DNA of 64,000 nucleotides from Pseudomonas sp. Irchel s3b2 (GTDB lineage: Bacteria > Pseudomonadota > Gammaproteobacteria > Pseudomonadales > Pseudomonadaceae). The position numbers and the translations under genes are program-made. The notes under the pieces are model-generated. The model did no database searches. It had not been told where the DNA came from and saw only the letters and a program-made list of their open reading frames with translations. The stretch is taken from NCBI RefSeq assembly GCF_900187445.1, contig NZ_FYEB01000010.1, positions 124,001-188,000 of the forward strand. The letters run 5' to 3'. Of this stretch, positions 1 through 64,000 are shown one piece after another (the stretch's first letter is position 1; every line of letters begins with the position of its first letter).

Positions 1-138
1 GAAGTGGAGCGTGACTTCGGCATCCCGGTGATCAGCATTGTTTCGCTGAATCAGGTACTGGAATTCCTGGCCGATGATCCGCAGCTCAAGCAGCACCTGC
101 CTGCCGTCGAAGCCTACCGCACCCAATTCGGCGTGTAA
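1..138 (+). CDS. pyrE: Orotate phosphoribosyltransferase, C-terminal end (partial)
   Basis: The first 45 codons of the window read in frame 1 to a TAA stop at 136-138 and give the C-terminal end of PyrE. It includes the typical segment with [14 protein letters not shown] followed by a short charged tail ending in TQFGV. PyrE transfers orotate to PRPP to make OMP in pyrimidine synthesis. Only the 3' end is present; the catalytic PRPP loop lies outside the window. Identity is supported by position: pyrE lies a few genes from argB and algC in other Pseudomonas. A strong terminator follows at 289-332. Confidence 0.85.
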
Positions 139-164
139 CCGCATTCCCTGTGGGCGCGGGCTTG

Positions 165-258
165 GGTGGCGAGGGAGCTTGCTCCCGCTGGGCTGCGTAG
201 CAGACCCAAGGATTTTGTGAGTGCTGCGCACTCAAGCGGGAGCAAGCTCCCTCGCCAC
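165..258. repeat. REP-type inverted repeat
   Basis: The arms GGCGAGGGAGCTTGCTCCC and GGGAGCAAGCTCCCTCGCC face each other about 50 bases apart. This is a paired Pseudomonas REP element. The same family recurs at 46687-46777 and, in a C-rich variant, at 6020-6165. Confidence 0.85.
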
Positions 259-288
259 AAAAAGTGGATTGTCATAGGGATTGCAGGC

Positions 289-332
289 AAAAAAAGACCC
301 CGCTCAGCTAGGCTGTGCGGGGTCTTTTTTTT
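289..332. terminator. Bidirectional intrinsic terminator after pyrE
   Basis: The stem AGACCCCGC (295-303) pairs with GCGGGGTCT (317-325). An A-run precedes it and an eight-T run follows, so it can stop transcription from either side. It would end pyrE on the plus strand and any transcript of the small genes on the minus strand. Confidence 0.9.
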
Positions 333-462
333 GTCGGCGCAGTCTTCGCCATTTTCCTATCAACTTTAGCGCCATCCCCAGGTTGAACAGGGCAAACGCC
401 AGCAGCGCCAGGACAACTAACACGTAAAGCGTGTCGATCGTGACGAGATCTGCATGGCTCAG
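304..462 (-). CDS. Possible small membrane protein, start unclear
   Basis: A minus-strand reading frame encodes about 50 residues with one strong membrane segment (LYVLVVLALLAFALFNLGMA) followed by a basic tail (GKWRRLRRQKK). A good ribosome-binding site (GGAGG near 465) precedes an ATG at 455, but that ATG is in the wrong frame and stops after 12 codons. In-frame ATG starts lie only far upstream, inside the neighbouring zinc-ribbon gene. The 3' end runs into the terminator hairpin. It is either a real small gene with a non-ATG start (CTG at 462 taken here), a frameshifted remnant, or chance. I do not recognise a family. Confidence 0.2.
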   Translation of the reverse strand: MSHADLVTIDTLYVLVVLALLAFALFNLGMALKLIGKWRRLRRQKKDPAQPS

Positions 463-472
463 TCCTCCAGGA

Positions 473-730
473 TTATTTTTTGCTGCTGCTGAATGTCTCG
501 GCCTTTTTGATCCCGACGGGTTTATTGGCTTTCTCTGGGTACGGGTCAATACGGGCGTCGCCCTGACCAGTCAGAATTTTCCAGCCGTGTCGTGTATGTG
601 GTGTTTTCCGGAGTTGCGGGCACGGTGGCATCGAAGTCTTGGCCTGGTTCGAATACTCATGACCGCAATCGACGCAGGCATAGGTGCCAGGTGAAACATC
701 GCTGCCATATGGGACGTAGTCTTTTTGCAT
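473..730 (-). CDS. Small zinc-ribbon protein
   Basis: This 85-residue protein has a short N-terminal segment, then a CVDC knuckle (C19, C22) and a further Cys at 37 with His at 45, which fits a small zinc-ribbon fold. The middle holds a GWKILTGQGDA segment that I remember from conserved hypothetical zinc-ribbon proteins of Pseudomonas. The C-terminus is Lys/Ser-rich. Function is unknown; such proteins may bind nucleic acid or act as metal-bound adaptors, but nothing here decides that. It lies downstream of argB on the same strand, separated by a REP-like hairpin that probably ends the argB transcript. Confidence 0.7.
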   Translation of the reverse strand: MQKDYVPYGSDVSPGTYACVDCGHEYSNQAKTSMPPCPQLRKTPHTRHGWKILTGQGDARIDPYPEKANKPVGIKKAETFSSSKK

Positions 731-830
731 CGGTAGATCTCCTGTGGATTCAGGGAAGATCCTATGCAGATTGATTCTTTTGCGATGTCAGACGTTTCGC
801 CCAATAAGGTCAGGAATTTCTTGCGCGCAT

Positions 831-916
831 AAAAAAGATCGCAGACTTCGTCAGCTCCTACAGATTTTTCGTACATCCGAAATCCAAGGAGCTGCTGAAG
901 GCTGCGATCTTTTTAA
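831..916. repeat. Inverted repeat downstream of argB, terminator-like
   Basis: A left arm AAAAAAGATCGCAG and GTCAGCTCCTAC faces a right arm GGAGCTGCTGAAGGCTGCG and ATCTTTTT. The palindrome lies directly after the argB stop and ends in A/T runs on both sides, so it can act as argB's terminator. A sister copy is at 49539-49622. Confidence 0.75.
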
Positions 917-925
917 GGTTTTGAA

Positions 926-1831
<906 letters not shown>

Positions 1832-1853
1832 TCAGGGCTCCGGGTGTTTCAAA

Positions 1854-3251
1854 TCAAAACGGTAATTGGAGATCAGGTGCAACGCGTTTCAGCTGGACGT
1901 GGAATACATCCTTGATGCGCTGCAGTTCAGCCTCGTCATCGGCCTCGAAGCGCAGCACCAGCACCGGTGTGGTGTTGGAAGCGCGAACCAGGCCCCAGCC
2001 TTTGGCATAGTCGACTCGCACGCCGTCAATGGTGGTCAGGTCGGCGCCTTCACCCCATTGCGCATCGTGCAGTGCATCAATGATGCTGAATTTGCTCTCT
2101 TCGGTCACATGGATATTGATCTCTGGCGTAGAAATATCGTTCGGGAAGGTTGCGAACAGCTCTTCCGCGGTGGATTTTTCCTTGCTGAGGATCTCCAGCA
2201 GCCGCGCGGCGCTGTAAATACCGTCGTCGAAACCGAACCAGCGTTCCTTGAAGAAGATATGCCCGCTCATCTCGCCGGCCAACAGGGCGCCGGATTGTTT
2301 CATTTTCTTTTTGATCAACGAGTGACCGGTCTTCCACATCAGCGGCCGACCGCCATATTCCTTGATCAGCGGGATCAGGCGGCGGGTGCATTTGACGTCG
2401 AAGATGATTTCCGCGTCCGGGTTGCGCGCCACGACGTCGCGGGCGAACAGCATCAGCAGGCGATCAGGGAAGACGATGCTGCCGGTGTTGGTGACGACGC
2501 CTACACGGTCGCCGTCGCCGTCGAAGGCCAGGCCCAGGTCGGCGTTGGTTTCCTTGACCTTGGCGATCAGGTCCACGAGGTTCTCAGGCTTGCCCGGATC
2601 CGGGTGGTGGTTCGGGAAGTTGCCATCGACTTCGCAGAACAGCGGAATGACTTCGCAGTTCAGCGCTTCGATCAGTTGCGGGGCAATCACGCCGGCCGCG
2701 CCGTTACCGCAATCGACCACCACTTTCAGGCGGCGGGCGAGTTTGATGTCCTGGACGATTTCGGTGTTGTAGCGGTCGAGGATCTCGACCTTGGTGATGC
2801 TGCCCTTGCCGCTGCTCAGGTTGTTGGTCTTGAGGCGTTCGTGCAGGGCCTGGATCTGTTCGTTGGCCAGTGTGTCGCCGGCAATGACGATCTTGAAGCC
2901 GTTGTAGTTCGACGGGTTGTGGCTGCCGGTGAGCATCACGCCGGATTTGCCGGCCAGTACGTTGGCGGCGTAGTACAGCGCTGGGGTTGGCACCAGGCCG
3001 ACGTCGCTGACGTGGCAACCGCTGTCGGCCAGGCCCTGGATCAGTTGTTCCACCAGTTCCGGGCCGGACAGGCGACCGTCACGGCCGACGGACACGTTGG
3101 GTTCGTTCTGGGCCAGGCTCTGGGAGCCGATGGCGCGACCAAGCCAATAAGCTGTTTCAGCGTTCAAGAATTCCGGGACGGTGCCGCGAATATCGTAGGC
3201 GCGGAAAATGCTGTCGGGGAACTTGGGTGCGACTTGGGCTGGGGTGCTCAT
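1854..3251 (-). CDS. algC: Phosphomannomutase/phosphoglucomutase
   Basis: AlgC interconverts the 1- and 6-phosphates of mannose and glucose, and so feeds alginate, LPS and other exopolysaccharide synthesis. The catalytic phosphoserine loop is seen as TGSHNPSNYNG, the metal-binding loop as DGDGDRVGV, and the sugar-binding loop as GEMSGHIFFKER. The chosen ATG (3251) gives 465 residues, close to the known Pseudomonas enzyme. An upstream in-frame ATG at 3287 would add 12 unlikely residues. It lies between dut and argB, the usual Pseudomonas order. Confidence 0.96.
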   Translation of the reverse strand: MSTPAQVAPKFPDSIFRAYDIRGTVPEFLNAETAYWLGRAIGSQSLAQNEPNVSVGRDGRLSGPELVEQLIQGLADSGCHVSDVGLVPTPALYYAANVLAGKSGVMLTGSHNPSNYNGFKIVIAGDTLANEQIQALHERLKTNNLSSGKGSITKVEILDRYNTEIVQDIKLARRLKVVVDCGNGAAGVIAPQLIEALNCEVIPLFCEVDGNFPNHHPDPGKPENLVDLIAKVKETNADLGLAFDGDGDRVGVVTNTGSIVFPDRLLMLFARDVVARNPDAEIIFDVKCTRRLIPLIKEYGGRPLMWKTGHSLIKKKMKQSGALLAGEMSGHIFFKERWFGFDDGIYSAARLLEILSKEKSTAEELFATFPNDISTPEINIHVTEESKFSIIDALHDAQWGEGADLTTIDGVRVDYAKGWGLVRASNTTPVLVLRFEADDEAELQRIKDVFHVQLKRVAPDLQLPF

Positions 3252-3482
3252 TTCTGGAAATGCTCCATCTCTAAAGTGGCTGGACAAGCCTGCGAAAAAC
3301 TCGTTGGCTGGCTCAAACTGAAGGGTATGACGGCGTTTTCGGCAGAGAGTTCGTGGTGTGCAAAGGCCATGTCACCAGCGTCCTCGAGCGAATGCCCGGC
3401 CAATGCCTTGATTTTCGGCGGTAAACCTTTCAGGTGAGGTCTGCGCAATTTTTCGTCCTTGAAATACAAAATGCAGGTTTTT

Positions 3483-3505
3483 AGGCCGGGCAGCACGCCC
3501 GGCCT
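3483..3505. other. GC-rich hairpin between dut and algC
   Basis: AGGCCGGGC (3483-3491) pairs perfectly with GCCCGGCCT (3497-3505) around a 5-base loop, directly after the dut stop codon. On the minus (dut) strand no T-run follows, so it is not a classic terminator. It may weaken read-through into algC or protect the upstream mRNA. Confidence 0.5.
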
Positions 3506-3513
3506 CTTTGTAA

Positions 3514-3969
3514 TCAGTGGCTGCCGGAATGTCCGAACCCGCCGGTACCACGCTGGGTTTCGACGAACTCTTCAACCATTTCGAAATGCGCTTGAACCAC
3601 CGGTACCAACACCAATTGGGCCAGGCGTTCGCCTACCACCATGTTGAAATCGGTCTGGCCACGGTTCCAGCACGACACCATCAGCGGGCCTTGGTAATCG
3701 GAGTCGATCAAGCCGACCAGATTGCCCAGCACGATGCCGTGCTTATGACCCAGGCCGGAGCGCGGCAGAATCAGCGCCGCCAAACCTGGATCGCCAATGT
3801 AGACGGACAGGCCAGTCGGAATCAGCAGGGTTTCGCCCGGCTTGATGATGGTGTCTTTTTCCAGCATGGCGCGCAGGTCGAGGCCGGCGGAGCCTGGCGT
3901 GGCGTACTGCGGCAGCGGGAATTCGGTGCCGATGCGTGGGTCGAGGATTTTGGCTTGCAAAGCGTGCAT
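3514..3969 (-). CDS. dut: dUTP diphosphatase
   Basis: The trimeric dUTPase hydrolyses dUTP to dUMP and pyrophosphate, keeping uracil out of DNA. At 151 residues it has full family length. All five motifs can be seen: [10 protein letters not shown] (motif 1), [12 protein letters not shown] (motif 2), [11 protein letters not shown] (motif 3), [12 protein letters not shown] (motif 4) and the C-terminal arm [10 protein letters not shown] (motif 5). Its start lies 5 bp beyond the coaBC stop, so the two are almost certainly co-transcribed. Confidence 0.97.
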
Positions 3970-3974
3970 GTAAA

Positions 3975-5183
3975 TTAAACCTGGTTCAGACGTTCGGCGA
4001 TAAAAGTGATCAGCTGGCGGGCAATCTTGCCCTTGCTGGTCTGGGCGAAAAGTGTGGCGTGTAGCTCGCGGTCGATCACGCTGCAGGCGTTTTCTTCGCT
4101 GTTGAAGCCAATGCTCGGGTTGGCGACGTCGTTGGCGACGATCAGATCGAGGTTCTTGTCTTTCAACTTGCGGGCAGCGTAATCGAGCAGGTGTTCGGTT
4201 TCGGCGGCGAAACCGACACTGAACGGACGGTCAGGACGGGTGGCGATGGTGGCCAGGATGTCTGGGTTGCGCACCATCTGTAGCAATAAGCCGTCGCCGT
4301 TTGTAGGGTCTTTCTTGAGTTTCTGTGGGGCGACGACTTCCGGACGGTAGTCCGCGACCGCAGCAGAGGCGATGAACAGGTCGCAAGGGATCGCCGCTTC
4401 GCAGGCGGCGAGCATGTCGCGGGCACTGACCACATCGATGCGCGTGACGCGATCCGGGGTCGGCAGGTGCACAGGGCCTGTGATCAGGGTCACGCGGGCG
4501 CCGGCTTCTACCGCGGCTTCGGCCAGGGCAAAGCCCATTTTCCCGGAGCTGTGGTTGGTGATGTAGCGCACCGGGTCGATGTTTTCCTGGGTCGGGCCGG
4601 CGGTGATGAGCACGTGTTTGCCGGTCAGCGCCTGACGCTGGAAGCAGTCTGCCGCGCACTGGGCGAGGTCGTTGGCTTCGAGCATGCGGCCCATGCCGAC
4701 GTCGCCGCAGGCCTGGCTGCCGGATGCTGGGCCGAAGACCTTGAGGTCACGGCTTTCGAGGGTTTGCAGGTTCGCCTGGGTCGCCGGGTCACGCCACATG
4801 GCCTGGTTCATTGCCGGGGCAACCGCGACCACGGCGTCGGTGGCCAGCACCAAAGTGGTCAGCAGGTCGTCGGCAATACCTTGGGCCAGGCGCGCGATCA
4901 GGTCCGCCGTGGCGGGAGCGATCAGCACCAGGTCAGCCCATTTGGCCAGCTCGATGTGGCCCATCGCGGCTTCGGCCGCCGGGTCCAGCAAATCGAGATG
5001 GACCGGATGCCCGGACAACGCCTGCATGGTCAGCGGAGTAATGAATTCGCTGCCGCCACGGGTCATGACCACGCGCACTTCGGCGCCCTGGTCGATCAGG
5101 CGGCGAACCAGCTCGGCGCTCTTGTAGGCAGCAATGCCGCCGCCGACGCCCAGAACGATGCGTTTCCGATACAGCCGCTGCAT
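3975..5183 (-). CDS. coaBC: Bifunctional phosphopantothenoylcysteine decarboxylase/synthetase
   Basis: CoaBC makes 4'-phosphopantetheine from phosphopantothenate and cysteine in coenzyme A synthesis. The N-terminal flavin-dependent CoaC half (residues about 1-190) shows [18 protein letters not shown], the PASANT-type loop as [11 protein letters not shown], the catalytic region with APAMNQAMW, and [13 protein letters not shown]. The C-terminal CoaB half begins near [18 protein letters not shown] and includes NHSSGKMG. The ATG at 5183 gives 402 residues and the usual [16 protein letters not shown] beginning; the ORF extends 23 codons further upstream without good support. It is divergent from radC. 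Confidence 0.96.
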
Positions 5184-5319
5184 AGGTCTGCCTTTCATTT
5201 CGTTGATGACTGCGTGGCGATACCCCCTCCCCAGGAGTGAAATCGCCCGCAAAAAAGATGGGCTACGATATCACAGCGACCGCTATGGAACAGCGGCGCC
5301 CACATTCCAGGGAGGTGCT

Positions 5320-5994
5320 ATGAGTATTCGTGATTGGCCGGCGGCGGAGCGGCCGCGGGAGAGGTTGCTTGAGTTGGGCTCGGGGAGTCTTTCGGACGCC
5401 GAACTGCTGGCGATTTTTTTACGAACCGGCGTGTCGGGTAAAAGCGCAGTTGATCTGGCTCGACACCTGCTGAATCAGTTTGGCAGCCTGCGCTCACTGC
5501 TAGAAGCTGATCAGGCTACGTTCAGCAGGCAATTAGGGCTTGGGCCAGCGAAATTCGCTCAGCTGCAAGCGGTACAGGAAATGGGCAGAAGGCATTTGGC
5601 CGAACGTGCGCGCCAAAAATCGGCACTGGAAAATCCGCAGGCGGTTCGTGACTACCTGAAATCGATGTTGCGTCACGAGCCTCACGAGGTGTTCGGGTGT
5701 CTGTTTTTGGATTCCAAGCATCAAGTGCTGGCGTTTGAGGCATTGTTTCGCGGCTCTATCGACAACACGAGCGTCCATCCCAGGCAGGTGGTCAAGCGCG
5801 CCCTGGCCCATAACGCCGCAGCGCTGATCCTGTGCCACAACCATCCGTCGGGTAACACCGACCCCAGTCAGGCCGACCGAATGCTGACCAAGCGCCTGCA
5901 AGAGGCGCTGGAGTTGATCGATGTGCGGGTGCTAGACCATTTCATCGTCGGTGACGGCGATCCGCTGTCCATGGCCGAGTATGGGTGGATGTAG
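5320..5994 (+). CDS. radC: RadC family JAB/JAMM-domain protein
   Basis: The 224-residue protein has the RadC layout: an N-terminal helix-hairpin-helix region (about 1-100), then a JAB1/MPN domain with the metal motif [14 protein letters not shown] near the C-terminus and an upstream catalytic Glu. The name radC is historic and its role in DNA repair is doubtful; the domain resembles zinc hydrolases. The start at 5320 has a strong GGAGG six bases upstream and gives the usual [17 protein letters not shown] beginning. It is divergent from coaBC across 136 bp, as in other Pseudomonas. Confidence 0.93.
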
Positions 5995-6019
5995 GAGGAA
6001 GGGCGGGTTAAGCGAGTCC

Positions 6020-6165
6020 ATGTGGGAGCGAGCCTGTGGCGAGGGGGCTTGCCCCCGTTTGAGTGCGTAGCGCTCACAAGATTTTTGATGCATCAGAGAT
6101 TTTGGGGCTGCTTCGCAACCCAACGGGGGCAAGCCCCCTCGCCACAAAAGCCCGCTCCCACAGGT
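6020..6165. repeat. Nested REP-type inverted repeat
   Basis: Outer arms (GTGGGAGCG / CGCTCCCAC) enclose inner arms GGCGAGGGGGCTTGCCCCC and GGGGGCAAGCCCCCTCGCC. It fills the gap between the convergent radC and peptide-binding protein genes. Confidence 0.85.
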
Positions 6166-6178
6166 TTTGTGTTGGTGC

Positions 6179-7768
6179 TTATGGCTTGAGGACTACCTTC
6201 GAGTAATCCTGGCGACCAAACGGACTGACCTGATAGCCCTGCACATCCTTGCGTGTCAGCGCAAAGGCCGTCGGGTGCACCAGTGGCAGCCACAACGCCT
6301 GTTGCTGGATCTGCGCCTGAGCCTGTTCATAGAGCTTGGTGCGTACACCTTGCTCGCCGGTGGTCTTGCCGGCGCTGATCAGCTTGTCCAGGTCCTGGTT
6401 GCAGTAGCGGGCGAAGTTGGTGCCGGATTTGACCCCCGCACAGGAAAACTGCGGCGTGAGGAAGTTGTCCGGGTCACCGTTGTCGCCGGCCCAGCCCATG
6501 AATAACAGGTCGTGCTCGCCGGCCTTGGCACGGCGAATCAGTTCGCCCCATTCGATCACACGAATCTCGGCCTGAATGCCGATTTCCGCCAGATCGGACT
6601 GAAGAAGCTGCGCGCCGAGGCTTGGATTGGGGTTCAGCAGGCTGCCGGAAGGGCGGGTCCAGATGGTGGTCTGGAAACCATTCTTGAGCCCGGCCTTGGC
6701 CATGAGTGCCTTGGCCTTTTCGATGTCATGCGGGTAGCCCGGCAAACCTTTGGCGTAGCTCCAGGTATTGGGCGGATACGGGCCGTTGGCGGGTTCGGCG
6801 GTGTCTTCGAACACGGCTTTGACGTAGTTGGCCTTGTCGAACGCGAGATTGATCGCCTGGCGTACTTCAGGCTTATCCAGCGGCGGGTGTTGGCTGTTGA
6901 TGCCCACGAAGGCGGTCATGAAGGCGTCAGTCTTTTCGACTTTCAGGGTGGGTTCTTTCAGCGCGGCCTGTACGTCCAGCGGTTTGGGCGACAGGGCAAT
7001 CTGGCATTCGTTGCGGCGCAACTTCTGCAAACGCACGTTGGCATCGGGGGTGATGGCGAAGATCAGCGGGTCTATCGACGGCTTGCCGCGGAAGTAATCC
7101 GGGTTGGCCTTGTAGCGAATCGAGGCGTCTTTCTGGAAGCGCGTGAAAATGAACGGACCGCTGCCGATCGGCTGGCTGTTGAGCTTTTCCGGAGTGCCGG
7201 CCTTCATCAGTTGGTCGGCGTACTCGGCCGAATAGATCGAGGCGAAACCCATGCTCAGGGTTGGCAGGAAAGTCGAGTCCGGGTGATCGAGAGTAAAGCG
7301 GATGGTGAGCGGATCCAGTGCGTCGATCTTCTTGATCAGCGCGGGTAACTGCATCGACTGGGCATGCGGGAAGCCGCTTTGGGCGATCTTGTGCCACGGG
7401 TGCGCCGGGTCGAGCATGCGGTCGAAGCTGAATTTCACGTCTTCGGCGGTCAGGTCGCGCGTCGGGCTGAAGTACTCGGTGCGGTGGAATTTCACCTGCG
7501 GGTGCAATTTGAAGACGTAGGTCAGGCCGTCGGGTGTGACTTCCCAGCTGTCCGCCAGGCTGGGGATCACTTTGCCGCTGGCCGTATCGAAGTCCACCAG
7601 ACTGTTCATCAGCACGTCGGCCGAGGCGTTGGTAGTGGTCAGCGAGTTGTATTGCACCACATCGAACCCTTCCGGGCTGGCCTCGGTGCAGACGCTCAGG
7701 GCGGCGGCATGGGCCAAAGGGCTCAGTAGAAGCGGGGCGAGCAGCAGCGGTAGGGCAGCAAGGCGCAT
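6179..7768 (-). CDS. Family 5 extracellular peptide-binding protein of an ABC transporter
   Basis: This 529-residue protein starts with a Sec signal peptide (LLLAPLLLSPLAHAAA), followed by a DppA/OppA-type binding fold. Family marks include the N-terminal CTEASPEGFD, SLADSWEVTPDGLTYVFKL, LTAEDVKFSFDRMLDP, and VRQAINLAFDK with LFMGWAGDNGDPDNFL further on. It should capture di- or oligopeptides, or a related solute, in the periplasm. No permease or ATPase genes adjoin it, so it must use a transporter encoded elsewhere, as several DppA paralogues of Pseudomonas do. The gene position next to rpmB matches P. aeruginosa. Substrate is not determinable here. Confidence 0.9.
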   Translation of the reverse strand: MRLAALPLLLAPLLLSPLAHAAALSVCTEASPEGFDVVQYNSLTTTNASADVLMNSLVDFDTASGKVIPSLADSWEVTPDGLTYVFKLHPQVKFHRTEYFSPTRDLTAEDVKFSFDRMLDPAHPWHKIAQSGFPHAQSMQLPALIKKIDALDPLTIRFTLDHPDSTFLPTLSMGFASIYSAEYADQLMKAGTPEKLNSQPIGSGPFIFTRFQKDASIRYKANPDYFRGKPSIDPLIFAITPDANVRLQKLRRNECQIALSPKPLDVQAALKEPTLKVEKTDAFMTAFVGINSQHPPLDKPEVRQAINLAFDKANYVKAVFEDTAEPANGPYPPNTWSYAKGLPGYPHDIEKAKALMAKAGLKNGFQTTIWTRPSGSLLNPNPSLGAQLLQSDLAEIGIQAEIRVIEWGELIRRAKAGEHDLLFMGWAGDNGDPDNFLTPQFSCAGVKSGTNFARYCNQDLDKLISAGKTTGEQGVRTKLYEQAQAQIQQQALWLPLVHPTAFALTRKDVQGYQVSPFGRQDYSKVVLKP

Positions 7769-8037
7769 GGTCGGATTCCTTTACAGATCGAAGGCCCATC
7801 TGCAAGTGCAGTCTGGAAAAGGCTTACCCTAGTAGGCTCTTTTACAAATGACTATCCCCTTTTTCATTTTGAGGGGAGTATGGGCAACTGTTTTCGGTGA
7901 GTAGCGATTGAGGAAAACCCTGAATGGGCCCGTTGGCCGATTCTCTGCGACGAGCGGTCGTTCTCGGGGACAGCCTTTGTCCAAGGCGCTCGGCGCCCGA
8001 AAACCCAGGTTTTTATCAACTCAATGCACACCGGTTG

Positions 8038-8066
8038 TTGTTGCTCTCTAGTCTTTCTGGTATAAA
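8038..8066 (+). promoter_or_regulatory. Sigma-70 type promoter for rpmB-rpmG
   Basis: A -35 box TTGTTG (8038-8043) and a -10 box TATAAA (8061-8066) are separated by exactly 17 bp, about 150 bp upstream of rpmB. The long leader that follows could carry regulation of ribosomal protein synthesis, but I see no known structure. The rest of the 7769-8214 gap shows no gene. Confidence 0.6.
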
Positions 8067-8214
8067 GCAGCGCTCTTTTCTAGGGGCCCGGTTCCTTCAC
8101 TGTAGGTGTAGCCGGTAAGACCTCTAAAGAAACGCGGCGCCTGGCGCCAAATGACTGAGAGATTAAGCGGCCAACCCATGCCGGGTTGGGCATGTGGTTT
8201 TAGAGGGCTGAGGC

Positions 8215-8448
8215 ATGTCGAGAGTATGTCAAGTTACCGGTAAGGGTCCGGTGACTGGGAATAACATTTCCCACGCAAACAACAAAACCCGTCGTCGTTT
8301 CCTGCCGAACCTGCAGCATCACCGCTTCTGGGTTGAAGAAGAGAAACGTTTCGTGCGTCTGCGCGTATCTGCCAAAGGCATGCGTATCATCGACAAGCGT
8401 GGCATCACTGTCGTGCTGGCCGAAATCCGCAAAGCCGGCAAGATCTAA
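8215..8448 (+). CDS. rpmB: 50S ribosomal protein L28
   Basis: The 77-residue product is L28 (bL28) of the large ribosomal subunit. It starts with [16 protein letters not shown] and has the basic core [18 protein letters not shown]. It is full length and has no CXXC zinc pair beyond the single N-terminal Cys. rpmG follows 11 bp downstream in the usual two-gene operon, and a strong terminator closes the unit. Confidence 0.98.
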
Positions 8449-8459
8449 GGGAGCTAATC

Positions 8460-8615
8460 ATGCGTGAATTGATTCGTTTGATTTCGAGCGCCGGTACTGG
8501 TCACTTCTACACTACCGACAAGAACAAGCGCACTACTCCGGACAAAATCGAGATCAAGAAATTTGATCCGGTTGTTCGTAAGCACGTGATCTACAAAGAA
8601 GGCAAAATCAAGTAA
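8460..8615 (+). CDS. rpmG: 50S ribosomal protein L33
   Basis: This 51-residue gene begins with ATG 8460 after a GGGAG site and ends with TAA 8613-8615. The product ([19 protein letters not shown] at the start, [14 protein letters not shown] at the end) is L33. It lacks the four zinc-ribbon cysteines, so it is the C-minus, zinc-independent form. It is co-transcribed with rpmB. Confidence 0.98.
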
Positions 8616-8633
8616 TTGATTTTTCCCTCTTAC

Positions 8634-8669
8634 AAAAAAGGCCCGTATCGCGAGATACGGGCCTTTTTT
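8634..8669 (+). terminator. Intrinsic terminator of rpmB-rpmG
   Basis: GGCCCGTATC (8640-8649) pairs with GATACGGGCC (8654-8663) around a short loop, with an A-run before and a T-run (to 8669) after. The symmetry allows it to work in both directions. Confidence 0.93.
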
Positions 8670-8700
8670 GTTGGCTGTGGGTTTTGTGTTGTCTGTCAGG

Positions 8701-8799
8701 GCCTCATCGCGGGCAAGCCACGCTCCCACAGGTTTTGTGATCGACACAGATCCTTGTGGGAGCGGCGGTGCGGCGATCCGACTTGCCCGCGATGAGGCC
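8701..8799. repeat. REP-type inverted repeat
   Basis: Outer arms GCCTCATCGCGGGCAAG and CTTGCCCGCGATGAGGC with inner CTCCCACA / TGTGGGAG form a typical paired REP element between the ribosomal protein genes and the cupin gene. Confidence 0.85.
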
Positions 8800-8819
8800 G
8801 GCCCAAACAGCACAAATCC

Positions 8820-9182
8820 TCAAGCCTTCTGTTCAAACACCACATAGATCTTGCGGCACGGCTCCAGCACTTCCCAAGTGCCTTTGAAACCGGCCGGGAT
8901 TACGAAACGATCGCCCACACGCAGGGTCTTGGCGTTGCCCTCGCCGTCGCGCAGTACTGAAACCCCCTGAACGATTTCGCAGTATTCGTGCTCGGTGTAG
9001 TTCACTAGCCACTGGCCGACTTCGCCTTCCCAAACACCTGCACTCATCTGGCCGCACGGGCTGTTGTAGTGGTTGTACACCGCTTGCTCGGGGTCGCCCT
9101 TGAGGACTTTCGCCGGGTCTGGTCGATAGCGATCGGGCTGGGTAGTGGCCTGGCTGAAATCGACGATATCCTGAATGCTCAT
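8820..9182 (-). CDS. Cupin-domain protein
   Basis: The 120-residue protein is a single-domain cupin. The C-terminal beta-barrel includes the motif region EYCEIVQGVSVLRDGEG and a second motif around GDRFVIPAGFKGTWEVLEP. The usual metal-binding His residues are mostly absent (only H in TEHEY is near), which fits the (S)-ureidoglycine-type cupin group found next to polyamine genes. It is divergent from the kauB-like dehydrogenase and neighbours it in P. aeruginosa too, so a role around polyamine or 4-aminobutyrate breakdown is plausible but unproven. A GGGGGAA site lies before the ATG. Confidence 0.8.
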   Translation of the reverse strand: MSIQDIVDFSQATTQPDRYRPDPAKVLKGDPEQAVYNHYNSPCGQMSAGVWEGEVGQWLVNYTEHEYCEIVQGVSVLRDGEGNAKTLRVGDRFVIPAGFKGTWEVLEPCRKIYVVFEQKA

Positions 9183-9409
9183 GCTGGTATTCCCCCGTGA
9201 TTGCGCTGGAAAATTGAAAGTCTATGTTTATTAAAATGAACATCGCAAGGCCGTTTGCCGGCCTTGTGTCAAATATATTGAAACTTCACCGGCCGCTGGT
9301 TTAGGGTAACGGTTGCCTTGAGCCGAAAAGCAGGCTGGCCGGGCAGAATTCCTGACAGTGCCCGCATAGAACGCGGGGCACTCGTATTCAATAAGAGGAG
9401 GACACTCGA

Positions 9410-10903
9410 ATGACCACCCTGACTCGTGCCGACTGGGAACAACGCGCTCGCGATCTAAAGATCGAAGGCCGCGCCTACATCAATGGCGAATACACCGATG
9501 CCGCCTCTGGCGAGACCTTCGAGTGCATCAGCCCGGTCGATGGCCGCCTGCTGGGCAAAATTGCCAGCTGTGATGCTGCCGACGCCCAGCGTGCCGTGGA
9601 CAATGCCCGCGCCACTTTCAATTCCGGCGCCTGGTCGCGCCTGGCGCCGACCAAGCGCAAAGCCACCATGATTCGTTTCGCCGGTCTGCTGAAGCAGCAC
9701 GCCGAAGAACTGGCCCTGCTCGAAACCCTGGACATGGGCAAGCCGATCAGCGATTCCTTGTACATCGACGTTCCCGGTGCGGCGCAAGCCCTGAGCTGGA
9801 GCGGTGAAGCCATCGACAAGATCTACGACGAAGTCGCCGCCACTCCGCATGATCAGTTGGGTCTGGTGACTCGCGAGCCGGTCGGCGTGGTCGGTGCGAT
9901 CGTGCCATGGAACTTCCCGTTGATGATGGCCTGCTGGAAGCTCGGCCCGGCGTTGTCCACCGGTAACTCGGTGATCCTCAAACCTTCCGAAAAATCGCCG
10001 CTGACGGCCATTCGCATTGCGGCGCTGGCGGTTGAAGCGGGTATTCCGAAAGGTGTGCTGAACGTGCTGCCGGGTTACGGTCACACCGTCGGCAAGGCCC
10101 TGGCTCTGCACAATGACGTCGACACCCTGGTGTTCACCGGTTCGACCAAGATCGCCAAGCAACTGCTGATCTACTCCGGCGAATCGAACATGAAGCGCGT
10201 CTGGCTGGAAGCTGGCGGCAAGAGCCCGAACATCGTGTTCGCCGATGCGCCGGACCTGCAAGCCGCCGCCGAAGCCGCTGCCGGTGCCATCGCCTTCAAC
10301 CAGGGCGAAGTCTGCACCGCCGGTTCGCGCCTGCTGGTCGAGCGTTCGATCAAGGACAAATTCCTGCCGCTGGTGATTGAAGCCCTGAAAACCTGGAAAC
10401 CGGGCAACCCGCTGGATCCGGCAACCAACGTCGGTGCGCTGGTGGATACTCAGCAGATGAACACCGTGCTGTCCTACATCGAGTCCGGTCACACCGATGG
10501 CGCCAAACTGGTGGCCGGCGGTAAGCGCATTCTTCAAGAAACCGGTGGCACTTACGTCGAGCCGACGATTTTCGATGGCGTGAGCAACGCGATGAAAATT
10601 GCTCAGGAAGAAATCTTCGGTCCGGTGTTGTCGGTCATCACCTTCGACAGCGCTGAAGAAGCCATCCAGATCGCTAACGACACGCCTTACGGTCTGGCCG
10701 CTGCAGTCTGGACCGCCGACATCTCCAAGGCTCACCTGACCGCCAAGGCTTTGCGTGCCGGTAGCGTGTGGGTCAACCAGTACGATGGCGGCGACATGAC
10801 CGCGCCATTCGGTGGCTTCAAACAATCCGGCAATGGTCGCGACAAGTCGCTGCATGCGTTCGACAAGTACACCGAGCTGAAGGCGACCTGGATCAAGTTG
10901 TAA
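9410..10903 (+). CDS. kauB: NAD(P)-dependent aldehyde dehydrogenase, gamma-guanidinobutyraldehyde type
   Basis: This 497-residue aldehyde dehydrogenase carries the coenzyme-binding stretch VPWNFPLMMACWKLGPAL, the glycine motif FTGSTKIAK, the catalytic Glu in LEAGGKSPNIVF and the catalytic Cys in FNQGEVCTAGSR. Length, sequence and position next to the cupin and rpmB-rpmG match KauB/PauC of P. aeruginosa, which oxidises 4-guanidinobutyraldehyde and gamma-glutamyl or 3-aminopropanal-type aldehydes in arginine and polyamine degradation. The start follows GAGGAGG. The substrate is inferred from orthology and position only. Confidence 0.88.
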   Translation: MTTLTRADWEQRARDLKIEGRAYINGEYTDAASGETFECISPVDGRLLGKIASCDAADAQRAVDNARATFNSGAWSRLAPTKRKATMIRFAGLLKQHAEELALLETLDMGKPISDSLYIDVPGAAQALSWSGEAIDKIYDEVAATPHDQLGLVTREPVGVVGAIVPWNFPLMMACWKLGPALSTGNSVILKPSEKSPLTAIRIAALAVEAGIPKGVLNVLPGYGHTVGKALALHNDVDTLVFTGSTKIAKQLLIYSGESNMKRVWLEAGGKSPNIVFADAPDLQAAAEAAAGAIAFNQGEVCTAGSRLLVERSIKDKFLPLVIEALKTWKPGNPLDPATNVGALVDTQQMNTVLSYIESGHTDGAKLVAGGKRILQETGGTYVEPTIFDGVSNAMKIAQEEIFGPVLSVITFDSAEEAIQIANDTPYGLAAAVWTADISKAHLTAKALRAGSVWVNQYDGGDMTAPFGGFKQSGNGRDKSLHAFDKYTELKATWIKL

Positions 10904-10953
10904 TGCGTAGCGGGCCCCGGTTCATATCGAGGCCCGACGCAACATAGACCCCT

Positions 10954-11042
10954 TGTGGGAGCGAGCCTGCTCGCGATAGCGGTATGACAGTCGACGTCAA
11001 CGTTGAATGTTGCTCCGTCATCGCGAGCAGGCTCGCTCCCAC
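10954..11042. repeat. REP-type inverted repeat
   Basis: TGTGGGAGCGAGCCTGCTCG (left) and CGAGCAGGCTCGCTCCCACA (right) are perfect inverse copies about 50 bp apart, between kauB and the MFS gene. Confidence 0.9.
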
Positions 11043-11085
11043 ATTGCTTTGCGCTGCACATAAAATATCCACAGGAGTGTGGAAC

Positions 11086-12228
11086 ATGCGTTGGGCGACT
11101 TATTTCGCCGTTTTGGCGTCTGTCTTGAGTGTCGGCCTGGCCCTGGGGGTCAGCATGCCGTTGGTTTCGCTGCGTCTGGAGGGCTGGGGTTACGGCTCGT
11201 TCGCGATCGGCGTGATGGCGGCGATGCCGGCCATTGGCGTACTGCTGGGGGCGAAAATCTCCAGCCACCTCGCAGCCCGTTTCGGCACGGCCAATCTGAT
11301 GCGCCTGTGCCTGTGGGCCGGTGCGATATCCATCGGTTTGTTGGCAGTGTGGCCGAGCTACCCCGTCTGGCTGGTGTTGCGGTTGATGATCGGGGTGATC
11401 CTGACCCTCGTCTTCATCCTCGGCGAAAGCTGGATCAACCAACTGGTGGTCGAGCAATGGCGCGGTCGGCTGGTGGCGCTGTATGGCAGTAGCTATGCCC
11501 TGAGTCAGCTGGCCGGGCCGTTGCTGTTGGGGGCGTTGGGCACCGAGCATGATTACGGCTTCTGGGTTGGCGTCGCTTTGCTGATGGCTTCACCGCTGCT
11601 GTTGCTGGGCCGTAGCGGAGCGCCCAGTAGCGAAGCCTGCAGCGTGACGCTCCGCGACTTGCTGATTTTTTGCCGCAATCTGCCAGCAATTGCCTGGGCG
11701 GTGTCGCTGTTCGCCGCGTTCGAAGCGATGATCCTGACTTTATTGCCGATCTATTGTCTGCGTCAGGGCTTCACCACGGAAATCGCCTTGGCGATGGTCA
11801 GTACGGTTGTGGTGGGTGATGCCTTGCTACAACTGCCGATCGGTGCGCTGGCTGATCGCCTGTCGCGGCGAACGTTATTCGCCGGCTGCGCAATACTTTT
11901 GCTGCTGTCGAGCCTGGCGATTCCGTTGTTGATCGATACGTTATTGATCTGGCCGCTGTGGGTGGTGTTTGGCGCCAGTGCCGGCGGATTGTTCACCTTG
12001 TCGCTGATCCTGATTGGCGAACGTTATCGCGACGATGCCTTGGTGCGGGCCAATGCCCATATTGCGCAACTGTGGGGAATTGGTTGCTTGATCGGGCCCT
12101 TGCTGGCCGGTGCCGGCAGCCAATGGATCAGCGGCCATGCCTTGCCGTTATTGATGGCAGCAGGTGCGTTGGGATTGGTGATTCTGGTGTCGCGGCAAGG
12201 GGCGTTTGGGGCAGTGCAACCTACGTAG
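11086..12228 (+). CDS. Major facilitator superfamily transporter
   Basis: The 380-residue product has about 12 hydrophobic segments. It resembles the YcaD/YfkF-like MFS group: an N-terminal half with RLEGWGYGSFAIGVMAAMPAIG, the loop motif SHLAARFG between TM2 and TM3, and ESWINQLVVEQWRGRLVALYGS. The loop ADRLSRRTLFAG in the second half mirrors the first. ATG 11086 follows AGGAG; an upstream ATG at 10984 lies in the REP repeat and is rejected. Substrate is unknown; efflux of a small molecule is the likely role. It stands alone, bracketed by repeats. Confidence 0.88.
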   Translation: MRWATYFAVLASVLSVGLALGVSMPLVSLRLEGWGYGSFAIGVMAAMPAIGVLLGAKISSHLAARFGTANLMRLCLWAGAISIGLLAVWPSYPVWLVLRLMIGVILTLVFILGESWINQLVVEQWRGRLVALYGSSYALSQLAGPLLLGALGTEHDYGFWVGVALLMASPLLLLGRSGAPSSEACSVTLRDLLIFCRNLPAIAWAVSLFAAFEAMILTLLPIYCLRQGFTTEIALAMVSTVVVGDALLQLPIGALADRLSRRTLFAGCAILLLLSSLAIPLLIDTLLIWPLWVVFGASAGGLFTLSLILIGERYRDDALVRANAHIAQLWGIGCLIGPLLAGAGSQWISGHALPLLMAAGALGLVILVSRQGAFGAVQPT

Positions 12229-12231
12229 TTT

Positions 12232-12364
12232 TGTAGCAGCTGCCGAAGGCTGCGTTCGGCTGCGAAGCAGTCGTAAACCGGGTTTACTCGGTTAACCTGA
12301 AAGTCCGAGGTGCCTGATTTTACGACTGCTGTGCAGCCGAACGCAGGCTTCGCCAGCTGCTACA
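12232..12364. repeat. Long inverted repeat (GTAGCAGCTGCCGAAGG family)
   Basis: TGTAGCAGCTGCCGAAGGC and its inverse (GCTTCGCCAGCTGCTACA) face each other, with inner arms CGTTCGGCTGCGAAGCAGTC / GACTGCTGTGCAGCCGAACG. It sits between convergent genes and overlaps the end of the phospholipase gene by a few bases. The same family occurs at 16185-16316. Confidence 0.85.
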
Positions 12365-13934
12365 ACATTCGCTCCAGGCCGACCTTGCTGCTAAGCCACG
12401 AATTGAAGTGTCGCCACCACCCCCCCGGTTCTTTGGTCAATATGCGCTGCTTGCCGTCATCTTCGGTGACCCAGACGATTTGACCCTTTTCCAGTCGAGC
12501 CTGATAGCTGAGGGCGGGCGCCATTCCCTCAAGTGCCAGTTCGCGCACACGCGCGGCAAGTTTCGGGCTGTCCACCAGGACCCCGACTTCGGTGTTCCAC
12601 AGCACTGAGCGCGGGTCGAAATTGAATGAGCCGATGAAGGTTTTTTGCTGATCGAAAATAATCGCCTTGCTGTGCAGGCTGGAATCGGAACTGCGGTACG
12701 ACCCGCTGTGAAACAGACGCGGTCCGCTGCCGCTGTCACCGTTGTCGCCGGGCTGGCGGCGTAATTCGAACAGCTGCACGCCGTGCGCCAGCAAGGCTTT
12801 GCGATAAGGCGCATAACCACCGTGCGCTGCCGGTACGTCGGTGGCTTCCAGTGAGTTGGTCAGCACACTGATCGATATGCCGGCATCGGCGCGACTGGTC
12901 AGGTATACCAGGCCCGGTTGGCCGGGTACGAGGTAGGCCGAGACCATGATCAGTTCTTTGCTGACCCCATTAAGCTCAGGTGCCAACTGAGTAGTCAGCA
13001 GTAAGTGTGGATCCGGCTCGCCCTCGGACAGGACTTTGCTCGGTGCGTCCCACAATGCCTGGTTCCAGGCCCAGATCAGCTCGCGGCGCCAGACATCCAG
13101 GCGCGGGTGAGTGGTGTAGGCCATCAACTGCTGATAAAGCGCGTGGTTCTGTTTTCGCGTTTCCTCCAGGGACTCGTCCAGTCGGGTCCGGGTATTTTTC
13201 AAATCCCTGGCTGTCGGCTTGCTTGAGAGAAACTGCTCGATCGGCTTGCTCAGGGCGCTGTTCCAGTATTGGTCGAAACTGTGCCCCAGTTGCTCTGCAA
13301 CCGGGCCGACACTGAGCATGTCGATGTCGGTGAAATTGAGGTTGGGCTCGGCATCGAAATACTCGTCCCCCAGGTTGCGTCCGCCAACGATCGCCGCGCT
13401 GTTATCCGCCACCCACAGTTTGTTGTGCATGCGCCGGTGTTGCAGCGACAGGTTGAAGAGCCGGCCCATGGTTCGTGTGACGACCGTGCTGCGGCCCAGA
13501 TGCAGCGGATTGAACACGCGGATCTGAATTTTTGGATGGGCGGCAAGGGTCGCGATGATCCGGTCCAGGCCATCGCTGGTGGTGTCGTCGAGCAGGATCC
13601 GTACCCGTACTCCACGGTCGGCAGCCTTGAGCAACTCACCCACCAATATCCGCGTACTGATGCCGTCATGGACGATGTAGTACTGCAGATCGAGACTGCT
13701 TTGGGCGTTGCGAATCAGCTCGGCGCGGGCGGTGAAAGCCTCGGAACTGTCGGATAGCAAGCGAAAGCCCGATTGGCCCTGATGGGGGGCAGCCTGGGCC
13801 TGGATCGAGCGGCCGAACGCCGAGTTCGTCGCCGGTAGGGCCTGGCTCGGCTCGCGAGGGGCGTTGAGCGTCGTGCAGCCACCCAGAAACGAGGCGAGTA
13901 ACAGAAGAGCAAGCAATGGCTGTCTGATTCTCAC
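12360..13934 (-). CDS. Phospholipase D family lipoprotein (cardiolipin synthase-like)
   Basis: The 524-residue protein begins at GTG 13934 with a lipoprotein signal (LLLLASFLGGC, lipobox GGC). It has two HKD catalytic motifs: HNKLWVADNSAAIVGGRN in the middle and HSKAIIFDQQKTFIGSFN near the C-terminus. This matches the ClsC/YmdC branch of the PLD family, which makes cardiolipin by phosphatidyl transfer between phospholipids, although here a lipobox would place it at the outer envelope. The last codons lie in a repeat. No partner gene (ymdB-like) is adjacent. Confidence 0.87.
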   Translation of the reverse strand: MRIRQPLLALLLLASFLGGCTTLNAPREPSQALPATNSAFGRSIQAQAAPHQGQSGFRLLSDSSEAFTARAELIRNAQSSLDLQYYIVHDGISTRILVGELLKAADRGVRVRILLDDTTSDGLDRIIATLAAHPKIQIRVFNPLHLGRSTVVTRTMGRLFNLSLQHRRMHNKLWVADNSAAIVGGRNLGDEYFDAEPNLNFTDIDMLSVGPVAEQLGHSFDQYWNSALSKPIEQFLSSKPTARDLKNTRTRLDESLEETRKQNHALYQQLMAYTTHPRLDVWRRELIWAWNQALWDAPSKVLSEGEPDPHLLLTTQLAPELNGVSKELIMVSAYLVPGQPGLVYLTSRADAGISISVLTNSLEATDVPAAHGGYAPYRKALLAHGVQLFELRRQPGDNGDSGSGPRLFHSGSYRSSDSSLHSKAIIFDQQKTFIGSFNFDPRSVLWNTEVGVLVDSPKLAARVRELALEGMAPALSYQARLEKGQIVWVTEDDGKQRILTKEPGGWWRHFNSWLSSKVGLERML

Positions 13935-13990
13935 GGAGCGTGTTCCGGGTGGTGGCGGTTAGCATATGGACGCCGCATCCCGAGGAAAGG

Positions 13991-15412
13991 TCAGTCGGTT
14001 TCCGCCAGCAGTTTGATGGCCGCCGCACCGACCTTGCGTACTGCTTCTTCAATCTGCGGGGTTGTTTTGGCAGCGTAGTTCATTCGCAGGCAATTGCGGT
14101 ATTTGCCCGAAGCGGAAAAGATACTGCCGACGGCAATCTGCACGCCTTGGTCATGCAGCGCTCGATTGAGCTTCAGGGTGTCGAAGCCCTCCGGCAGTTC
14201 GACCCATAGCATGAAGCTGCCTTGCGGGCGGCTGGCGCGGGTACCCGCGGGGAAATAGCGGGTGACCCAGTCGATCATCGCGTCGCGATTGCGCTGGTAT
14301 TGCGTGCGCATCCGCCGCAAATGCGGTTCGAAGTGCCCGGCCTTGAGAAATTCGGCAATCGCAATCTGCGGTTGCGGCGCAGTGCAGCCGGTGCTGATGT
14401 ACTTCATGTGCAGCACCCGTTCCAGATAACGACCCGGCGCGACCCAACCAATGCGCAGGCCCGGTGCCAGGGTCTTGGAAAAAGAACTGCAGAGCAGGAC
14501 GCGGCCGTCTTCGTCGAAGGATTTGATGGTGCGTGGGCGCGGGTAGGTGTAGGCCAGTTCGCCATACACATCGTCCTCGATAATCGCCACGTCAAAACGC
14601 TGTGCGAGCGTCAACAGCGCACGCTTGCGCGACTCCGGCATGATGTAGCCCAACGGGTTGTTACAGTTGGGGGTCAACTGTATGGCTTTGATCGGCCATT
14701 GCTCCAACGCCAGTTCCAAAGCATCGAGGCTGATACCAGTAAGCGGGTCGGTGGGGATTTCCAGCGCTTTCATGCCCAGGCCCTTGAGGGTCTGCATGGC
14801 GCCGTGAAAGCTCGGCGAATCCACGGCCACGATGTCACCCGGCTCGCAAATGGCACGGATACTGGTGGACAGTGCTTCGTGGCAACCGGTAGTGATTACC
14901 AGATCGTTGGCGCTCAACTGGCAGCCCGAATCGAGCATCAGGCGAGCGATCTGCTCGCGTAATTCGAGGGTACCGTAGATGTTGTCGTAATACAGACCGG
15001 GCATGTCCTGCCGACGGCTGATTCGCGCCAGGTTGCGCAGCAGCGGTTTCATGGTCGGGGTGGTGATATCCGGCATGCCGCGACCGAGTTGCACGACGTC
15101 CTTGCGCGGTACGGCGCGAATCAGCTCCAGTACCTGATCCCACTGCGAAATATCCACCGGTCGTTGGGCTGGCCGGCCAACCACTGGCAGCTCCGGCAGC
15201 TCGCGACTCACGGGCACGAAGTAGCCTGACTTGGGTTTGGGCATCGCCAGACCAACGTCTTCCAGCACTCGATAGGCCTGCTGCACCGTGCTCAGGCTGA
15301 CCCCGTGTTCGACACTCAACGCCCGCACCGAGGGCAGCCGGTCGCCGGGACGATAGAAGCCCTGTTCGATACGTGTGCCGAGCAATTCGGCGAGATTGAC
15401 GTAGAGGGTCAT
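13991..15412 (-). CDS. MocR-type GntR regulator / PLP-dependent aminotransferase-like protein
   Basis: The 473-residue protein joins an N-terminal winged helix of the GntR family (residues about 1-70, with GFYRPGDRLPSVRALSVEHGVSLSTV region) to a fold-type I aminotransferase domain. The PLP lysine lies in SSFSKTLAPGLRIGW, and the pyridine-nitrogen Asp in VAIIEDDVYGE. MocR proteins sense PLP or amino-compound ligands and often control a divergent neighbour. Here the neighbour is a DUF1127 gene, with a set of 7-bp repeats (15448-15528) in between that look like its operator. The amino-acid target is not known. Confidence 0.9.
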   Translation of the reverse strand: MTLYVNLAELLGTRIEQGFYRPGDRLPSVRALSVEHGVSLSTVQQAYRVLEDVGLAMPKPKSGYFVPVSRELPELPVVGRPAQRPVDISQWDQVLELIRAVPRKDVVQLGRGMPDITTPTMKPLLRNLARISRRQDMPGLYYDNIYGTLELREQIARLMLDSGCQLSANDLVITTGCHEALSTSIRAICEPGDIVAVDSPSFHGAMQTLKGLGMKALEIPTDPLTGISLDALELALEQWPIKAIQLTPNCNNPLGYIMPESRKRALLTLAQRFDVAIIEDDVYGELAYTYPRPRTIKSFDEDGRVLLCSSFSKTLAPGLRIGWVAPGRYLERVLHMKYISTGCTAPQPQIAIAEFLKAGHFEPHLRRMRTQYQRNRDAMIDWVTRYFPAGTRASRPQGSFMLWVELPEGFDTLKLNRALHDQGVQIAVGSIFSASGKYRNCLRMNYAAKTTPQIEEAVRKVGAAAIKLLAETD

Positions 15413-15447
15413 GGCGCAGTCTCGATGTGGGTGATTCGGTTAACCAG

Positions 15448-15528
15448 TACAGATGGGGCGAAAATAAGTGATTCAGACGCTGAAACGGAAAATCTGTATG
15501 GGCTTAATACAGCATCATTGAATCTGTA
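15448..15528. promoter_or_regulatory. Candidate MocR operator: three copies of ATCTGTA
   Basis: TACAGAT at 15448-15454 is the inverse of ATCTGTA at 15492-15498 and 15522-15528. The two direct copies are 30 bp apart, about three helical turns. Direct-repeat pairs plus an inverse copy in a divergent promoter region fit the way dimeric MocR proteins bind. Confidence 0.5.
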
Positions 15529-15591
15529 ATGCTTTTCGTCGTCCGCGCATCATGAAAGCTCTGGCTACCCAAGTAAACAGGAGCGACGAAA

Positions 15592-15837
15592 ATGAACGGC
15601 TTGAGCGATGTGCGGCTGACGTTACACAGTCAGGAACTGGCGGCAGGGCAGAAAAACGGCGCGCGCGAGGCGGTCATGCGCAACGCACCGTCCTGCCTGG
15701 GTCGCTGGGGCCTGTTCTGGCATCGTCTGCACACGCGCAAGGTGTTGCTGACGCTGACACCGGAGCAGTTGATGGATGTAGGGCTGAGTCGGGAGCAGGC
15801 GTTGGAGGAGGGACTTAAACCGTTCTGGCGGATCTGA
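15592..15837 (+). CDS. DUF1127 small protein
   Basis: The 81-residue basic protein ends in a DUF1127-type segment: RWGLFWHRLHTRKVLLTLTP then QLMDVGLSREQALEEGLKPFWR. DUF1127 proteins are small Arg-rich proteins; some relatives act in RNA turnover or in phosphate, carbon and stress responses, but function here is unknown. The ATG follows AGGAG. It is divergent from the MocR regulator, a recurring pairing, which suggests MocR controls it. Confidence 0.8.
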   Translation: MNGLSDVRLTLHSQELAAGQKNGAREAVMRNAPSCLGRWGLFWHRLHTRKVLLTLTPEQLMDVGLSREQALEEGLKPFWRI

Positions 15838-15888
15838 GTTCTATGGCGCTTTAAGGGGCCTCATCGCGGCATGGGTATCTACACATCT

Positions 15889-16044
15889 CTAAAGCCATCG
15901 GCTGGCTACCCAGCCGATGGCTTCTTTCGCAAAACCCGCCAGTTCCTGTGGGGTGTAGTGCTCCAGCGTTTCGCACATCATCACCAAAAGCATGGACAAA
16001 CCGGCCAACACCGCAGACGCGGTAACCGGCTGCGAGCGCTTCAT
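15889..16044 (-). CDS. Possible small membrane-anchored protein
   Basis: From ATG 16044 a frame of 51 residues runs with one hydrophobic segment (ASAVLAGLSMLLVMMCETL) and ends AKEAIGWVASRWL. The last codons form a perfect hairpin (AAGCCATCGGCTGG / CCAGCCGATGGCTT), so protein end and hairpin overlap, which could be coincidence. An alternative start is at 16110. I do not recognise a family. The wider 15838-16501 gap otherwise contains only repeats. Confidence 0.3.
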   Translation of the reverse strand: MKRSQPVTASAVLAGLSMLLVMMCETLEHYTPQELAGFAKEAIGWVASRWL

Positions 16045-16155
16045 TTGTCGACCCGATAGACGGACCAAAAAGTCCCCCGTTTGCTCGGAAAATTCACCCT
16101 CTCCCCGCATTATTCGCCAACTTACCGCACACGCCTGGCTGGCAATCAGTAGCCC

Positions 16156-16357
16156 ATGCCAGTCAGTTAAGCCGTAATGCTACCTGTAGCAGCTGGCGAA
16201 GCCTGCGTTCGGCTGCGTAGCAGTCGTAAAATCAGCCACCGGGATGCGTCAGGCGGACCGCGTGCCCGGATTCACGACTGCTTCGCAGCCGAACGCAGCC
16301 TTCGGCAGCTGCTACAAGGAAATGCGTCGCGGCTGAAGTTGCTTAACTGACTGGCAT
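16156..16357. repeat. 16-bp inverted repeat enclosing a REP-like element
   Basis: ATGCCAGTCAGTTAAG (16156-16171) and CTTAACTGACTGGCAT (16342-16357) are perfect inverse copies. They enclose, with a few bases to spare on each side, a second inverted repeat (16185-16316) of the GTAGCAGCTG family also seen at 12232-12364. The nested layout looks like one repeat element inserted into another. Confidence 0.8.
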
Positions 16358-16501
16358 TAGGGCAAGCCCGCTCCCACAGGGATTGCGTTCGACTGACAGG
16401 CATTGGAACCTCCTCCCCTATCCTCGTTTCGAAACCCCAGACAGCAAAACGCCCGGCGTCTGCGCATTGCAGAGGCCGGGCGTTGCGCTGAAGCCTGCGA
16501 T

Positions 16502-18013
16502 TTACTGGATAGTGACGTTGCCAGCGCCGCCGAGTTTGCTCATCACGAAGCCGACAAATTCCTCGAGGGTCATTTTCTGGCCGTTGAAGTCCACCTGATT
16601 GTTGGCGTAGTGCAGCTTGGTGACGACGTTGTTACCGTCCAGTTTCGCCAGTTGTGTACCGACCGCCATGCTGCCGAACATGTCGGCGGTTGCGCCCGCC
16701 TGATCGGCGATGAGCTTGGCGTCGGTCTGGCCGTCGATTTGCGATTGCACGGTGAGCACGTCAACCAGCATTGGCTTGGACACCAATAGGTTGAAGTCCA
16801 ACAGTGCGATCAACTGCTTGACCAACTGGTCTGGCGGCAGGTCCATGGACTGCGGCTTGGTCAGGTCCAGCACCAGATTGGCGCGGCTTTCGCCGTTGCT
16901 GGTGTTGAACGACAGGTTTTCCAGAGCCACCTGCGGGCCGGCGGCCAGCAGTTTCTCCAGACCGGTCTTGACCTGCGCTTCTTCGGCCGGGGTCAGGTTC
17001 AGCTCCGGCACCGGTAGACCAGCGGCAGCGGCTTCAGCGGCGGCCTTCTCGTACGGTTGCAGTTTGGTCTGGTAGATCTGCATCAGCGACATCGTTGACG
17101 GGATGTCGAGGTTTTTCAGGCTCATGGCCATTTGCGCAGAGCCGATAACCTTGCCGTTCAAGGACACTTCACCGACCTTGTAATCGGCACGCCCCGAAGC
17201 GTTGGTGCCCGATTCCTCAGTCTTGTTCTTCATTTCAAAGTTCTTGAAACCGAGTACCGATTGCTTGGGACCAAAAGTGGTTTTGCTGTTAGTCAGCTCG
17301 ACGGTGTTTTCGCCGACGTAATAGCCGTACGTGCTTTTGTTCAGGTTACTGGCCAGGGTCAAGCCGTTGAGCTCGACCTTCACCGGGGTCTGATCTTCGG
17401 CCACGGTGGTCAGTTTCAGACTGTCCATGTAACCGTCGGCCTTGACCTTTTGCGCCTGGGCACTGGCAGCTACGTCCAGCTTCATCCCGGAGAAGGTCAG
17501 ATTGGACTTGTCGTCCAGTGCTGCTTCCAGTGGCAGAAATTCAAGGGTGCCTTTGGTGGAGTTGTCGTAGCCGATGTTGACCACGCCTTTGACCGGGGAT
17601 TTGTCCTTGGCGGCGGCGAACCACTTTTCGGTCAGCGGGGTCTTTTCCAGCTCGTAGTGACTGGTGGCCAGGACCGGCAACCACTTCAGCGACACCAGAC
17701 GCGAGAACGGCAGAGGGCCGTGTTCGATGCGATCGACGAATAGCATCTCCATCGGCGCTTCACCAAACATCTCGCCCTCGCCCTTGAGGCGGTAGTGCGC
17801 GGTGCTGCTGAACACATGGCGGTCCAGCGACACCAGCTCCAGAGACGCCGTGCCGTTGGAACCAGCCAACGCGGCTTGCAGCTCTTTGTTGGCGTCGGCA
17901 ATCGAGGTGTTCAGCACTCCATCGAGTTTGCTGCCGGTGTACCACGCACCGCCAGCGCTGATTGCACCGATGGCCACGACAATTCCTAGAAGCACGCCTG
18001 CTGATTTATTCAT
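16502..18013 (-). CDS. DUF945 family (YdgA-like) protein
   Basis: The 503-residue product starts with one N-terminal membrane helix (AGVLLGIVVAIGAISAGGAWYTG), then a long beta-rich periplasmic region typical of DUF945/YdgA, including the conserved ELVSLDRHVFSSTAHYRL and late EEFVGFVMSKLGG. YdgA-like proteins are inner-membrane anchored and exposed to the periplasm; a role in envelope assembly is suspected, but none is established. ATG 18013 is chosen because the signal-anchor begins there; a longer frame upstream (to 18343) runs through a REP repeat and is not coding. Confidence 0.82.
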   Translation of the reverse strand: MNKSAGVLLGIVVAIGAISAGGAWYTGSKLDGVLNTSIADANKELQAALAGSNGTASLELVSLDRHVFSSTAHYRLKGEGEMFGEAPMEMLFVDRIEHGPLPFSRLVSLKWLPVLATSHYELEKTPLTEKWFAAAKDKSPVKGVVNIGYDNSTKGTLEFLPLEAALDDKSNLTFSGMKLDVAASAQAQKVKADGYMDSLKLTTVAEDQTPVKVELNGLTLASNLNKSTYGYYVGENTVELTNSKTTFGPKQSVLGFKNFEMKNKTEESGTNASGRADYKVGEVSLNGKVIGSAQMAMSLKNLDIPSTMSLMQIYQTKLQPYEKAAAEAAAAGLPVPELNLTPAEEAQVKTGLEKLLAAGPQVALENLSFNTSNGESRANLVLDLTKPQSMDLPPDQLVKQLIALLDFNLLVSKPMLVDVLTVQSQIDGQTDAKLIADQAGATADMFGSMAVGTQLAKLDGNNVVTKLHYANNQVDFNGQKMTLEEFVGFVMSKLGGAGNVTIQ

Positions 18014-18198
18014 GAAGTACCCGATCAATGTCCGTTGTTGGAAGTGTGGTCGTCTTCCCTGAACCCATGACGGGTTGCGGTCACGACTTAAAGTGGGATG
18101 GAGATTAGCATTTGCGCCGCAACGCGGCCCAATGATTAAAGGTGAAAGAGTGTCTATGGGCCGTGCAGATAAGTTGAGAGTATCAGCGGACATAAGAT

Positions 18199-18297
18199 CG
18201 CCTTCGCGGGCAAGCCTCGCTCCTACAGATTCGTGTCGTGCGTAATATTCGTGAAACGACACAAATCCTGTAGGAGCGAGGTTTGCCCGCGAAAGCG
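18199..18297. repeat. REP-type inverted repeat
   Basis: CGCCTTCGCGGGCAAGCCTC (left) and its near inverse ending GCCCGCGAAAGCG, with inner GCTCCTACAG / CTGTAGGAGC, form a paired REP between the DUF945 gene and a membrane-protein gene. Confidence 0.87.
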
Positions 18298-18317
18298 TCA
18301 GTCCAGCCAACATCAAT

Positions 18318-18953
18318 TCAGGAATACTGAACCTCAATCTCATCCAGCTGATGATCGAAGCTCTTCAGCCGCGCAGTCCACGTATACACCAGCACTTCAA
18401 AATCCCGATTGATCACCGCCCCGCCGGTCACTTCCCCGCGTGGGTCGCAGAAGTCCAGTTGATAGCGCTCGCGGGCCATGGCAGTGGCGACATCGGACAG
18501 CTCTCGCGCATTGTTGAGCCAGTGCCACCCCTCGTCAGCCACTTGCTTGTCCAGCGCCAGGCATTGTTTTTTCAATGTTTCGAGGCTTTTTTCCAGTGGC
18601 GTGCCGGTGAGTTCACCCATGACTTCCTGGAACGTACGCCCCGGTTGCCAGTAACTGCCCCAGAAATACCGGTCGAATACCGTTTCGACGCGACGCAAAG
18701 CCACCTTGGTGTCCCAGATCTGTACCAGGATCTTGCCTTGTTCGAGGTGTTTTTTCTTGATGCGCTGGCCCTGTAATGAAGCCCAGGCGACCACCACGAT
18801 AGCCATCACGGCGATCAACGCCGCCGCGCTGTCGAGGAACATCAGCGCCGTGTCGAGCTGGTGGGCCAGCATGACGCCGTAGAAATAGGTGGCCGACAGC
18901 AAAACCAATGCCGCAATGGCGCACCAAAAGCCGGGAGCGTAAGGGTTTTTCAT
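18318..18953 (-). CDS. Hypothetical membrane protein
   Basis: The 211-residue protein has two N-terminal membrane helices (residues about 9-30 and 39-60), then a soluble C-terminal part with HLEQGKILVQIWDTKVALRR, helical and charged. I do not recognise a family. The arrangement of two helices followed by a cytoplasmic domain would fit a small membrane-anchored adaptor. It lies 81 bp downstream of the efflux operon on the same strand and may be read through from it, but it is not an efflux component by sequence. Confidence 0.7.
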   Translation of the reverse strand: MKNPYAPGFWCAIAALVLLSATYFYGVMLAHQLDTALMFLDSAAALIAVMAIVVVAWASLQGQRIKKKHLEQGKILVQIWDTKVALRRVETVFDRYFWGSYWQPGRTFQEVMGELTGTPLEKSLETLKKQCLALDKQVADEGWHWLNNARELSDVATAMARERYQLDFCDPRGEVTGGAVINRDFEVLVYTWTARLKSFDHQLDEIEVQYS

Positions 18954-19034
18954 TATTAGATCCCCATGATCAACGCAAGCCTTGATCGACGGGTTCGCCG
19001 CGCGTCCCCATCAATTCAAAGCATAGCAATGGCC

Positions 19035-20483
19035 TCAGGGTTTGCCGGGTTGTGGACCTTGCGTTCGTCCGCTTTCCCAGCCGCCACCCAAAGCGAGGAA
19101 CAAATCGATCTGGCTCATGGCCACTTGGGTGTTGGCCGAGGCCAGTTGCGCCCGTACGTCGGTGTAGGTGCGAGTGGCTTGCAGGTCCGCCAAAAACGAC
19201 GCACGGCCGGCCTGAAAGAAACGGTGGGTCTGGTCTGCCGCCAGTTGCGCCGATTGCTCGGCATCTGCCAACGCATCGCGGCGCTGAAGTTGCGCGGAAT
19301 ATTGCGCCAGGCCGGTCTGAGTCTCGCGGATGGCGTTGAGCACCACACCATCGAAATGCGCCAGCGCGCCTTGGGTCGCGGCTTCGGCTTCGCGGATTCG
19401 CGCGCGAGAGCCATTGGACGGCACGGTCCAGCTCAGCAACGGGCCGAAGCCCCAGCGATTGGTCGCCGGTTTGCCGAGATTTTCCAGAATCCCGACCGTG
19501 CCAACGGTCGCGCCGATGCTGATGTCCGGGTACAACTCGCCGGTTGCAATGCCGATGCCGGCTGTCGCCGCCGCCAATCTGCGCTCGGCCTGCCGCACAT
19601 CGGGTCGGCGTTTGAGCAGCGTGGCGCCGTCACCTACCGGCAACAATTGCGCGATTTTCGGCAGCTCGGCACAGTCGCTGGTGCCCGCAGGCAATTGCTC
19701 GACCGGTTTGGCCAGCAACATCGATAAGCGGAACAGCCCGGCCTGACGCGCTGCCTCATAACGCGGCAATTCGGCGCGCAAGGATTTGAATTGGGTTTGC
19801 GAACGGGTGACCTGGGTCTCATCGCCGCGCCCGGCATCACGCAAGCGCTGGGTCAGCGTGGTGCTCTGGGCTTGCAGGTCGAGGGAATGCTGGGCGATCT
19901 CCCGCTCTTCGTTGGCCGCGCAGACCTGGGTGTAAGCCCGCACCACATCGGCCACCAGGGTAATCCGCGCGGTGTCCGCTGCCGCCTGGGTCGCATCGGC
20001 ATTGGCTTTGGCCGCTTCGATGCCGCGCTGCAACGTGCCGAACAGATCGAACTGATAGGACGTCGTGATGCCGATATCACCGACGTTGGCCACCGGCACT
20101 TTATCCGCCAGCAAGTACGCCTCGCCGGACTCCTGCAAACGCTGGGCGCCGACTTTCACGCCGCCGCTCCAACCACCCGCCGCCTGCGCTTCGTCGACCT
20201 GAGCGCGAGCCCGCGAAAGATTCGCCGCCGCCACCCGCAAATCGGTGTTGGAGGCCATGGCCTGCTGCACCAATTGGTCCAGACGCGGATCCTGATACAG
20301 CCGCCACCAATCACTGGGCACCGGTGCCGAGACGACATTTTTGCCGTTCACCGCCAGATCGCCCTGAAAATCTTCACGATGCATGGCGGCCTCGTCCGGC
20401 AAATGATAATCCGGCCCGACCACCTGACAGGCCGACAGCAGCAAGCCTAATCCGGCAACCGCCAAACCTGAGGCCCTGCTCAT
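19035..20483 (-). CDS. NodT-family outer-membrane efflux lipoprotein
   Basis: The 482-residue product begins with a lipoprotein signal (AVAGLGLLLSACQVVGPDY, lipobox SAC) and carries the two OEP repeats of TolC-like channels (PRLDQLVQQAMASNTDLRVAAAN; RPDVRQAERRLAAATAGIGIA). It forms the outer-membrane duct for the pump encoded upstream. ATG 20483 overlaps the previous gene's stop by 4 bp (ATGA). It is the last gene of a five-gene operon. Confidence 0.92.
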   Translation of the reverse strand: MSRASGLAVAGLGLLLSACQVVGPDYHLPDEAAMHREDFQGDLAVNGKNVVSAPVPSDWWRLYQDPRLDQLVQQAMASNTDLRVAAANLSRARAQVDEAQAAGGWSGGVKVGAQRLQESGEAYLLADKVPVANVGDIGITTSYQFDLFGTLQRGIEAAKANADATQAAADTARITLVADVVRAYTQVCAANEEREIAQHSLDLQAQSTTLTQRLRDAGRGDETQVTRSQTQFKSLRAELPRYEAARQAGLFRLSMLLAKPVEQLPAGTSDCAELPKIAQLLPVGDGATLLKRRPDVRQAERRLAAATAGIGIATGELYPDISIGATVGTVGILENLGKPATNRWGFGPLLSWTVPSNGSRARIREAEAATQGALAHFDGVVLNAIRETQTGLAQYSAQLQRRDALADAEQSAQLAADQTHRFFQAGRASFLADLQATRTYTDVRAQLASANTQVAMSQIDLFLALGGGWESGRTQGPQPGKP

Positions 20484-21367
20484 TTCGCTGGCTCCCGGGT
20501 TTGCTCGCCAATGATCGACACCGTGGCCGTTCGACCGGCGATCATGCGGAAGTCCGCCGGCACGTCGTCGAAAGAGATTCGCACCGGAATCCGCTGCGCA
20601 AGCCGCACCCAACTGAACGCCGGATTGACGTTGGGCAACAGATTGCTGCCGCTGCTGCGGTCGCGGTCTTCGATGCCGGCGACGATGCTTTCAACGTGCC
20701 CGCGCAGCCGAGCGCGGTCGCCAACCACGCGAATATCAACGCTTTGGCCGACATGAATGCCGTCCAGTTTGGTTTCTTCAAAATAACCGTCGATGTGGAA
20801 CGAGTTGCTGTCCACCACCGACAACACCGGTCGCCCGACGGTGACGAACTCCTGGGAGCGCGGCGCGCGGTCGTTGACGTAGCCATCCACCGGGCTGCGG
20901 ATCAACGAGCGGTCGAGGTTGAGTTGAGCGCTGTCCACCGTCACCTGTGCCTCCATTAACGCCACTTCGGCGCGGGCGACACGGGACTGGCTTTCCTCCA
21001 GTTGCTCGGCCGGGACCAGATTGCCGAGGCCACGGTTACGCTTGGCCTCGCGCTGAGCCTGGGCCAGGGTTTCCTGACGGTCAGCGACGGCAGCCTTTGC
21101 CTGGCGCAGCGCCAGTTTGAAACGGTCCTGATCGATGCTGAACAGCACCTGGCCGCGTTTCACCCATTGGTTGTCGCGCACCTCCACTTGCTGGATCAGC
21201 CCCGACACGTCCGGGGCGATCTGCACGATATCGGCGCGGATGTGCCCGTCCCGGGTCCAGGGCGCGAACATGTAATACATGACCATGCGCCAGACCACGA
21301 CAACGGCGAAGGTCACGATCAACAGCGTCAAGACCACGCGGCCGAGGGTCAAAAAAGGTTTCTTCAT
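20480..21367 (-). CDS. HlyD/AaeA-type periplasmic adaptor
   Basis: The 295-residue membrane fusion protein has one N-terminal helix (LTLLIVTFAVVVVWRMVM), a lipoyl-type half near DVSGLIQQVEVRDNQWVKRGQVLF, a helical hairpin, and SLIRSPVDGYV that closes the lipoyl domain. It links the FUSC inner-membrane pump to the NodT channel. It overlaps both neighbours by 4 bp. By layout it is the equivalent of AaeA of the p-hydroxybenzoate efflux system. Confidence 0.92.
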   Translation of the reverse strand: MKKPFLTLGRVVLTLLIVTFAVVVVWRMVMYYMFAPWTRDGHIRADIVQIAPDVSGLIQQVEVRDNQWVKRGQVLFSIDQDRFKLALRQAKAAVADRQETLAQAQREAKRNRGLGNLVPAEQLEESQSRVARAEVALMEAQVTVDSAQLNLDRSLIRSPVDGYVNDRAPRSQEFVTVGRPVLSVVDSNSFHIDGYFEETKLDGIHVGQSVDIRVVGDRARLRGHVESIVAGIEDRDRSSGSNLLPNVNPAFSWVRLAQRIPVRISFDDVPADFRMIAGRTATVSIIGEQTREPAK

Positions 21368-21573
21368 GTCATCAGGTATCGACTGAGTGAGTCCACGGCG
21401 CCGAGGAGCACGGCGTAGAGGGCCACGTTGAACAATGCCCGGTGCCAGACCAGACGGTAAAAGTGCAGGCGTGTCAGCAACCCGTGCACCAACAGGTACA
21501 ACACGTAGGTAATGCCCATCAGCACCAGCAGCGTGGGCAGGAACACCCCGCTGATATCCAGATCACCGATCAT
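21364..21573 (-). CDS. DUF1656 small membrane protein (AaeX-like)
   Basis: The 69-residue protein is almost entirely membrane-embedded, with two helices (FLPTLLVLMGITYVLYLLVHG; LFNVALYAVLLGAV) and the DUF1656 opening IGDLDISGVFLP. It always accompanies AaeAB-type efflux genes; its molecular role is unknown. It overlaps both neighbouring genes by 4 bp. Confidence 0.92.
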   Translation of the reverse strand: MIGDLDISGVFLPTLLVLMGITYVLYLLVHGLLTRLHFYRLVWHRALFNVALYAVLLGAVDSLSRYLMT

Positions 21574-23642
21574 AAAGGCGCTCCATCGATGCCATGGGGA
21601 AGCGGTTCTTCAAGCTCACCCGCGCCGACAAACTCCACACCCGGCAGTAAGGCCAGGCGCAAGCCGCTCAGGGCGTGCAGCAAATGCAGACGGGCGCCGT
21701 CATCGCACTCGGTGTCGAGGGCGCGACGGGTGCGGTCGAGGGTCATCAGCAAAGGGCTCGGCGCTGGCAGACGTTCGTCGGCCTTGAGACAGGCCTTGAA
21801 GTACTCACCGACTTCGGCCACCACTTGCTGCAGCAGCACCTGCGGCACGCCAACCACACGCGGCGTATAAGCCAGCAGGTCGAGTAGATTCAACGCCACG
21901 CGCACTTCCCGCAGGGCGATCCCGGTGTCCTGGCCGGTCATGGCCAGCCGCGGCAAGTGCTGCATCAGGCGATCGAGGATCTGCACGCCCAATTGCCGGT
22001 GTTCGGCCAACGAAGCCGGCTCGGTGAGGCTGACGATGTCGCGCCAGCTGAAACGGGTCAGGCGCTTGGCCGCCAGTTCCGCGCCGAATGGCCGGGCGAT
22101 CAGGGTCCAGATGAACGCGAACAGCAAGCCCATGGGCCCGGCCAGGTTGGAGTTGGCGAAGCTGAGGAAATCTGCGTCGTAGGCACCCTGAATGCTGATG
22201 AACGATGACGTGTTGACGATGGTCAGCAGCATGCCCAGGTAGAAACGCGGCTGCACCGTCAGGGTGCCAACGCAGATGAACGGGATGGCGAAGGCCAGCA
22301 CCAGCATCGGGAAGTCATGCAGGTTGGGCAGGATCAGAAACAGATAAAGGCTGGCGAAAAGCACCGACATCGCGGTCCAGAAAAAGAACCGATAGATCTG
22401 CGGCGCCGGGTCGTCCATCGAAGCGAAAAAACTGCACGCCACCGCCGCCAGAATCACCGCACTACCGCCGTCGGTCCAGCCGAGCAGAATCCACAGCACC
22501 GAGGCGACGATGATGGCGGTGACCGTGGACGCGGCCGAATAGAGCATCAAGCCACGGTCGAGAAACGGCGACAGCCGGCCAAGGCGCCAGTGCCGATACA
22601 CCGCGCGCCAACTGTCCTGACTCTCGCACTGAATGGCGTATTGCAGGCTGCGACAGTCTTGCCACACATCAATCCATTCGCCGAGGCGATACAGCGCGTT
22701 GGAGAACAACAACTGATTGCGATCGCCCAGCACCTCGGCACTCGGTTGCAGCGTTTCGAGCCGGTTTTTCAGGGCCTGCCAGCGGTCGAGGTCAGCGGCT
22801 TTGTGGTCGAGCCATTCGGTGGTCGCGGTCAGCAGTGGCGCGAACTTATCCACAAGCTCCGGCGTGCGTCGCTCGAGGGCATAGATCGCGTCGTCGAGGG
22901 CATCGATCACCGGCAGCAGATGGATCATTCGCCCGCGCAGTTCCTTGGTATTGCGCACCGTTTGCGGCCGCGCGCCCTCGTGGGGTAGCTGACCGATCAT
23001 CAATTCCAGACTGTTGAAGTTCGCCACCATCGATGAACGCAGGGCACTGACTTCGTCCGGCTGCACGTTGCGACTGAGGAAGCGCAGGCTGTAGGTCGAG
23101 GCATCGGCGAACCATTTATTCACCGAATCGTTGAACACCGGCGCCAGCCGCCGCGGCCAGAACATCGCACCGACCACTGCCGCACAGGCGATGCCGAGAA
23201 AGATCTCTTCGGTACGCGCCTCGGCCACGTCCCACACCGCCAGCGGGTTATCCACCACTGGCAGGGCGATCAGCGGCAAGGTGTAACCGGCGAGCATCAA
23301 GGCGTAGCTGTTGGCGGTGCGCAGGTGCAGGGACAGGAACAGCAAAATCCCGGTCCACAGCGCGATGACCACCACCAGCACATAAGGGCTCTGCACAAAC
23401 ATCGGCACGAAAAAAACCGCCGCCGCCGCACCCAGCAACGTGCCGACCGCGCGGTACAACGCCTTGGAACTGGTGGGGCCGACGAACGGGCTGGAAACGA
23501 TGTACACCGTGGCCATCGCCCAATATGGACGCGGCATTTGCATGAGCATGGCGATGTACAGCGCGATCATCGATGCCGCGAAAGTGCGCACACCGTAGAA
23601 CCAGTCCCGCGCCGGGGGGACGCCGGTGAAAAATCCGCTCAA
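21570..23642 (-). CDS. FUSC-family efflux transporter (AaeB-like)
   Basis: The 690-residue inner-membrane protein has two membrane bundles (about 15-180 and 370-530) separated by cytoplasmic regions, as in AaeB/FUSC. Landmarks are FFTGVPPARDWFYGVRTFAASM, RPYWAMATVYIVSSPFVGPTSSK, and the second-half copy starting near WILLGWTDGGSAVILAAV. It should export aromatic acids or similar toxic weak acids. The start is TTG, overlapping the marR stop as TTGA, which fits translational coupling and perhaps low expression. The operon order marR, FUSC, DUF1656, HlyD, NodT is common in Pseudomonas. Confidence 0.92.
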   Translation of the reverse strand: MSGFFTGVPPARDWFYGVRTFAASMIALYIAMLMQMPRPYWAMATVYIVSSPFVGPTSSKALYRAVGTLLGAAAAVFFVPMFVQSPYVLVVVIALWTGILLFLSLHLRTANSYALMLAGYTLPLIALPVVDNPLAVWDVAEARTEEIFLGIACAAVVGAMFWPRRLAPVFNDSVNKWFADASTYSLRFLSRNVQPDEVSALRSSMVANFNSLELMIGQLPHEGARPQTVRNTKELRGRMIHLLPVIDALDDAIYALERRTPELVDKFAPLLTATTEWLDHKAADLDRWQALKNRLETLQPSAEVLGDRNQLLFSNALYRLGEWIDVWQDCRSLQYAIQCESQDSWRAVYRHWRLGRLSPFLDRGLMLYSAASTVTAIIVASVLWILLGWTDGGSAVILAAVACSFFASMDDPAPQIYRFFFWTAMSVLFASLYLFLILPNLHDFPMLVLAFAIPFICVGTLTVQPRFYLGMLLTIVNTSSFISIQGAYDADFLSFANSNLAGPMGLLFAFIWTLIARPFGAELAAKRLTRFSWRDIVSLTEPASLAEHRQLGVQILDRLMQHLPRLAMTGQDTGIALREVRVALNLLDLLAYTPRVVGVPQVLLQQVVAEVGEYFKACLKADERLPAPSPLLMTLDRTRRALDTECDDGARLHLLHALSGLRLALLPGVEFVGAGELEEPLPHGIDGAPL

Positions 23643-24106
23643 GGTTGAGCTACCGCTGGATGATTGGCCGCTTCGAAAGCTTTCAGTACCCGCAGCGCCG
23701 CTTCCAGATCACTCGGGGCGATCCCTTCGAGCACTTCATGGCGCAAACGCACCAACTCGACTTCGACTGCCTGCACCAGCTCGCGACCGGTCTCGGTCAG
23801 GCTCAGGCACTTGGCGCGTCGGTCATGGGTGTCTTCGGTACGGCAGACGTAACCGGCATGGCACAGCTGATCCAACAAACGCACCAGAGAAGGACTCTCC
23901 ATCCCCGCCGCCTGCGCGACCGTCACCTGCCGCACACCCTCGCCCAAACGCCCGATCATCAACAGCGGGACGGCGCAGGCTTCGGAGATTCCATAGTTGA
24001 CCAGCGTGGTCTGGCAGATCTTCCGCCAATGCCTGGCGGCCACCACCATGGAGCTGCTGATGTTCATCTGGAGAGCGTCGAGGTTCTTTGGCACGAGGGG
24101 ATGCAC
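23639..24106 (-). CDS. MarR-family transcriptional regulator
   Basis: The 155-residue protein has a winged-helix core (VTVAQAAGMESPSLVRLLDQLCHAGYV) and the wing motif EDTHDRRAKCLSLTETG with the conserved DxR. MarR proteins typically bind palindromes and are released by phenolic ligands, so it is the natural repressor of the efflux genes that follow in the same operon. A palindrome GTTAG-N4-CTAAC at 24112-24125 directly upstream is its likely operator. ATG at 24106 is used; an internal ATG (residue 14) also is possible. Confidence 0.92.
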   Translation of the reverse strand: MHPLVPKNLDALQMNISSSMVVAARHWRKICQTTLVNYGISEACAVPLLMIGRLGEGVRQVTVAQAAGMESPSLVRLLDQLCHAGYVCRTEDTHDRRAKCLSLTETGRELVQAVEVELVRLRHEVLEGIAPSDLEAALRVLKAFEAANHPAVAQP

Positions 24107-24111
24107 ACACT

Positions 24112-24125
24112 GTTAGTTTGCTAAC
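24112..24125. promoter_or_regulatory. Candidate MarR operator
   Basis: GTTAG (24112-24116) and CTAAC (24121-24125) form an inverted repeat with a 4-bp spacer, 6 bp upstream of the marR start. Size and site fit autorepression of the five-gene efflux operon. Confidence 0.55.
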
Positions 24126-24193
24126 TATCAATATGGCATTGGAGGGGAAAGTTGGTCAAGTTTTGAAACAATTCTCATGTTGGCAATGAGTTT

Positions 24194-24439
24194 TCACAGG
24201 TCCTCAAGACTGATTGGTTCGCCAGTTTCCTGATTGCGAGCGCGTATGAGAGTTGCAAGGTCGAAATCATCCAGGCGGTCCAGCATCGCTTCAAAGAGAT
24301 CCGCCGAAACCAGATACGCCCTGATTTGATTGTTATCTACCAACGCGACTGGCCCGGCTTGCGTTTCCCGCAAGACAGCACCGACGTTTTTAGCCAACTC
24401 GGAGATGCTGATGATTCTTTCGGCTAAAACATACTGCAT
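24194..24439 (-). CDS. Orphan Phd/YefM-family antitoxin
   Basis: The 81-residue product has a Phd/YefM-like N-terminal DNA-binding fold (SISELAKNVGAVLRETQAGPVALVDNN) and the YLVSADLFEAMLDRL helix that precedes the toxin-neutralising tail, here NQETGEPISLEDL. Antitoxins of this family normally sit directly upstream of a RelE/Doc/YoeB-type toxin. Downstream here only 87 bp separate it from marR, and upstream is a DUF2789 gene, so no toxin partner exists at this locus. It may regulate itself or interact with a toxin elsewhere. Confidence 0.8.
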   Translation of the reverse strand: MQYVLAERIISISELAKNVGAVLRETQAGPVALVDNNQIRAYLVSADLFEAMLDRLDDFDLATLIRARNQETGEPISLEDL

Positions 24440-24529
24440 GGGTCAGTCTCATCTTGGGATTTGTCGCCATGGAAGCTACTTCAAGCAAGTTAATAAGACC
24501 CAGAAGAAACCTGTGACGGGGTTTTTCGT

Positions 24530-24775
24530 TTACACCCCCCGCCCCTTCCTCAGTAGCACATCCAGTTGATCCACCACCTCCGCCCAATCCGCATCATCGA
24601 GAATCTCATCACGCAGCAGCTCTGCCTGGCTCTCGTTCCAGAAGAACGCGTCCGCCAGGTGCAGTTCGGGTTTGAGCGGTGAATGGGTAGCGATGAATTT
24701 ATCGATGCTTTCGGCGTCATCAGGCAGCCCGAGTTGTTTGAACAGGGAGGGGAGGCTGTGGGTTGGGGATTCCAT
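24530..24775 (-). CDS. DUF2789 protein
   Basis: From ATG 24775, after AAGGAG, the gene gives 81 residues beginning MESPTHSLPSLFKQLGLP with DKFIATHSPLKPELHLADA, the marks of DUF2789. Relatives are small acidic helical proteins of unknown function. A 20-codon upstream extension in the frame is not supported by a ribosome-binding site. Confidence 0.85.
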   Translation of the reverse strand: MESPTHSLPSLFKQLGLPDDAESIDKFIATHSPLKPELHLADAFFWNESQAELLRDEILDDADWAEVVDQLDVLLRKGRGV

Positions 24776-24823
24776 ATTGGGCTCCTTCGTGATGGTGTAT
24801 TGGATGGGGACCGCGGTGCGGCC

Positions 24824-24870
24824 ATTCGCGGGCAAGCCTCGCTCCTACAGGAACGAAGCTTGCCCGCGAT
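24824..24870. repeat. Short REP-type inverted repeat
   Basis: TTCGCGGGCAAGCCTCG and GAAGCTTGCCCGCGA flank GCTCCTACAGGAAC. It is a single REP unit upstream of DUF2789. Confidence 0.75.
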
Positions 24871-24889
24871 GACGGCAGTTATGTCGACG

Positions 24890-25357
24890 CTATGCCGACT
24901 GACTCAACTCGCACACTTCGGCATGCGGCACCATTTTCAGAAATTCCGGCACGCTCATATGTACCAGATTGTTGTGGTTGCCGGCTTCGAGGTAGATATC
25001 TTTCTGCCGGGTCAGCAGTGGGTCGATGACCATGTCCATCCCGTAGGATTCACCCAGTGCAGGCACGGCGCCGCGTTCGCAATCATCGAACAGGTGCGGC
25101 AGGTTGCTTTCACGGGTGACTTGCCATTCGCTGCTGCCACGTACTTTGCTCAGGTCCAGGTGACGGCTGGCGGGCAGCACGGCCATCAAGTAGTGGCCGT
25201 GACGGTCATCGAGAATCACTGATTTGGCGACCCGTTCGGCAGGGATGCCCGCGAGCCGAGCTGTTTCAAGGCTGCTGGCTGAGTGCGGGTGGGAAACGAT
25301 GTCATATTCGCAGTGAGCCTTATCCAGGCTGTTCTGCACGGTTTTTGCCATTCGCAT
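24890..25357 (-). CDS. YbaK/ProX-type aminoacyl-tRNA deacylase
   Basis: The 155-residue protein belongs to the YbaK/aminoacyl-tRNA editing domain family that hydrolyses mischarged tRNAs. The segment SASSLETARLAGIPAERVAKSVILDD carries the conserved substrate Lys region, and the GAVPALGESYGMDMVIDP segment is the family's second hallmark. The enzyme acts in trans, in the cytoplasm. Starts at ATG 25357 (good GAGG upstream) or 25351; an upstream one at 25381 is weaker. Amino-acid specificity cannot be told. Confidence 0.85.
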   Translation of the reverse strand: MRMAKTVQNSLDKAHCEYDIVSHPHSASSLETARLAGIPAERVAKSVILDDRHGHYLMAVLPASRHLDLSKVRGSSEWQVTRESNLPHLFDDCERGAVPALGESYGMDMVIDPLLTRQKDIYLEAGNHNNLVHMSVPEFLKMVPHAEVCELSQSA

Positions 25358-25569
25358 GATGCACCTCGGTGTCCGCAGCAACGAATCGCGGACAATGGTT
25401 AACTTTTTGTCTCCCTTGAAAGTCTAGGCCCGCTGGTGGGATCCGGCGGGAAATCCGCCCGTCGGACGCTGCCGACAACAGGTCAAAATTCATATCAGTG
25501 CAGGCTCAACTAAACTTGTATACAGAGCCATGAACGGCTCGCGGACGGATGACTCTCCCGGAGGGTCAA

Positions 25570-26118
25570 GTGAACATTCGTTGCTGTGCAATTGCGCTGC
25601 TGTTGGCTTTGAGCGGATCGGTTTTCGCAGCGGACACCCTCGTAGTGCTGGTTCCCGACCCCCTCGGGATCTGGCTGATTACCTTCGGCATTGCATTTTT
25701 GATCGCCGAGGCGGCCTTGCCCAATTACGGCGTGGTCGGTCTGGGCGGCATTGTGATGTTCGTGATCGGCGCGGTGATTCTGACCAATGCCGAAGTCCCT
25801 GTTCCCTTGATGATCGGTCTGGGGCTGATCAGTGCACTGCTGCTGGCTTTCCTGCTGATCCGCGCCTTGAAAACCCGACCGCGCCGCAACGTCAGCGGTG
25901 ACGCCGAAATACTGGGCGCGGTGACGCCGATAACGTCGTTGCAGGCGGGCAATGCTTATATCGGCTGGGTCCATCTGCAAGGCGAGCAATGGCAGGTATT
26001 GAGCGAAACACCGCTGCAACCGGGACAACAAGTCCGGGTGGTAGCACGCAAAGGGCTACTGCTGGAAGTGGCTGCGGCTGACGCGGCGCCCGCAATGAAC
26101 AATGATGGCGGAGGATAG
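25570..26118 (+). CDS. Short NfeD-family membrane protein lacking the protease domain
   Basis: GTG 25570 after GGAGGG gives 182 residues: a signal peptide ([16 protein letters not shown]), then immediately the distal NfeD membrane region ([32 protein letters not shown]) and an OB-fold domain (about 120-170). Full-length NfeD proteins carry a ClpP-like serine protease of over 200 residues between signal peptide and membrane part; here it is absent, and the join is clean and in frame. NfeD proteins pair with slipins/stomatins in membrane organisation, and a slipin follows directly, its ribosome-binding site lying inside this gene's end. Confidence 0.85.
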
Positions 26119-26120
26119 TC

Positions 26121-26879
26121 ATGGGCCTGCAACTGGGTTTTGCCGCGCTGCTGTTATTGCTGATTGCACTGGCGGGGTCGACCTTCCGCATCCTGCGTGA
26201 ATATGAACGCGGCGTGGTGTTCCAGCTCGGACGCTTCTGGCAGGTCAAAGGCCCCGGCCTGATCCTGCTGATTCCGGTGGTTCAGCAAATGGTTCGCGTC
26301 GACCTGCGTACCGTGGTGCTCGACATACCACCGCAAGACGTGATCACCCGCGACAACGTCTCGGTCAAGGTCAATGCGGTGCTGTATTTCCGCGTGCTCG
26401 ATCCGCAGAGAGCGATCATTCAGGTGGAAGACTTTCTCATGGCCACCAGCCAACTGGCGCAGACCACGTTGCGGGCGGTGCTGGGTAAACATGAACTCGA
26501 TGAATTGCTGGCCGAACGGGAACGCCTGAACGTCGACATCCAGCAAGTACTCGATGCGCAGACCGATGCCTGGGGCATCAAGGTGGCCAACGTCGAGATC
26601 AAGCACGTGGACCTCAACGAATCGATGATTCGCGCCATCGCCAGGCAGGCCGAAGCCGAACGGGAACGTCGGGCCAAGGTGATCCACGCCGAAGGTGAAT
26701 TGCAGGCCTCGGAAAAACTCATGCAAGCCGCCGAAATGCTCGGCCGTCAGCCAGGGGCCATGCAGTTGCGTTACATGCAGACGCTGAGTTCGATTGCCGG
26801 GGACAAGAGTTCGACCATCGTCTTTCCGCTACCGATCGAGTTGCTCAAGGGGATGGCGGATTTGTCGTCCAAGCCTTGA
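26121..26879 (+). CDS. Slipin (stomatin-like SPFH protein)
   Basis: The 252-residue protein has one N-terminal membrane segment ([17 protein letters not shown]), then an SPFH domain ([31 protein letters not shown] through [13 protein letters not shown]) and a helical coiled C-terminus ([21 protein letters not shown] region). Such proteins form oligomeric cages or microdomains in the membrane and work with NfeD. It starts 3 bp after the nfeD-like stop. The pair is a two-gene operon, convergent with the cysC-like gene. Confidence 0.92.
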
Positions 26880-26936
26880 AGGCGCTAAAAGATGGCAAAT
26901 CCACCGCCACCGGCAAGCGGGAGAAGACCGGCCGAC

Positions 26937-27542
26937 TCATCGTTTCGGCAGCACCGCGCACTCGCCGAGCCAGGTCAACAAACGGTCGAGACAGGCCTCG
27001 ACCGACAGCGCGCCGGTGTCGAGCGCCAGCGACGCACACGGCGGTGGTTCGTAAGGCGCGGAAACTCCGGTGAACCCCGCCAACTCACCCCGTCGCGCCC
27101 GGGCGTAATGACCTTTGGGGTCACGCTGTTCACACACTGCCAACGAGGCGCTGCACCAGACTTCGCGGTAATCCTCGCCCAACCGTCGGGCGAACAATTC
27201 ACGCAACTCCACCAAGGGCGCGATCATCGCGAGGATGACAACCTGCCCGTTCTCGACCAACAGCGCCGCGAGTTCGCTGGCGCGGCGGATGTTTTCCAGA
27301 CGATCGCTGTCGGTAAACCCCAAATCGCGATTGAGCCCGACCCGCAGCCCGTCGCCATCGAGCACCACACTCTGCACACCGTGTTCGAACAGCTCGGCGT
27401 GCAGTGCCTGGGCCAATGTCGACTTGCCCGCGGCCGGTAAACCGGTCAGCAGAATCGCCGTGCCGCGATGGCCGTTACGGGTCTCCCGTTGGGCGCGGCT
27501 GATGCTCGCCGTCGGCGCCAGCAGGTTATTGGACCGGGGCAT
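26937..27542 (-). CDS. cysC: Stand-alone adenylylsulfate kinase-like protein
   Basis: The 201-residue product follows the APS-kinase fold: NGHRGTAILLTGLPAAGKST (P-loop), LDGDGLRVGLNRDLGFTDSD, ENIRRASELA, and DPKGHYARARRGELAGFTG. APS kinase makes PAPS, the sulfate donor. The conserved ISP(F/Y)R loop that carries the usual serine is AMIAPLVE here, so Ser is Ala and the Arg is missing. It overlaps the end of the tolC-like gene by 17 bp and is the last gene downstream of the giant surface protein and a sulfotransferase. Supplying PAPS for that sulfotransferase is the natural inference; altered catalysis is possible. Confidence 0.85.
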   Translation of the reverse strand: MPRSNNLLAPTASISRAQRETRNGHRGTAILLTGLPAAGKSTLAQALHAELFEHGVQSVVLDGDGLRVGLNRDLGFTDSDRLENIRRASELAALLVENGQVVILAMIAPLVELRELFARRLGEDYREVWCSASLAVCEQRDPKGHYARARRGELAGFTGVSAPYEPPPCASLALDTGALSVEACLDRLLTWLGECAVLPKR

Positions 27543-29040
27543 GGGCCACCGGCACTGAAATATTGCCCGCCGCCCACGCCTCTTCACGATTGGCCAGGGC
27601 CGTGGCGATGGACTGGACTTCGGTCGATTGCACTTCGTCCGGCAGCGGATCGAGACCGGCACTGGCGAAGATTTGCCCGTAAGCGTTGCGCAGGTCGGCG
27701 TAAGACAGGTCGCGACGCAGATCGGCTTGCAAGGTGTTTAGCTCGCCCTGGATCAGGTCCAGTTCACCTAGCCCGGCCGCCTGATAGCGGTTGCGCAGTT
27801 GGCCGACGATTTGCCCGTCGATGTCTGACAGTTGCTGATTGGTCTTGAACTGCCGCATCGCTTCGCGATAGTTGGCGTTGGCCACGTAAAGCTGCGCCAG
27901 TACGGCAATCGACATCGCCTGCCGGCGCGCCGCGGCAACTTCTTCACCGGCCTTGGCGACGTCGATCGCGGCGGGTGCGGAAATCACATTGAACAGGTTC
28001 CAGGTGACTTTCACCCCGTAATCCGCCCAGCCCTGCTCCACCAAAAACGAGTTGCTGTCGTAATGCCCGCCGGCAGAAAACTCCAGCCCCGGCAGCAGGC
28101 GCAGCATGGCTTTGCGGGTTTCGGCGGCGCTGATGCGGGTCTGGTAATCCTGCTCTCGCAACTCCGGCCGACTGGTCAGGGCTTCCTGTTCCAGGCTGGC
28201 GAGGTCGACCTTGAGTTCCGGAATGACGTAATCGTCCTGGGTCGCCAGCGTCAGGTCGGTGCCCAGCGGCAGATTGATCAGGGTCGCCAGTTCGGTTTTC
28301 GCCAGTGACAGCGCGCGACGTTGCTCTTCCAGTTGCCGGGTGGCTTCGATCAGCGAGCGCTGATAACCCAACGCCTGGATCGGATCGCCGATACGCTGCT
28401 CGCTCATGCTCTGACTATTGTTGCGAGCGGTTTCGACCCGGGCCATCAGGCTGTCGATCTGTTTGAGCAAACGTTCGGCGGCCATGGCTCGCCAATAGGC
28501 CGAGCGCACGTCCTGAACGATGGTGTTGATCACCTTGCGCCGACGCTCCTGCACGATCAGCCGTTGATCGCCCTGCTGTTTGGCACTGATGTAACTGACA
28601 CCGAAGTCGAGCACGTTCCAGACCATGGTCAGGTCCGCCACTTCACGGTCGCGGTCTTGGGAGGTCGACGGCTCCAGGGACTGGGTTCCGGTCTCTACGC
28701 TCTGGCTGCTGGAAGCGTTGACGTTGTTACGCCCTACGTACCCGGCGTCCAGCGCCATGCGCGGCAACATGTCGAAACTGGCGAGGTCGAGTTGGCGCTT
28801 GGCCAAGGCCTCTTCCATGATCTTGAGCCGGCCTTCGAGGTTGTATTTCACTGCGCGGGCCATGGCCTGGTGCAGTGTCAGTGGGCCACTGAGGGGCTCC
28901 TGACCCTTGTACATGTTTTGCAGATCGCTTTTGGCACGCTGTTGGCTGACGCTGCGGTCGATCGGTTCACTGGTGACCGCACATCCGCTGATCGCCAGCG
29001 CCAGCAAGCTGGCGCCGAATAACTTCTGACTTCTCTTCAT
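27526..29040 (-). CDS. TolC-family outer-membrane lipoprotein
   Basis: The 504-residue protein opens with a lipoprotein signal (LLALAISGC, lipobox SGC) and has the TolC duct repeats (GPLTLHQAMARAVKYNLEGRL; SRPELREQDYQTRISAAETRK) with long helices. It ends with a short extra tail. It starts 40 bp downstream of the giant surface protein and overlaps the cysC-like gene, so the three are probably one transcript. The placement suggests a dedicated outer-membrane exit duct for that protein. A longer frame upstream (to 29223) lies inside the giant gene and is rejected. Confidence 0.9.
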   Translation of the reverse strand: MKRSQKLFGASLLALAISGCAVTSEPIDRSVSQQRAKSDLQNMYKGQEPLSGPLTLHQAMARAVKYNLEGRLKIMEEALAKRQLDLASFDMLPRMALDAGYVGRNNVNASSSQSVETGTQSLEPSTSQDRDREVADLTMVWNVLDFGVSYISAKQQGDQRLIVQERRRKVINTIVQDVRSAYWRAMAAERLLKQIDSLMARVETARNNSQSMSEQRIGDPIQALGYQRSLIEATRQLEEQRRALSLAKTELATLINLPLGTDLTLATQDDYVIPELKVDLASLEQEALTSRPELREQDYQTRISAAETRKAMLRLLPGLEFSAGGHYDSNSFLVEQGWADYGVKVTWNLFNVISAPAAIDVAKAGEEVAAARRQAMSIAVLAQLYVANANYREAMRQFKTNQQLSDIDGQIVGQLRNRYQAAGLGELDLIQGELNTLQADLRRDLSYADLRNAYGQIFASAGLDPLPDEVQSTEVQSIATALANREEAWAAGNISVPVAHAPVQ

Positions 29041-29080
29041 CCTTGGAGCCCCCAGGTGCCGCCCTGCTTTAATGGTTTTT

Positions 29081-32000
29081 TCAGGCCTGCATTTCACTGA
29101 TGCCGACCTGTTGCAAAGCCGCGGCCAGGCTTTCGACCTGCCGCTGCTCGGTATCTTTGAGTTGTTGCAATTGCTGGCCAAGACTCGGTGCGCCAAACAC
29201 GCCGCGCAGCCCTTGGGAAGCATCTCCCGTCCTGATTGAGTTATTGCCGAAGGCGTTCAGCGAATCGACCTCGCTGCCAGTGTCCTGATTGAACAGACTC
29301 GACAGCGTACTGGTGCCAAAGACCCCGCCGTCCCCGCCGCCAAAACCGAGGAAGCCGTGGCCTGAGCCATCACCACCGCTATCACTGCCGCTGAATACCT
29401 GTGCGATAAAGCTTGGTGTCAGCGCCCCGTGACTCATGAAAATGTCGCCCAGAGGCCGAATGCCGTTGCCGATCACCCGTTGTTCAAACAGCGGGGTAAA
29501 GGTCAGCGGCGAGCCGAGATCGCCAGTGGGTGGAGTGAAGATGATCGGTTGTAATGGCACGTTGGGCTGAGCGGGCACGGTGACAGGTGGTAAGACCACA
29601 AACGCCGGCCCGGTGTTGATCGTGTAGTTGTTGGAGACCGCGACGCTGGCGCCGATGTTGCCTGCCAGGTCCGTCACATTGCTGGTGTCCAGCGCAATGA
29701 AGTTGCTCGGGTCAGTGATGTTCGCGGTGGGTGTGAAGGTTCCGGTCCAGGTCTTGCCGCCGTCGCTGCTGGCCAGGTTGATCAACTCGCCGTTGGTGAC
29801 GCTCAGGTCCGACAAATCGAAGTCGCTGACCGCCTCGCTGAACGTGAAGGTCACCAACGTCGTCTGACCAATGCCCAGGATCGGGTTGGCAACCACGATG
29901 GTGACGGTCGGGCGAGTCGCATCGAGCGCGTAGTTGTTGGAAATGGCGATGCTGGCACCGGCATTGCCTGCGGCGTCGAACACATTGCCGGTGTCCAGCA
30001 GGATCAGGTTGGTTGCATCGTTCAGGCTCGCGGTCGGTGTGAGCGTGGCGGTCCAAGTCACTCCGCCATCGCTGCTGACCAGATTGGACAGCACGCCATT
30101 GGCGACGCTGAGGTCCGACAGATCGAAACTGGACACCGCTTCGCTGAAGGTAATGGTGACGGTAGTGGTCTCGCCGATACCCAGCTTGTTGTCCGCCACC
30201 ACAATGGTCGCGGTCGGGCGAACGGTGTCGATCGCATAGTTATTGGAATCGGTCACGCCGACGCCGCTGTTGCCCGACACGTTGGTCACACCGCTGTTGT
30301 CCAGGCTAATCAGGTTAGTGGTGTCCGTCACGCTGACCGTCGGTGTGAAAGTCGCGGTCCAGGTCACGCCGCCATCGCTGGACGAAACATTGCTGAGTGT
30401 ACCGTTGGCAACGGTCAGGTCGGCGTTGCTGAAACCGCTGACCGCCTCGCTGAAGGTAATGGTCACCAGCGAAGTCTCGCCCGCCTTCAGGGTGCTGTCG
30501 GCTACCACGACCGTGGCGGTCGGGACCTGGGTTTCCACCACATAGTTGGCCGAGTTGGTGACGCCCGTCCCCGCATTACCCGCCAGATCGGTGACGCCAG
30601 TATTGTTCAGGATGATCAGGTTAGTGGCATCGGTGACGCCAATGGTCGGGGTGAACGTCCCGGTCCAGGTGAGGCCGCCGTCGTTGCTGCTCACCGCGCT
30701 CAACGTACCGTTGGCGACGCTCAGGTCGCTGTTATCGAAACCACTCACCGCCTCGCTGAAAGTGATGGTCACCAGCGCGGTTTCCCCCGGTTTCAGGGTC
30801 GTATCGCTCAACACGATAGTGGCTGTCGGGAGTTGGCTGTCAATGGCGTAGTTGTTGGAATCTGTGGTGCCACTACCGGCATTGCCTGCCAGGTCGTTGA
30901 CCCCGGTGTTGTCCAGGGTGATCAGGTTAGTCGTGTCAGTGATGCTGGCGGTTGGCGTGAACGTAGCCGTCCAGGTGATGCCGCCATCACTGCTGCTCAC
31001 CGCGCTCAAGGTACCGTTGGCAATCGTCAGGTCGGCATTGGTGAATCCGCTGACCGCCTCGGAGAAGGTAATGGTCACCAGCGAAGTTTCGTCGGCCTTG
31101 AGGGCCGTGTCGGTGAACACGATGCTGGCCGTCGGGCGCACGGTGTCGATGGCGTAGTTGTTGGAATCGGTGGTGCCGCTGCCCGCATTGCCCGAGCCGT
31201 TCTGCACACCGCTGTTATCCAGGGTGATGACGTTGCTGGTGTCGGTGATGGCATTGGTCGGCGTAAAGGTCGCGGTCCAGGTGATACCGCCGTCGCTGCT
31301 GCTCACCGCGCTCAAGGTGCCGTTGGCGATGGTCAGGTCGGTATTGCTGAAACCGCTGACGGCTTCACTGAAGGTAATGGTCACCAGCGACGTTTCACCG
31401 ATTCTCAACGCATTGTCGGCGACCACGATGGCGGCAGTCGGCAGCACCGTATCGATGGTGTAGTTGCCGGAGTTGGTGATGCCGCTGCCGGTGTTGCCGG
31501 CCACATCGATCACACCGCTATTGGCCAGGGTGATGATGTTGCTGGCGTCATTCACGCCAGCGGTTGGGGTGAAGGTCGCGGTCCAGGTGATGCCGCCGTC
31601 GCTGCTGCTGACGGCACTCAAAGTACCGTTGGCGATGCTCAAATCACTGTTGTCGAAACCCGTCACCGCCTCGCTGAAGGTAATGGTCACCAGCGAAGTC
31701 TCGCCAGCACTCAGAGTAGTGTCCGCCAAGACAATGGTGGCTGTCGGACGTTGACTGTCGATAGCGTAGTTATTGGAATCGGTAGTACCGGCGCCAGTGT
31801 TGCCTGCCCCATCGATCACTCCGGTGTTGTCCAGGGCAATCAGGTTGCTCGAATCGGTGACGCTCGCCGTCGGTGTCAGGGTTGCGGTGTAGGTGATGTT
31901 ATCGCTGGTGCTCAGATTGCTCAGGGTACCGTTGCTCACCGTCAGGTCGGCTGTAGTAAAACCGGTGACCGCCTCGGAGAACGTGATGGTCACCACCGAT

Positions 32001-35000
32001 GTTTGACCCACCGCTAGCGCCGCGTCTGCGACCACGATGGTCGCCGTCGGGCGTACGGTGTCGATGGCGTAGTTGTTGGAATCGGTAGTGCCGCTACCGG
32101 CGTTGCCCGAGCCGTTTTGCACACCGCTGTTATCCAGGGTGATGAGGTTGCTGGTGTCGGTGGTGGCATTGGTCGGCGTAAAAGTTGCGGTCCAGGTGAT
32201 GCCACCATCACCACTGGTCACGGCGCTCAAGGTGCCATTGGCGATGGTCAGGTCGGCATTGGAGAAACCGCTGACCGCTTCACTGAAGGTGATGGTCACC
32301 AGCGACGTTTCACCGACGCTCAACGCATTGTCGGCCACGACGATGGTGGCGGTCGGCAGCACCGTATCGATGATGTAGTTGCCGGAGTTGGTAGTGCCGC
32401 TGCCAGTATTGCCGGCCACATCGGTCACGCCGGTATTGGCCAGGGTGATGATGTTGCTGGCGTCATTCACGCCAGCGGTTGGGGTGAAGGTCGCGGTCCA
32501 GGTAATGCCGGCATCGCTGCTGCTGACGGCGCTCAAAGTGCCGTTGGCGATGCTCAGGTCGGCGTTGGTGAAACCGCTCACCGCCTCGGAGAAGGTGATG
32601 GTCACCAGCGAGGTTTCGCCCGCTGTCAGTGTTGTATCGGCCAGCACAATCGTGGCGGTCGGGCGAAGCGTATCGATCGCGTAGTTGTTGGAATCGGTCG
32701 TGCCGCTGCCGGCGTTACCCCCCAGATCAGCCACGCCGGTGTTGTCCAGGGTGATCAGGTTGGTGGTGTCGTTGATGCTCGCGGAGGGCGTGAAGATTGC
32801 AGTCCAGGTAATGCCGCCGTTGCTGCTGCTCACCGCGGTCAAGGTGCCGTTGGTAATGGTCAGGTCAGCGTTGGTGAAACCGCTCACCGCTTCGGAGAAG
32901 GTGATCGTCACCAGAGAGGTTTCGCCGATTCTCAGCGCCGTGTCCGCGATCACGATGGTGGCCGTCGGGCGCACAGTGTCGATGGCATAGTTGTTGGAAT
33001 CGGTCGTGCCGCTGCCCACGTTACCGGTGGCGGCAGCCTGCACACCGGTGTTGTCCAGTGTGATCAAGTTGGTCGTATCGGTGATGCTCGCGGTCGGGGT
33101 GAAGGTCGCGGTCCAGGTGATGCCACCATCACTGCTGCTCACCGAGGTCAACGTGCCGTTGGCAATCGTCAGGTCGGCGTTGGTGAAACCGGTTACGGCC
33201 TGGTTGAAGGCGATGGTCACCAGTGACGTTTCACCGATTCTCAGCGCAGTGTCCGCCACCACAATCGTCGCGGTCGGCAGAGCGGTGTCGATGGCGTAGT
33301 TGCCCGAGGAACTGATCCCGCTGCCGGTGTTGCCCGCCAGATCGACCACGCCGGTGTTAGCCAGGCTGATGACGTTGGTCGCGCTGATGATGCCTGCTGT
33401 CGGGGTAAACGTTGCGGTCCAGGTGATGCCACCGTCACTGCTGCTCACCGAGGTCAACGTGCCGTTGGCGATGCTCAAATCGGCGTTGGTGAAACCGGTC
33501 ACCGCCTCGGAGAAGGTGATAGTCACCAGCGAGGTTTCGCCCGCTGTCAGTGTTGTATCGGCCAGCACAATCGTGGCGGTCGGGCGAAGCGTATCGATCG
33601 CGTAGTTGTTGGAATCGGTGGTGCCGCTGCCGGCGTTACCCCCCAGATCAGCCACGCCGGTGTTGTCCAGGGTGATCAGGTTGGTGGTGTCATTGATGCT
33701 CGCGGAGGGCGTGAAAGTGGCGGTCCAGGTAATGCCGCCGTTGCTGCTGCTCACCGCGGTCAAGGTGCCGTTGGTAATGGTCAGGTCGGCATTGGTGAAA
33801 CCGCTGACCGCTTCACTGAAGGTGATCGTCACCAGAGAGGTTTCGCCGATTCTCAGCGCCGTGTCCGCGACCACAATGGTGGCCGTTGGGCGCACGGTGT
33901 CGATTGCGTAGTTGTTGGAGTCGGTGGTGCCGGACCCGGCGTTGCCCGCCAGGTCGCTGACCCCGGTGTTGTCCAGGGTGATCAGGTTGGTCGTGTCGTT
34001 AATGCTTGCGGTCGGGGTGAAGGTCGCGGTCCAGGTGATGCCGCCGTCGCTGCTGCTCACCGCGGTCAACGTGCCGTTGGTAATGGTCAGATCCGCGTTG
34101 GTGAAACCGCTCACCGCTTCACTGAAGGTGATCGTCACCAGAGAGGTCTCGCCGATTCTCAGCGCAGTGTCCGCCACCACGATGGTGGCCGTTGGGCGCA
34201 CGGTATCGATGGCATAGTTGTTGGAATCAGTGGTGCCGCTGCCAGCGTTGCCCGCCAGGTCGCTGACCCCGGTGTTGTTCAGGGTGATCAGGTTGGTCGT
34301 GTCATTGATGCTCGCGTTCGGGGTGAACGTGGCGGTCCAGGTGATGCCGCCGTCACTGCTGCTCACCGAGGTCAACGTGCCGTTGGCGATGGTCAGGTCG
34401 GCGTTGGTGAAACCGCTGACCGCTTCGGAGAAGGTGATCGTTACCAGAGAGGTTTCTCCGATTCTCAGCGCGGTGTCCGTCACCACGATGGTCGCCGTTG
34501 GCCGTACGGTATCGATGGCGTAATTGTTCGAATCAGTAGTGCCGCTCCCGGCGTTGCCCGCCAGGTCGCTGACCCCGGTGTTGTCCAGGGTGATCAGGTT
34601 GGTCGTGTCAGTGATGCTGGCGGTTGGGGTGAAGGTCGCCGTCCAGGTGATGCCGCCATCGCCGCTGCTCACCGCGGTCAAGGTGCCGTTGGCAATCGTC
34701 AGGTCGGCATTGGTGAAACCGGTCACGGCCTCGCTGAAGGTGAAAGTTACCAGCGAGGTTTCGCCGACCTTGAGCGCAGTGTCGGTGAACACGATGCCGA
34801 CGGTCGGACGTAAGGTATCGACGACGTAGTTATTGGAGTTGGTCGTACCGACGCCAGCAGTGCCCAGACCGTTTATCACCCCGGTGTTGTCCAGGGTAAT
34901 GACGTTGGTCGTATCGGAAAGACTGGCGGTCGGCGTGAACGTTGCCGTCCAGGTGATGCCGCCATCGCTGCTGCTCACTGCCGTCAGCGTGCCGTTGGCG

Positions 35001-36964
35001 ATGGTCAGATCCGCATTGGTGAGACCGGTCACAGCCTCGGAGAATGTGATCGTCACCAAGGACGTTTCGCCGATGCTCAGTGTGGTGTCAGCGACCACAA
35101 TGGTCGCGGTCGGCGGTGGCGAATACGCGGTGTTGAGTACACCTCCGTCGTTGTAGATGGTCGCGACGGAGGTCGGCGAGGTGCCGGTTGTACCTCCGCC
35201 CTGCGCGGTACCGCCTGCACCACTGGCCGCGGCATTACCGGCCAGGGCGGCGAAGTTGGCGGCCGTTATCAGCAGCGTGCCCTTGTTCCAGATCGCACCG
35301 ACGCCCCTGCCGCCCACGCCGCCATTGCTGGCATTGCTGCCCTGGCCACCACCGCCGCCGCCGCCACCACCGGCGCCAATGTTGTTGCTAATGGTCGACG
35401 TGCCGACGATGGTCATGGTGCCGCTGCTGGCGTTGTAGATCCCGCCCACCGCGCTTCCGCCGGCGCCACCCACCTTGTCCCAACCGGCCCCGCCGCCACC
35501 ACCGCCAATGGAAATCGTGCCATTGGTGGCCGTCGCACCGTTACCGCCGTTGCTGTAATAGGAAACGCCCTGCCCGCCAGCTCCGCCAGTGGTGGTACCG
35601 CCGCGACCGCCCATGTGGGTCGCGTCATAACCGCCGCCGTAACCACCGGCGCCGCCGCCGCCCGCACCACCACCCAACGTGCCGGTGCCCGGCCCTGCCG
35701 AACCGCCATGCCCGCCGCCCTGGCCGCCCAGACCGCCGCCTCCACCACCGCCACCACCGTAGAAAGCGCCCGTGACACCACCGCCGCCCCCGCCACCGGA
35801 AGCGCCGTTGGAGGTCACGGTAATGTTGTTCAGGGTCAGAATCCCTGCGTTGAAAATCCCCCCGGCCATCGCGCCCGTGGCGCCGTAACCACCGTTGCCG
35901 CCCGTGCCCGACACCAGCCCCCGGGTGATCACCAGACCATCGAGCGTCACGACACTGCCAGACGCCACTTCAACCACTCGGGTCCTGTACTGACCATCGA
36001 GAATCACGTCAGCGGCGCCGTCGTTGTTCAAGTCGCCATCAACGGTGATGTTCTTGTTGATCAGCAGTTCGGACGTCAGTTGCACCGTCATGCTGCTGTT
36101 AAAGGTAACGATATCGCCGTTCTGCGCCGATGCGATGGCGGCACGCAACGAGCCGACGCCCGTGTTGGCGTTGTTGGTGGCGGTCCAGGTGGCCAGGCCC
36201 CATTGATAGTCGCTCATGGCCGTGGTCGAGAGGACGTTGGCGCTTTCGATGTTGCCGGTGGCAATTTCCAGATCCCAGTCGCCACCGATCCCGGTGCGAT
36301 TGCTGGAAGCCGCCACATCGCGGCCGGTCAACTGAGCCAGCGAATCGATAAAACTCAAGCCACGCTCACCTTCGGCGGTGTAGCAGCCATAGATCATGAT
36401 GTCGCCGCCGACGTTCATGTCCTTGCCGATTTCCGCCAGCACCGCGCTGCGGGCCGCGACGTTGTCGGCGGACAAATAACTATCCCCCAGCCACAGATCG
36501 CCAGCATTACCATGGGCGATGATCTGTACCGAACTGATGCCCTGATGATTGTCCAGATAATCGGCGATCTGCTGCAGGCCATCTTTGCTGGCATCCAGCT
36601 GAACCACCTGAGTGCCGGGGGCAATGCCCTGGAGCAGACTGCCTGCATCCTTGACCCGCGAATCGACGAACACCACGCTCTGCCCCGGCACTGCAGCAGG
36701 TGCCGGTGTGGCATCGGCCTGACCATGGGTATCCTGGCTGGCGACTTGTTGATCGGCCGTCGGTGCCTTGACCGCCTCGGCAGTGGCATGGCTGTCAACC
36801 TGGGCAGTATCGGCAACCGTGGCGACCACCGCGCCGTCGAACAGCATGCGTGGCTCCAGGGACATGATCATTGGCGAGGCCAGTGCTCGTGCGCCTTCGG
36901 TAACCCGCGACTTGCCTTTGCTCCACCACATGCTGCTCACCCGGAGTCGAACTTTCTGACGCAT
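29081..36964 (-). CDS. Giant repeat surface protein: LEPR motif, DUF4347, Gly-rich, 18 Ig-like repeats
   Basis: About 2,627 residues. In order: a basic N-terminus without Sec signal, containing SLEPRMLFDGA (about 34-44; the LEPR-type motif of large exported proteins); a DUF4347 domain (about 97-250) with IIAHGNAGD and IMIYGCYTAEGERG; a beta-helix-like part (about 255-380); a segment very rich in Gly (to about 600); 18 tandem Ig-like (Big_12-type) repeats of 102 residues (about 617-2450); and a C-terminal tail rich in Gln/Leu. I see no RTX nonapeptides. It is probably an exported adhesin. The start is uncertain: ATG 36964 lacks a ribosome-binding site; ATG 36931 has a GGGTGAG nearby. A sulfotransferase lies upstream, tolC and cysC downstream. 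Confidence 0.9.
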   Translation of the reverse strand: MRQKVRLRVSSMWWSKGKSRVTEGARALASPMIMSLEPRMLFDGAVVATVADTAQVDSHATAEAVKAPTADQQVASQDTHGQADATPAPAAVPGQSVVFVDSRVKDAGSLLQGIAPGTQVVQLDASKDGLQQIADYLDNHQGISSVQIIAHGNAGDLWLGDSYLSADNVAARSAVLAEIGKDMNVGGDIMIYGCYTAEGERGLSFIDSLAQLTGRDVAASSNRTGIGGDWDLEIATGNIESANVLSTTAMSDYQWGLATWTATNNANTGVGSLRAAIASAQNGDIVTFNSSMTVQLTSELLINKNITVDGDLNNDGAADVILDGQYRTRVVEVASGSVVTLDGLVITRGLVSGTGGNGGYGATGAMAGGIFNAGILTLNNITVTSNGASGGGGGGGVTGAFYGGGGGGGGGLGGQGGGHGGSAGPGTGTLGGGAGGGGAGGYGGGYDATHMGGRGGTTTGGAGGQGVSYYSNGGNGATATNGTISIGGGGGGAGWDKVGGAGGSAVGGIYNASSGTMTIVGTSTISNNIGAGGGGGGGGGQGSNASNGGVGGRGVGAIWNKGTLLITAANFAALAGNAAASGAGGTAQGGGTTGTSPTSVATIYNDGGVLNTAYSPPPTATIVVADTTLSIGETSLVTITFSEAVTGLTNADLTIANGTLTAVSSSDGGITWTATFTPTASLSDTTNVITLDNTGVINGLGTAGVGTTNSNNYVVDTLRPTVGIVFTDTALKVGETSLVTFTFSEAVTGFTNADLTIANGTLTAVSSGDGGITWTATFTPTASITDTTNLITLDNTGVSDLAGNAGSGTTDSNNYAIDTVRPTATIVVTDTALRIGETSLVTITFSEAVSGFTNADLTIANGTLTSVSSSDGGITWTATFTPNASINDTTNLITLNNTGVSDLAGNAGSGTTDSNNYAIDTVRPTATIVVADTALRIGETSLVTITFSEAVSGFTNADLTITNGTLTAVSSSDGGITWTATFTPTASINDTTNLITLDNTGVSDLAGNAGSGTTDSNNYAIDTVRPTATIVVADTALRIGETSLVTITFSEAVSGFTNADLTITNGTLTAVSSSNGGITWTATFTPSASINDTTNLITLDNTGVADLGGNAGSGTTDSNNYAIDTLRPTATIVLADTTLTAGETSLVTITFSEAVTGFTNADLSIANGTLTSVSSSDGGITWTATFTPTAGIISATNVISLANTGVVDLAGNTGSGISSSGNYAIDTALPTATIVVADTALRIGETSLVTIAFNQAVTGFTNADLTIANGTLTSVSSSDGGITWTATFTPTASITDTTNLITLDNTGVQAAATGNVGSGTTDSNNYAIDTVRPTATIVIADTALRIGETSLVTITFSEAVSGFTNADLTITNGTLTAVSSSNGGITWTAIFTPSASINDTTNLITLDNTGVADLGGNAGSGTTDSNNYAIDTLRPTATIVLADTTLTAGETSLVTITFSEAVSGFTNADLSIANGTLSAVSSSDAGITWTATFTPTAGVNDASNIITLANTGVTDVAGNTGSGTTNSGNYIIDTVLPTATIVVADNALSVGETSLVTITFSEAVSGFSNADLTIANGTLSAVTSGDGGITWTATFTPTNATTDTSNLITLDNSGVQNGSGNAGSGTTDSNNYAIDTVRPTATIVVADAALAVGQTSVVTITFSEAVTGFTTADLTVSNGTLSNLSTSDNITYTATLTPTASVTDSSNLIALDNTGVIDGAGNTGAGTTDSNNYAIDSQRPTATIVLADTTLSAGETSLVTITFSEAVTGFDNSDLSIANGTLSAVSSSDGGITWTATFTPTAGVNDASNIITLANSGVIDVAGNTGSGITNSGNYTIDTVLPTAAIVVADNALRIGETSLVTITFSEAVSGFSNTDLTIANGTLSAVSSSDGGITWTATFTPTNAITDTSNVITLDNSGVQNGSGNAGSGTTDSNNYAIDTVRPTASIVFTDTALKADETSLVTITFSEAVSGFTNADLTIANGTLSAVSSSDGGITWTATFTPTASITDTTNLITLDNTGVNDLAGNAGSGTTDSNNYAIDSQLPTATIVLSDTTLKPGETALVTITFSEAVSGFDNSDLSVANGTLSAVSSNDGGLTWTGTFTPTIGVTDATNLIILNNTGVTDLAGNAGTGVTNSANYVVETQVPTATVVVADSTLKAGETSLVTITFSEAVSGFSNADLTVANGTLSNVSSSDGGVTWTATFTPTVSVTDTTNLISLDNSGVTNVSGNSGVGVTDSNNYAIDTVRPTATIVVADNKLGIGETTTVTITFSEAVSSFDLSDLSVANGVLSNLVSSDGGVTWTATLTPTASLNDATNLILLDTGNVFDAAGNAGASIAISNNYALDATRPTVTIVVANPILGIGQTTLVTFTFSEAVSDFDLSDLSVTNGELINLASSDGGKTWTGTFTPTANITDPSNFIALDTSNVTDLAGNIGASVAVSNNYTINTGPAFVVLPPVTVPAQPNVPLQPIIFTPPTGDLGSPLTFTPLFEQRVIGNGIRPLGDIFMSHGALTPSFIAQVFSGSDSGGDGSGHGFLGFGGGDGGVFGTSTLSSLFNQDTGSEVDSLNAFGNNSIRTGDASQGLRGVFGAPSLGQQLQQLKDTEQRQVESLAAALQQVGISEMQA
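29620..35130 (-). repeat. 18 tandem 306-bp coding repeats
   Basis: The repeat unit is 306 bp (one of 309 and one or two of 303 bp) and codes for an Ig-like domain with landmarks TLxxGETSLVTITFSEAV, ADLTIANGTL, GGITWTATFTP and NNYAIDT. Near-identical stretches lie about three units apart (32642 versus 33563; 31160 versus 32075), so the array grew partly by duplication of three-unit blocks. Confidence 0.95.
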
Positions 36965-36966
36965 CA

Positions 36967-36998
36967 ATGAAAACGCCGCGATCAACTGATCGCGGCGT
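36967..36998 (-). terminator. Terminator-like hairpin between sulfotransferase and giant gene
   Basis: ACGCCGCGATCA (36973-36984) pairs perfectly with TGATCGCGGCGT (36987-36998). On the minus strand it includes the last codons of the sulfotransferase and is followed by TTTTC. It ends just before the ATG at 36964. The T-run is short, so it may be a partial terminator or attenuator. Confidence 0.6.
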
Positions 36999-37827
36999 CC
37001 GCTTTCATACGAATGACATTGGCGGCGCTGGCTGAGCCATCGAGCCAAAAGGACAACTCGGCGTACTGCTTGAACAAGTCCGGCGGCAGGATCGTCCGCC
37101 TGGATTGCAATTGAACCTTGGCCTTCACCTTGTGCAGCCCCGAGAGGCCGAGGGCCTGATCGAATTCCGGTGCGTCGTAGGCCAAATGCTCGAAGTCATG
37201 TTCGAACCAGGGTTCGCCGATGAAGTCGTAGACCAGCCGCATCACCCGCTCCGGCGCCTGGCTCAACAGGTCGTAATCGATGATCAGCAACGAGTCGGCG
37301 TGTTCGCCGTAATAGGCTTCCTTGAGGGCGGCCCAGGAAAACCCAACCAGCCGATTGCGCTGAGCCAGGGTTTCGCAGCGGCTATAGACCGTGTTGCGCT
37401 CGACCGCATCGCCGAACAGCTTGGTGTTTTCGAAGGGGTTGGCACGGTACAGGCGCTCGATACTGTCCATGACCCAGGCGACATTGCGCACACAGGCAAT
37501 GATCTTGGCTTGAGGGAACAGATCGCTGATCGCCGGCAGGCGCGAACTCCACAGGCGGTTCGTGTCGAACACCACCGGCTTGTCGGCCTTGTCGGCGTAG
37601 AAAGAATCGAACAGGCCGCGCAACAGACGGCGACGCAGGTCGGTGTCGATCACCGCACCGAATTCGCTGCCGGCGCTGCATTGTTCCAGAACGCCGGAAA
37701 ATAGCGCACCTACAGGGCTGGTCATGCCGGCATGAAAGCGTGGATTCTGCAAAAGAATGGCAGAAAGCAGGGTCGAGCCTGAGCGTGGCAAGCCGGAGAT
37801 AAAGTGGAATTGTTGCAATCCATTCAC
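36982..37827 (-). CDS. PAPS-dependent sulfotransferase-like protein
   Basis: The 281-residue product starts with FHFISGLPRSGSTLL, the 5'-phosphosulfate-binding loop of sulfotransferases, and has a likely 3'-phosphate-binding segment in IIACVRNVAWVMDSIERLYR. It transfers sulfate from PAPS to a hydroxyl group of a protein, sugar or lipid. No signal peptide is visible, so it acts in the cytoplasm or at the inner face of the membrane. It sits just upstream of the giant surface protein; with cysC at the other end of the gene group this suggests sulfation of that protein or of a glycan on it. The acceptor is unknown. Confidence 0.85.
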   Translation of the reverse strand: MNGLQQFHFISGLPRSGSTLLSAILLQNPRFHAGMTSPVGALFSGVLEQCSAGSEFGAVIDTDLRRRLLRGLFDSFYADKADKPVVFDTNRLWSSRLPAISDLFPQAKIIACVRNVAWVMDSIERLYRANPFENTKLFGDAVERNTVYSRCETLAQRNRLVGFSWAALKEAYYGEHADSLLIIDYDLLSQAPERVMRLVYDFIGEPWFEHDFEHLAYDAPEFDQALGLSGLHKVKAKVQLQSRRTILPPDLFKQYAELSFWLDGSASAANVIRMKADAAIS

Positions 37828-37968
37828 CCGTCATCAGTCCTTTGTATGCGGAGCGTAGACCACGAACGGCCTTACGACGAGTGGTGTTTTGATATCAAAT
37901 CGGAGCTAAATCGACGGAAAAAGGTGATTTCATCAACGATCTCAAAGATGAATCGTTTAAGCCTTACT

Positions 37969-39231
37969 TCAGCACAGATAGACGCGCAGAGGCACCCTCA
38001 CATAATCGACCAAGACGCTGAGCTGATCGCCGGTAGCCACTGTGGCATTGTTTTTCAAGCCCACCAGCTCGACGCCGACAAACAGCATCAGCACGGCCAG
38101 CGCCAATACCTTGAAGTCCACGTACAAGCGATCGACTGCCAGCGCCACAAGCATCGGCAGACCCAAGGCATAAGCAGTCAAATAACGCTCGATGAACACC
38201 GGCGATATGAACGACAGCGCAAACACCAGCAACAACGGCAGAGCCGTGTAGATCAGCGCCAATGCACTGCCACGAAAAACACTGCGATCCCGCGCCAGCG
38301 CCACGCCCGCCAGGGCCAGCAGCGCCAGTGGCAGCGCAATAAAAAACAGTGTGGACAGGTCGCCGCCAGCGTCCTGAATCAGGAACATCCAGATCATCGA
38401 AGGCAACGAGCCAAGCGCGACGGGTGCGTCCCACCTTACATCGCCATTGGCCTTGAGCTGATCCATGTGCTGGACCAGATCGATCAGATTGGGCAGCCAT
38501 GGCAGGTACAACACCACAATGGCCATATTCGCCAGCCACCAGCCGGAGCGCTGAATGTGCCGCAATCGATAGCCTGGTTGCACACGGATCAATCCCAGAT
38601 ACAGCCAGTGGCACAACACGCACAGCACTGTGAAGTAATGGGTGTAGAACGCCGCACTCATCAGGAGGGTGTAAAGCACCAGATAGCGCGTGCGTTGCGG
38701 CCGTTTTATCCAGCACACCAGGGCGATCGTGGCACCGATCAGCCACAACCCCAGCAGCGAGTACATGCGCACTTCCTGGCTGTAATGCACCGCCGTGGGC
38801 AGCAGCGCCAGCAGAACCCCGGCCAGCAACGCGGCGCGACGGGTAGCGAGCAGGTCCACCAGCCAGATGCCGAGCCCTACGGTGGCAATCCCCGGTAATG
38901 CACTCAGGCTGCGAATCGAAAAAATGCCATCCCCGAACAGGCCGATCCAGCCGTGCAGCAGCATGAAATACAGCGGCGGATGCACATCATGGGCCGCGTG
39001 CTCCCAGATCCCGGCCAGGGAATACTGGCTCAGCAACAGACTGGCCCCTTCGTCGCCCCGAATCGCCGCCGCCGTCAGATCGTAAAAACGCACTAGAGCG
39101 GCCAATGCCAGGATCGAAAATAGCCAATGCTCCCGCGCCCATCGAAGCAAGCGACGGGCAGTAGCCCACGAGCCCGGCATCGCATGCGGGTCCTGGGGAT
39201 CGCCCAACGGTGTTTCTCTGCGCGCCTCCAT
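37969..39231 (-). CDS. GT39-type membrane glycosyltransferase
   Basis: ATG 39231 after GGGGAGG gives 420 residues with about 10-12 membrane helices. The first loop contains IRGDEGASLLLSQYS (acidic motif of GT-C enzymes of the ArnT/PMT type) and AAHDVHPPLYFMLLHGW. These enzymes use polyprenyl-phosphate sugars on the periplasmic side to modify proteins, lipids or glycans. It lies upstream of the sulfotransferase, separated by 141 AT-rich bp that may hold a promoter. Glycosylation of the giant surface protein is a reasonable guess; lipid modification is an alternative. Confidence 0.85.
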   Translation of the reverse strand: MEARRETPLGDPQDPHAMPGSWATARRLLRWAREHWLFSILALAALVRFYDLTAAAIRGDEGASLLLSQYSLAGIWEHAAHDVHPPLYFMLLHGWIGLFGDGIFSIRSLSALPGIATVGLGIWLVDLLATRRAALLAGVLLALLPTAVHYSQEVRMYSLLGLWLIGATIALVCWIKRPQRTRYLVLYTLLMSAAFYTHYFTVLCVLCHWLYLGLIRVQPGYRLRHIQRSGWWLANMAIVVLYLPWLPNLIDLVQHMDQLKANGDVRWDAPVALGSLPSMIWMFLIQDAGGDLSTLFFIALPLALLALAGVALARDRSVFRGSALALIYTALPLLLVFALSFISPVFIERYLTAYALGLPMLVALAVDRLYVDFKVLALAVLMLFVGVELVGLKNNATVATGDQLSVLVDYVRVPLRVYLC

Positions 39232-39477
39232 TACCTCCCCTTGCAACGGCCAACTGAAAACCGAAGCTCCCCAAGCACTGTAGGACAACCGCGAGCCCGC
39301 CGTCGATGCTGGCCCTGCGACGGACGACGTCCGGCAATCATTGGGATCAGCGTCTACGCTTTGGCGTGGCGTGACCCAGCCACGGAGAAGAAAGGAGTCG
39401 GCTGATCAGCGCGAACTGCCCGGATAACCGGGTCTGCGACGTGACGTATCAGACACTAACCTGAGGGATGAGGAACC

Positions 39478-40065
39478 ATGGAAGTATTCATCGGCACTAT
39501 CCAGCCTTTCGCCTTTAACTTCGCGCCTAACGGCTGGGCCCTATGCAACGGCCAGACGCTGAGCATCTCGCAATACAACACGGTTTTCGCACTGCTGGGA
39601 GTCAACTTCGGAGGCAATGGCACCACCAGTTTCATGCTGCCCAACCTGCAAGGTCGCATGCCGGTCGCCATGGGCAACGGCCTGGGCCTGACCCCGCGCG
39701 TCATCGGCGAAGTCTCCGGTACCGAAAATGTCACCGCGACCATCAATAACCTGCCCAACCACACCCACGCCTTGTCCGGACTCACGGCCACCACCACCCT
39801 GCAACTGGCCAGCCCGGCGAGTAACCCGGTCACCAACCCGACCGCGACCAACTCGTACATCGGCGCCTCCAGCGGCGGCCCTGGCTCGGCAAGTATTTAC
39901 TCCGATCAGCAAGGCGCCGCGGCCGTGCCGCTCAAGGGCGTAACCAGCACGGTGACGGGGGAAATCTCATCCGCCGGCAACGGCTTGCCCATGGCGGTGA
40001 TGAACCCGTTTCTGGTGCTCAACTTCAGCATCGCCCTGAACGGGCTGTTCCCTTCGCGTAACTGA
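39478..40065 (+). CDS. Tail-collar domain protein (microcystin-dependent protein/MdpB-like)
   Basis: The 195-residue protein starts FIGTIQPFAFNFAPNGWALCNGQ and has the phage tail-collar signature FGGNGTTSFMLPNLQGRMPVAMG, then NNLPNHTHALSG and a low-complexity Thr/Ser/Ala segment. Such proteins occur as phage tail parts and also as bacterial surface or secreted proteins outside phages. No other phage genes are near, so this is the non-phage type. It has its own GAGGAA ribosome-binding site, is divergent from the GT39 gene across 246 bp, and is followed by a DUF6916-like gene. No signal peptide is apparent. Confidence 0.87.
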   Translation: MEVFIGTIQPFAFNFAPNGWALCNGQTLSISQYNTVFALLGVNFGGNGTTSFMLPNLQGRMPVAMGNGLGLTPRVIGEVSGTENVTATINNLPNHTHALSGLTATTTLQLASPASNPVTNPTATNSYIGASSGGPGSASIYSDQQGAAAVPLKGVTSTVTGEISSAGNGLPMAVMNPFLVLNFSIALNGLFPSRN

Positions 40066-40122
40066 GAATCCGGCCGGGGGGGTGCAAATCCCCGGGCCAC
40101 TTTTGCTTTATGGAGTGATGCC

Positions 40123-40434
40123 ATGCTGCAACAGGTTCAAAGCCAACACTTTCAGGCACTGTTGGGTAAGACCCGGACGCTGTGGCTGCCCGATGGCAGT
40201 GAACTGCCGATCCATATCGACACTCTTCAGGAAACGCCCCGGTCACAGATGCCAAACAGCGAGCGTATGCCGTTCAGCGTCGAGTTCAACAGCCTGCAAC
40301 CCACCGATTTTGTCGATGGATTGTGTGCGCTGGAGTTGCCGGAGCTGGGTCGGGTACAAGACATTTTCGTGTCGCGGGTGCCTGCGATGGGACGGGATCC
40401 ACAACAGGGGTACTTTTACATCGCGTTCAACTGA
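40123..40434 (+). CDS. DUF6916-like small protein
   Basis: The 103-residue product (QSQHFQALLGKTRTLWLPDG early, SVEFNSLQPTD in the middle, GYFYIAFN at the end) matches the small beta-rich family I know as DUF6916, which repeatedly accompanies tail-collar proteins of the Mdp type. It begins 57 bp after the collar gene with GGAG upstream and ends 19 bp inside the convergent GNAT gene. Function unknown; a chaperone or partner of the collar protein is a guess from context. Confidence 0.7.
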   Translation: MLQQVQSQHFQALLGKTRTLWLPDGSELPIHIDTLQETPRSQMPNSERMPFSVEFNSLQPTDFVDGLCALELPELGRVQDIFVSRVPAMGRDPQQGYFYIAFN

Positions 40435-40931
40435 GAACTTTGTGGATACCACACCAACCGTTCCGCCGCCGGGTTGCGCTCTTCAACCTGAAACCCCAGC
40501 GCCAGGTAATGCTGGCGAGCATGGGGATTATTGGCCCAGACCACCGTCGCCACCGGACAGCGGATTTGTTGCGCGGCTTTCTGCACGCCTTGCAGCACCG
40601 TGCGACCATATCCCTTGCCGCGGGCCTGTGGAATGAACGCCAGGTACAGCACGCGAATTTCATTGGGGCCGAAGTCGGTGGTCAGCGCGCCGATGGCCGT
40701 GTCGAGTTTCTCGATCACGTAATGCATGGCATCGGGGAAGTTCTCCCCCAGCCCTTGTTCCTGCACCTTGAACTGCTGGACAACCACCTGCTCAACCATC
40801 TCCTGCTCACCGTCGATCCATTGCAAATCCGGCCGTGCCGCCTGGTAAAGGCTGTGCAGAAAAGGCCCATCGCTGGTCCGCGAAGGCCTGACAACCAAGC
40901 CGTCCGCTGCCACTGAATCGATATTCGCCAT
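40416..40931 (-). CDS. GNAT-family N-acetyltransferase
   Basis: The 171-residue protein has the acetyl-CoA-binding signature LAFIPQARGKGYGRTVLQ (R/Q-x-x-G-x-G/A) and the later HARQHYLALGFQVEERN typical of GNAT enzymes. It lies 12 bp downstream of the M50 protease gene and is probably co-transcribed. It could acetylate a protein N-terminus or side chain of the secreted substrate, but the acceptor cannot be told. Its last bases overlap the convergent DUF6916-like gene. Confidence 0.85.
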   Translation of the reverse strand: MANIDSVAADGLVVRPSRTSDGPFLHSLYQAARPDLQWIDGEQEMVEQVVVQQFKVQEQGLGENFPDAMHYVIEKLDTAIGALTTDFGPNEIRVLYLAFIPQARGKGYGRTVLQGVQKAAQQIRCPVATVVWANNPHARQHYLALGFQVEERNPAAERLVWYPQSSQLNAM

Positions 40932-40943
40932 CGCTGTACTCCC

Positions 40944-43040
40944 TTAGAAACCGCTTTCCCTGACCCCCAAAGCCGCCAAGCGCCGCCAGGCAACGCCCAG
41001 CAACGACTCGCCACTGCCCTGCAACACCACAATGCCGCGCAACGGCTGCAGCGGTGTCGGCGTATTTTCGAGGATGCTCAACCGCGCGCCGTACTGCGCC
41101 TGCACCGGCTCGGCGCGCTGATGCTGATCGCGTCGCACGGCAATCGGCCCGTGGTGATCGGAGGTCAGCGCTTCCTGATCGACATAAGCCACGCCGTTGG
41201 TATCGATTTCGCTCAATTGCACGGCGATCGCCGGGTGCATCGGGTCATCGGCGATGAATCGTCCGCTGGCACCCGGAGCGACACGCCAGAGTTCGGCTTC
41301 GGCCAGATAACCGCGTAACCGCGCGCCGTCTTCGACCACCCGGGCCAAAGGATCTTTGGTCGAAAGCCAGCGACCGACCGTCAATTGCGGCAACAGATCG
41401 CGCACCTTGCCACCGTGGGGGGCGCGCAGCAGCAAACGTTCACGCTGGGCGGCCAATCCGCGATATTCGGCCACGGCTTCGGCCAGACGCTGTTCGACGA
41501 TTCCGGCGTCAGCCGCGGTTTCGCTGCGGCTGGCCTGACGACGCATCTGCAACTGCTGAATCTGGATCTCTCGACGGACGATGGCCTGGCGTGAGTCCAG
41601 ATCCGGCGACTCCAGCTCGATCAGTACCTCGCCCTGAGCAACGACCTGGCCGTCATGCACATTCACTGTTTTGACCCGAGCGGCCACCGGCGCGTGCAGG
41701 GCACTGGCGCGTCCGGCCTCAAGCATCGTCGGCAACTCCACCGCGCTGCGCCAAGGCAACGCCAACAGCAACAACAGCCCAAGCAACGCCAGGCTGCTGA
41801 GCAGTACCCGAGGCGCATGCGCCTGTTCGCGACGGGTCCACCATTGCCGCCACTCGCTCAGGATCGGCAGGAAGATGAACCACACCAGCTCCACCAGCAT
41901 CAGGAAAATCCCCAACACCTTGAAGAACAGGTGATAGACCGCCAGCGCAATCCCGAAAAACAATGCCGCGCGCCACAACCACGCGCCATACCCCCAGATC
42001 AGCAAACGCCGCTGCATCTTCGGCGACCACGGTTCCGGTGCCGGGGCTGCATAGCCGAACAAAAACTCGCGCAGCCGCCAGCGGCACAAGGCAAAGGCCC
42101 GCCCTTGAAGGTTCTCCACTTCCCAGAAATCACTGAGCAAGAAGTACCCATCGAAGCGCATGAAAGGATTGAGGTTGATCACCAGCGTGGTGATCCAGGT
42201 CGCACTGGCGAGCATGAACGCCGCCGTGCGTCCGGGGCCATCAGGCAGCAGTGACCAGGTGAGCAGCGCGATACACGCCAACACCAGTTCCGCCAACACG
42301 CCGCCCGCACCGATCAGCAACCGTGCACGGCGATCATTAACGCGCCAGGCGTCGCTGACGTCCGTGTAAAACATCGGCAGCAGCACCATGAACGCCACGC
42401 CCATGCTCTGCACCCGACAACCGGCACGCTTGGCCATGAAGGCATGGCCGAACTCGTGGCACAGCTTGGCGAAAAACAGCGCCACAGCAAACGCCAGCGC
42501 ACCGCCGAGGCTGAACAGGTGCGGAAAGGTCGCGATAAACCGCTGCCAGTCCCGCGAGACCAGAAACACCCCAAGCCCCAATGTCGCGGGCAATCCGTAG
42601 CGCAATGCGCGTGGGCCGAAACGCTCCAGCCACGGCCAGGCCCGATTGAGAAAGGCGTCCGGGCGCCACAGCGGAATCCGGAAAAACAGGTATTGATGCA
42701 GCAGGATTTGCCACAGACTCTGGCGCTGAGCCGCGGCTTTCAAGCTGTAACTGGCGCGCTGCGTTGGATCGAGGGCGCTGATCAGGTCGTGGCCGCGCAA
42801 AAACTCCAGCAATTGCTCAAGCGCCGCGCCATCCAGCGGCAGCCCCGGTTCGCGGTTGGCAGCACGCAGCACTTGCTCCGGATCACCCAGGGACCAATGG
42901 CGCAGCAGGCGCATCGCCGCCGCACCGAGTTTGAAATAACGCCCACGCACCGGGTCGGCCAGGGTCCAGCGCGGCGACCCGTCGAGGGCCGGGGCCGACG
43001 CCGACAATTGCAGGTCTGCCCGCAGGCTCGGCAGGCTCAT
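40944..43040 (-). CDS. M50 metalloprotease fused to HlyD-like adaptor
   Basis: The 698-residue inner-membrane protein has an N-terminal PqqD-like winged helix (about 25-90), a membrane M50 (site-2 protease) part with HEFGH at 195-199 and the second zinc motif NPFMRFDG at 291-298, and further helices. It ends in a periplasmic lipoyl/HlyD part (VKTVNVHDGQVVAQGEVLIELESPDLD and a helical hairpin). Both zinc motifs are intact. Its ATG follows the stop codon of the upstream HlyD gene with no gap. M50-HlyD fusions accompany peptide or protein export. The substrate may be the giant protein or a smaller peptide. Confidence 0.88.
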   Translation of the reverse strand: MSLPSLRADLQLSASAPALDGSPRWTLADPVRGRYFKLGAAAMRLLRHWSLGDPEQVLRAANREPGLPLDGAALEQLLEFLRGHDLISALDPTQRASYSLKAAAQRQSLWQILLHQYLFFRIPLWRPDAFLNRAWPWLERFGPRALRYGLPATLGLGVFLVSRDWQRFIATFPHLFSLGGALAFAVALFFAKLCHEFGHAFMAKRAGCRVQSMGVAFMVLLPMFYTDVSDAWRVNDRRARLLIGAGGVLAELVLACIALLTWSLLPDGPGRTAAFMLASATWITTLVINLNPFMRFDGYFLLSDFWEVENLQGRAFALCRWRLREFLFGYAAPAPEPWSPKMQRRLLIWGYGAWLWRAALFFGIALAVYHLFFKVLGIFLMLVELVWFIFLPILSEWRQWWTRREQAHAPRVLLSSLALLGLLLLLALPWRSAVELPTMLEAGRASALHAPVAARVKTVNVHDGQVVAQGEVLIELESPDLDSRQAIVRREIQIQQLQMRRQASRSETAADAGIVEQRLAEAVAEYRGLAAQRERLLLRAPHGGKVRDLLPQLTVGRWLSTKDPLARVVEDGARLRGYLAEAELWRVAPGASGRFIADDPMHPAIAVQLSEIDTNGVAYVDQEALTSDHHGPIAVRRDQHQRAEPVQAQYGARLSILENTPTPLQPLRGIVVLQGSGESLLGVAWRRLAALGVRESGF

Positions 43041-44360
43041 TTACAGGCCTACGCTCTGACGCAAACCGGCGAGTGGTCGACGCAACAGATACAACGCCAG
43101 CGGCGCACGGTCGCCGAAAATTTTCGCGGTGCCGCGCAAACCGATGCGTGGCGGTGCGGCGTCGAACGTTGCATCCAGGCGATAAGCCAGTTGCCCGGCA
43201 GCGGTGGGCTGCGCTTCGTAGGCCGAACGTTCGAGTTTGGCCAAGTGCCGCTGCAGCGGATCGCTGTCGAGAAACAGCGCGACCTGCGCCCCCGGTTCCA
43301 AGGCAATCGCATCGCCCACGGCCAATTCGATGCGCAACTCGGCCTGGTTCGGGTCGGCGATTTCCATCAGACGTTCGCCGGTCTGCACCGGTTTGCCGGT
43401 CCAGCGCTCGGCGTCGGCGAACACCGCGATGCCGTCCCGCTCGGCGCGTACCTCGCTGCGTTTGAGCAGTTCACGGGCGTAATCCCGTTCGGCGCGCTTC
43501 TGCTCCACTCGCGCCGCCAGCAGATCGATTTTCGAACTGGATTCGGCATCGGCGAAGGAGCGTTGGGAATTGGCCTTGAGTTCCGCTTCGGCAACGCCCA
43601 AGGCGCGCCCGGCCACATCGGCCTGAGCCTTGAGCGTGGTGCTTTCGAAGCGCAGCAGCAGGTCGCCGGTTTTTACCGTCTGATTAGGTTTGACCAGAAA
43701 CTCGGCGATCACCCCATCCAGCGGCGCCACCACCACCCGACCGCCCAACGGGACGACTTCGGCCGGGGCCAGCACCGATTGGCGCACCGGGATCAGCAAC
43801 CCGAGCAACAACACGGCAACCAGCGCCACCTGACGCTTGCGCGTCCAGCGCAGTCGCCAGGGTTTGCGCGGTTGCTGCGCGAGCCAGGCGTGGCTGTAGG
43901 TGTCGCCCAGCTGCGACAGCAGCACTTGTTCGGAAGGGTTCCACGGCACATCCCGCGCCAGCCACAGACCGCCGAACACCTCGCCCTGATGATCAATCAG
44001 CGGCAGCCAGAACACCTGAGCGGCTGACAGACTTTGCCAGTCGGCCAGAATCGATTCACTGAGCAGATCGGGCGTGATCACCCGCGCCTGTTTCAACACC
44101 TCAAGCTTGAACAGCTGCGCGACCGCTTGTTCGACAAACGCCACGAACGGCGCATTCGGTTCCACGGCACTGACACCGGTGACCGCCTGCACCTTGCCAG
44201 CGATCAACAACGCGGCATGGCGGAAACCGAACAGCGCCTGACCGTCATTGACCAGGCTGTAAGCCAGTTGCGAAGGCGTGCGCGCGGCGCGGGTCTGGCG
44301 TTCGAGGTCGAGAAACCTTGCGAACACCTGCTCGGCGCCGCCGGTCACCGGGGCGTTCAT
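43041..44360 (-). CDS. GAF-like domain fused to HlyD adaptor
   Basis: The 439-residue protein has a cytoplasmic N-terminal GAF-like part (about 1-165: SYSLVNDGQALFGFRHAALLI and VFWLPLIDHQGEVFGGLWLAR), one membrane helix (VALVAVLLLGLLIPV), then an HlyD-type lipoyl/hairpin region (GGRVVVAPLDGVIAEFLVKPNQTVKTGDLLL). A cytoplasmic sensor domain on an adaptor is unusual and suggests the export step responds to a ligand or to the cargo. It overlaps the upstream adaptor by 4 bp and abuts the M50 gene. Confidence 0.85.
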   Translation of the reverse strand: MNAPVTGGAEQVFARFLDLERQTRAARTPSQLAYSLVNDGQALFGFRHAALLIAGKVQAVTGVSAVEPNAPFVAFVEQAVAQLFKLEVLKQARVITPDLLSESILADWQSLSAAQVFWLPLIDHQGEVFGGLWLARDVPWNPSEQVLLSQLGDTYSHAWLAQQPRKPWRLRWTRKRQVALVAVLLLGLLIPVRQSVLAPAEVVPLGGRVVVAPLDGVIAEFLVKPNQTVKTGDLLLRFESTTLKAQADVAGRALGVAEAELKANSQRSFADAESSSKIDLLAARVEQKRAERDYARELLKRSEVRAERDGIAVFADAERWTGKPVQTGERLMEIADPNQAELRIELAVGDAIALEPGAQVALFLDSDPLQRHLAKLERSAYEAQPTAAGQLAYRLDATFDAAPPRIGLRGTAKIFGDRAPLALYLLRRPLAGLRQSVGL

Positions 44361-45139
44361 TTGAACTCCGCGAAATGCGCCGTTCCGCTCATGCCAGCCA
44401 ACAGACCGTTGGCGTTGGGCAGCGCCGCTACCAGCAGCAAAGTCTGGCTGCCTTCGTCGATCCGCGCACCGAGGCGTTTGACCGTCGCATCCAGCGGCTG
44501 ACCGGTTTCATCGGGGACAAAACTGAACGTCTGGCCGGGCTTGAGTTTGCCCATCCAGCGCGACGGCACCAAGAGGTGAATTTCCAGGGTGCGGTTATCG
44601 ACCACGTCCAGCAACGGCGCGCCGGCGGCAACGCTTTCGTAGCGCTTGACCTTGCGCTCGACGACCTGACCATCGAACGGCGCCACCACATTGCAGCGTT
44701 TGACCTGAACCTGATAGACCTGAGACTGCGCCTGAATCTCGCTGACCTTGGCCTCGGCCCGCGCCACTTCAAAGCGTCCGACCGAATTCAACGCTGCCAG
44801 TTGTTTGTTGTGCGCCAGCTCTTCACCAGCACCACGGCTGGCAGCCTGAGCCGCATTGAGCTGAGCCTGATAAGCCGAACAGTCAAACCGCGCCAGGGTG
44901 TCGCCCTTTTTGAACGACTCGCCCTCACTGAACGGCAACTCGACAATCCGCCCCGACAACTCGCTGGCCAGCACCGCCTGATCCCGGGCTCGCAGCACAC
45001 CACGGGCTTCACTGCTGGCCGACGCATTACCACCGACCGCACTGTTTTCCAGCAACGGATCGTCTGGCGCAGGTGTTTGCGCCTGTACTACGCACGTTAC
45101 AAAGGTCAATCCAATAACCAGAATACGAACACGCCGCAT
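44357..45139 (-). CDS. Periplasmic efflux adaptor (RND/MFP type)
   Basis: The 260-residue protein begins with a Sec signal peptide (ILVIGLTFVTCVVQAQ) and carries a compact adaptor fold: lipoyl half LASELSGRIVELPFSEGESFKKGD, a helical hairpin, CNVVAPFDGQVVERKV, and a beta-barrel. It lacks the long hairpin of AcrA and is short. It heads the three-gene chain with the GAF-HlyD and M50-HlyD genes. Three adaptors in succession and no ABC or RND pump is unusual. Confidence 0.87.
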   Translation of the reverse strand: MRRVRILVIGLTFVTCVVQAQTPAPDDPLLENSAVGGNASASSEARGVLRARDQAVLASELSGRIVELPFSEGESFKKGDTLARFDCSAYQAQLNAAQAASRGAGEELAHNKQLAALNSVGRFEVARAEAKVSEIQAQSQVYQVQVKRCNVVAPFDGQVVERKVKRYESVAAGAPLLDVVDNRTLEIHLLVPSRWMGKLKPGQTFSFVPDETGQPLDATVKRLGARIDEGSQTLLLVAALPNANGLLAGMSGTAHFAEFK

Positions 45140-45234
45140 AACCGTAACTCCCTGACGGATGAGCGGAGTCTATGACAGCGGGGGTGAGCGTCAAGCCGGA
45201 TGGCCATCATTGGTTGAAAGAGCGGGCTCGCTGA

Positions 45235-46803
45235 TCAGAGCTGCGCCGTCTCTGCCACCGGATACACCGACTCCCATCCCCCACCCAACGCCTTGTACAA
45301 ACCAACCATCGCCAACGACACCCCGGTCGAGCTTTCAACCCACTGCTGCTGGGTCGCCAGCAATTCGCCTTGCACAGTGAGGACGTTGACGAAATCCACC
45401 ACCCCTTCGACGTACTGCTGTTGTGCGGTGCGCAGGGCGATCTGGTTCTGGCGCACGGCTTCGGCGAGGCTGTCGCGGCGCAGTTGGCTGGCGTTGTAGG
45501 CGGTGAGTTGATCATCGATTTCATGCCAGGCCCGCAGCACGGTTTGCTGGTAGGCCAGCGCCGCTTCCTGTTGCTGGGCTTCGCGCAGGTGCAACATGCC
45601 GCGCAGGCGACCGCCGTCGAACAGCGGCAGGCTGAACTGGGGGCCGATGCCGAATGAGCGCGAGCCCCAGGAACCGAAATCGCTCAATTGCATGGCTTGC
45701 GAACCGATGTTGCCCGACAGGGTGATCCGTGGATAAAAGTCGCCCTTGGCCACGCCGATGCTGGCGGTCGCGGCATGCAGACGGGCTTCGGCCTGACGGA
45801 TGTCGGGGCGGCGCTCGGCCAATTGCGACGGCAAGCCGATGGCGACCTGACGCGGAGTTTGCGGCACCGGGGCGTCTGTGGATAACTCGGCGGACAGCGC
45901 TTGCGGTGGTTCGCCCATCAACAGGCTCAGGGCGTTGATCAGTTGCGACTGACGCTGCTCCAGCGCCGGCAAACGTGACTCGATGGCCGCGACTTGCGCA
46001 GCGGCTTCGGCAACGTCCAGATCCGTCGCCACACCGTCGGCCAGGCGCAGTTGCGAGAGTTTCAAACTATGCCGGGCGACGTCGAGGTTCTGCTCGGTGA
46101 CGGCCCGCGTGCTTTGCACACCGCGCAGTTGAATGTAGTCCTGAGCGGTTTCGGCAAGCACCGACAGCAGCACGCCACGACGATCGTTTTCCGCCACTTC
46201 CAGCGTGGCATCGGCGGCTTCGGTTTCGCGGCGCACACGGCCCCAGAAATCCAGTTCCCAGGAGGCGGAAAAGCCTGCGTCCCACAGGTTGAACGCCGAG
46301 TCGCCGTTGTTGCCCGAAGGATCGTTCAGGCCTTCACCGCTGTTGCGTTTGCGCCCATAGCTGCCGCTGGCGGCGGTATTGGGATAGCGATTGGCGGTGA
46401 TCACCTGGCGCGCGGCGCGGCTTTGCTGCAAGCGGCTGCTGGCGAGTTTCAGGTCGAGGTTGTCGGTCAGGGCGCGTTGGGTCAGGGCTGAGAGTTTTGG
46501 GTCGTGAAATACTTCCCACCAGCGTTCGTCCATTTCGCTGGGAATGATCTGACTGGCGGCGGCTTTAGTTGGTTTGGACCATTCGGCCACTTGTTGTGGC
46601 TGAGGTTTCTGGAAGTCCGGGCCGACGGTGCAAGCACTCAATGAAAGCAGACTCAACACAAAAACCACTGAATGAATGCTGACCCTGTGGCGAGGGAGCT
46701 TGCTCCCGTTCGAGTGCGCAGCACTCGCAATTTTTGGGTCCGCTTCGCAGCCCAGCGGGAGCAAGCTCCCTCGCCACGGGGATGTGCGATTAACAACGTT
46801 CAT
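45235..46803 (-). CDS. NodT-family outer-membrane efflux lipoprotein with REP-disrupted start
   Basis: The protein carries the OEP repeats (DPKLSALTQRALTDNLDLKLASSRL; RRPDIRQAEARLHAATASIGVA) and a lipobox region VVFVLSLLSLSAC. The frame from ATG 46803, which overlaps the upstream adaptor stop as ATGA, is 522 residues, but residues about 6-40 are coded by a REP element that preserves the frame. The natural start was probably the ATGA. The product may have a 40-residue N-terminal extension before its signal; a GTG at 46668 could start internally instead. It is the outer-membrane part of the EmrAB-like pump upstream. Confidence 0.88.
   Translation of the reverse strand: MNVVNRTSPWRGSLLPLGCEADPKIASAAHSNGSKLPRHRVSIHSVVFVLSLLSLSACTVGPDFQKPQPQQVAEWSKPTKAAASQIIPSEMDERWWEVFHDPKLSALTQRALTDNLDLKLASSRLQQSRAARQVITANRYPNTAASGSYGRKRNSGEGLNDPSGNNGDSAFNLWDAGFSASWELDFWGRVRRETEAADATLEVAENDRRGVLLSVLAETAQDYIQLRGVQSTRAVTEQNLDVARHSLKLSQLRLADGVATDLDVAEAAAQVAAIESRLPALEQRQSQLINALSLLMGEPPQALSAELSTDAPVPQTPRQVAIGLPSQLAERRPDIRQAEARLHAATASIGVAKGDFYPRITLSGNIGSQAMQLSDFGSWGSRSFGIGPQFSLPLFDGGRLRGMLHLREAQQQEAALAYQQTVLRAWHEIDDQLTAYNASQLRRDSLAEAVRQNQIALRTAQQQYVEGVVDFVNVLTVQGELLATQQQWVESSTGVSLAMVGLYKALGGGWESVYPVAETAQL
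46687..46777. repeat. REP element inside the 5' end of an OMP gene
   Basis: GTGGCGAGGGAGCTTGCTCC and its inverse GGGAGCAAGCTCCCTCGCCAC flank a short loop. It matches the family at 165-258. It has no stop codon in the OMP reading frame. Confidence 0.9.
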
Positions 46804-47864
46804 CGTTGCGCAACCTCATGCTCGCTGGCGCTTGCCGTATCAATCCTCGCCTCCACCGACATCCCCACCCGCAACCGCTCGGCCAATGGCTGCCCCGCCT
46901 CGAGGATGATTTTCACCGGAATCCGTTGCACAACCTTGGTGAAATTGCCGGTGGCGTTGTCCGGTTTGACCGAGGCAAAGGTCACGCCGGTGGCCGGTGC
47001 GATACTCTCGACGCGACCGCGCAGGGCTTCGCCGCCGAGGCTGTCGACATGCACTTGCACGCTCTGCCCCGGCTGTACGTCTGTCAGTTGGGTTTCCTGA
47101 AAATTGGCGACCACATAGGCTCGCTCCAACGGCACCACGGCCAGAATTTTGCTGCCCGGTGTGACATAGGCGCCGACCCGCACCGCGCGCTCGCCGACCA
47201 TGCCGTCCTGGGGCGCAACGATGCGCGTATAGGACAGCTCATAGCTGGCCATTTCCAGCGCCGCTTGCGCTCGCTTCAGCCCACCTTCGGCCGCATCACG
47301 CTGGGCGGTCAGGATCTCTACCTGCTTGCGTTCCGCCGCCAGCACCGCCGTGGCATTGGCCAAGCGAGCGCAGGCCTGATCGATGCGCGTGCGTGCTTGC
47401 TGAGCATTCTGCACCGTGCCGGCGCCGACCCCGGCGAGATGGTTGTAGCGGTTCAGTTCATGCTCGGCGAAAGCCATTTCAGCCTTCGCCGAAACCACCG
47501 TGGCCTGGGCCTGAGCGATCACAGATGTCTGGCGCTCAAGGGTTGAACGAGCGTTCTGTAGCTGCGCCCTGGCCACCAGGGTTTCAGCGTTGGCAGCCTC
47601 AGCGGCAGCACGCAGATCGCGGTCATCGATCAATGCCAGTAGCTGCCCTGCCTTGACCTGCTGATTGTCTTCCACCAGCACGTCCTTGATGAATCCCGCC
47701 ACGCGCGGTGCCACCAGGGTGAAGTCCGCCGAGACGAAGGCATCGTTGGTGTTCTGCTGCGTACGCTTGCCGAACAAACCTGGCGCCAGCAGGTAAATCA
47801 ACACGCCGACCGCCATCACCGCGGCAATGCCGACAGCGACTTTTTGCTTTGATTGAGTCGTCAT
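46800..47864 (-). CDS. EmrA/HlyD-type adaptor of a multidrug pump
   Basis: ATG 47864 gives 354 residues with an N-terminal helix (VAVGIAAVMAVGVLIYLLAPGLF), NTNDAFVSADFTLVAPRVAGFI and VEDNQQVKAGQLLALIDDRD (lipoyl half), a long coiled-coil hairpin and APQDGMVGERAVRVGAYV. These are EmrA features. It connects the DHA2 pump encoded upstream with the NodT channel downstream. The ORF runs 37 codons further upstream into the pump gene; the ATG at 47864 is preferred because the signal-anchor follows it. Confidence 0.9.
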   Translation of the reverse strand: MTTQSKQKVAVGIAAVMAVGVLIYLLAPGLFGKRTQQNTNDAFVSADFTLVAPRVAGFIKDVLVEDNQQVKAGQLLALIDDRDLRAAAEAANAETLVARAQLQNARSTLERQTSVIAQAQATVVSAKAEMAFAEHELNRYNHLAGVGAGTVQNAQQARTRIDQACARLANATAVLAAERKQVEILTAQRDAAEGGLKRAQAALEMASYELSYTRIVAPQDGMVGERAVRVGAYVTPGSKILAVVPLERAYVVANFQETQLTDVQPGQSVQVHVDSLGGEALRGRVESIAPATGVTFASVKPDNATGNFTKVVQRIPVKIILEAGQPLAERLRVGMSVEARIDTASASEHEVAQR

Positions 47865-47890
47865 AAAAACCTTCTGTTTCAGTAAAGCGT

Positions 47891-49438
47891 TCAAGTTGGC
47901 GCGCGCGGTGGATAGATCCGCGTCGGCAGCCAGAAAATCAGCAGGATCAGCGTCACGGCGACACCGGCCATACACAGGTAAAGATCGGAGGAGGTCAGCA
48001 CCACGGCTTGTTGATGCAGTCGGTGAGCGAGACCAGCGCTAGTGCCGTCAACCAAGGGCGAATTACCAAGGTTGTCCACCAGCATGGTCGAGTGGAAATG
48101 CAGCCTTGCAGTGGTCAGCGCCTCGATCACACCCGTAGCGATCACTGCGGCCAAGCCTTTCACGGTATTGAACCAGGCCGAGGCGAACGGCCCTTCCATC
48201 GGAGTGATGCTGCCGGTGGAGAGCATCAACAGCGGCAGCACGGCCATGGGCTGGCCGAAAATCTGCAGCCATTGCAGGACATAGAAATCGTCGCGAATCC
48301 ACGCCGACGTCAGCTGCGAACCACCGAGGCAAGACAGCGCCAACATGCTCAGGCCGATCCCCAGCACCCAGCGGCAATCGACCCAGCGCAGGTTGCACAG
48401 CGCCGCCACCAACGGCAGCGCGATCAACTGAGGCAACGCCGCCAGCAGCATGATCGGCGCGGTCTGCACCGGGCGATAACCCTGGACCTGCGCCAGGTAA
48501 CTGGAGGGAATGAGGACCACCGCGAGCAACACCACCAGCACGCCGGCCAGGGTCAACAGCGCGAACGACAGATTGCGGATACCTAACATCTGCAACTTGA
48601 AGAACGGAATCGGTTGCGACCACTCATTGATCAGAAACAGCACCAGCAACAGCAGCCCGCCGCCGAGCAGTCCGCAAATCAGGCTCGACTCGAACCAGTC
48701 CAGCCGATTGCCCTGCAGAATGCCGATCACCAACATGCAGATCGCCGGAAACCCCAGCAGCAAGCCACGCCAGTTGAATGACTTGAAGCGCTCCAGGCGT
48801 AGTGGATCCTGGGGTAAACCGTAAGCCACCGCTGCCATGGCAATCAGGCACGGCACGACGATTTGCCAGAAGGTCCATTGCCAGCCGATGTACTCGGTCC
48901 ACAACCCGGCCAGCGGTGTACCGAGACCGGGGCCGAATGTCGCCGTCAGGGCATAACCGGCCAGGCCATAGAGTTTCACGTTGGCCGGCAGGAACCGCAG
49001 GGCAACGGTCATCAGCATCGGCGGCAGCGCGCCGCCGGCCAGACCTTGCAAGGTGCGCATGACCAGCAGGCTTTCGTAATTCGGGGCCAACGGGCACAAC
49101 ACACCCAACAGCGTGAACGCACTGATCGCGTACAGGGTGAAGCGCCGCAACGAAAACGTCACCGAACACCAAGGGGCAAACGCCATGGCGGCCACCGAGG
49201 TCGCGGTGTAACTGGCGACCAGCCAGGTGCCTTCGTCGTAACCGATGGCCAACGCGCCACGGATATCGGCCAGGGCGACCTTGGTCACCATCTCGTTCAG
49301 GCCCGACACCAGCACCGCCAGCAACACGCCCACCAGGCCGATGATGATTCGCGGGCCGAAGACCGGTGGCGTGATGGCGGTCGCTGGTTTGGCCGCAGCG
49401 AGAGGCGCCGCGACCGTGAGGGAAGTCATGTACTGCAA
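47891..49438 (-). CDS. EmrB/QacA-type (DHA2) MFS drug:H+ antiporter
   Basis: The 515-residue protein has about 14 membrane helices and DHA2 marks: ADIRGALAIGYDEGTWLVASYTA, the RTLQGLAGGALPPM segment after TM4, GPGLGTPLAGLWTEYIGWQWTF (motif C-like), and ASAWFNTVKGLAAVIATGVIEAL. It exports drugs or related compounds using the proton gradient. It is the first gene of the operon pump, adaptor, OMP. A LysR gene lies beyond a repeat downstream in coordinate terms and may regulate it. Confidence 0.9.
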   Translation of the reverse strand: MQYMTSLTVAAPLAAAKPATAITPPVFGPRIIIGLVGVLLAVLVSGLNEMVTKVALADIRGALAIGYDEGTWLVASYTATSVAAMAFAPWCSVTFSLRRFTLYAISAFTLLGVLCPLAPNYESLLVMRTLQGLAGGALPPMLMTVALRFLPANVKLYGLAGYALTATFGPGLGTPLAGLWTEYIGWQWTFWQIVVPCLIAMAAVAYGLPQDPLRLERFKSFNWRGLLLGFPAICMLVIGILQGNRLDWFESSLICGLLGGGLLLLVLFLINEWSQPIPFFKLQMLGIRNLSFALLTLAGVLVVLLAVVLIPSSYLAQVQGYRPVQTAPIMLLAALPQLIALPLVAALCNLRWVDCRWVLGIGLSMLALSCLGGSQLTSAWIRDDFYVLQWLQIFGQPMAVLPLLMLSTGSITPMEGPFASAWFNTVKGLAAVIATGVIEALTTARLHFHSTMLVDNLGNSPLVDGTSAGLAHRLHQQAVVLTSSDLYLCMAGVAVTLILLIFWLPTRIYPPRAPT

Positions 49439-49538
49439 GCTCCGGAAGGGGAATACCGAAGCATTTTAGGGAGCGTGGAAGCTTACGAAAATTGACTTAT
49501 TGGCAGCTTATAAGTGCGCCATACGCAATCGTTAGGTC

Positions 49539-49622
49539 AAAAGATCGCAGCCTTCGGCAGCTCCTACAAAAGCATGGCGAACACACATCCCCGGTAGGAG
49601 CTGCCGAAGGCTGCGATCTTTT
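49539..49622. repeat. Inverted repeat, terminator-like
   Basis: AAAAGATCGCAGCCTTCGGC and GCCGAAGGCTGCGATCTTTT are perfect inverse copies with inner AGCTCCTAC / GTAGGAGCT. It sits after the LysR stop codon, ends in A/T runs and can act as its terminator. It is the sister of 831-916. Confidence 0.85.
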
Positions 49623-49627
49623 GATCT

Positions 49628-50548
49628 TTAAACCGGCTGTGCCGACAGCCAGGTTTCGTCGCAACACGCCTTGAGCGTTTCGCGCATCCAGCGGTGAGCC
49701 GGGTCCTTGTCGAAACGCGGATGCCAGGCCTGGGTCAACATCAGGGTCGGTAACGGGATCGGCAGGGTGAACGATCGCAGTTTCAAGCCCAGGCGTCGCA
49801 CGCTCAGCAATGCTTCCTTGGGCACCGGCAAGATCAAATCGGAATCCGGCAAGGCGAACATCGCCGCATGGAAACTCGGCGCAATCACCGCCACCCGCCG
49901 CTCCAGCCCCAAGGCGTTGAGCGCCGTGTCGATCGGCCCGCGGGCGATCCCCCGGCGCGACATGCTGATATGGGAAAAACCGGCGTACCGTTCGGCGGTG
50001 ATTTCTTCATCGAACAACGGGTGATCTTCACGCACCAGCCCGACAAAGTGAGTGGAAAACAGGTTCTGCACCTTCACTTCCGGCATCAGCGGCCGGTTGT
50101 TGCTGACGCTTAAGTCGATGCGCCCTTCGCGCAAGGCTTCGTCGTCCCCATCGCCCTCGGGGACAAAGCGCAATTCACAATGCGGGGCCTGGCGTTCCAT
50201 CGTGTCGAACAGCTTGCCGCCGTAGACGCCAACAAAGAAATCATTGGCGCGAATGCTGAACCGTCGGCGCAAACTGCCCAAGTCGACGTCATCGGCGGAG
50301 CGGAACAGCAAAGCGGCCTGCTCCACCAGATCCCGCACCTGCTCGCGTAACTCCAGTGCCTTGGGCGTCGGCACCAGACCGCGACCGGCGCGCACCAGAA
50401 TCGGATCGCCAATGGCCTCGCGAATCCGCGTCAGCGTCCGACTCATCGCCGCCGGGCTGAGGTTCATCCGCCGCGCAGCACCCACCACACTGCCCTCATC
50501 GAGCAAGGCGTCGAGGGCGACCAATAGGTTCATGTCCGGGAGTTGCAT
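49628..50548 (-). CDS. LysR-family transcriptional regulator
   Basis: The 306-residue protein has the LysR helix-turn-helix (GSVVGAARRMNLSPAAMSRTLTRIREAIGDPILVR) and a NodD/NahR-like substrate-binding domain (LRRRFSIRANDFFVGVYGG; RIDLSVSNNRPL). The binding pocket residues do not identify a ligand. Start ATG 50548 is chosen; GTG 50557 is also possible. Both flanking operons (drug efflux and sulfonate transport) are candidates for control; LysR regulators with this domain often respond to aromatic compounds. Confidence 0.88.
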   Translation of the reverse strand: MQLPDMNLLVALDALLDEGSVVGAARRMNLSPAAMSRTLTRIREAIGDPILVRAGRGLVPTPKALELREQVRDLVEQAALLFRSADDVDLGSLRRRFSIRANDFFVGVYGGKLFDTMERQAPHCELRFVPEGDGDDEALREGRIDLSVSNNRPLMPEVKVQNLFSTHFVGLVREDHPLFDEEITAERYAGFSHISMSRRGIARGPIDTALNALGLERRVAVIAPSFHAAMFALPDSDLILPVPKEALLSVRRLGLKLRSFTLPIPLPTLMLTQAWHPRFDKDPAHRWMRETLKACCDETWLSAQPV

Positions 50549-50625
50549 GCTGAGCACTCGTGTCTGATCTTGATTGATTCAGACGCAATGCTAGCAAACA
50601 TCCTCCTGACTGATGTATTGGCAGG

Positions 50626-50663
50626 TCTGGCGCCATCGCGGGCTTGCCCGCGATGGCGCCAGA
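50626..50663. repeat. Perfect 38-bp palindrome, REP unit
   Basis: Arms of 18 bp (TCTGGCGCCATCGCGGGC / GCCCGCGATGGCGCCAGA) face each other over two T. No T-run follows. It lies between the sulfonate-type permease and LysR genes. Confidence 0.85.
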
Positions 50664-50679
50664 TCAGTCACCGCAAAAC

Positions 50680-51546
50680 TCAGCGCTGCATCCCCCACCG
50701 CTTCACCGTCACCCGCTCCAACGTATCAAACACCAGATTCTCCACCAGCAACCCGATCAATATCACCACCGCCAACCCGGCAAACACCTTGTCGGTGTAC
50801 AGCTCATTACGATTCTGGAAGATGTACCAACCCAAACCGCCCTTGCCGCTGGTGGCGCCAAACACCAATTCAGCAGCGATCAGCGTACGCCAGGCGAACG
50901 CCCAACCGATTTTCAGTCCGGCAAGAATCGACGGCAACGCAGCCGGAATCAGGATGAACAGCACGAAACGCATGCCCTTGAGGCCGTAATTACGCCCGGC
51001 CATGCGCAAGGTATCCGAAACGCCAAGAAACCCGGCATAGGTGTTCAAGGCCAACGCCCAGAGCACCGAATGCACCAGTACAAAAATCAGACTGTTCTGC
51101 CCCAGCCCGAACCACAGCAGCGCCAGTGGCAGTAGGGCAATAGCCGGCAATGGGTTGAACATCGAGGTCAGCGTACTCAGCAGATCACGACCGAACCGGG
51201 TCGACACCGCCAGCGTCGTCAGTACAAACGCCAGAACGATGCCGATCAGGTAACCCTTGAGCAAAACAACCAGCGAAATCCACACCTTGCTCAGCAGTTC
51301 GCCGCTGAGCAGGCCATCCTGCAGCGCGCTGGCGGTTTGCAAGAAGCTCGGCAGCAGCAGGTCGTTGTTCTGATAGCGGGCGACGGCCTCCCAAAGCACC
51401 GCGAGCAACATCAGGATCAGGCTTTTGCGCAGCCAACCCTGCTGCCAGAGGCGCTGGCCGAGCGGCAATTCGCGCTCCAGCGGCACACTCGTCAGCGGCT
51501 GCAAAACAGTTTCGTACTCTTTACGCGCAGATGATGAATGGCTCAT
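50680..51546 (-). CDS. ABC transporter permease, SsuC/TauC-type
   Basis: The 288-residue inner-membrane protein has about six helices and the ABC permease EAA-type loop in the segment AGRNYGLKGMRFVLFILIPAALPSILAGLKIGWAFAWRTLIAAEL. It belongs to the nitrate/sulfonate/taurine group. ATG 51546 is used. With the ATPase and binding protein it forms a complete importer for an organosulfur compound or a related small anion. Sequence alone does not fix the substrate. Confidence 0.9.
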   Translation of the reverse strand: MSHSSSARKEYETVLQPLTSVPLERELPLGQRLWQQGWLRKSLILMLLAVLWEAVARYQNNDLLLPSFLQTASALQDGLLSGELLSKVWISLVVLLKGYLIGIVLAFVLTTLAVSTRFGRDLLSTLTSMFNPLPAIALLPLALLWFGLGQNSLIFVLVHSVLWALALNTYAGFLGVSDTLRMAGRNYGLKGMRFVLFILIPAALPSILAGLKIGWAFAWRTLIAAELVFGATSGKGGLGWYIFQNRNELYTDKVFAGLAVVILIGLLVENLVFDTLERVTVKRWGMQR

Positions 51547-51565
51547 CGGGCAATCCTCCAAGGGC

Positions 51566-52426
51566 TCAATAAGCGATGCGAATGTCGGCGAAATCCAGCT
51601 CACGCTCGGTTTCCGGCGATTGACCTTCATCAAACAGCAGCCGATGAATCCGCCGCGCCGATTCCTGAAACGCCACGCCACCCAAACTGTGCAGGTCGTA
51701 TTGATGGCTGTGGACCTCCGCCCGCACCCGACCCGGATGGGGCGACAGCAGCAGAATTCGATTGCCCACCACCAACGCTTCTTCGATGGAGTGAGTGACG
51801 AACAGCAGGGTGAAGCGCACCTCTTCCCAGAGCAGCAGCAACTCTTCCTGCATCTTGCGTCGAGTCAGCGCGTCAAGGGCAGCGAAGGGCTCGTCCATCA
51901 ACAGGATTTTCGGTTGCATGGCCAAGGCGCGAGCAATGGCCACGCGAGCTTTCATGCCGCCAGACAAGGTATGCGGATAGGCATCGGCAAACGCCGCCAG
52001 ACCGACCTTGTCCAGATAGTGCAGCGCCCGCTCTTCAGCCTCTTTGCGTTTGAGGGTTTTGGAAGCGAGCAGCGGAAACATCACGTTCTGTTTGACGGTT
52101 TTCCACGGCGGCAGTTGATCGAACTCCTGGAACACCACGATCCGGTCCGGTCCCGGCGCATCGACCCGCTGGCCTTGCAGGCGTATCTCGCCCTCACAGG
52201 GCTGAATGAACCCGGCAACGGCTTTGAGCAACGTCGATTTGCCGCAGCCGGACGGGCCGAGCAGCACAAAGCGGTCCGCCGGATCGATCTCGAAACTGAC
52301 CTGATGGGTCGCTCGAACCACACGCTGGGGTGTGCGGTATTCAAGGCTGACGTTATCGACCGACAGCAGCGCTTGAGCTGCCGCGATCGGTTTGCTGACC
52401 GTGTGGCCTTGCAAAGGGGCGTTCAT
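51566..52426 (-). CDS. ABC transporter ATP-binding protein, SsuB/TauB-type
   Basis: The 286-residue ATPase shows Walker A (GPSGCGKSTLL), the Q-loop (VFQEFDQLPPW), the signature HTLSGGMKARVAIARAL, Walker B (KILLMDEPFAALD) and the H-loop (FVTHSIEEAL). It powers the importer with the permease downstream and binding protein upstream, with 5-20 bp between genes. ATG 52426 is preferred over a longer upstream frame that runs into the binding-protein gene. Confidence 0.93.
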   Translation of the reverse strand: MNAPLQGHTVSKPIAAAQALLSVDNVSLEYRTPQRVVRATHQVSFEIDPADRFVLLGPSGCGKSTLLKAVAGFIQPCEGEIRLQGQRVDAPGPDRIVVFQEFDQLPPWKTVKQNVMFPLLASKTLKRKEAEERALHYLDKVGLAAFADAYPHTLSGGMKARVAIARALAMQPKILLMDEPFAALDALTRRKMQEELLLLWEEVRFTLLFVTHSIEEALVVGNRILLLSPHPGRVRAEVHSHQYDLHSLGGVAFQESARRIHRLLFDEGQSPETERELDFADIRIAY

Positions 52427-52431
52427 GTCGG

Positions 52432-53457
52432 TCAGCTCCCTTGCAGCGGTTTGGTGTCCTGGAAGAAGTAATCCTTCCACGAATCCGGTTTGTTTTTGAT
52501 TGCGCCGACGCGGTGGAGAAACTCGGCCAGCGGGTAGGTATTTTTCGGCGTGATGCTGAACTCGAACTGCGGGTTGTCGATGATTTTCAGCAACGCCGCG
52601 CGGTCGATTTTGGCCTTGGTGACACGGATGTAAGTGTCGGCCGCCGCACCTTTATCGTTCTGCGCAAACTCGGCCGCTTCAGTCAGCGCGGCGATGAAGG
52701 CTTTGTAGGTTTTCGGGTTCTCATCTCGGAATTTCTCGGTGGCGAACAGCACGGTCGGCGAGTTCGGGCCGAGCAAATCATAGGTATTCAGCACCACATG
52801 CACATTGGGGTTTTCCAGCGCCTGATCCTGGAACGGCGGGTTGGAGAAGTGCCCACTCAACTCGGTGCCGCCGGCGATCAGTGCCGCAGTGGCATCCGGG
52901 TGCGGAACGGCGATGGTGTACTTGTCGAGGCGATTGAATTCCTTGTCGCCCCATTGCTTGGCCGCCGCGTATTGCAGGAAGCGCGACTGCACCGAGACCC
53001 CGACCGCCGGCACCGCAATGCGGTCCTTCTCGGTGAAGTCGGCGATGGTTTTGACCTTGGGATTATTGCTCACCAGGTAGTACGGGAAGTTGCCCAGAGA
53101 GGCCACGGCTTTGACGTTCTGTTTGCCGTGGGTGCGGTCCCAAATGGTCAGCAGCGGGCCGACGCCGGCACCGGCAATGTCTATGGAGCCGGAGAGCAAC
53201 GCATCATTGACCGCCGAACCGCCGGAGAGCTGGGTCCAGTCAACCTTGATGTCGATGCCTTCCTGCTTGCCGTACTTCTCGATCAGGTTCTGATCGCGCA
53301 CCACGTTGAGCAGCAGATAAACAATGCCGAACTGTTCGGCGATACGGATTTCACCTTCGGCGTGGGCGACGGTCGGCGCTACCAGGCTGCCGGCGAGCAG
53401 GCTGAAACCCAGGCCAATGGCCGCAGCCAAGGGTGCGAATGGAAGACGTTTGGACAT
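52432..53457 (-). CDS. Periplasmic binding protein of an organosulfur-type ABC importer
   Basis: The 341-residue protein has a Sec signal peptide (AAAIGLGFSLLAGSLVAPTVAHA) and an SsuA/TauA-like fold with IRIAEQFGIVYLLLNVVRD, LSGGSAVNDALLSGSIDIAGAGVGPLL, and LSGHFSNPPFQDQAL. It resembles binding proteins of the aliphatic sulfonate, taurine and sulfate-ester importers. With the TauD-family dioxygenase upstream it points to import and oxygenolytic desulfonation of an organosulfur compound, as in tauABCD or atsRBC-atsK. Confidence 0.9.
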   Translation of the reverse strand: MSKRLPFAPLAAAIGLGFSLLAGSLVAPTVAHAEGEIRIAEQFGIVYLLLNVVRDQNLIEKYGKQEGIDIKVDWTQLSGGSAVNDALLSGSIDIAGAGVGPLLTIWDRTHGKQNVKAVASLGNFPYYLVSNNPKVKTIADFTEKDRIAVPAVGVSVQSRFLQYAAAKQWGDKEFNRLDKYTIAVPHPDATAALIAGGTELSGHFSNPPFQDQALENPNVHVVLNTYDLLGPNSPTVLFATEKFRDENPKTYKAFIAALTEAAEFAQNDKGAAADTYIRVTKAKIDRAALLKIIDNPQFEFSITPKNTYPLAEFLHRVGAIKNKPDSWKDYFFQDTKPLQGS

Positions 53458-53472
53458 GGAGGTTCTCCGAAA

Positions 53473-54384
53473 TCAGAAAGGCGCGTCGCCCTGGATGGTG
53501 GTGCGATACAACTTGCGGCGCAGATGGCTGGGGCATCCGGCGGCGAGGTGAATCAGCGAACGGTTGTCCCAGAACACCAGGTCGTGGGCCTGCCATTGAT
53601 GGCGGTAAATGTTTTGCGGCAGCACGCTGTGGGCGTAGAGCTCGTCGAGCAATTGTTTGCTCTCGTCTTCCGGCAAACCGACGATGCGGGTGGTGAACCC
53701 CTCGCTGACGAACAACGCCTTGCGGCCGTTTTCCGGGTGGGTGCGGACGATGGGGTGAACGACTTCAGCGACTTGCGCGAGTTGCTCCGGCGTCAGGGTC
53801 GGGCGCCAGTTGCCTTCAAACTTTGTCTCGCTGTAGCGCGCCGTGTAGGAGTGCGCGGCCAAGCGACCTTCGACGGCTTTACGCAGCGCCTCGGGCAGGT
53901 TGTCCCAGGCTTTGTGCATGTCGGCGAACAGCGTGTCGCCGCCTTCGGACGGCAACTCCTGGGCATGCAGCATCGAGCCCAGGCTTGGCAGTTCTTTATA
54001 GGAGAGATCCGAATGCCAGAACTTGCCGGCGTCACCGAGGCCGATGGATTGGCCGTTTTCGATGATGTTGGAAACGATGAGGATTTCCGGATGCCCGGCC
54101 AGCAGGAACTGCTTGAGCACGTGGATCTGCAACACGCCGAAACGGCGGCTGAAGGCGATCTGTTGTTCGGGGGTAATGCGTTGGTCGCGGAACACCACCA
54201 CGTGATGGTCCAGGTGCGCGCGATGGATGCGGGCAAAGTCCTGGTCATTGATCGGGCGGGACAGGTCCAGGCCGATGATTTCGGCCCCGACAGCGCCGCC
54301 GAACGGGCGGACATCGAAGACTTGCGACGCGATGGTGGTGGTGCTGGTTGATGCAGGTTTTGAAGAAAAAGAGACGGCTGACAT
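53473..54384 (-). CDS. TauD/TfdA-family 2-oxoglutarate/Fe(II) dioxygenase
   Basis: The 303-residue enzyme has the facial triad: HSD in FWHSDLSYKELPSLGS and the distal His in NRSLIHLAAGCPSHLRRKLYRTT, with the 2-oxoglutarate-binding Arg at RRKLYR. It uses oxygen and 2-oxoglutarate to hydroxylate a sulfonate or sulfate ester so that sulfite or sulfate is released. It starts at ATG 54384 and lies 15 bp upstream of the binding-protein gene, so the four genes form one operon likely induced by sulfate starvation. Exact substrate is open (taurine, alkylsulfate, or a TfdA-like compound). Confidence 0.88.
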   Translation of the reverse strand: MSAVSFSSKPASTSTTTIASQVFDVRPFGGAVGAEIIGLDLSRPINDQDFARIHRAHLDHHVVVFRDQRITPEQQIAFSRRFGVLQIHVLKQFLLAGHPEILIVSNIIENGQSIGLGDAGKFWHSDLSYKELPSLGSMLHAQELPSEGGDTLFADMHKAWDNLPEALRKAVEGRLAAHSYTARYSETKFEGNWRPTLTPEQLAQVAEVVHPIVRTHPENGRKALFVSEGFTTRIVGLPEDESKQLLDELYAHSVLPQNIYRHQWQAHDLVFWDNRSLIHLAAGCPSHLRRKLYRTTIQGDAPF

Positions 54385-54581
54385 AAAAATCACTCCCACG
54401 CACAGCACGCTCAAAAGGCGCGCATCGATCAGAAACTCACGGAGGTCCCGTGTTGGTTCGTGTCGTGCGGCGCGCCGATTGGTCGGCAGGTACGCAGGGG
54501 AGTAACTTTATAGGCATAAGAATTGAAATTTAAATACCGTTAATGAATAACGATATGGCATTTGAGATGTGGTGTCTTTGA

Positions 54582-54659
54582 GGCCGCCTTCGCGGGCAAG
54601 CCTCGCTCCTACAGAAGCCCGCGCCCCTTGTAGGAGCGAGGCTTGCCCGCGAAGAGGCC
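54582..54659. repeat. REP-type inverted repeat
   Basis: GGCCGCCTTCGCGGGCAAGC and GCTTGCCCGCGAAGAGGCC with inner CTCGCTCCTACA / TGTAGGAGCGAG. It lies between the dioxygenase operon promoter region and the lapC remnant. Confidence 0.85.
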
Positions 54660-54677
54660 ATCAGCCCCAACCGAAAA

Positions 54678-55030
54678 CTACCGCTCGTGCAACGCCTCGG
54701 CCCGAGTCCGAATAATCGGCTTGAGCAAGTAACTGAGCACGGTCTTCTTGCCGGTAATGATATCCATCGACGCCACCATCCCCGGGATGATCAGCAACGG
54801 TTTTTCATCCGTCCCCAGGTGACTGCGCTCGGTGCGCAGTTTGCTGATGTAGTAGGTGGTCTTCTTGTCTTCGTCGGTGATGGTGTCGGCACCGATCTGC
54901 TCCAGCTTGGCTTTGAGCCCACCATAAATGGTGTAGTCATAAGCCGTGAACTTCACCGTGGCGTCTTGCCCCGGATGCAGGAACGCGATGTCTTGCGGAC
55001 GAATTTTGGCTTCGACCAACAAGGTACCTC
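54678..55030 (-). pseudogene. lapC: 3' remnant of lapC (type I secretion membrane fusion protein)
   Basis: The last about 115 codons of a HlyD-type type I secretion adaptor remain: TLLVEAKIRPQDIAFLHPGQ at the broken end, KFTAYDYTIYGGLKAKLEQIGADT in the middle, and LLIIPGMVASMDIITGKKTVL followed by SYLLKPIIRTRAEALHER at the C-terminus. The membrane helix, coiled-coil and first lipoyl half are missing. The reading frame continues upstream into the reverse complement of the lapA remnant, so the 5' part was lost by deletion. GGAGG and TTG codons created at the join (55022) might allow translation of the fragment, but function is unlikely. Confidence 0.88.
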
Positions 55031-55375
55031 CTGATTGGCGGCTCGGGTGCCGACACCTTCATCTGGAAGGCTGGCGATACCGGCAGCGACGTGATCAAGG
55101 ACTTCAAGGCCAGCGAAGGCGACCGCATCGACCTGCGTGATCTGTTGCAGGGCGAAACCGGCAGCACCATCGACAACTTCCTGAAGATCACCACCGTGGA
55201 CGGCGTGTCGTCCCTGCAAGTCAGCTCTGGCGGCAAGTTCAACGGCGCCGATGCCGCAGCAGCCACCCCGGATGTGACGATCAAACTGGAAGGTAATAAT
55301 TGGTCCAGCGCCAGCATCAACTCGTTGATTGGCGGCAGTGATCCGACCATCAAGGTCGATCACAACAACAGCTGA
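55028..55375 (+). pseudogene. lapA: 3' remnant of lapA (giant RTX-type adhesin)
   Basis: In frame from the join the plus strand reads LLIGGSGADTFIWKAGDTG (an RTX nonapeptide), then VIKDFKASEGDRIDLRDLLQG and a C-terminal type I secretion signal ending KVDHNNS. This is the C-terminal end of LapA-type adhesins, about 115 residues of a protein normally several thousand residues long. No start codon of the gene exists. The fragment lies tail to tail with the lapC remnant, which fits one deletion that removed lapA's body, lapB and the lapC 5' part. Confidence 0.87.
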
Positions 55376-55523
55376 TCAGCAGGCTGATGGCCACCCAAAC
55401 CGGACGGCCGTCACGTTTGCGTCCACCCTCACGGGTGACGATTTCACCGTCGCACCGCATACTCGCCTGCGTTGGCCTATGCTGCTGACAGCACGATGCT
55501 GGTCCATTTCCGAGGGATGCTCA

Positions 55524-55862
55524 ATGTTTTACGTGCAACGCGATGCGCAAGGTCAGTTAGTGCGCGTGGAAGCCACGGCCTACGCCGAGGCCACGGAAAC
55601 GCTGCCGGCCGACCACCATGAAATCCAGGCCTGGTATGCCCACGAAGTGGTTGAAACCAGCCTGAAGCAGCTCAAGCAGAGCGACCTGGAAATGATCCGG
55701 GTACTCGACGACTTGATTCAGGTACTGACCCAAAAAGGCGTGATCCGCGTCACCGACCTGCCGGCCGCCGCGCAGGCCAAGCTGATGGACCGGACCCAGG
55801 CCCGTGAAGCGCTGGGCGGGTTGAGTCAGTTGATCGATGATGATGATACGGGGTTGATCTGA
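55524..55862 (+). CDS. Conserved hypothetical protein
   Basis: ATG 55524 gives 112 residues. The protein is acidic and helical (QAWYAHEVVETSLKQLKQSDLEMIRVLDDLIQVLTQKG) with ITDLPAAAQAKL-like and LGGLSQLIDDDDTGLI segments. I know close relatives as conserved Pseudomonas proteins, sometimes misnamed tryptophan synthase beta-like. Function unknown. It stands alone between the lapA remnant and a repeat; its neighbour to lapA may be ancestral. Confidence 0.8.
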   Translation: MFYVQRDAQGQLVRVEATAYAEATETLPADHHEIQAWYAHEVVETSLKQLKQSDLEMIRVLDDLIQVLTQKGVIRVTDLPAAAQAKLMDRTQAREALGGLSQLIDDDDTGLI

Positions 55863-55873
55863 CGCCCGACGCC

Positions 55874-56008
55874 GATCGTTCCCGCGCTCTGCGTGGGAAT
55901 GCCTCAAGGGACGCTCCGCGTTCCAGCCCCACCACCGACGTTACGCCTGGCACCCTTGTGACGCGGAGCCTCACGGGCTGCATTCCCACGCAGAGCGTGG
56001 GAACGATC
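55874..56008. repeat. Inverted repeat, CGTTCCCACGCTCTGCG family
   Basis: GATCGTTCCCGCGCTCTGCG and CGCAGAGCGTGGGAACGATC flank an inner region with GACGCTCCGCGTTCC / inverse-like GACGCGGAGCC. A common Pseudomonas repeat family, distinct from the CGGGCAAGCC type. Confidence 0.85.
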
Positions 56009-56025
56009 ATCTGTGCTACCTCACG

Positions 56026-56301
56026 CTAAACCTTGGCCCGAGACTGCATCATCTGCGGCGATTCAAGGTGATCCAGCGCTCGTTCCACCAACAATTGCAC
56101 GCCATCGGCCATTCGGCTGAGGGCCAAGGCTACTGAGCGCCGTGAGCCTTCCACATCATCCGCCAGGTCAGCGGCGATGGCGCTGATGGACAGCAAGTCT
56201 TCGGAGGCGTTGGCGAGAAGGGCTTCGGTGTCGATGTCGGGGGAGACGGTGAAGAGGCGGCCTTTGCGGGGAGCCGGCGGATTCGGCGTTACTTTGAACA
56301 T
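56026..56301 (-). CDS. DUF6124 small protein
   Basis: ATG 56301 gives 91 residues: MFKVTPNPPAPRKGRLFTVSP near the start, then LANASEDLLSISAIAADLADDVEGSRRSVALALSRM and LVERALDHLES. This is the DUF6124 pattern, a helical family common and often multi-copy in Pseudomonas, of unknown function. Upstream lies a region of more than 200 bp with a 10-bp element repeated three times and several hairpins, which suggests tight control, perhaps post-transcriptional. Confidence 0.83.
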   Translation of the reverse strand: MFKVTPNPPAPRKGRLFTVSPDIDTEALLANASEDLLSISAIAADLADDVEGSRRSVALALSRMADGVQLLVERALDHLESPQMMQSRAKV

Positions 56302-56560
56302 AAGAAATATCCTAAACAGTAAGTTGGAGCCGTCACCGTTCGCTTGCACGCGAATAGGGTGGCGGCCGTGCGCAGGTGTGCAAGACCGGGACTGTTTAGG
56401 ACACCCAGCAGATCCGAGGATCTCCTGCGCGCAGCCGCCATAAAGCAGTGAACATCGAAATGTTCATTGAGAGGAATGGCAGCACGCTACCTAAACAGTT
56501 TGGTCGGACTTGCACGTCCGTGTCACCGATTATTCAGTGACAAGGCCAGACTAGCCTTGG
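56302..56560. promoter_or_regulatory. Structured upstream region of the DUF6124 gene with three CCTAAACAGT boxes
   Basis: CCTAAACAGT occurs at 56311-56320 and 56490-56499 and inverted (ACTGTTTAGG) at 56391-56400. Between them lie further small inverted repeats: TGAACAT/ATGTTCA (about 56450-56468) and GGATC pairs near 56415. The boxes and hairpins could be a phase-variable element, protein-binding sites or a folded leader/ncRNA. No family was recognised. Confidence 0.5.
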
Positions 56561-56652
56561 ATTTCAGCCGGAACAAGTTCACCAAAACCGCTACAACTTG
56601 AAGGAAATCTCCTAGGACTTTGCCATCGGATTTTTCCGGCGCCTGTGCTGGC

Positions 56653-56749
56653 GCCTTCGCGGGCAAGCCTCGCTCCTACGGGGGTTGTGCTGGTTCACGC
56701 GATGGTGCGTTGTCATCCGTCCTGTAGGAGCGAGGCTTGCCCGCGAAGA
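56653..56749. repeat. REP-type inverted repeat
   Basis: GCCTTCGCGGGCAAGCCTCG and CGAGGCTTGCCCGCGAAGAC with inner CTCCTACG / CTGTAGGAG, between lapD and the DUF6124 upstream region. Confidence 0.85.
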
Positions 56750-56779
56750 CGGATTCACTGACGACTTAACTCAAAAGCT

Positions 56780-58726
56780 TCACTGCCAAGGCTTAGGCTC
56801 ACCAAACAACTGCCCCTGAACCCCATACAACCCCATCTCACGAATCACCGACAATTCCCCTTCGGTCTCGACCCGCTCGGCAATCAACGGCAAATCAATG
56901 CTATGCGCCGCCCGTTGAATCGCCTCGATGAACAGACGCTTGTCGCTCTCCTGATCAATCGCCCGGATGTAACTGCCGTCGATCTTCAGATACGCCAATC
57001 CCAGCCGCGCCAGGTTACCGATCATGCTGAAGCGTCCACCAAATCGTTGCAGACTCAGCGAGAACCCAAGCTCGCGCAGACGCCGCGTCAGCTGTTCCAG
57101 CACCGCTTGTTCAGGCAATTGTTCTTCGCCGATTTCCAGGGTCAATCGTTCCCCGAGATTCGAATGTTGACGCAGCATGTCGAACACTGCGTTCAGCGCC
57201 TGCGGATCCGCCAGTGTCGCCGAGGACAGGTTCAGCGCCAGCGACTCTTCATGGTCGGCCATCTGCTCGAGCACCAGCTCCAGCATCAAACGGTCCAGCC
57301 GCGCGGTCCAGCCGAAACGCTCGAGCCAGGGCAAGAAACGCCCGGCGGGAATGGTCTGGTCCTGCTCATCGAGCAGGCGCGACAGCACTTTGTAGTGCAG
57401 AACCACCTGCGTGTCGTGGCTGGCCACCACCGGCTGGAAATACAGCTCGAAACGCTGCTGATCCAGCGCCTGATCCAGCAACGTGTGCCAAGCATGATGA
57501 TCGTCGCCAACCCGGGCCGGCGTGCCCTGATCGAGGCACACCCAGCTCGGTTCGCCCTGACTTTCCGCCTGGGCCAGTGCCTGATCCGCTAACCCGATCA
57601 CCGCTTGCGGCGAGTCGCCATGGGCAAACGGCGCCAGCCCGATCGAGGCCACCGACGCCACATCCGTGGCGCCCGTCGCATGCAGGCTCGCCAGGGCACT
57701 CTCGAGGTTACTCGCCAGTTGCAGCGCTTCTTCGCGCACCAGCCCCGGTGCCAGCACGGCGAACTCACCGCCACGAATGCGCGTCACAAGGTTCTGGGTT
57801 TCCGGGTACTTGGCGCACTCACGGGACAACTGCTCGCCCACCGCTTTCAACAACTCATCAGTACGCTGGCCGCCCAGCCGCTGGTTCAACCCAGCCAGAT
57901 CCTTGACCCGCAACAGCAGCAAATAACCGGAGCTGGCCTGCTCGGCATTACTCACCCGCGCGTTCAATTGCATCTCGAAATAGCGCCGGTTGGCCAGGCC
58001 GGTCAGGTTGTCCTGATAGGATTCAGCCCGCAGTTTTTCACTGCGTTCGGCTTGTTCCTGGAACAGCGCCTTGAGCTTCTCGACCATCTGGTTCATCGCC
58101 TGCACCACCCGGCGCAGTTCCGGGGTGCGCGGCAGTTCGGGCAGGCTGAGGAATTCGCGGCGAGCAATGGCGTGGGATTGCTTGACCATGTAATCCAGCG
58201 GCTTCAGTTGCCGACGCAGCAACAGTGCACCCAGCACCGCACTCACCGCGCCGCAGATCAGCAACCAGCCGAGGCTGCCCAATGCGCTCTGCCACAGCTT
58301 GGCCAACGCGAACATCGGATGGCTGACCACCTCGACCCGCGCGGCCTGCTCCCAGCCACGACTGACAAGCGCGTCGCCACCGGCCGGTTCCAGGTCTATC
58401 AGTTTGACGAACCAGTCCGGCACGCTGGTGACCGCCGGGATGCCGCTGCGCTCGACAATCGTCTTGTCGTTGCTCAGATCGACCACACGGATGCTCGCGT
58501 AATAACCGCTATCGAAGATCGAGCTGACCAGCAACTCAACCATCGCCGGATCGTCGATGTTCGGCGTCAGGGACAGCGCCAACGCCGTCGCGGCGTCTTG
58601 GGCGTGGGAGCGCAACTGATTGACGTACTGGGTACGCGAGCTTTCCAGACTGACCATGAAGCTGCCGGTGAAGGCGACCACCAGGAACAGACAGATAGCG
58701 ATCAACAGCTGTTTGAACAAAGACAT
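56780..58726 (-). CDS. lapD: LapD: inside-out c-di-GMP receptor
   Basis: The 648-residue inner-membrane protein has TM1 (QLLIAICLFLVVAFTGSF), a periplasmic output domain (about 25-150), TM2 (LGWLLICGAVSAVLGALLL), a HAMP region, a degenerate GGDEF domain (RGGEF in place of GGDEF) and a degenerate EAL domain (KVLSR where EALLR is expected). Both catalytic motifs are broken, as known for LapD, which binds c-di-GMP in its EAL domain and then sequesters the periplasmic protease LapG. It lies 14 bp from lapG in one operon. Its classical adhesin substrate partner LapA is deleted nearby. Confidence 0.95.
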   Translation of the reverse strand: MSLFKQLLIAICLFLVVAFTGSFMVSLESSRTQYVNQLRSHAQDAATALALSLTPNIDDPAMVELLVSSIFDSGYYASIRVVDLSNDKTIVERSGIPAVTSVPDWFVKLIDLEPAGGDALVSRGWEQAARVEVVSHPMFALAKLWQSALGSLGWLLICGAVSAVLGALLLRRQLKPLDYMVKQSHAIARREFLSLPELPRTPELRRVVQAMNQMVEKLKALFQEQAERSEKLRAESYQDNLTGLANRRYFEMQLNARVSNAEQASSGYLLLLRVKDLAGLNQRLGGQRTDELLKAVGEQLSRECAKYPETQNLVTRIRGGEFAVLAPGLVREEALQLASNLESALASLHATGATDVASVASIGLAPFAHGDSPQAVIGLADQALAQAESQGEPSWVCLDQGTPARVGDDHHAWHTLLDQALDQQRFELYFQPVVASHDTQVVLHYKVLSRLLDEQDQTIPAGRFLPWLERFGWTARLDRLMLELVLEQMADHEESLALNLSSATLADPQALNAVFDMLRQHSNLGERLTLEIGEEQLPEQAVLEQLTRRLRELGFSLSLQRFGGRFSMIGNLARLGLAYLKIDGSYIRAIDQESDKRLFIEAIQRAAHSIDLPLIAERVETEGELSVIREMGLYGVQGQLFGEPKPWQ

Positions 58727-58740
58727 CTGAGCGCGTGCTC

Positions 58741-59505
58741 CTAGTTAGTCGTCTCGACCGGGAAACCTTCGGCCTGCATTTTCTTCAACACATCCTGCCA
58801 GCGGGACAGCCGCTTGGTGTCTCCGACCTTCTTGTTACCCTTGGCACCCGGCAGCCACAACCCTTCGGCATTGAAAGAGTAGACCGGCAGCAAATCGGTT
58901 CGCTGGCTGGCGGGCTTGATTGCGTCGATCAGGCTGTCGAGCACCAAAGGCATGGCCTCGGGACTCGAGTAGTAGGTCAGCACCATGTGCGCGCGGTTCA
59001 GGCGCAAAGCCTTGACGTAGGTGATGCGCAGCTTGTCACTGGAGACACCGAGATGGCGCAGGCTGAAATACTTGGCAATAGCGTAGTCTTCGCAGTCGCC
59101 GGCGCCTTTCCACAAGGCTTCGATCGGCGTTTCCCAATAATCGACCTCGTGCCACAGATCGATGTCTTCTTCGTAGCGCATCTGCTTGTTGAAGAATCGG
59201 TTGACCACGTTGAGTTGTTCCAGCTCGCCAATCTGCTTCTGCGTGGCCAGCAATTGCTGCCAGGCATCAATGCGCTGCTGCCCTTCCCCCAAAGGCCCGT
59301 ACAATGCCTGCGCGCGACGGCTGATCAGCGAAAAATCCCAGTCGGCATGCAACCCGCCCAGCATGGCGCCGGCCAGCAGCAGTGCGCAGCCTAGCCAGCG
59401 CAAAGTCCGAGGGATCGCGAAACGTGCCGCCAATGCGAGGCATCCAGGGTAGGCAGGTGGAAGTCGGTTGATGGTGCAGGTTAGCCCCGTAAAAGACAAT
59501 GGCAC
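58741..59505 (-). CDS. lapG: LapG: periplasmic cysteine protease
   Basis: The 254-residue protein belongs to the transglutaminase-like cysteine protease family (BTLCP). It has an N-terminal hydrophobic segment (LGCALLLAGAMLGG), the catalytic Cys in GAGDCEDYAIAKYF (C138), His in RAHMVLTYYS (H173) and Asp about 17 residues on (D190), plus DLWHEVDYWETPIEALWKGAGD. LapG cuts LapA-type adhesins near their N-terminus when LapD releases it. The triad looks intact, so the protease remains functional although local lapA is gone. Confidence 0.93.
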   Translation of the reverse strand: MPLSFTGLTCTINRLPPAYPGCLALAARFAIPRTLRWLGCALLLAGAMLGGLHADWDFSLISRRAQALYGPLGEGQQRIDAWQQLLATQKQIGELEQLNVVNRFFNKQMRYEEDIDLWHEVDYWETPIEALWKGAGDCEDYAIAKYFSLRHLGVSSDKLRITYVKALRLNRAHMVLTYYSSPEAMPLVLDSLIDAIKPASQRTDLLPVYSFNAEGLWLPGAKGNKKVGDTKRLSRWQDVLKKMQAEGFPVETTN

Positions 59506-59590
59506 GGTGAGATCACTGTCGGCACGCTAGACTTTAAGGTAATGCGATCTTTTGACTGTTTGACAACCTGTCAGGCAGTCACTAGTGTCC

Positions 59591-59604
59591 ATTTGGATCC
59601 AAAT
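59591..59604. promoter_or_regulatory. Perfect palindrome upstream of the GntR gene
   Basis: ATTTGGATCCAAAT is a perfect 14-bp palindrome 27 bp upstream of the GTG start. Its size, symmetry and site suggest an FCD/GntR self-operator. Confidence 0.5.
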
Positions 59605-59631
59605 ATTTCAGCCAAACAGGGTGCGTTTGTT

Positions 59632-60342
59632 GTGACACAGAAGCCCAACCCTCTCAGCAGTATCAAGGTCAACGGGCCGATTCCCGCTCATCTGGCGCGC
59701 TCGGTGATCGAAGAAACCCTGCGTGCGGCGATTCTCGACGGTCGCATTCCTTGCGGCATCGCCTTGCGTCAGCAAGACCTGGCCGATCTGTTCGGTGTCA
59801 GCCGCATGCCGGTGCGCGAAGCCTTGCGCCAGCTCGAAGCGCAATCGCTGCTCAACGTAATCGCCCATAAAGGCGCGGTGGTTGCACCGTTGGTTCAGGG
59901 TGATGCGGCAGAAACCTATGAGCTGCGAATCCTCCTGGAGTCCGAAGCCCTGCGTCGGTCGATCCCCCGGCTTGAAGCCGCCGATTTCGAACAAGCGGCG
60001 CGCTATATCGAGGAGTTGGAAACGGAACACGACTACACCGAGATCGGCCGGCTCAATCGCCTGTTCCACATGGCGCTTTACAACAAGGCTCCCAACCAGC
60101 GGTTGCTGAGACTGGTCGAAGACGGGTTGAACGAAGAGGAGCGTTTCCTGCGCTTCAATCTGGAAGCCATGGGCTTGGGCAAACTGTCCCAGGAAGATCA
60201 CCGAGCGTTATTGCGGGCCGCCGAAGAGCGGGACGTCGAGCGTTCGGTGACGTTGCTCGAAAACCACCTCAACCGGGGTGTCGAAGTCATCACGCGCTAC
60301 CTCGAAAGCGCTGAGCCGCAGCGCCGGAAAACCTCGAAGTAA
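59632..60342 (+). CDS. GntR-family (FCD/FadR subgroup) regulator
   Basis: From GTG 59632 the product has about 236 residues: an N-terminal winged helix (SVIEETLRAAILDGRIPCGIALRQQDLADLFGVSRMPVREALRQLEAQ) and an all-helical FCD ligand-binding domain with the metal-site pattern (RLNRLFHMALYNKAPN; EDHRALLRAAEERD; LLENHL). Such regulators respond to small organic acids and control nearby catabolic or transport genes. Its position upstream of the pvf/mgo-like operon on the same strand, across 746 bp, is suggestive but not proof of control. The ORF extends upstream to 59542 without a better start. Confidence 0.88.
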   Translation: MTQKPNPLSSIKVNGPIPAHLARSVIEETLRAAILDGRIPCGIALRQQDLADLFGVSRMPVREALRQLEAQSLLNVIAHKGAVVAPLVQGDAAETYELRILLESEALRRSIPRLEAADFEQAARYIEELETEHDYTEIGRLNRLFHMALYNKAPNQRLLRLVEDGLNEEERFLRFNLEAMGLGKLSQEDHRALLRAAEERDVERSVTLLENHLNRGVEVITRYLESAEPQRRKTSK

Positions 60343-61088
60343 ACCCGCAGCGACAGCCCCGAGCGAGCCCATTGAGTGGCTCGCTTTCGCTATTGAGCTG
60401 ATCCGCACCTGGATTGGTCGACGAACAATCTGCTTACAAATCCCCCTTTTCGTTCATACCGGACCGGTGTGCAGCGACTTCATGCCTGCTCCACAAAGCC
60501 CCCGCGATCTTCCAGCCCGACAATTGCACCTATCAGATCATGCAGGGGTGATAGCGACTGCCGTGAATTACGCTCACTCTTGGGCTGCCAACGAATAATG
60601 ACGGACGACGCATCGCATCCGCGGAGCAGTCGACGCACCAAGAACCTACGGAAGGAGTCTTGCCACGGGAAAGGAAGAACCGGCGTCGCTCCCAGCCAAC
60701 TTCCACCCCTCAGATCACATCAACGAACCCAATAGAAAGTTGCTTTGAGTGAGGCATTCACTCTTTATTTAAATTTTGGCCCATATAAGCCGAAAGGAGC
60801 AACTACGCCCAAATAAAACTTAATGCAAAAGTCTTATTGGAACTTGTCGCGCCCGACAAAGTTAAACTTTAAATTAATTCAAAAATGACTTGCCCGACAC
60901 TTTAATCGTGTATTAGTTTTTCTCCGCCGCCCACAAACCCTGGGCGCCACGTACCAATTAGTGATTACACACCTGAAAGACATCAATTCAATTGAGGCTC
61001 CTGTTCGCCAATAAAAAACTTCAAGCAACCGTCACTTATTGTTCAGCACCATCCTCACCGGTATTCCAGACCACTTATAGGCTCGCTC
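60343..61088. other. AT-rich intergenic region before the pvf/mgo-type operon
   Basis: No convincing gene is seen in this 746-bp gap. The part from about 60720 is markedly AT-rich compared with its surroundings. It contains a 16-bp inverted repeat TTGTCG-CGCC-CGACAA (60844-60859) and a related half-site TGCCCGACA at 60891-60899. Possible weak promoter boxes follow near 60890 and 60911, with spacing of only 15 bp. It probably holds the regulated promoter of the operon starting at 61089. Confidence 0.5.
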
Positions 61089-61865
61089 ATGAAACCGACT
61101 AAAGATCGTCTCAATCAGAAGAAAGCAGAACTTAGTGCACACCCGATCTTCTCTGAAATACATTCGTTATCGGTCCTTCAACGCTTTATGGAAACCCATG
61201 TGTTTGCAGTGTGGGATTTCATGTCGCTGACCAAGCGCCTGCAACAGGAACTGACCTGCGTTCAGCTGCCCTGGCTGCCGCCGCGAGATCCTCAGGCTGC
61301 GCGGTTGATCAATGAGATCGTGCTCGGTGAAGAGTCCGACGATCGTCCGGCCCAAGGTCACTACAGCCATTTCGAGTTGTACCTGGATGCGATGCGCGAA
61401 GTCGGTGCGAGCACGGTCGCCGTCGAACGCTTCGTCGCGCTGCAAAAAGAAGGCGTGAGCTATGACGTGGCCCTGCAAAGCGTGGACGTCGACCCGGCGG
61501 CCGCGCAGTTCGTGCGCCACACCTTGCACACCGCGATGCATGCACCGGGGCACAGTGTGGCGGCGGCGTTTCTGCATGGACGCGAGAGTGTCATCCCGCA
61601 GATGTTCCAGCGGATTCTCGACGACTGGGGCATCGGCGTCGAACAGGCGCCGACCTTCCGTTACTACCTGGAACGGCACATCGAGGTCGATTCCGAAGAC
61701 CACGGCCCGGCAGCGGAAAAACTCCTCGCGCGCCTGGTCGACGGCGATCCGCAGCGTGAAGAAGACGTCTACGCCAGCGCCATCGCCGCCGTGGAAAGCC
61801 GCATCGCTCTGTGGGACGGCTTGCGCCTGAGCATGAGCGAACCGGTGGCGGAGGTGAACGCATGA
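61089..61865 (+). CDS. pvfA: DUF3050 haem-oxygenase-like protein, PvfA/MgoB-type
   Basis: The 258-residue product is a DUF3050 protein of haem-oxygenase-like fold: [27 protein letters not shown] near the start, [36 protein letters not shown], and [19 protein letters not shown]. Conserved His and Glu residues ([27 protein letters not shown]) would bind a di-iron centre. In the pvf/mgo operons of Pseudomonas this is the first gene (pvfA/mgoB). It overlaps the next gene's ATG by 4 bp. Gene order decides the name. Confidence 0.85.
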
Positions 61866-62791
61866 ACGCCGCCGACTACCAATCCTTCGCCGATGCCTGG
61901 GAGAGCCGCGCGACCATTCGTACCCGCCCCCGGCGCGTACTGGAAAACGACGACAAGCTGATCTATCCGCTGAGCCGTCAGCCGTTGGTACTGAGTGAAA
62001 CCTTCCTGCGCGAATGCCCGGAACAACGGGACTTTGCCCTGGTGCAGACGCTCTACAAGTTCATCAATGACGTGGTGATTTTCGAAACCGAGATCGTCGA
62101 CAAGACCGCCCGCAGCATCGCCAAAAACCGCTTCAGCGTGGCGTTCCCGTTCGCCTGTCGCTACGACGCCATGACCGTGGTGGTGGACGAGGATTACCAC
62201 GCCTTGGTGGCCATGGATTTCATGCAGCAGACCGTCGCCATGACCGGCATTGCGCCGATCGGGCTGCCGGATGAAATCGAACTGAGCCGTGCCATCCCGG
62301 CGGCGGTAGCCCTCGCACCGGAACACCTGCGCAGCGCCGTGGAGCTGATCTGCGTGGCCATCGCCGAGAACACCGTGACCGGCGATGTCGCGGCGTTCGC
62401 CAAGGACGACACGGTCAAGCAGTCGATCAAGGGCCTGATGGCCGATCACTTGCTCGACGAGGGTCGTCACTCCGGGTTCTGGGCGCGGTTGGTGCGCATC
62501 TATTGGCACACCGCAAGCGAAGACGATCGCCAGTGCATCGCGCAAATCCTCCCGGTGTTCATCGGCCATTACCTGACCAACGATATTCAGAAGTCCTTCG
62601 ACTTCCGCTTGATCGACGCCTTGCAGATCAACGACACGGCGCGTCGGGCACTCAAGAGCGAAGTGTCGGGGCTGGCCTTCCCGATTAATCGCCATCACCC
62701 GCTGGTCGCCAACATTGTGCGGTTTTTCCGCAGCAGTTCGCTGCTCGATTCACCGTGTGTGCAAAGCGCCCTGAGCGACTACCTGGTTTAA
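61862..62791 (+). CDS. pvfB: AurF-like di-iron N-oxygenase, PvfB/MgoC-type
   Basis: The 309-residue protein is of the p-aminobenzoate N-oxygenase (AurF) type. Metal-binding residues appear as [30 protein letters not shown], and [15 protein letters not shown] (ExxH-type), all intact by eye. AurF-like enzymes oxidise an amino group to hydroxylamine or nitro levels; in the pvf pathway this oxygenates an amino-acid-derived intermediate held on the NRPS. It starts at ATG 61862, overlapping pvfA's stop. Confidence 0.87.
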
Positions 62792-62804
62792 CGAGGAGAA
62801 CATC

Positions 62805-64000
62805 ATGAGACGTCTCGATATTTTGCTCATTGGGCAAAGCCAGGCTCTGACCGACCTGGCGCTGGAACTCGAACAACACGGTCATTCACTGGCGCGACTG
62901 GCGAATCTGGTGGAGCTGCCGCCAAGCACGTTTGATTTGCTGATCGACGATGCGAGCCTGCCGTTTCAAGACTTCGGCGATGCACCGCGCCTGACGCTGC
63001 AGCTGGGTGTCGGCGTGCCGGGCGCCTCAGGCCTGCCAGCATTGGACTTGCTGTGCACGTACAACTCGATGCAGCTAAGTCGCGTGCCCGTCGCCGAAGA
63101 ACTGTCCGGCAACGGCCAGGCATTGCGCCTGCGCGCGGTGGCCGATCTGGTCGATCACTTGGCGCTGCTGGTCAGCCGCTTCTCTCGGGATGGCGATTAT
63201 TTTCTTCTCGTCGAACCTCCAATTCCCGCTCACTTCGAGCAGGTGGAAAGTCTGCTGCTTTTAGAACGCCTGGCCTTCGTCCATCGACTCAACACCACGG
63301 CTGAACCATGGCTGCTTCAACTCGGCCAGATCCCGATGATCGAGCGGCTTGAACGGCGCTTCATCCAGTCTGCCGAGCGGCCGGCGCTGAACATCGCCGG
63401 CATGTCGCTGAGCTATCGGCAATTGCACGCCCACAGCCGCGCCATCCAACAGCGTTTGCAACCGTTGCTCGATCAGCATCAGGGACCATTGGTGATCGGG
63501 ATCTGCCTGCCAAAATGCAGCGCGTTGTATGCGGGGATTCTGGCGATTCTGGGCTGCGGCGCGGTGTACCTGCCGCTGGAGCCAAGTCATCCGCTGCAAC
63601 GTCAGCAGTACATCCTGGAAAACGCCGGCGCGGTGTTGTTGCTGCATGACGGAGAACACCCGCTCAGCGAGACGATGCCTGGGCTGGACATCAGCCGCAT
63701 CGACATCGGCGATGTAAATCTCGATCAACCCTTGATGCGCCAACGACCCGATCTCGACGCACCGTGCATGGCGCTCTATACCTCGGGCACCACGGGACAC
63801 CCCAAAGGGGTGTTGCTCAGCCAGGCCAACCTCGCGCACTTCACCGCGTGGTACGCCGACTACGTGCAGCTGACCGAACAGAGCCGGGCGTTGCAGTTTT
63901 CATCGTTGAGTTTCGACTCATCGCTGATCGATATTTTCCCCACGTTGATCCAGGGCGCCGAGCTGATCGTGCCCGATGAGGACCAACGTCGCGACCCGCT
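62805..64000 (+). CDS. pvfC: Non-ribosomal peptide synthetase, PvfC/MgoA-type (5' part)
   Basis: ATG 62805 after GAGGAG starts a frame that stays open to the window end (about 398 codons seen). After an N-terminal leader domain of about 190 residues (RRLDILLIGQSQALTDLALEL, formyltransferase- or condensation-like in outline), the adenylation domain begins with core motifs LSYRQLHAHSRAI (A1 region), GAVYLPLEPSHP (A2) and LYTSGTTGHPKGVLLSQ (A3). It activates an amino acid in signal or toxin-regulator synthesis. The missing part should include the rest of the A domain, carrier and reductase domains. pvfD should follow. Confidence 0.88.
   Translation, partial: MRRLDILLIGQSQALTDLALELEQHGHSLARLANLVELPPSTFDLLIDDASLPFQDFGDAPRLTLQLGVGVPGASGLPALDLLCTYNSMQLSRVPVAEELSGNGQALRLRAVADLVDHLALLVSRFSRDGDYFLLVEPPIPAHFEQVESLLLLERLAFVHRLNTTAEPWLLQLGQIPMIERLERRFIQSAERPALNIAGMSLSYRQLHAHSRAIQQRLQPLLDQHQGPLVIGICLPKCSALYAGILAILGCGAVYLPLEPSHPLQRQQYILENAGAVLLLHDGEHPLSETMPGLDISRIDIGDVNLDQPLMRQRPDLDAPCMALYTSGTTGHPKGVLLSQANLAHFTAWYADYVQLTEQSRALQFSSLSFDSSLIDIFPTLIQGAELIVPDEDQRRDP

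Follow-up and report, generated by a model that had tools for sequence, protein, structure and literature searches.

A 64,000-nucleotide stretch of the genome of Pseudomonas sp. Irchel s3b2 (referred to in its entirety as ‘the window’) carries a row of three genes for HlyD-type adaptor proteins, two of them fused to further domains (one GAF-like, the other an M50 protease), with no pump of their own. The locus raises the question of what such a chain might export, and of what would drive the export.

An adaptor operon without a pump

All three genes are found on the (-) strand, and all three products display HlyD family matches. The first, HlyD1 (44357-45139), is a periplasmic adaptor of the RND_mfp/HlyD_3 type (TIGR01730, 133.6 bits, above the cut-off; HlyD_3, 1.4e-19); the second, GAF-HlyD (43041-44360), combines a GAF domain (residues 7-165), one hydrophobic segment and an HlyD adaptor; and the third, M50-HlyD (40944-43040), consists of a PqqD-like front part (about residues 11-83), an M50 site-2 protease and an HlyD adaptor (about residues 430-680). 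The reading frames of HlyD1 and GAF-HlyD overlap by 4 nucleotides, and M50-HlyD abuts GAF-HlyD. A first-pass annotation of this DNA, made from the sequence alone, had described three consecutive adaptors with overlapping or abutting codons; its junctions (44357/44360 and 43040/43041) are exact, although the interval that it assigned to the chain (40416-45139) applies only from 40944 onward, because 40416-40931 encodes a GNAT acetyltransferase. Among 80 named relatives (the best 80 of 591 confirmed relatives, ranked by likeness to the M50-HlyD of the window and leaning to its clade), 73 carry GAF-HlyD immediately 5' of M50-HlyD and in the same orientation; in the other 7 the reading frame picked beside M50-HlyD is not GAF-HlyD, and at three loci (L109, L112 and L115) the M50-HlyD frame is overlong and extends over the place of GAF-HlyD. 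No ABC transporter was found between or adjoining the genes of the window's module, and no recurrent RND or MFS partner was seen across the locus maps (with a crude hydrophobicity pattern serving as the RND scan). HlyD1, GAF-HlyD and M50-HlyD are thereby confirmed as a tight operon without a pump of its own.

The domains named in the first-pass annotation fared differently. Its GAF-like domain agrees with fold comparison, in which residues 7-165 of the GAF-HlyD model resemble phytochrome GAF domains (Z about 15); Pfam GAF is matched in 8 of 45 members of the family (best 2.4e-6) and gives no match on the window's own protein. The adaptor parts of GAF-HlyD and M50-HlyD (best Z 16.2 and 14.5, respectively) resemble the adaptor folds of MacAB-TolC, EmrAB-TolC and MexAB-OprM, but the trio has no partner equivalent to MacB, EmrB or MexB. 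When the whole M50-HlyD model was used for fold searches, every match listed was an adaptor fold or a lipoyl-type domain, and none concerned the front part or the M50 core. Both zinc motifs claimed earlier for that core are present (HEFGH at residues 195-199, with D297 as the second ligand); H195, E196, H199 and D297 are invariant in 22/22 and 54/54 aligned M50-HlyD proteins in two alignments, and Peptidase_M50 matches the window protein above its cut-off (33.8 bits). Judged by these residues, the M50 active site is complete and intact, and proteolysis is predicted. The proposed PqqD-like front was upheld only in part: its predicted model has the beta-beta-beta-alpha-alpha-alpha order of PqqD, and Pfam PqqD matches the corresponding place in 5 of 9 proteins of a sister clade, but all such matches fall below curated thresholds (best 21.9 bits, cut-off 23.4), and none was found in the window's own family (0 of 54, the window protein included). 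The front part and M50 core together (residues 32-391) align with NF041824 (E 3.2e-44; 151.6 bits against a cut-off of 300), one of the daptide/epipeptide M50 maturation protease families (NF041824, NF058609), from which the window protein differs by the HlyD adaptor fused behind and by its proposed giant-protein cargo.

The giant protein and its proposed duct

The candidate cargo, encoded at about 29081-36931 on the (-) strand, is a giant protein with a LEPR-XLL leader, a DUF4347 domain and 18 Big_12 stretches; going by its relatives, it starts at the MWW ATG (the longest reading frame begins at 37048). Behind it lies the gene for a TolC-type outer-membrane lipoprotein (OEP; 27526-29040, (-) strand; 2.5e-37), a candidate partner duct, with its start taken, by our reading, as the ATG before the LAISGC lipobox (the longest frame begins at 29223). 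In one relative (L051) the trio, the OEP gene and the giant gene form a single operon of all five. The first-pass annotation had placed a TolC-type duct in the neighbouring gene group; the conserved outer-membrane partner is the OEP and not the NodT gene adjoining the trio. A point against this partnership is that no more than 46 of the 80 named loci (best 80 of 591; flanks of up to 10 kb) yielded an OEP gene.

The upstream NodT gene accompanies EmrA and an MFS pump (47891-49438), and this set was rejected as part of the system because few relatives carry it: of 28 Pseudomonadaceae/Enterobacterales loci, all have HlyD1 and 27 the giant gene, but EmrB matched in 6 and NodT in 8. As for the earlier statement that no ABC, RND or MFS pump accompanies the trio, the operon includes no ABC or RND pump, and the MFS set is not conserved alongside it. 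Three further genes that recur in the same 28 loci are counted as accessory: the GNAT acetyltransferase (40416-40931, (-) strand; 21 loci), a phage-tail-collar domain protein (39478-40065, (+) strand; 24 loci) and a DUF6916 protein (40123-40434, (+) strand; 17 loci). Of the two cargoes first considered, the giant protein is better supported than the collar protein, which co-travels with the system. From gene order and conservation, the predicted partners of the trio are the giant DUF4347/Big_12 protein and the OEP lipoprotein, and not the upstream NodT/MFS pump.

The distribution of the genes bears this out. Of 119 Pseudomonas genomes sampled, 56 have both M50-HlyD and DUF4347, 3 (G307, G333 and G354) have M50-HlyD alone, 1 has DUF4347 alone and 59 have neither. 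In a class-wide sample of 274 genomes, M50-HlyD was found in 39, DUF4347 in 31 and both in 22 (p 3e-15). The first-pass annotation had named as a refuting find a trio conserved in genomes without the giant protein and TolC. This was seen in part, with 17 of the 39 M50-HlyD genomes having no DUF4347 match, yet at least 3 of these 17 (G112, G229 and G224) encode another giant protein, carrying the same N-terminal box, beside the trio.

That box, of the form LE[PSQ]R-x-x-FD[GA]A (LEPR-XLL), ends a basic N-terminal leader that replaces the usual Sec signal peptide; no Sec-like hydrophobic stretch was found in the boxed cargo N-termini. In the window it reads LEPRMLFDGA (36830-36859, (-) strand; NF012209, 15.1 bits, cut-off 17), and NF012209 matches 8 of 8 further cargo N-termini at 15.6-31.5 bits, 5 of them above the cut-off. 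No function for this family was found in the literature. Among 55 N-termini chosen from the SecA-less type, 53 have the box (50 by a search pattern in which some positions are fixed by construction, and L107, L108 and L112 by eye), or 43 of 45 once 10 that were included manually after their box had been noticed are set aside; the two without it are L116, where the locus cuts the 5' end, and L120, where the genes are broken. Extension of 8 cut cargo genes reached the 5' end in 6 (L171, L172, L174, L175, L176 and L178), with the box in 6/6, and L173 and L177 remained cut.

A comparison within the 274-genome set, scoring one DUF4347 protein per genome, gave the box in 20 of 21 assessable proteins from M50-HlyD genomes versus 1 of 7 from genomes without M50-HlyD (p 1.2e-4, or 4.8e-4 if G123, scored positive from a contig-edge fragment, is scored as M50-less); this count omits G193 (5' end open), G090 (a fragment), G068 (a weak match) and second DUF4347 copies, takes G265 from locus L081, and accepts QERRILFSAD of G258 as a variant by eye. 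Four of the 7 proteins from M50-HlyD-less genomes start, by our reading, with a Sec signal peptide. Two exceptions are G077, in which the system is present yet the DUF4347 protein has a Sec-like start, and G245, which has a boxed protein and M50-HlyD profile matches in the HlyD range only.

A second shared feature lies at the opposite end of these proteins. The C-terminal pattern [LFV]xxQ[LIVFM] (LGQQL in the window's giant protein; 29168-29182, (-) strand), which was defined after the sequences had been seen, is found in 25 of 28 large reading frames directly upstream of an OEP, HlyD1 or GAF-HlyD gene and is absent from 3, with several of the 28 loci being close kin and four (L144, L151, L160 and L161) named by hand. 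The same pattern occurs in 44 of 300 control frames, and shuffling gave a mean of 5.7 and a maximum of 11; in L147 and L161 it matched elsewhere than the motif seen by eye.

Taken together, these observations suggest that the trio, the OEP and the giant protein constitute one dedicated exporter of LEPR-XLL proteins, a reading that we put at somewhat better than even odds (roughly 0.56) and whose functional steps are all deduced from sequence. The original proposal, an export chain that is linked to a protease, lacks a pump and possibly serves the giant protein, is likewise favoured by the co-occurrence and the L051 operon.

What might drive the chain

The first-pass annotation had found the energy source not evident. 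For the window's clade this still applies, in that it has no SecA paralogue, but a sister clade of M50-HlyD carries the gene for a truncated SecA paralogue alongside (16 of 17 SecA-like genes are adjacent). Using profile A1 to separate the paralogues (Pfam SecA_DEAD being too unspecific to count over 274 genomes), 17 copies were found in 16 genomes of the sample, all 16 of which have M50-HlyD (p 1e-15). The window's M50-HlyD falls within the SecA-less clade of a quick tree with a midpoint root and three long branches. Its genome gave no profile match in the paralogue range and one SecA_PP_bind match, a 940-aa frame taken as the housekeeping SecA.

A SecA_DEAD-linked module with predicted secretion is already known: Kamneva et al. 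2015 (PMC4452313) describe SecA_DEAD together with GAF-HlyD, M50-HlyD, a further HlyD and sometimes an OEP, with no ABC, note the lost wing-scaffold, and suggest that SecA_DEAD is the ATPase and that M50 might be a membrane pore; Methylobacterium extorquens AM1 is among the bacteria with the operon. The window shares the GAF-HlyD, the M50-HlyD and the further HlyD with that module, whose secondary SecA_DEAD protein is missing from the window's clade. The main text of that paper makes no mention of LEPR, DUF4347, PqqD or Pseudomonas, and its sections on the module, where consulted, name no cargo; beyond this SecA_DEAD module, no description of the system was found in the literature. Measured against that text, what is new here is the SecA-less clade, the LEPR-XLL cargo with its N- and C-terminal motifs, the frequent OEP operon partner and the PqqD-like front.

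The giant protein might instead be exported by other means, with the trio and OEP acting in its regulated retention and release (GAF sensing and M50 clipping, comparable to the action of LapD and LapG on LapA). The required elements (N-terminal module, protease, sensory domain) are indeed all present, and a PAS-GGDEF-EAL protein is encoded in the same gene row of L071; however, the boxed N-termini lack a Sec-like hydrophobic stretch, the SecA link of the sister clade speaks for translocation, and adaptors with an OEP are the components of a transport machine, so that we regard this alternative as unlikely.

A type I arrangement, in which an unlinked ABC exporter (LapB- or PrtD-like) drives the chain, appears quite improbable. 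The window's genome does encode unlinked type I ABCs, one LssB-type (938.8 bits) and two PrtD-type (780.8 and 736.8 bits); an LssB-like match of at least 525 bits was found in 4 of 11 SecA-less genomes tested (an HlyB-type ABC scores 535 with this profile); and a Vibrio LEPR-XLL protein is reported in PMC10868602 to have C-terminal RTX domains, which would suit type I secretion. Against this, in searches with the PrtD-type and LssB profiles the other 7 genomes (G162, G153, G194, G119, G235, G224 and G112) lacked any PrtD-type match at 1e-80, and their LssB scores did not exceed 352 bits, implying that the chain can generally do without a type I ABC, and the 16 cargo proteins counted contain only 0-3 RTX nonapeptide (GGxGxD) matches each. 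Nor does a linked ABC, whose presence in relatives the first-pass annotation had named as a refuting find, recur: true type I ABCs are present in 2 of the 80 named loci (L103 and L150; best 80 of 591), each with its own HlyD, and of the 16 loci with ABC-motif frames 14 have them shorter than 400 aa and at least 5 kb away. A 620-aa ABC-motif frame directly behind M50-HlyD in class loci L059 and L061 proved to be Uup, a soluble protein of the ABC-F type.

Signalling is a frequent role of site-2 proteases, and the trio could be imagined to regulate the giant gene, with the GAF domain receiving the signal and intramembrane proteolysis passing it on; this is very unlikely, as it leaves the three HlyD domains and the OEP partner without a function and no recurring regulator gene was seen among the identified frames of the locus maps. 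The MFS pump with EmrA and NodT, despite adjoining the trio on the same strand, can be dismissed as an inner-membrane motor by the counts given above and by its already having an adaptor and duct of its own.

A possible export route

If the trio, the OEP and the giant protein do form a dedicated exporter, the PqqD-like domain of M50-HlyD would bind the LEPR leader, much as RiPP recognition domains bind their leaders; the giant protein would pass through the inner membrane at the M50 domain or next to it, and the active site of that domain would cut off the leader; together, the HlyD portions of all three proteins would make up a periplasmic ring feeding the TolC-type duct; and the GAF domain might gate the chain in response to a cytoplasmic signal. 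The motor of the sister clade would presumably be its SecA paralogue. For the window's SecA-less clade the likeliest motor is the housekeeping SecA, perhaps with SecYEG, a guess that we rate below even odds. More doubtful still is the general form of the proposal, in which LEPR-XLL would be the address tag of a widespread pathway and an intramembrane protease with an RRE-like leader reader would replace the ABC, one clade being driven by SecA and the widespread SecA-less clade exporting proteins several thousand residues long by way of a TolC duct without a motor of its own, with M50 as the channel.

The window resembles type I systems (HlyB-HlyD-TolC; LapB-LapC-LapE) in its HlyD adaptors, its TolC-type duct and its very long, repetitive, adhesin-like cargo, and differs from them in having no ABC in the module, extra domains on two adaptors and an N-terminal LEPR leader; on the uncleaved C-terminal signal of type I cargo, often with RTX repeats, the signs are mixed, in that cargo of the window's type has few RTX repeats but a shared C-terminal motif. 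Its N-terminus is that of the LEPR-XLL proteins (NF012209), a family that is here tied to an export module. Two orphans are thereby joined: the LEPR-XLL tag found on very large proteins of bacteria, and a module that was predicted to act in secretion but had no assigned cargo. Pseudomonas offers an easy test organism for the proposed route. If that route is real, a tripartite TolC conduit would be fed by a protease-adaptor rather than a pump, and many of the giant surface proteins made by bacteria from soil, plants and the wider environment would leave the cell by a pathway outside the standard lists of secretion systems.

The gene chain and its protein domains

The trio lies on the minus strand of a 6.2-Mb genome, which was assigned to Pseudomonas because the nearest named relatives of its M50 protein among the matches listed, P. 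farris and Pseudomonas sp. GM18, belong there (97% identity). The tight arrangement described in the first-pass annotation is seen directly: the periplasmic adaptor HlyD1 (44357-45139), GAF-HlyD (43041-44360, overlapping HlyD1 by 4 nt) and M50-HlyD (40944-43040, abutting GAF-HlyD) follow one another without gaps, and a GNAT gene (40416-40931, minus strand) comes next. HlyD-type domains were found in all three proteins (Pfam and NCBIfam), and M50 in the third (Pfam).

An AlphaFold2 model of GAF-HlyD (pLDDT 89.8) places a predicted GAF domain at residues 7-165, matched by phytochrome GAF domains at Z ~15 in agreement with the earlier claim, and behind it an adaptor for which MacA is the best match (Z 16.2). 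The M50-HlyD model (pLDDT 87.8) begins with three strands and three helices (residues 11-83), in an order that we take to be that of the PqqD/RRE fold, followed by the M50 membrane helices and an adaptor at ~430-680. The ‘PqqD-like’ front noted earlier finds tentative support in this order of modelled elements; Pfam PqqD matches are confined to the sister clade (5 of 9 proteins at the corresponding place), all below cut-off. A daptide maturation protease profile also matches the front and M50 parts (E 3.2e-44, below that model's cut-off). No aligned protein departs from the zinc ligands H195, H199 and D297 or from the catalytic E196 (22/22 and 54/54).

Partner genes and the proposed tagged cargo

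At one related locus (L051, genome G162), HlyD1, GAF-HlyD, M50-HlyD, a giant DUF4347 protein and a TolC-type OEP are encoded in that order on one strand, and the window's giant gene (~29081-36931, minus strand) and the OEP gene behind it (27526-29040, minus strand) are the same pair, here separated from the trio by sulfotransferase, glycosyltransferase, collar, DUF6916 and GNAT genes. The ‘nearby TolC-type duct’ therefore holds for this OEP, the true partner, and not for the NodT next to the trio, which is unconserved. The latter belongs to a complete MFS/EmrA/NodT pump adjoining the trio upstream (45235-49438, minus strand), beside a LysR-like regulator recognized by eye (49628-50557); this set was rejected as a module part, with EmrB matches in 6 and NodT in 8 of 28 Pseudomonadaceae/Enterobacterales loci. 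Another pair of genes, one NodT-like and one EmrA-like, lies at 19035-21367 (minus strand).

The sulfotransferase and PMT-like glycosyltransferase (36982-39288, minus strand, upstream of the giant gene), matched in 13 and 6 of the same 28 loci, might modify the giant protein. The collar-domain and DUF6916 genes (39478-40434, plus strand, opposite to the trio) occur in 24 and 17 of them, and Chromobacterium piscinae (L163) likewise has them next to the trio. In L106-L109, L112 and L114 the collar gene runs in the same direction as its neighbours, with M50-HlyD on one side and the giant gene on the other.

The expectation that the trio accompanies the DUF4347 protein was borne out within Pseudomonas (119 genomes: both in 56, M50-HlyD only in 3, DUF4347 only in 1, a 296-aa frame, and neither in 59), but less so across 274 genomes of the class, where DUF4347 occurs in 31 and M50-HlyD in 39, with both in 22. 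What the cargo proteins have in common is a basic leader that ends in the box LE[PSQ]R-x-x-FD[GA]A, present in 53/55 chosen N-termini of the SecA-less type (43/45 without ten added by hand); the exceptions are cut by the locus edge (L116) or broken (L120). The NCBIfam LEPR-XLL model matches 8/8 further N-termini from both clades, five of them above its cut-off, whereas the window's own protein scores below it. When one DUF4347 protein per genome was compared, the box was present in 20/21 from trio-bearing genomes, whereas 6/7 from trio-less genomes lacked it and 4/7 start, by eye, like Sec signal peptides, which suggests that the box stands in for a Sec signal. Because the cargo of a second system in Pseudomonas sp. 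Irchel 3E13 (L171, 3099 aa) carries the box and beta-propeller-like domains yet has no DUF4347 match, the common feature is the tag and not the DUF4347 domain.

A C-terminal motif chosen after inspection of the sequences, [LFV]xxQ[LIVFM], occurs within the final 60 residues of 25/28 large ORFs directly upstream of an OEP, HlyD1 or GAF-HlyD gene, against 44/300 control ORFs. The cargo gene has a co-directional neighbour, an ORF of ~540-565 aa, at L171:13351-15045, L172:12239-13858 (Serratia) and L176:13506-15137 (second Pectobacterium copy); the shown ends of the last two are clearly similar, with a hydrophobic N-terminal stretch.

Relatives and the possible motor

The 80 named relatives, the best of at least 591 confirmed hits and viewed with flanks of at most 10 kb that cut many loci, span Pseudomonadota (SAR11 to Rhizobiaceae), Nitrospira and sulphate reducers such as Desulfobulbaceae. 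GAF-HlyD is directly upstream of M50-HlyD in 73/80, HlyD1 is present in 62, and 46 have the OEP gene; an ORF resembling the N-terminal 300 residues of the window's giant protein occurs in 43. That no pump accompanies the chain had been noted, and this description stands: a type I ABC occurs in just 2 of these 80 loci, each with its own HlyD (L103, LssB-type, ~6.9 kb upstream; L150, HlyB-type, ~2.1 kb downstream on the opposite strand), and no SecA-like gene was found within the 80. Among multi-copy genomes (G276, L147; G281, L114; G282, L131), Pseudomonas sp. Irchel 3E13 and Pectobacterium aroidearum each have two full-length M50-HlyD matches, and Nitrospira defluvii one of the window's type and one distant. 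In one Symbiopectobacterium (L120) the system seems to be decaying: both HlyD1 and M50-HlyD are divided between two ORFs, and the giant gene has a broken look as well.

M50-HlyD is followed in distant relatives by a gene for a SecA paralogue of ~650 residues (4/10 proteins tested; 17/40 class loci). Nucleotide-binding and preprotein-binding domains were matched in 14/14 paralogues checked, and a wing-scaffold in none of them. A profile sets 17 paralogues (791-950 bits, 16 genomes) apart from other SecA matches (≤608 bits); M50-HlyD is present in every one of these 16 genomes (p 1e-15), and 16/17 paralogues adjoin it, the exception (G081) being on a different contig. In G060, a long-branch M50-HlyD has beside it a SecA-like protein that is both shortened and diverged (568 bits, L086:7099-8814), possibly a degenerate or third version. 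A quick M50-HlyD tree, with 16 rows in neither group, has a supported branch parting 17 SecA-linked rows from 26 SecA-less ones (named loci and the window). Given this split and the single SecA_PP_bind match in the window's genome (a 940-aa frame), the window's clade would appear to be the same machine minus its dedicated motor.

Mechanism, alternatives and precedent

Comparison shows the gene set, the cargo tags, an intact protease site, the lack of recurrent pumps and the sister clade's SecA link. In the mechanism proposed here, the PqqD-like part of M50-HlyD would read the cargo leader and the M50 site would clip it, the HlyD parts would form a mixed adaptor ring, the cargo would leave through the TolC-type duct, and the GAF domain may gate the chain. 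Housekeeping SecA is the favoured, if tentative, candidate for the motor in the window's clade, because the sister clade has kept a SecA and both clades share one tag family.

The strongest rival reads the trio as a Lap-like release system. In one genome the HlyD/M50-HlyD genes are separated from the giant gene by one for a PAS-GGDEF-EAL protein (L071:8021-11146), a hint that c-di-GMP may exert control there. A type I ABC as motor is unlikely in general, because 7/11 SecA-less genomes tested have neither a PrtD-type match at 1e-80 nor an LssB-profile match >352 bits, but it weighs more for the window's strain, whose genome holds three ABCs of these types; in addition, RTX domains are reported for a Vibrio LEPR-XLL protein (PMC10868602).

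The SecA-linked module with its M50, GAF and HlyD proteins was described in 2015 by Kamneva, Poudel and Ward (PMC4452313), who noted the wing-scaffold loss and the missing ABC transporter and proposed that SecA is the ATPase and that M50 may form a pore. The terms LEPR, DUF4347, PqqD and Pseudomonas are absent from the main text of that paper, and no cargo was found named there. In contrast to that module, the window's clade is without the SecA paralogue; to the published account the present analysis adds this SecA-less clade, the cargo with its pair of motifs, the OEP as a partner and the PqqD-like front part of M50-HlyD.
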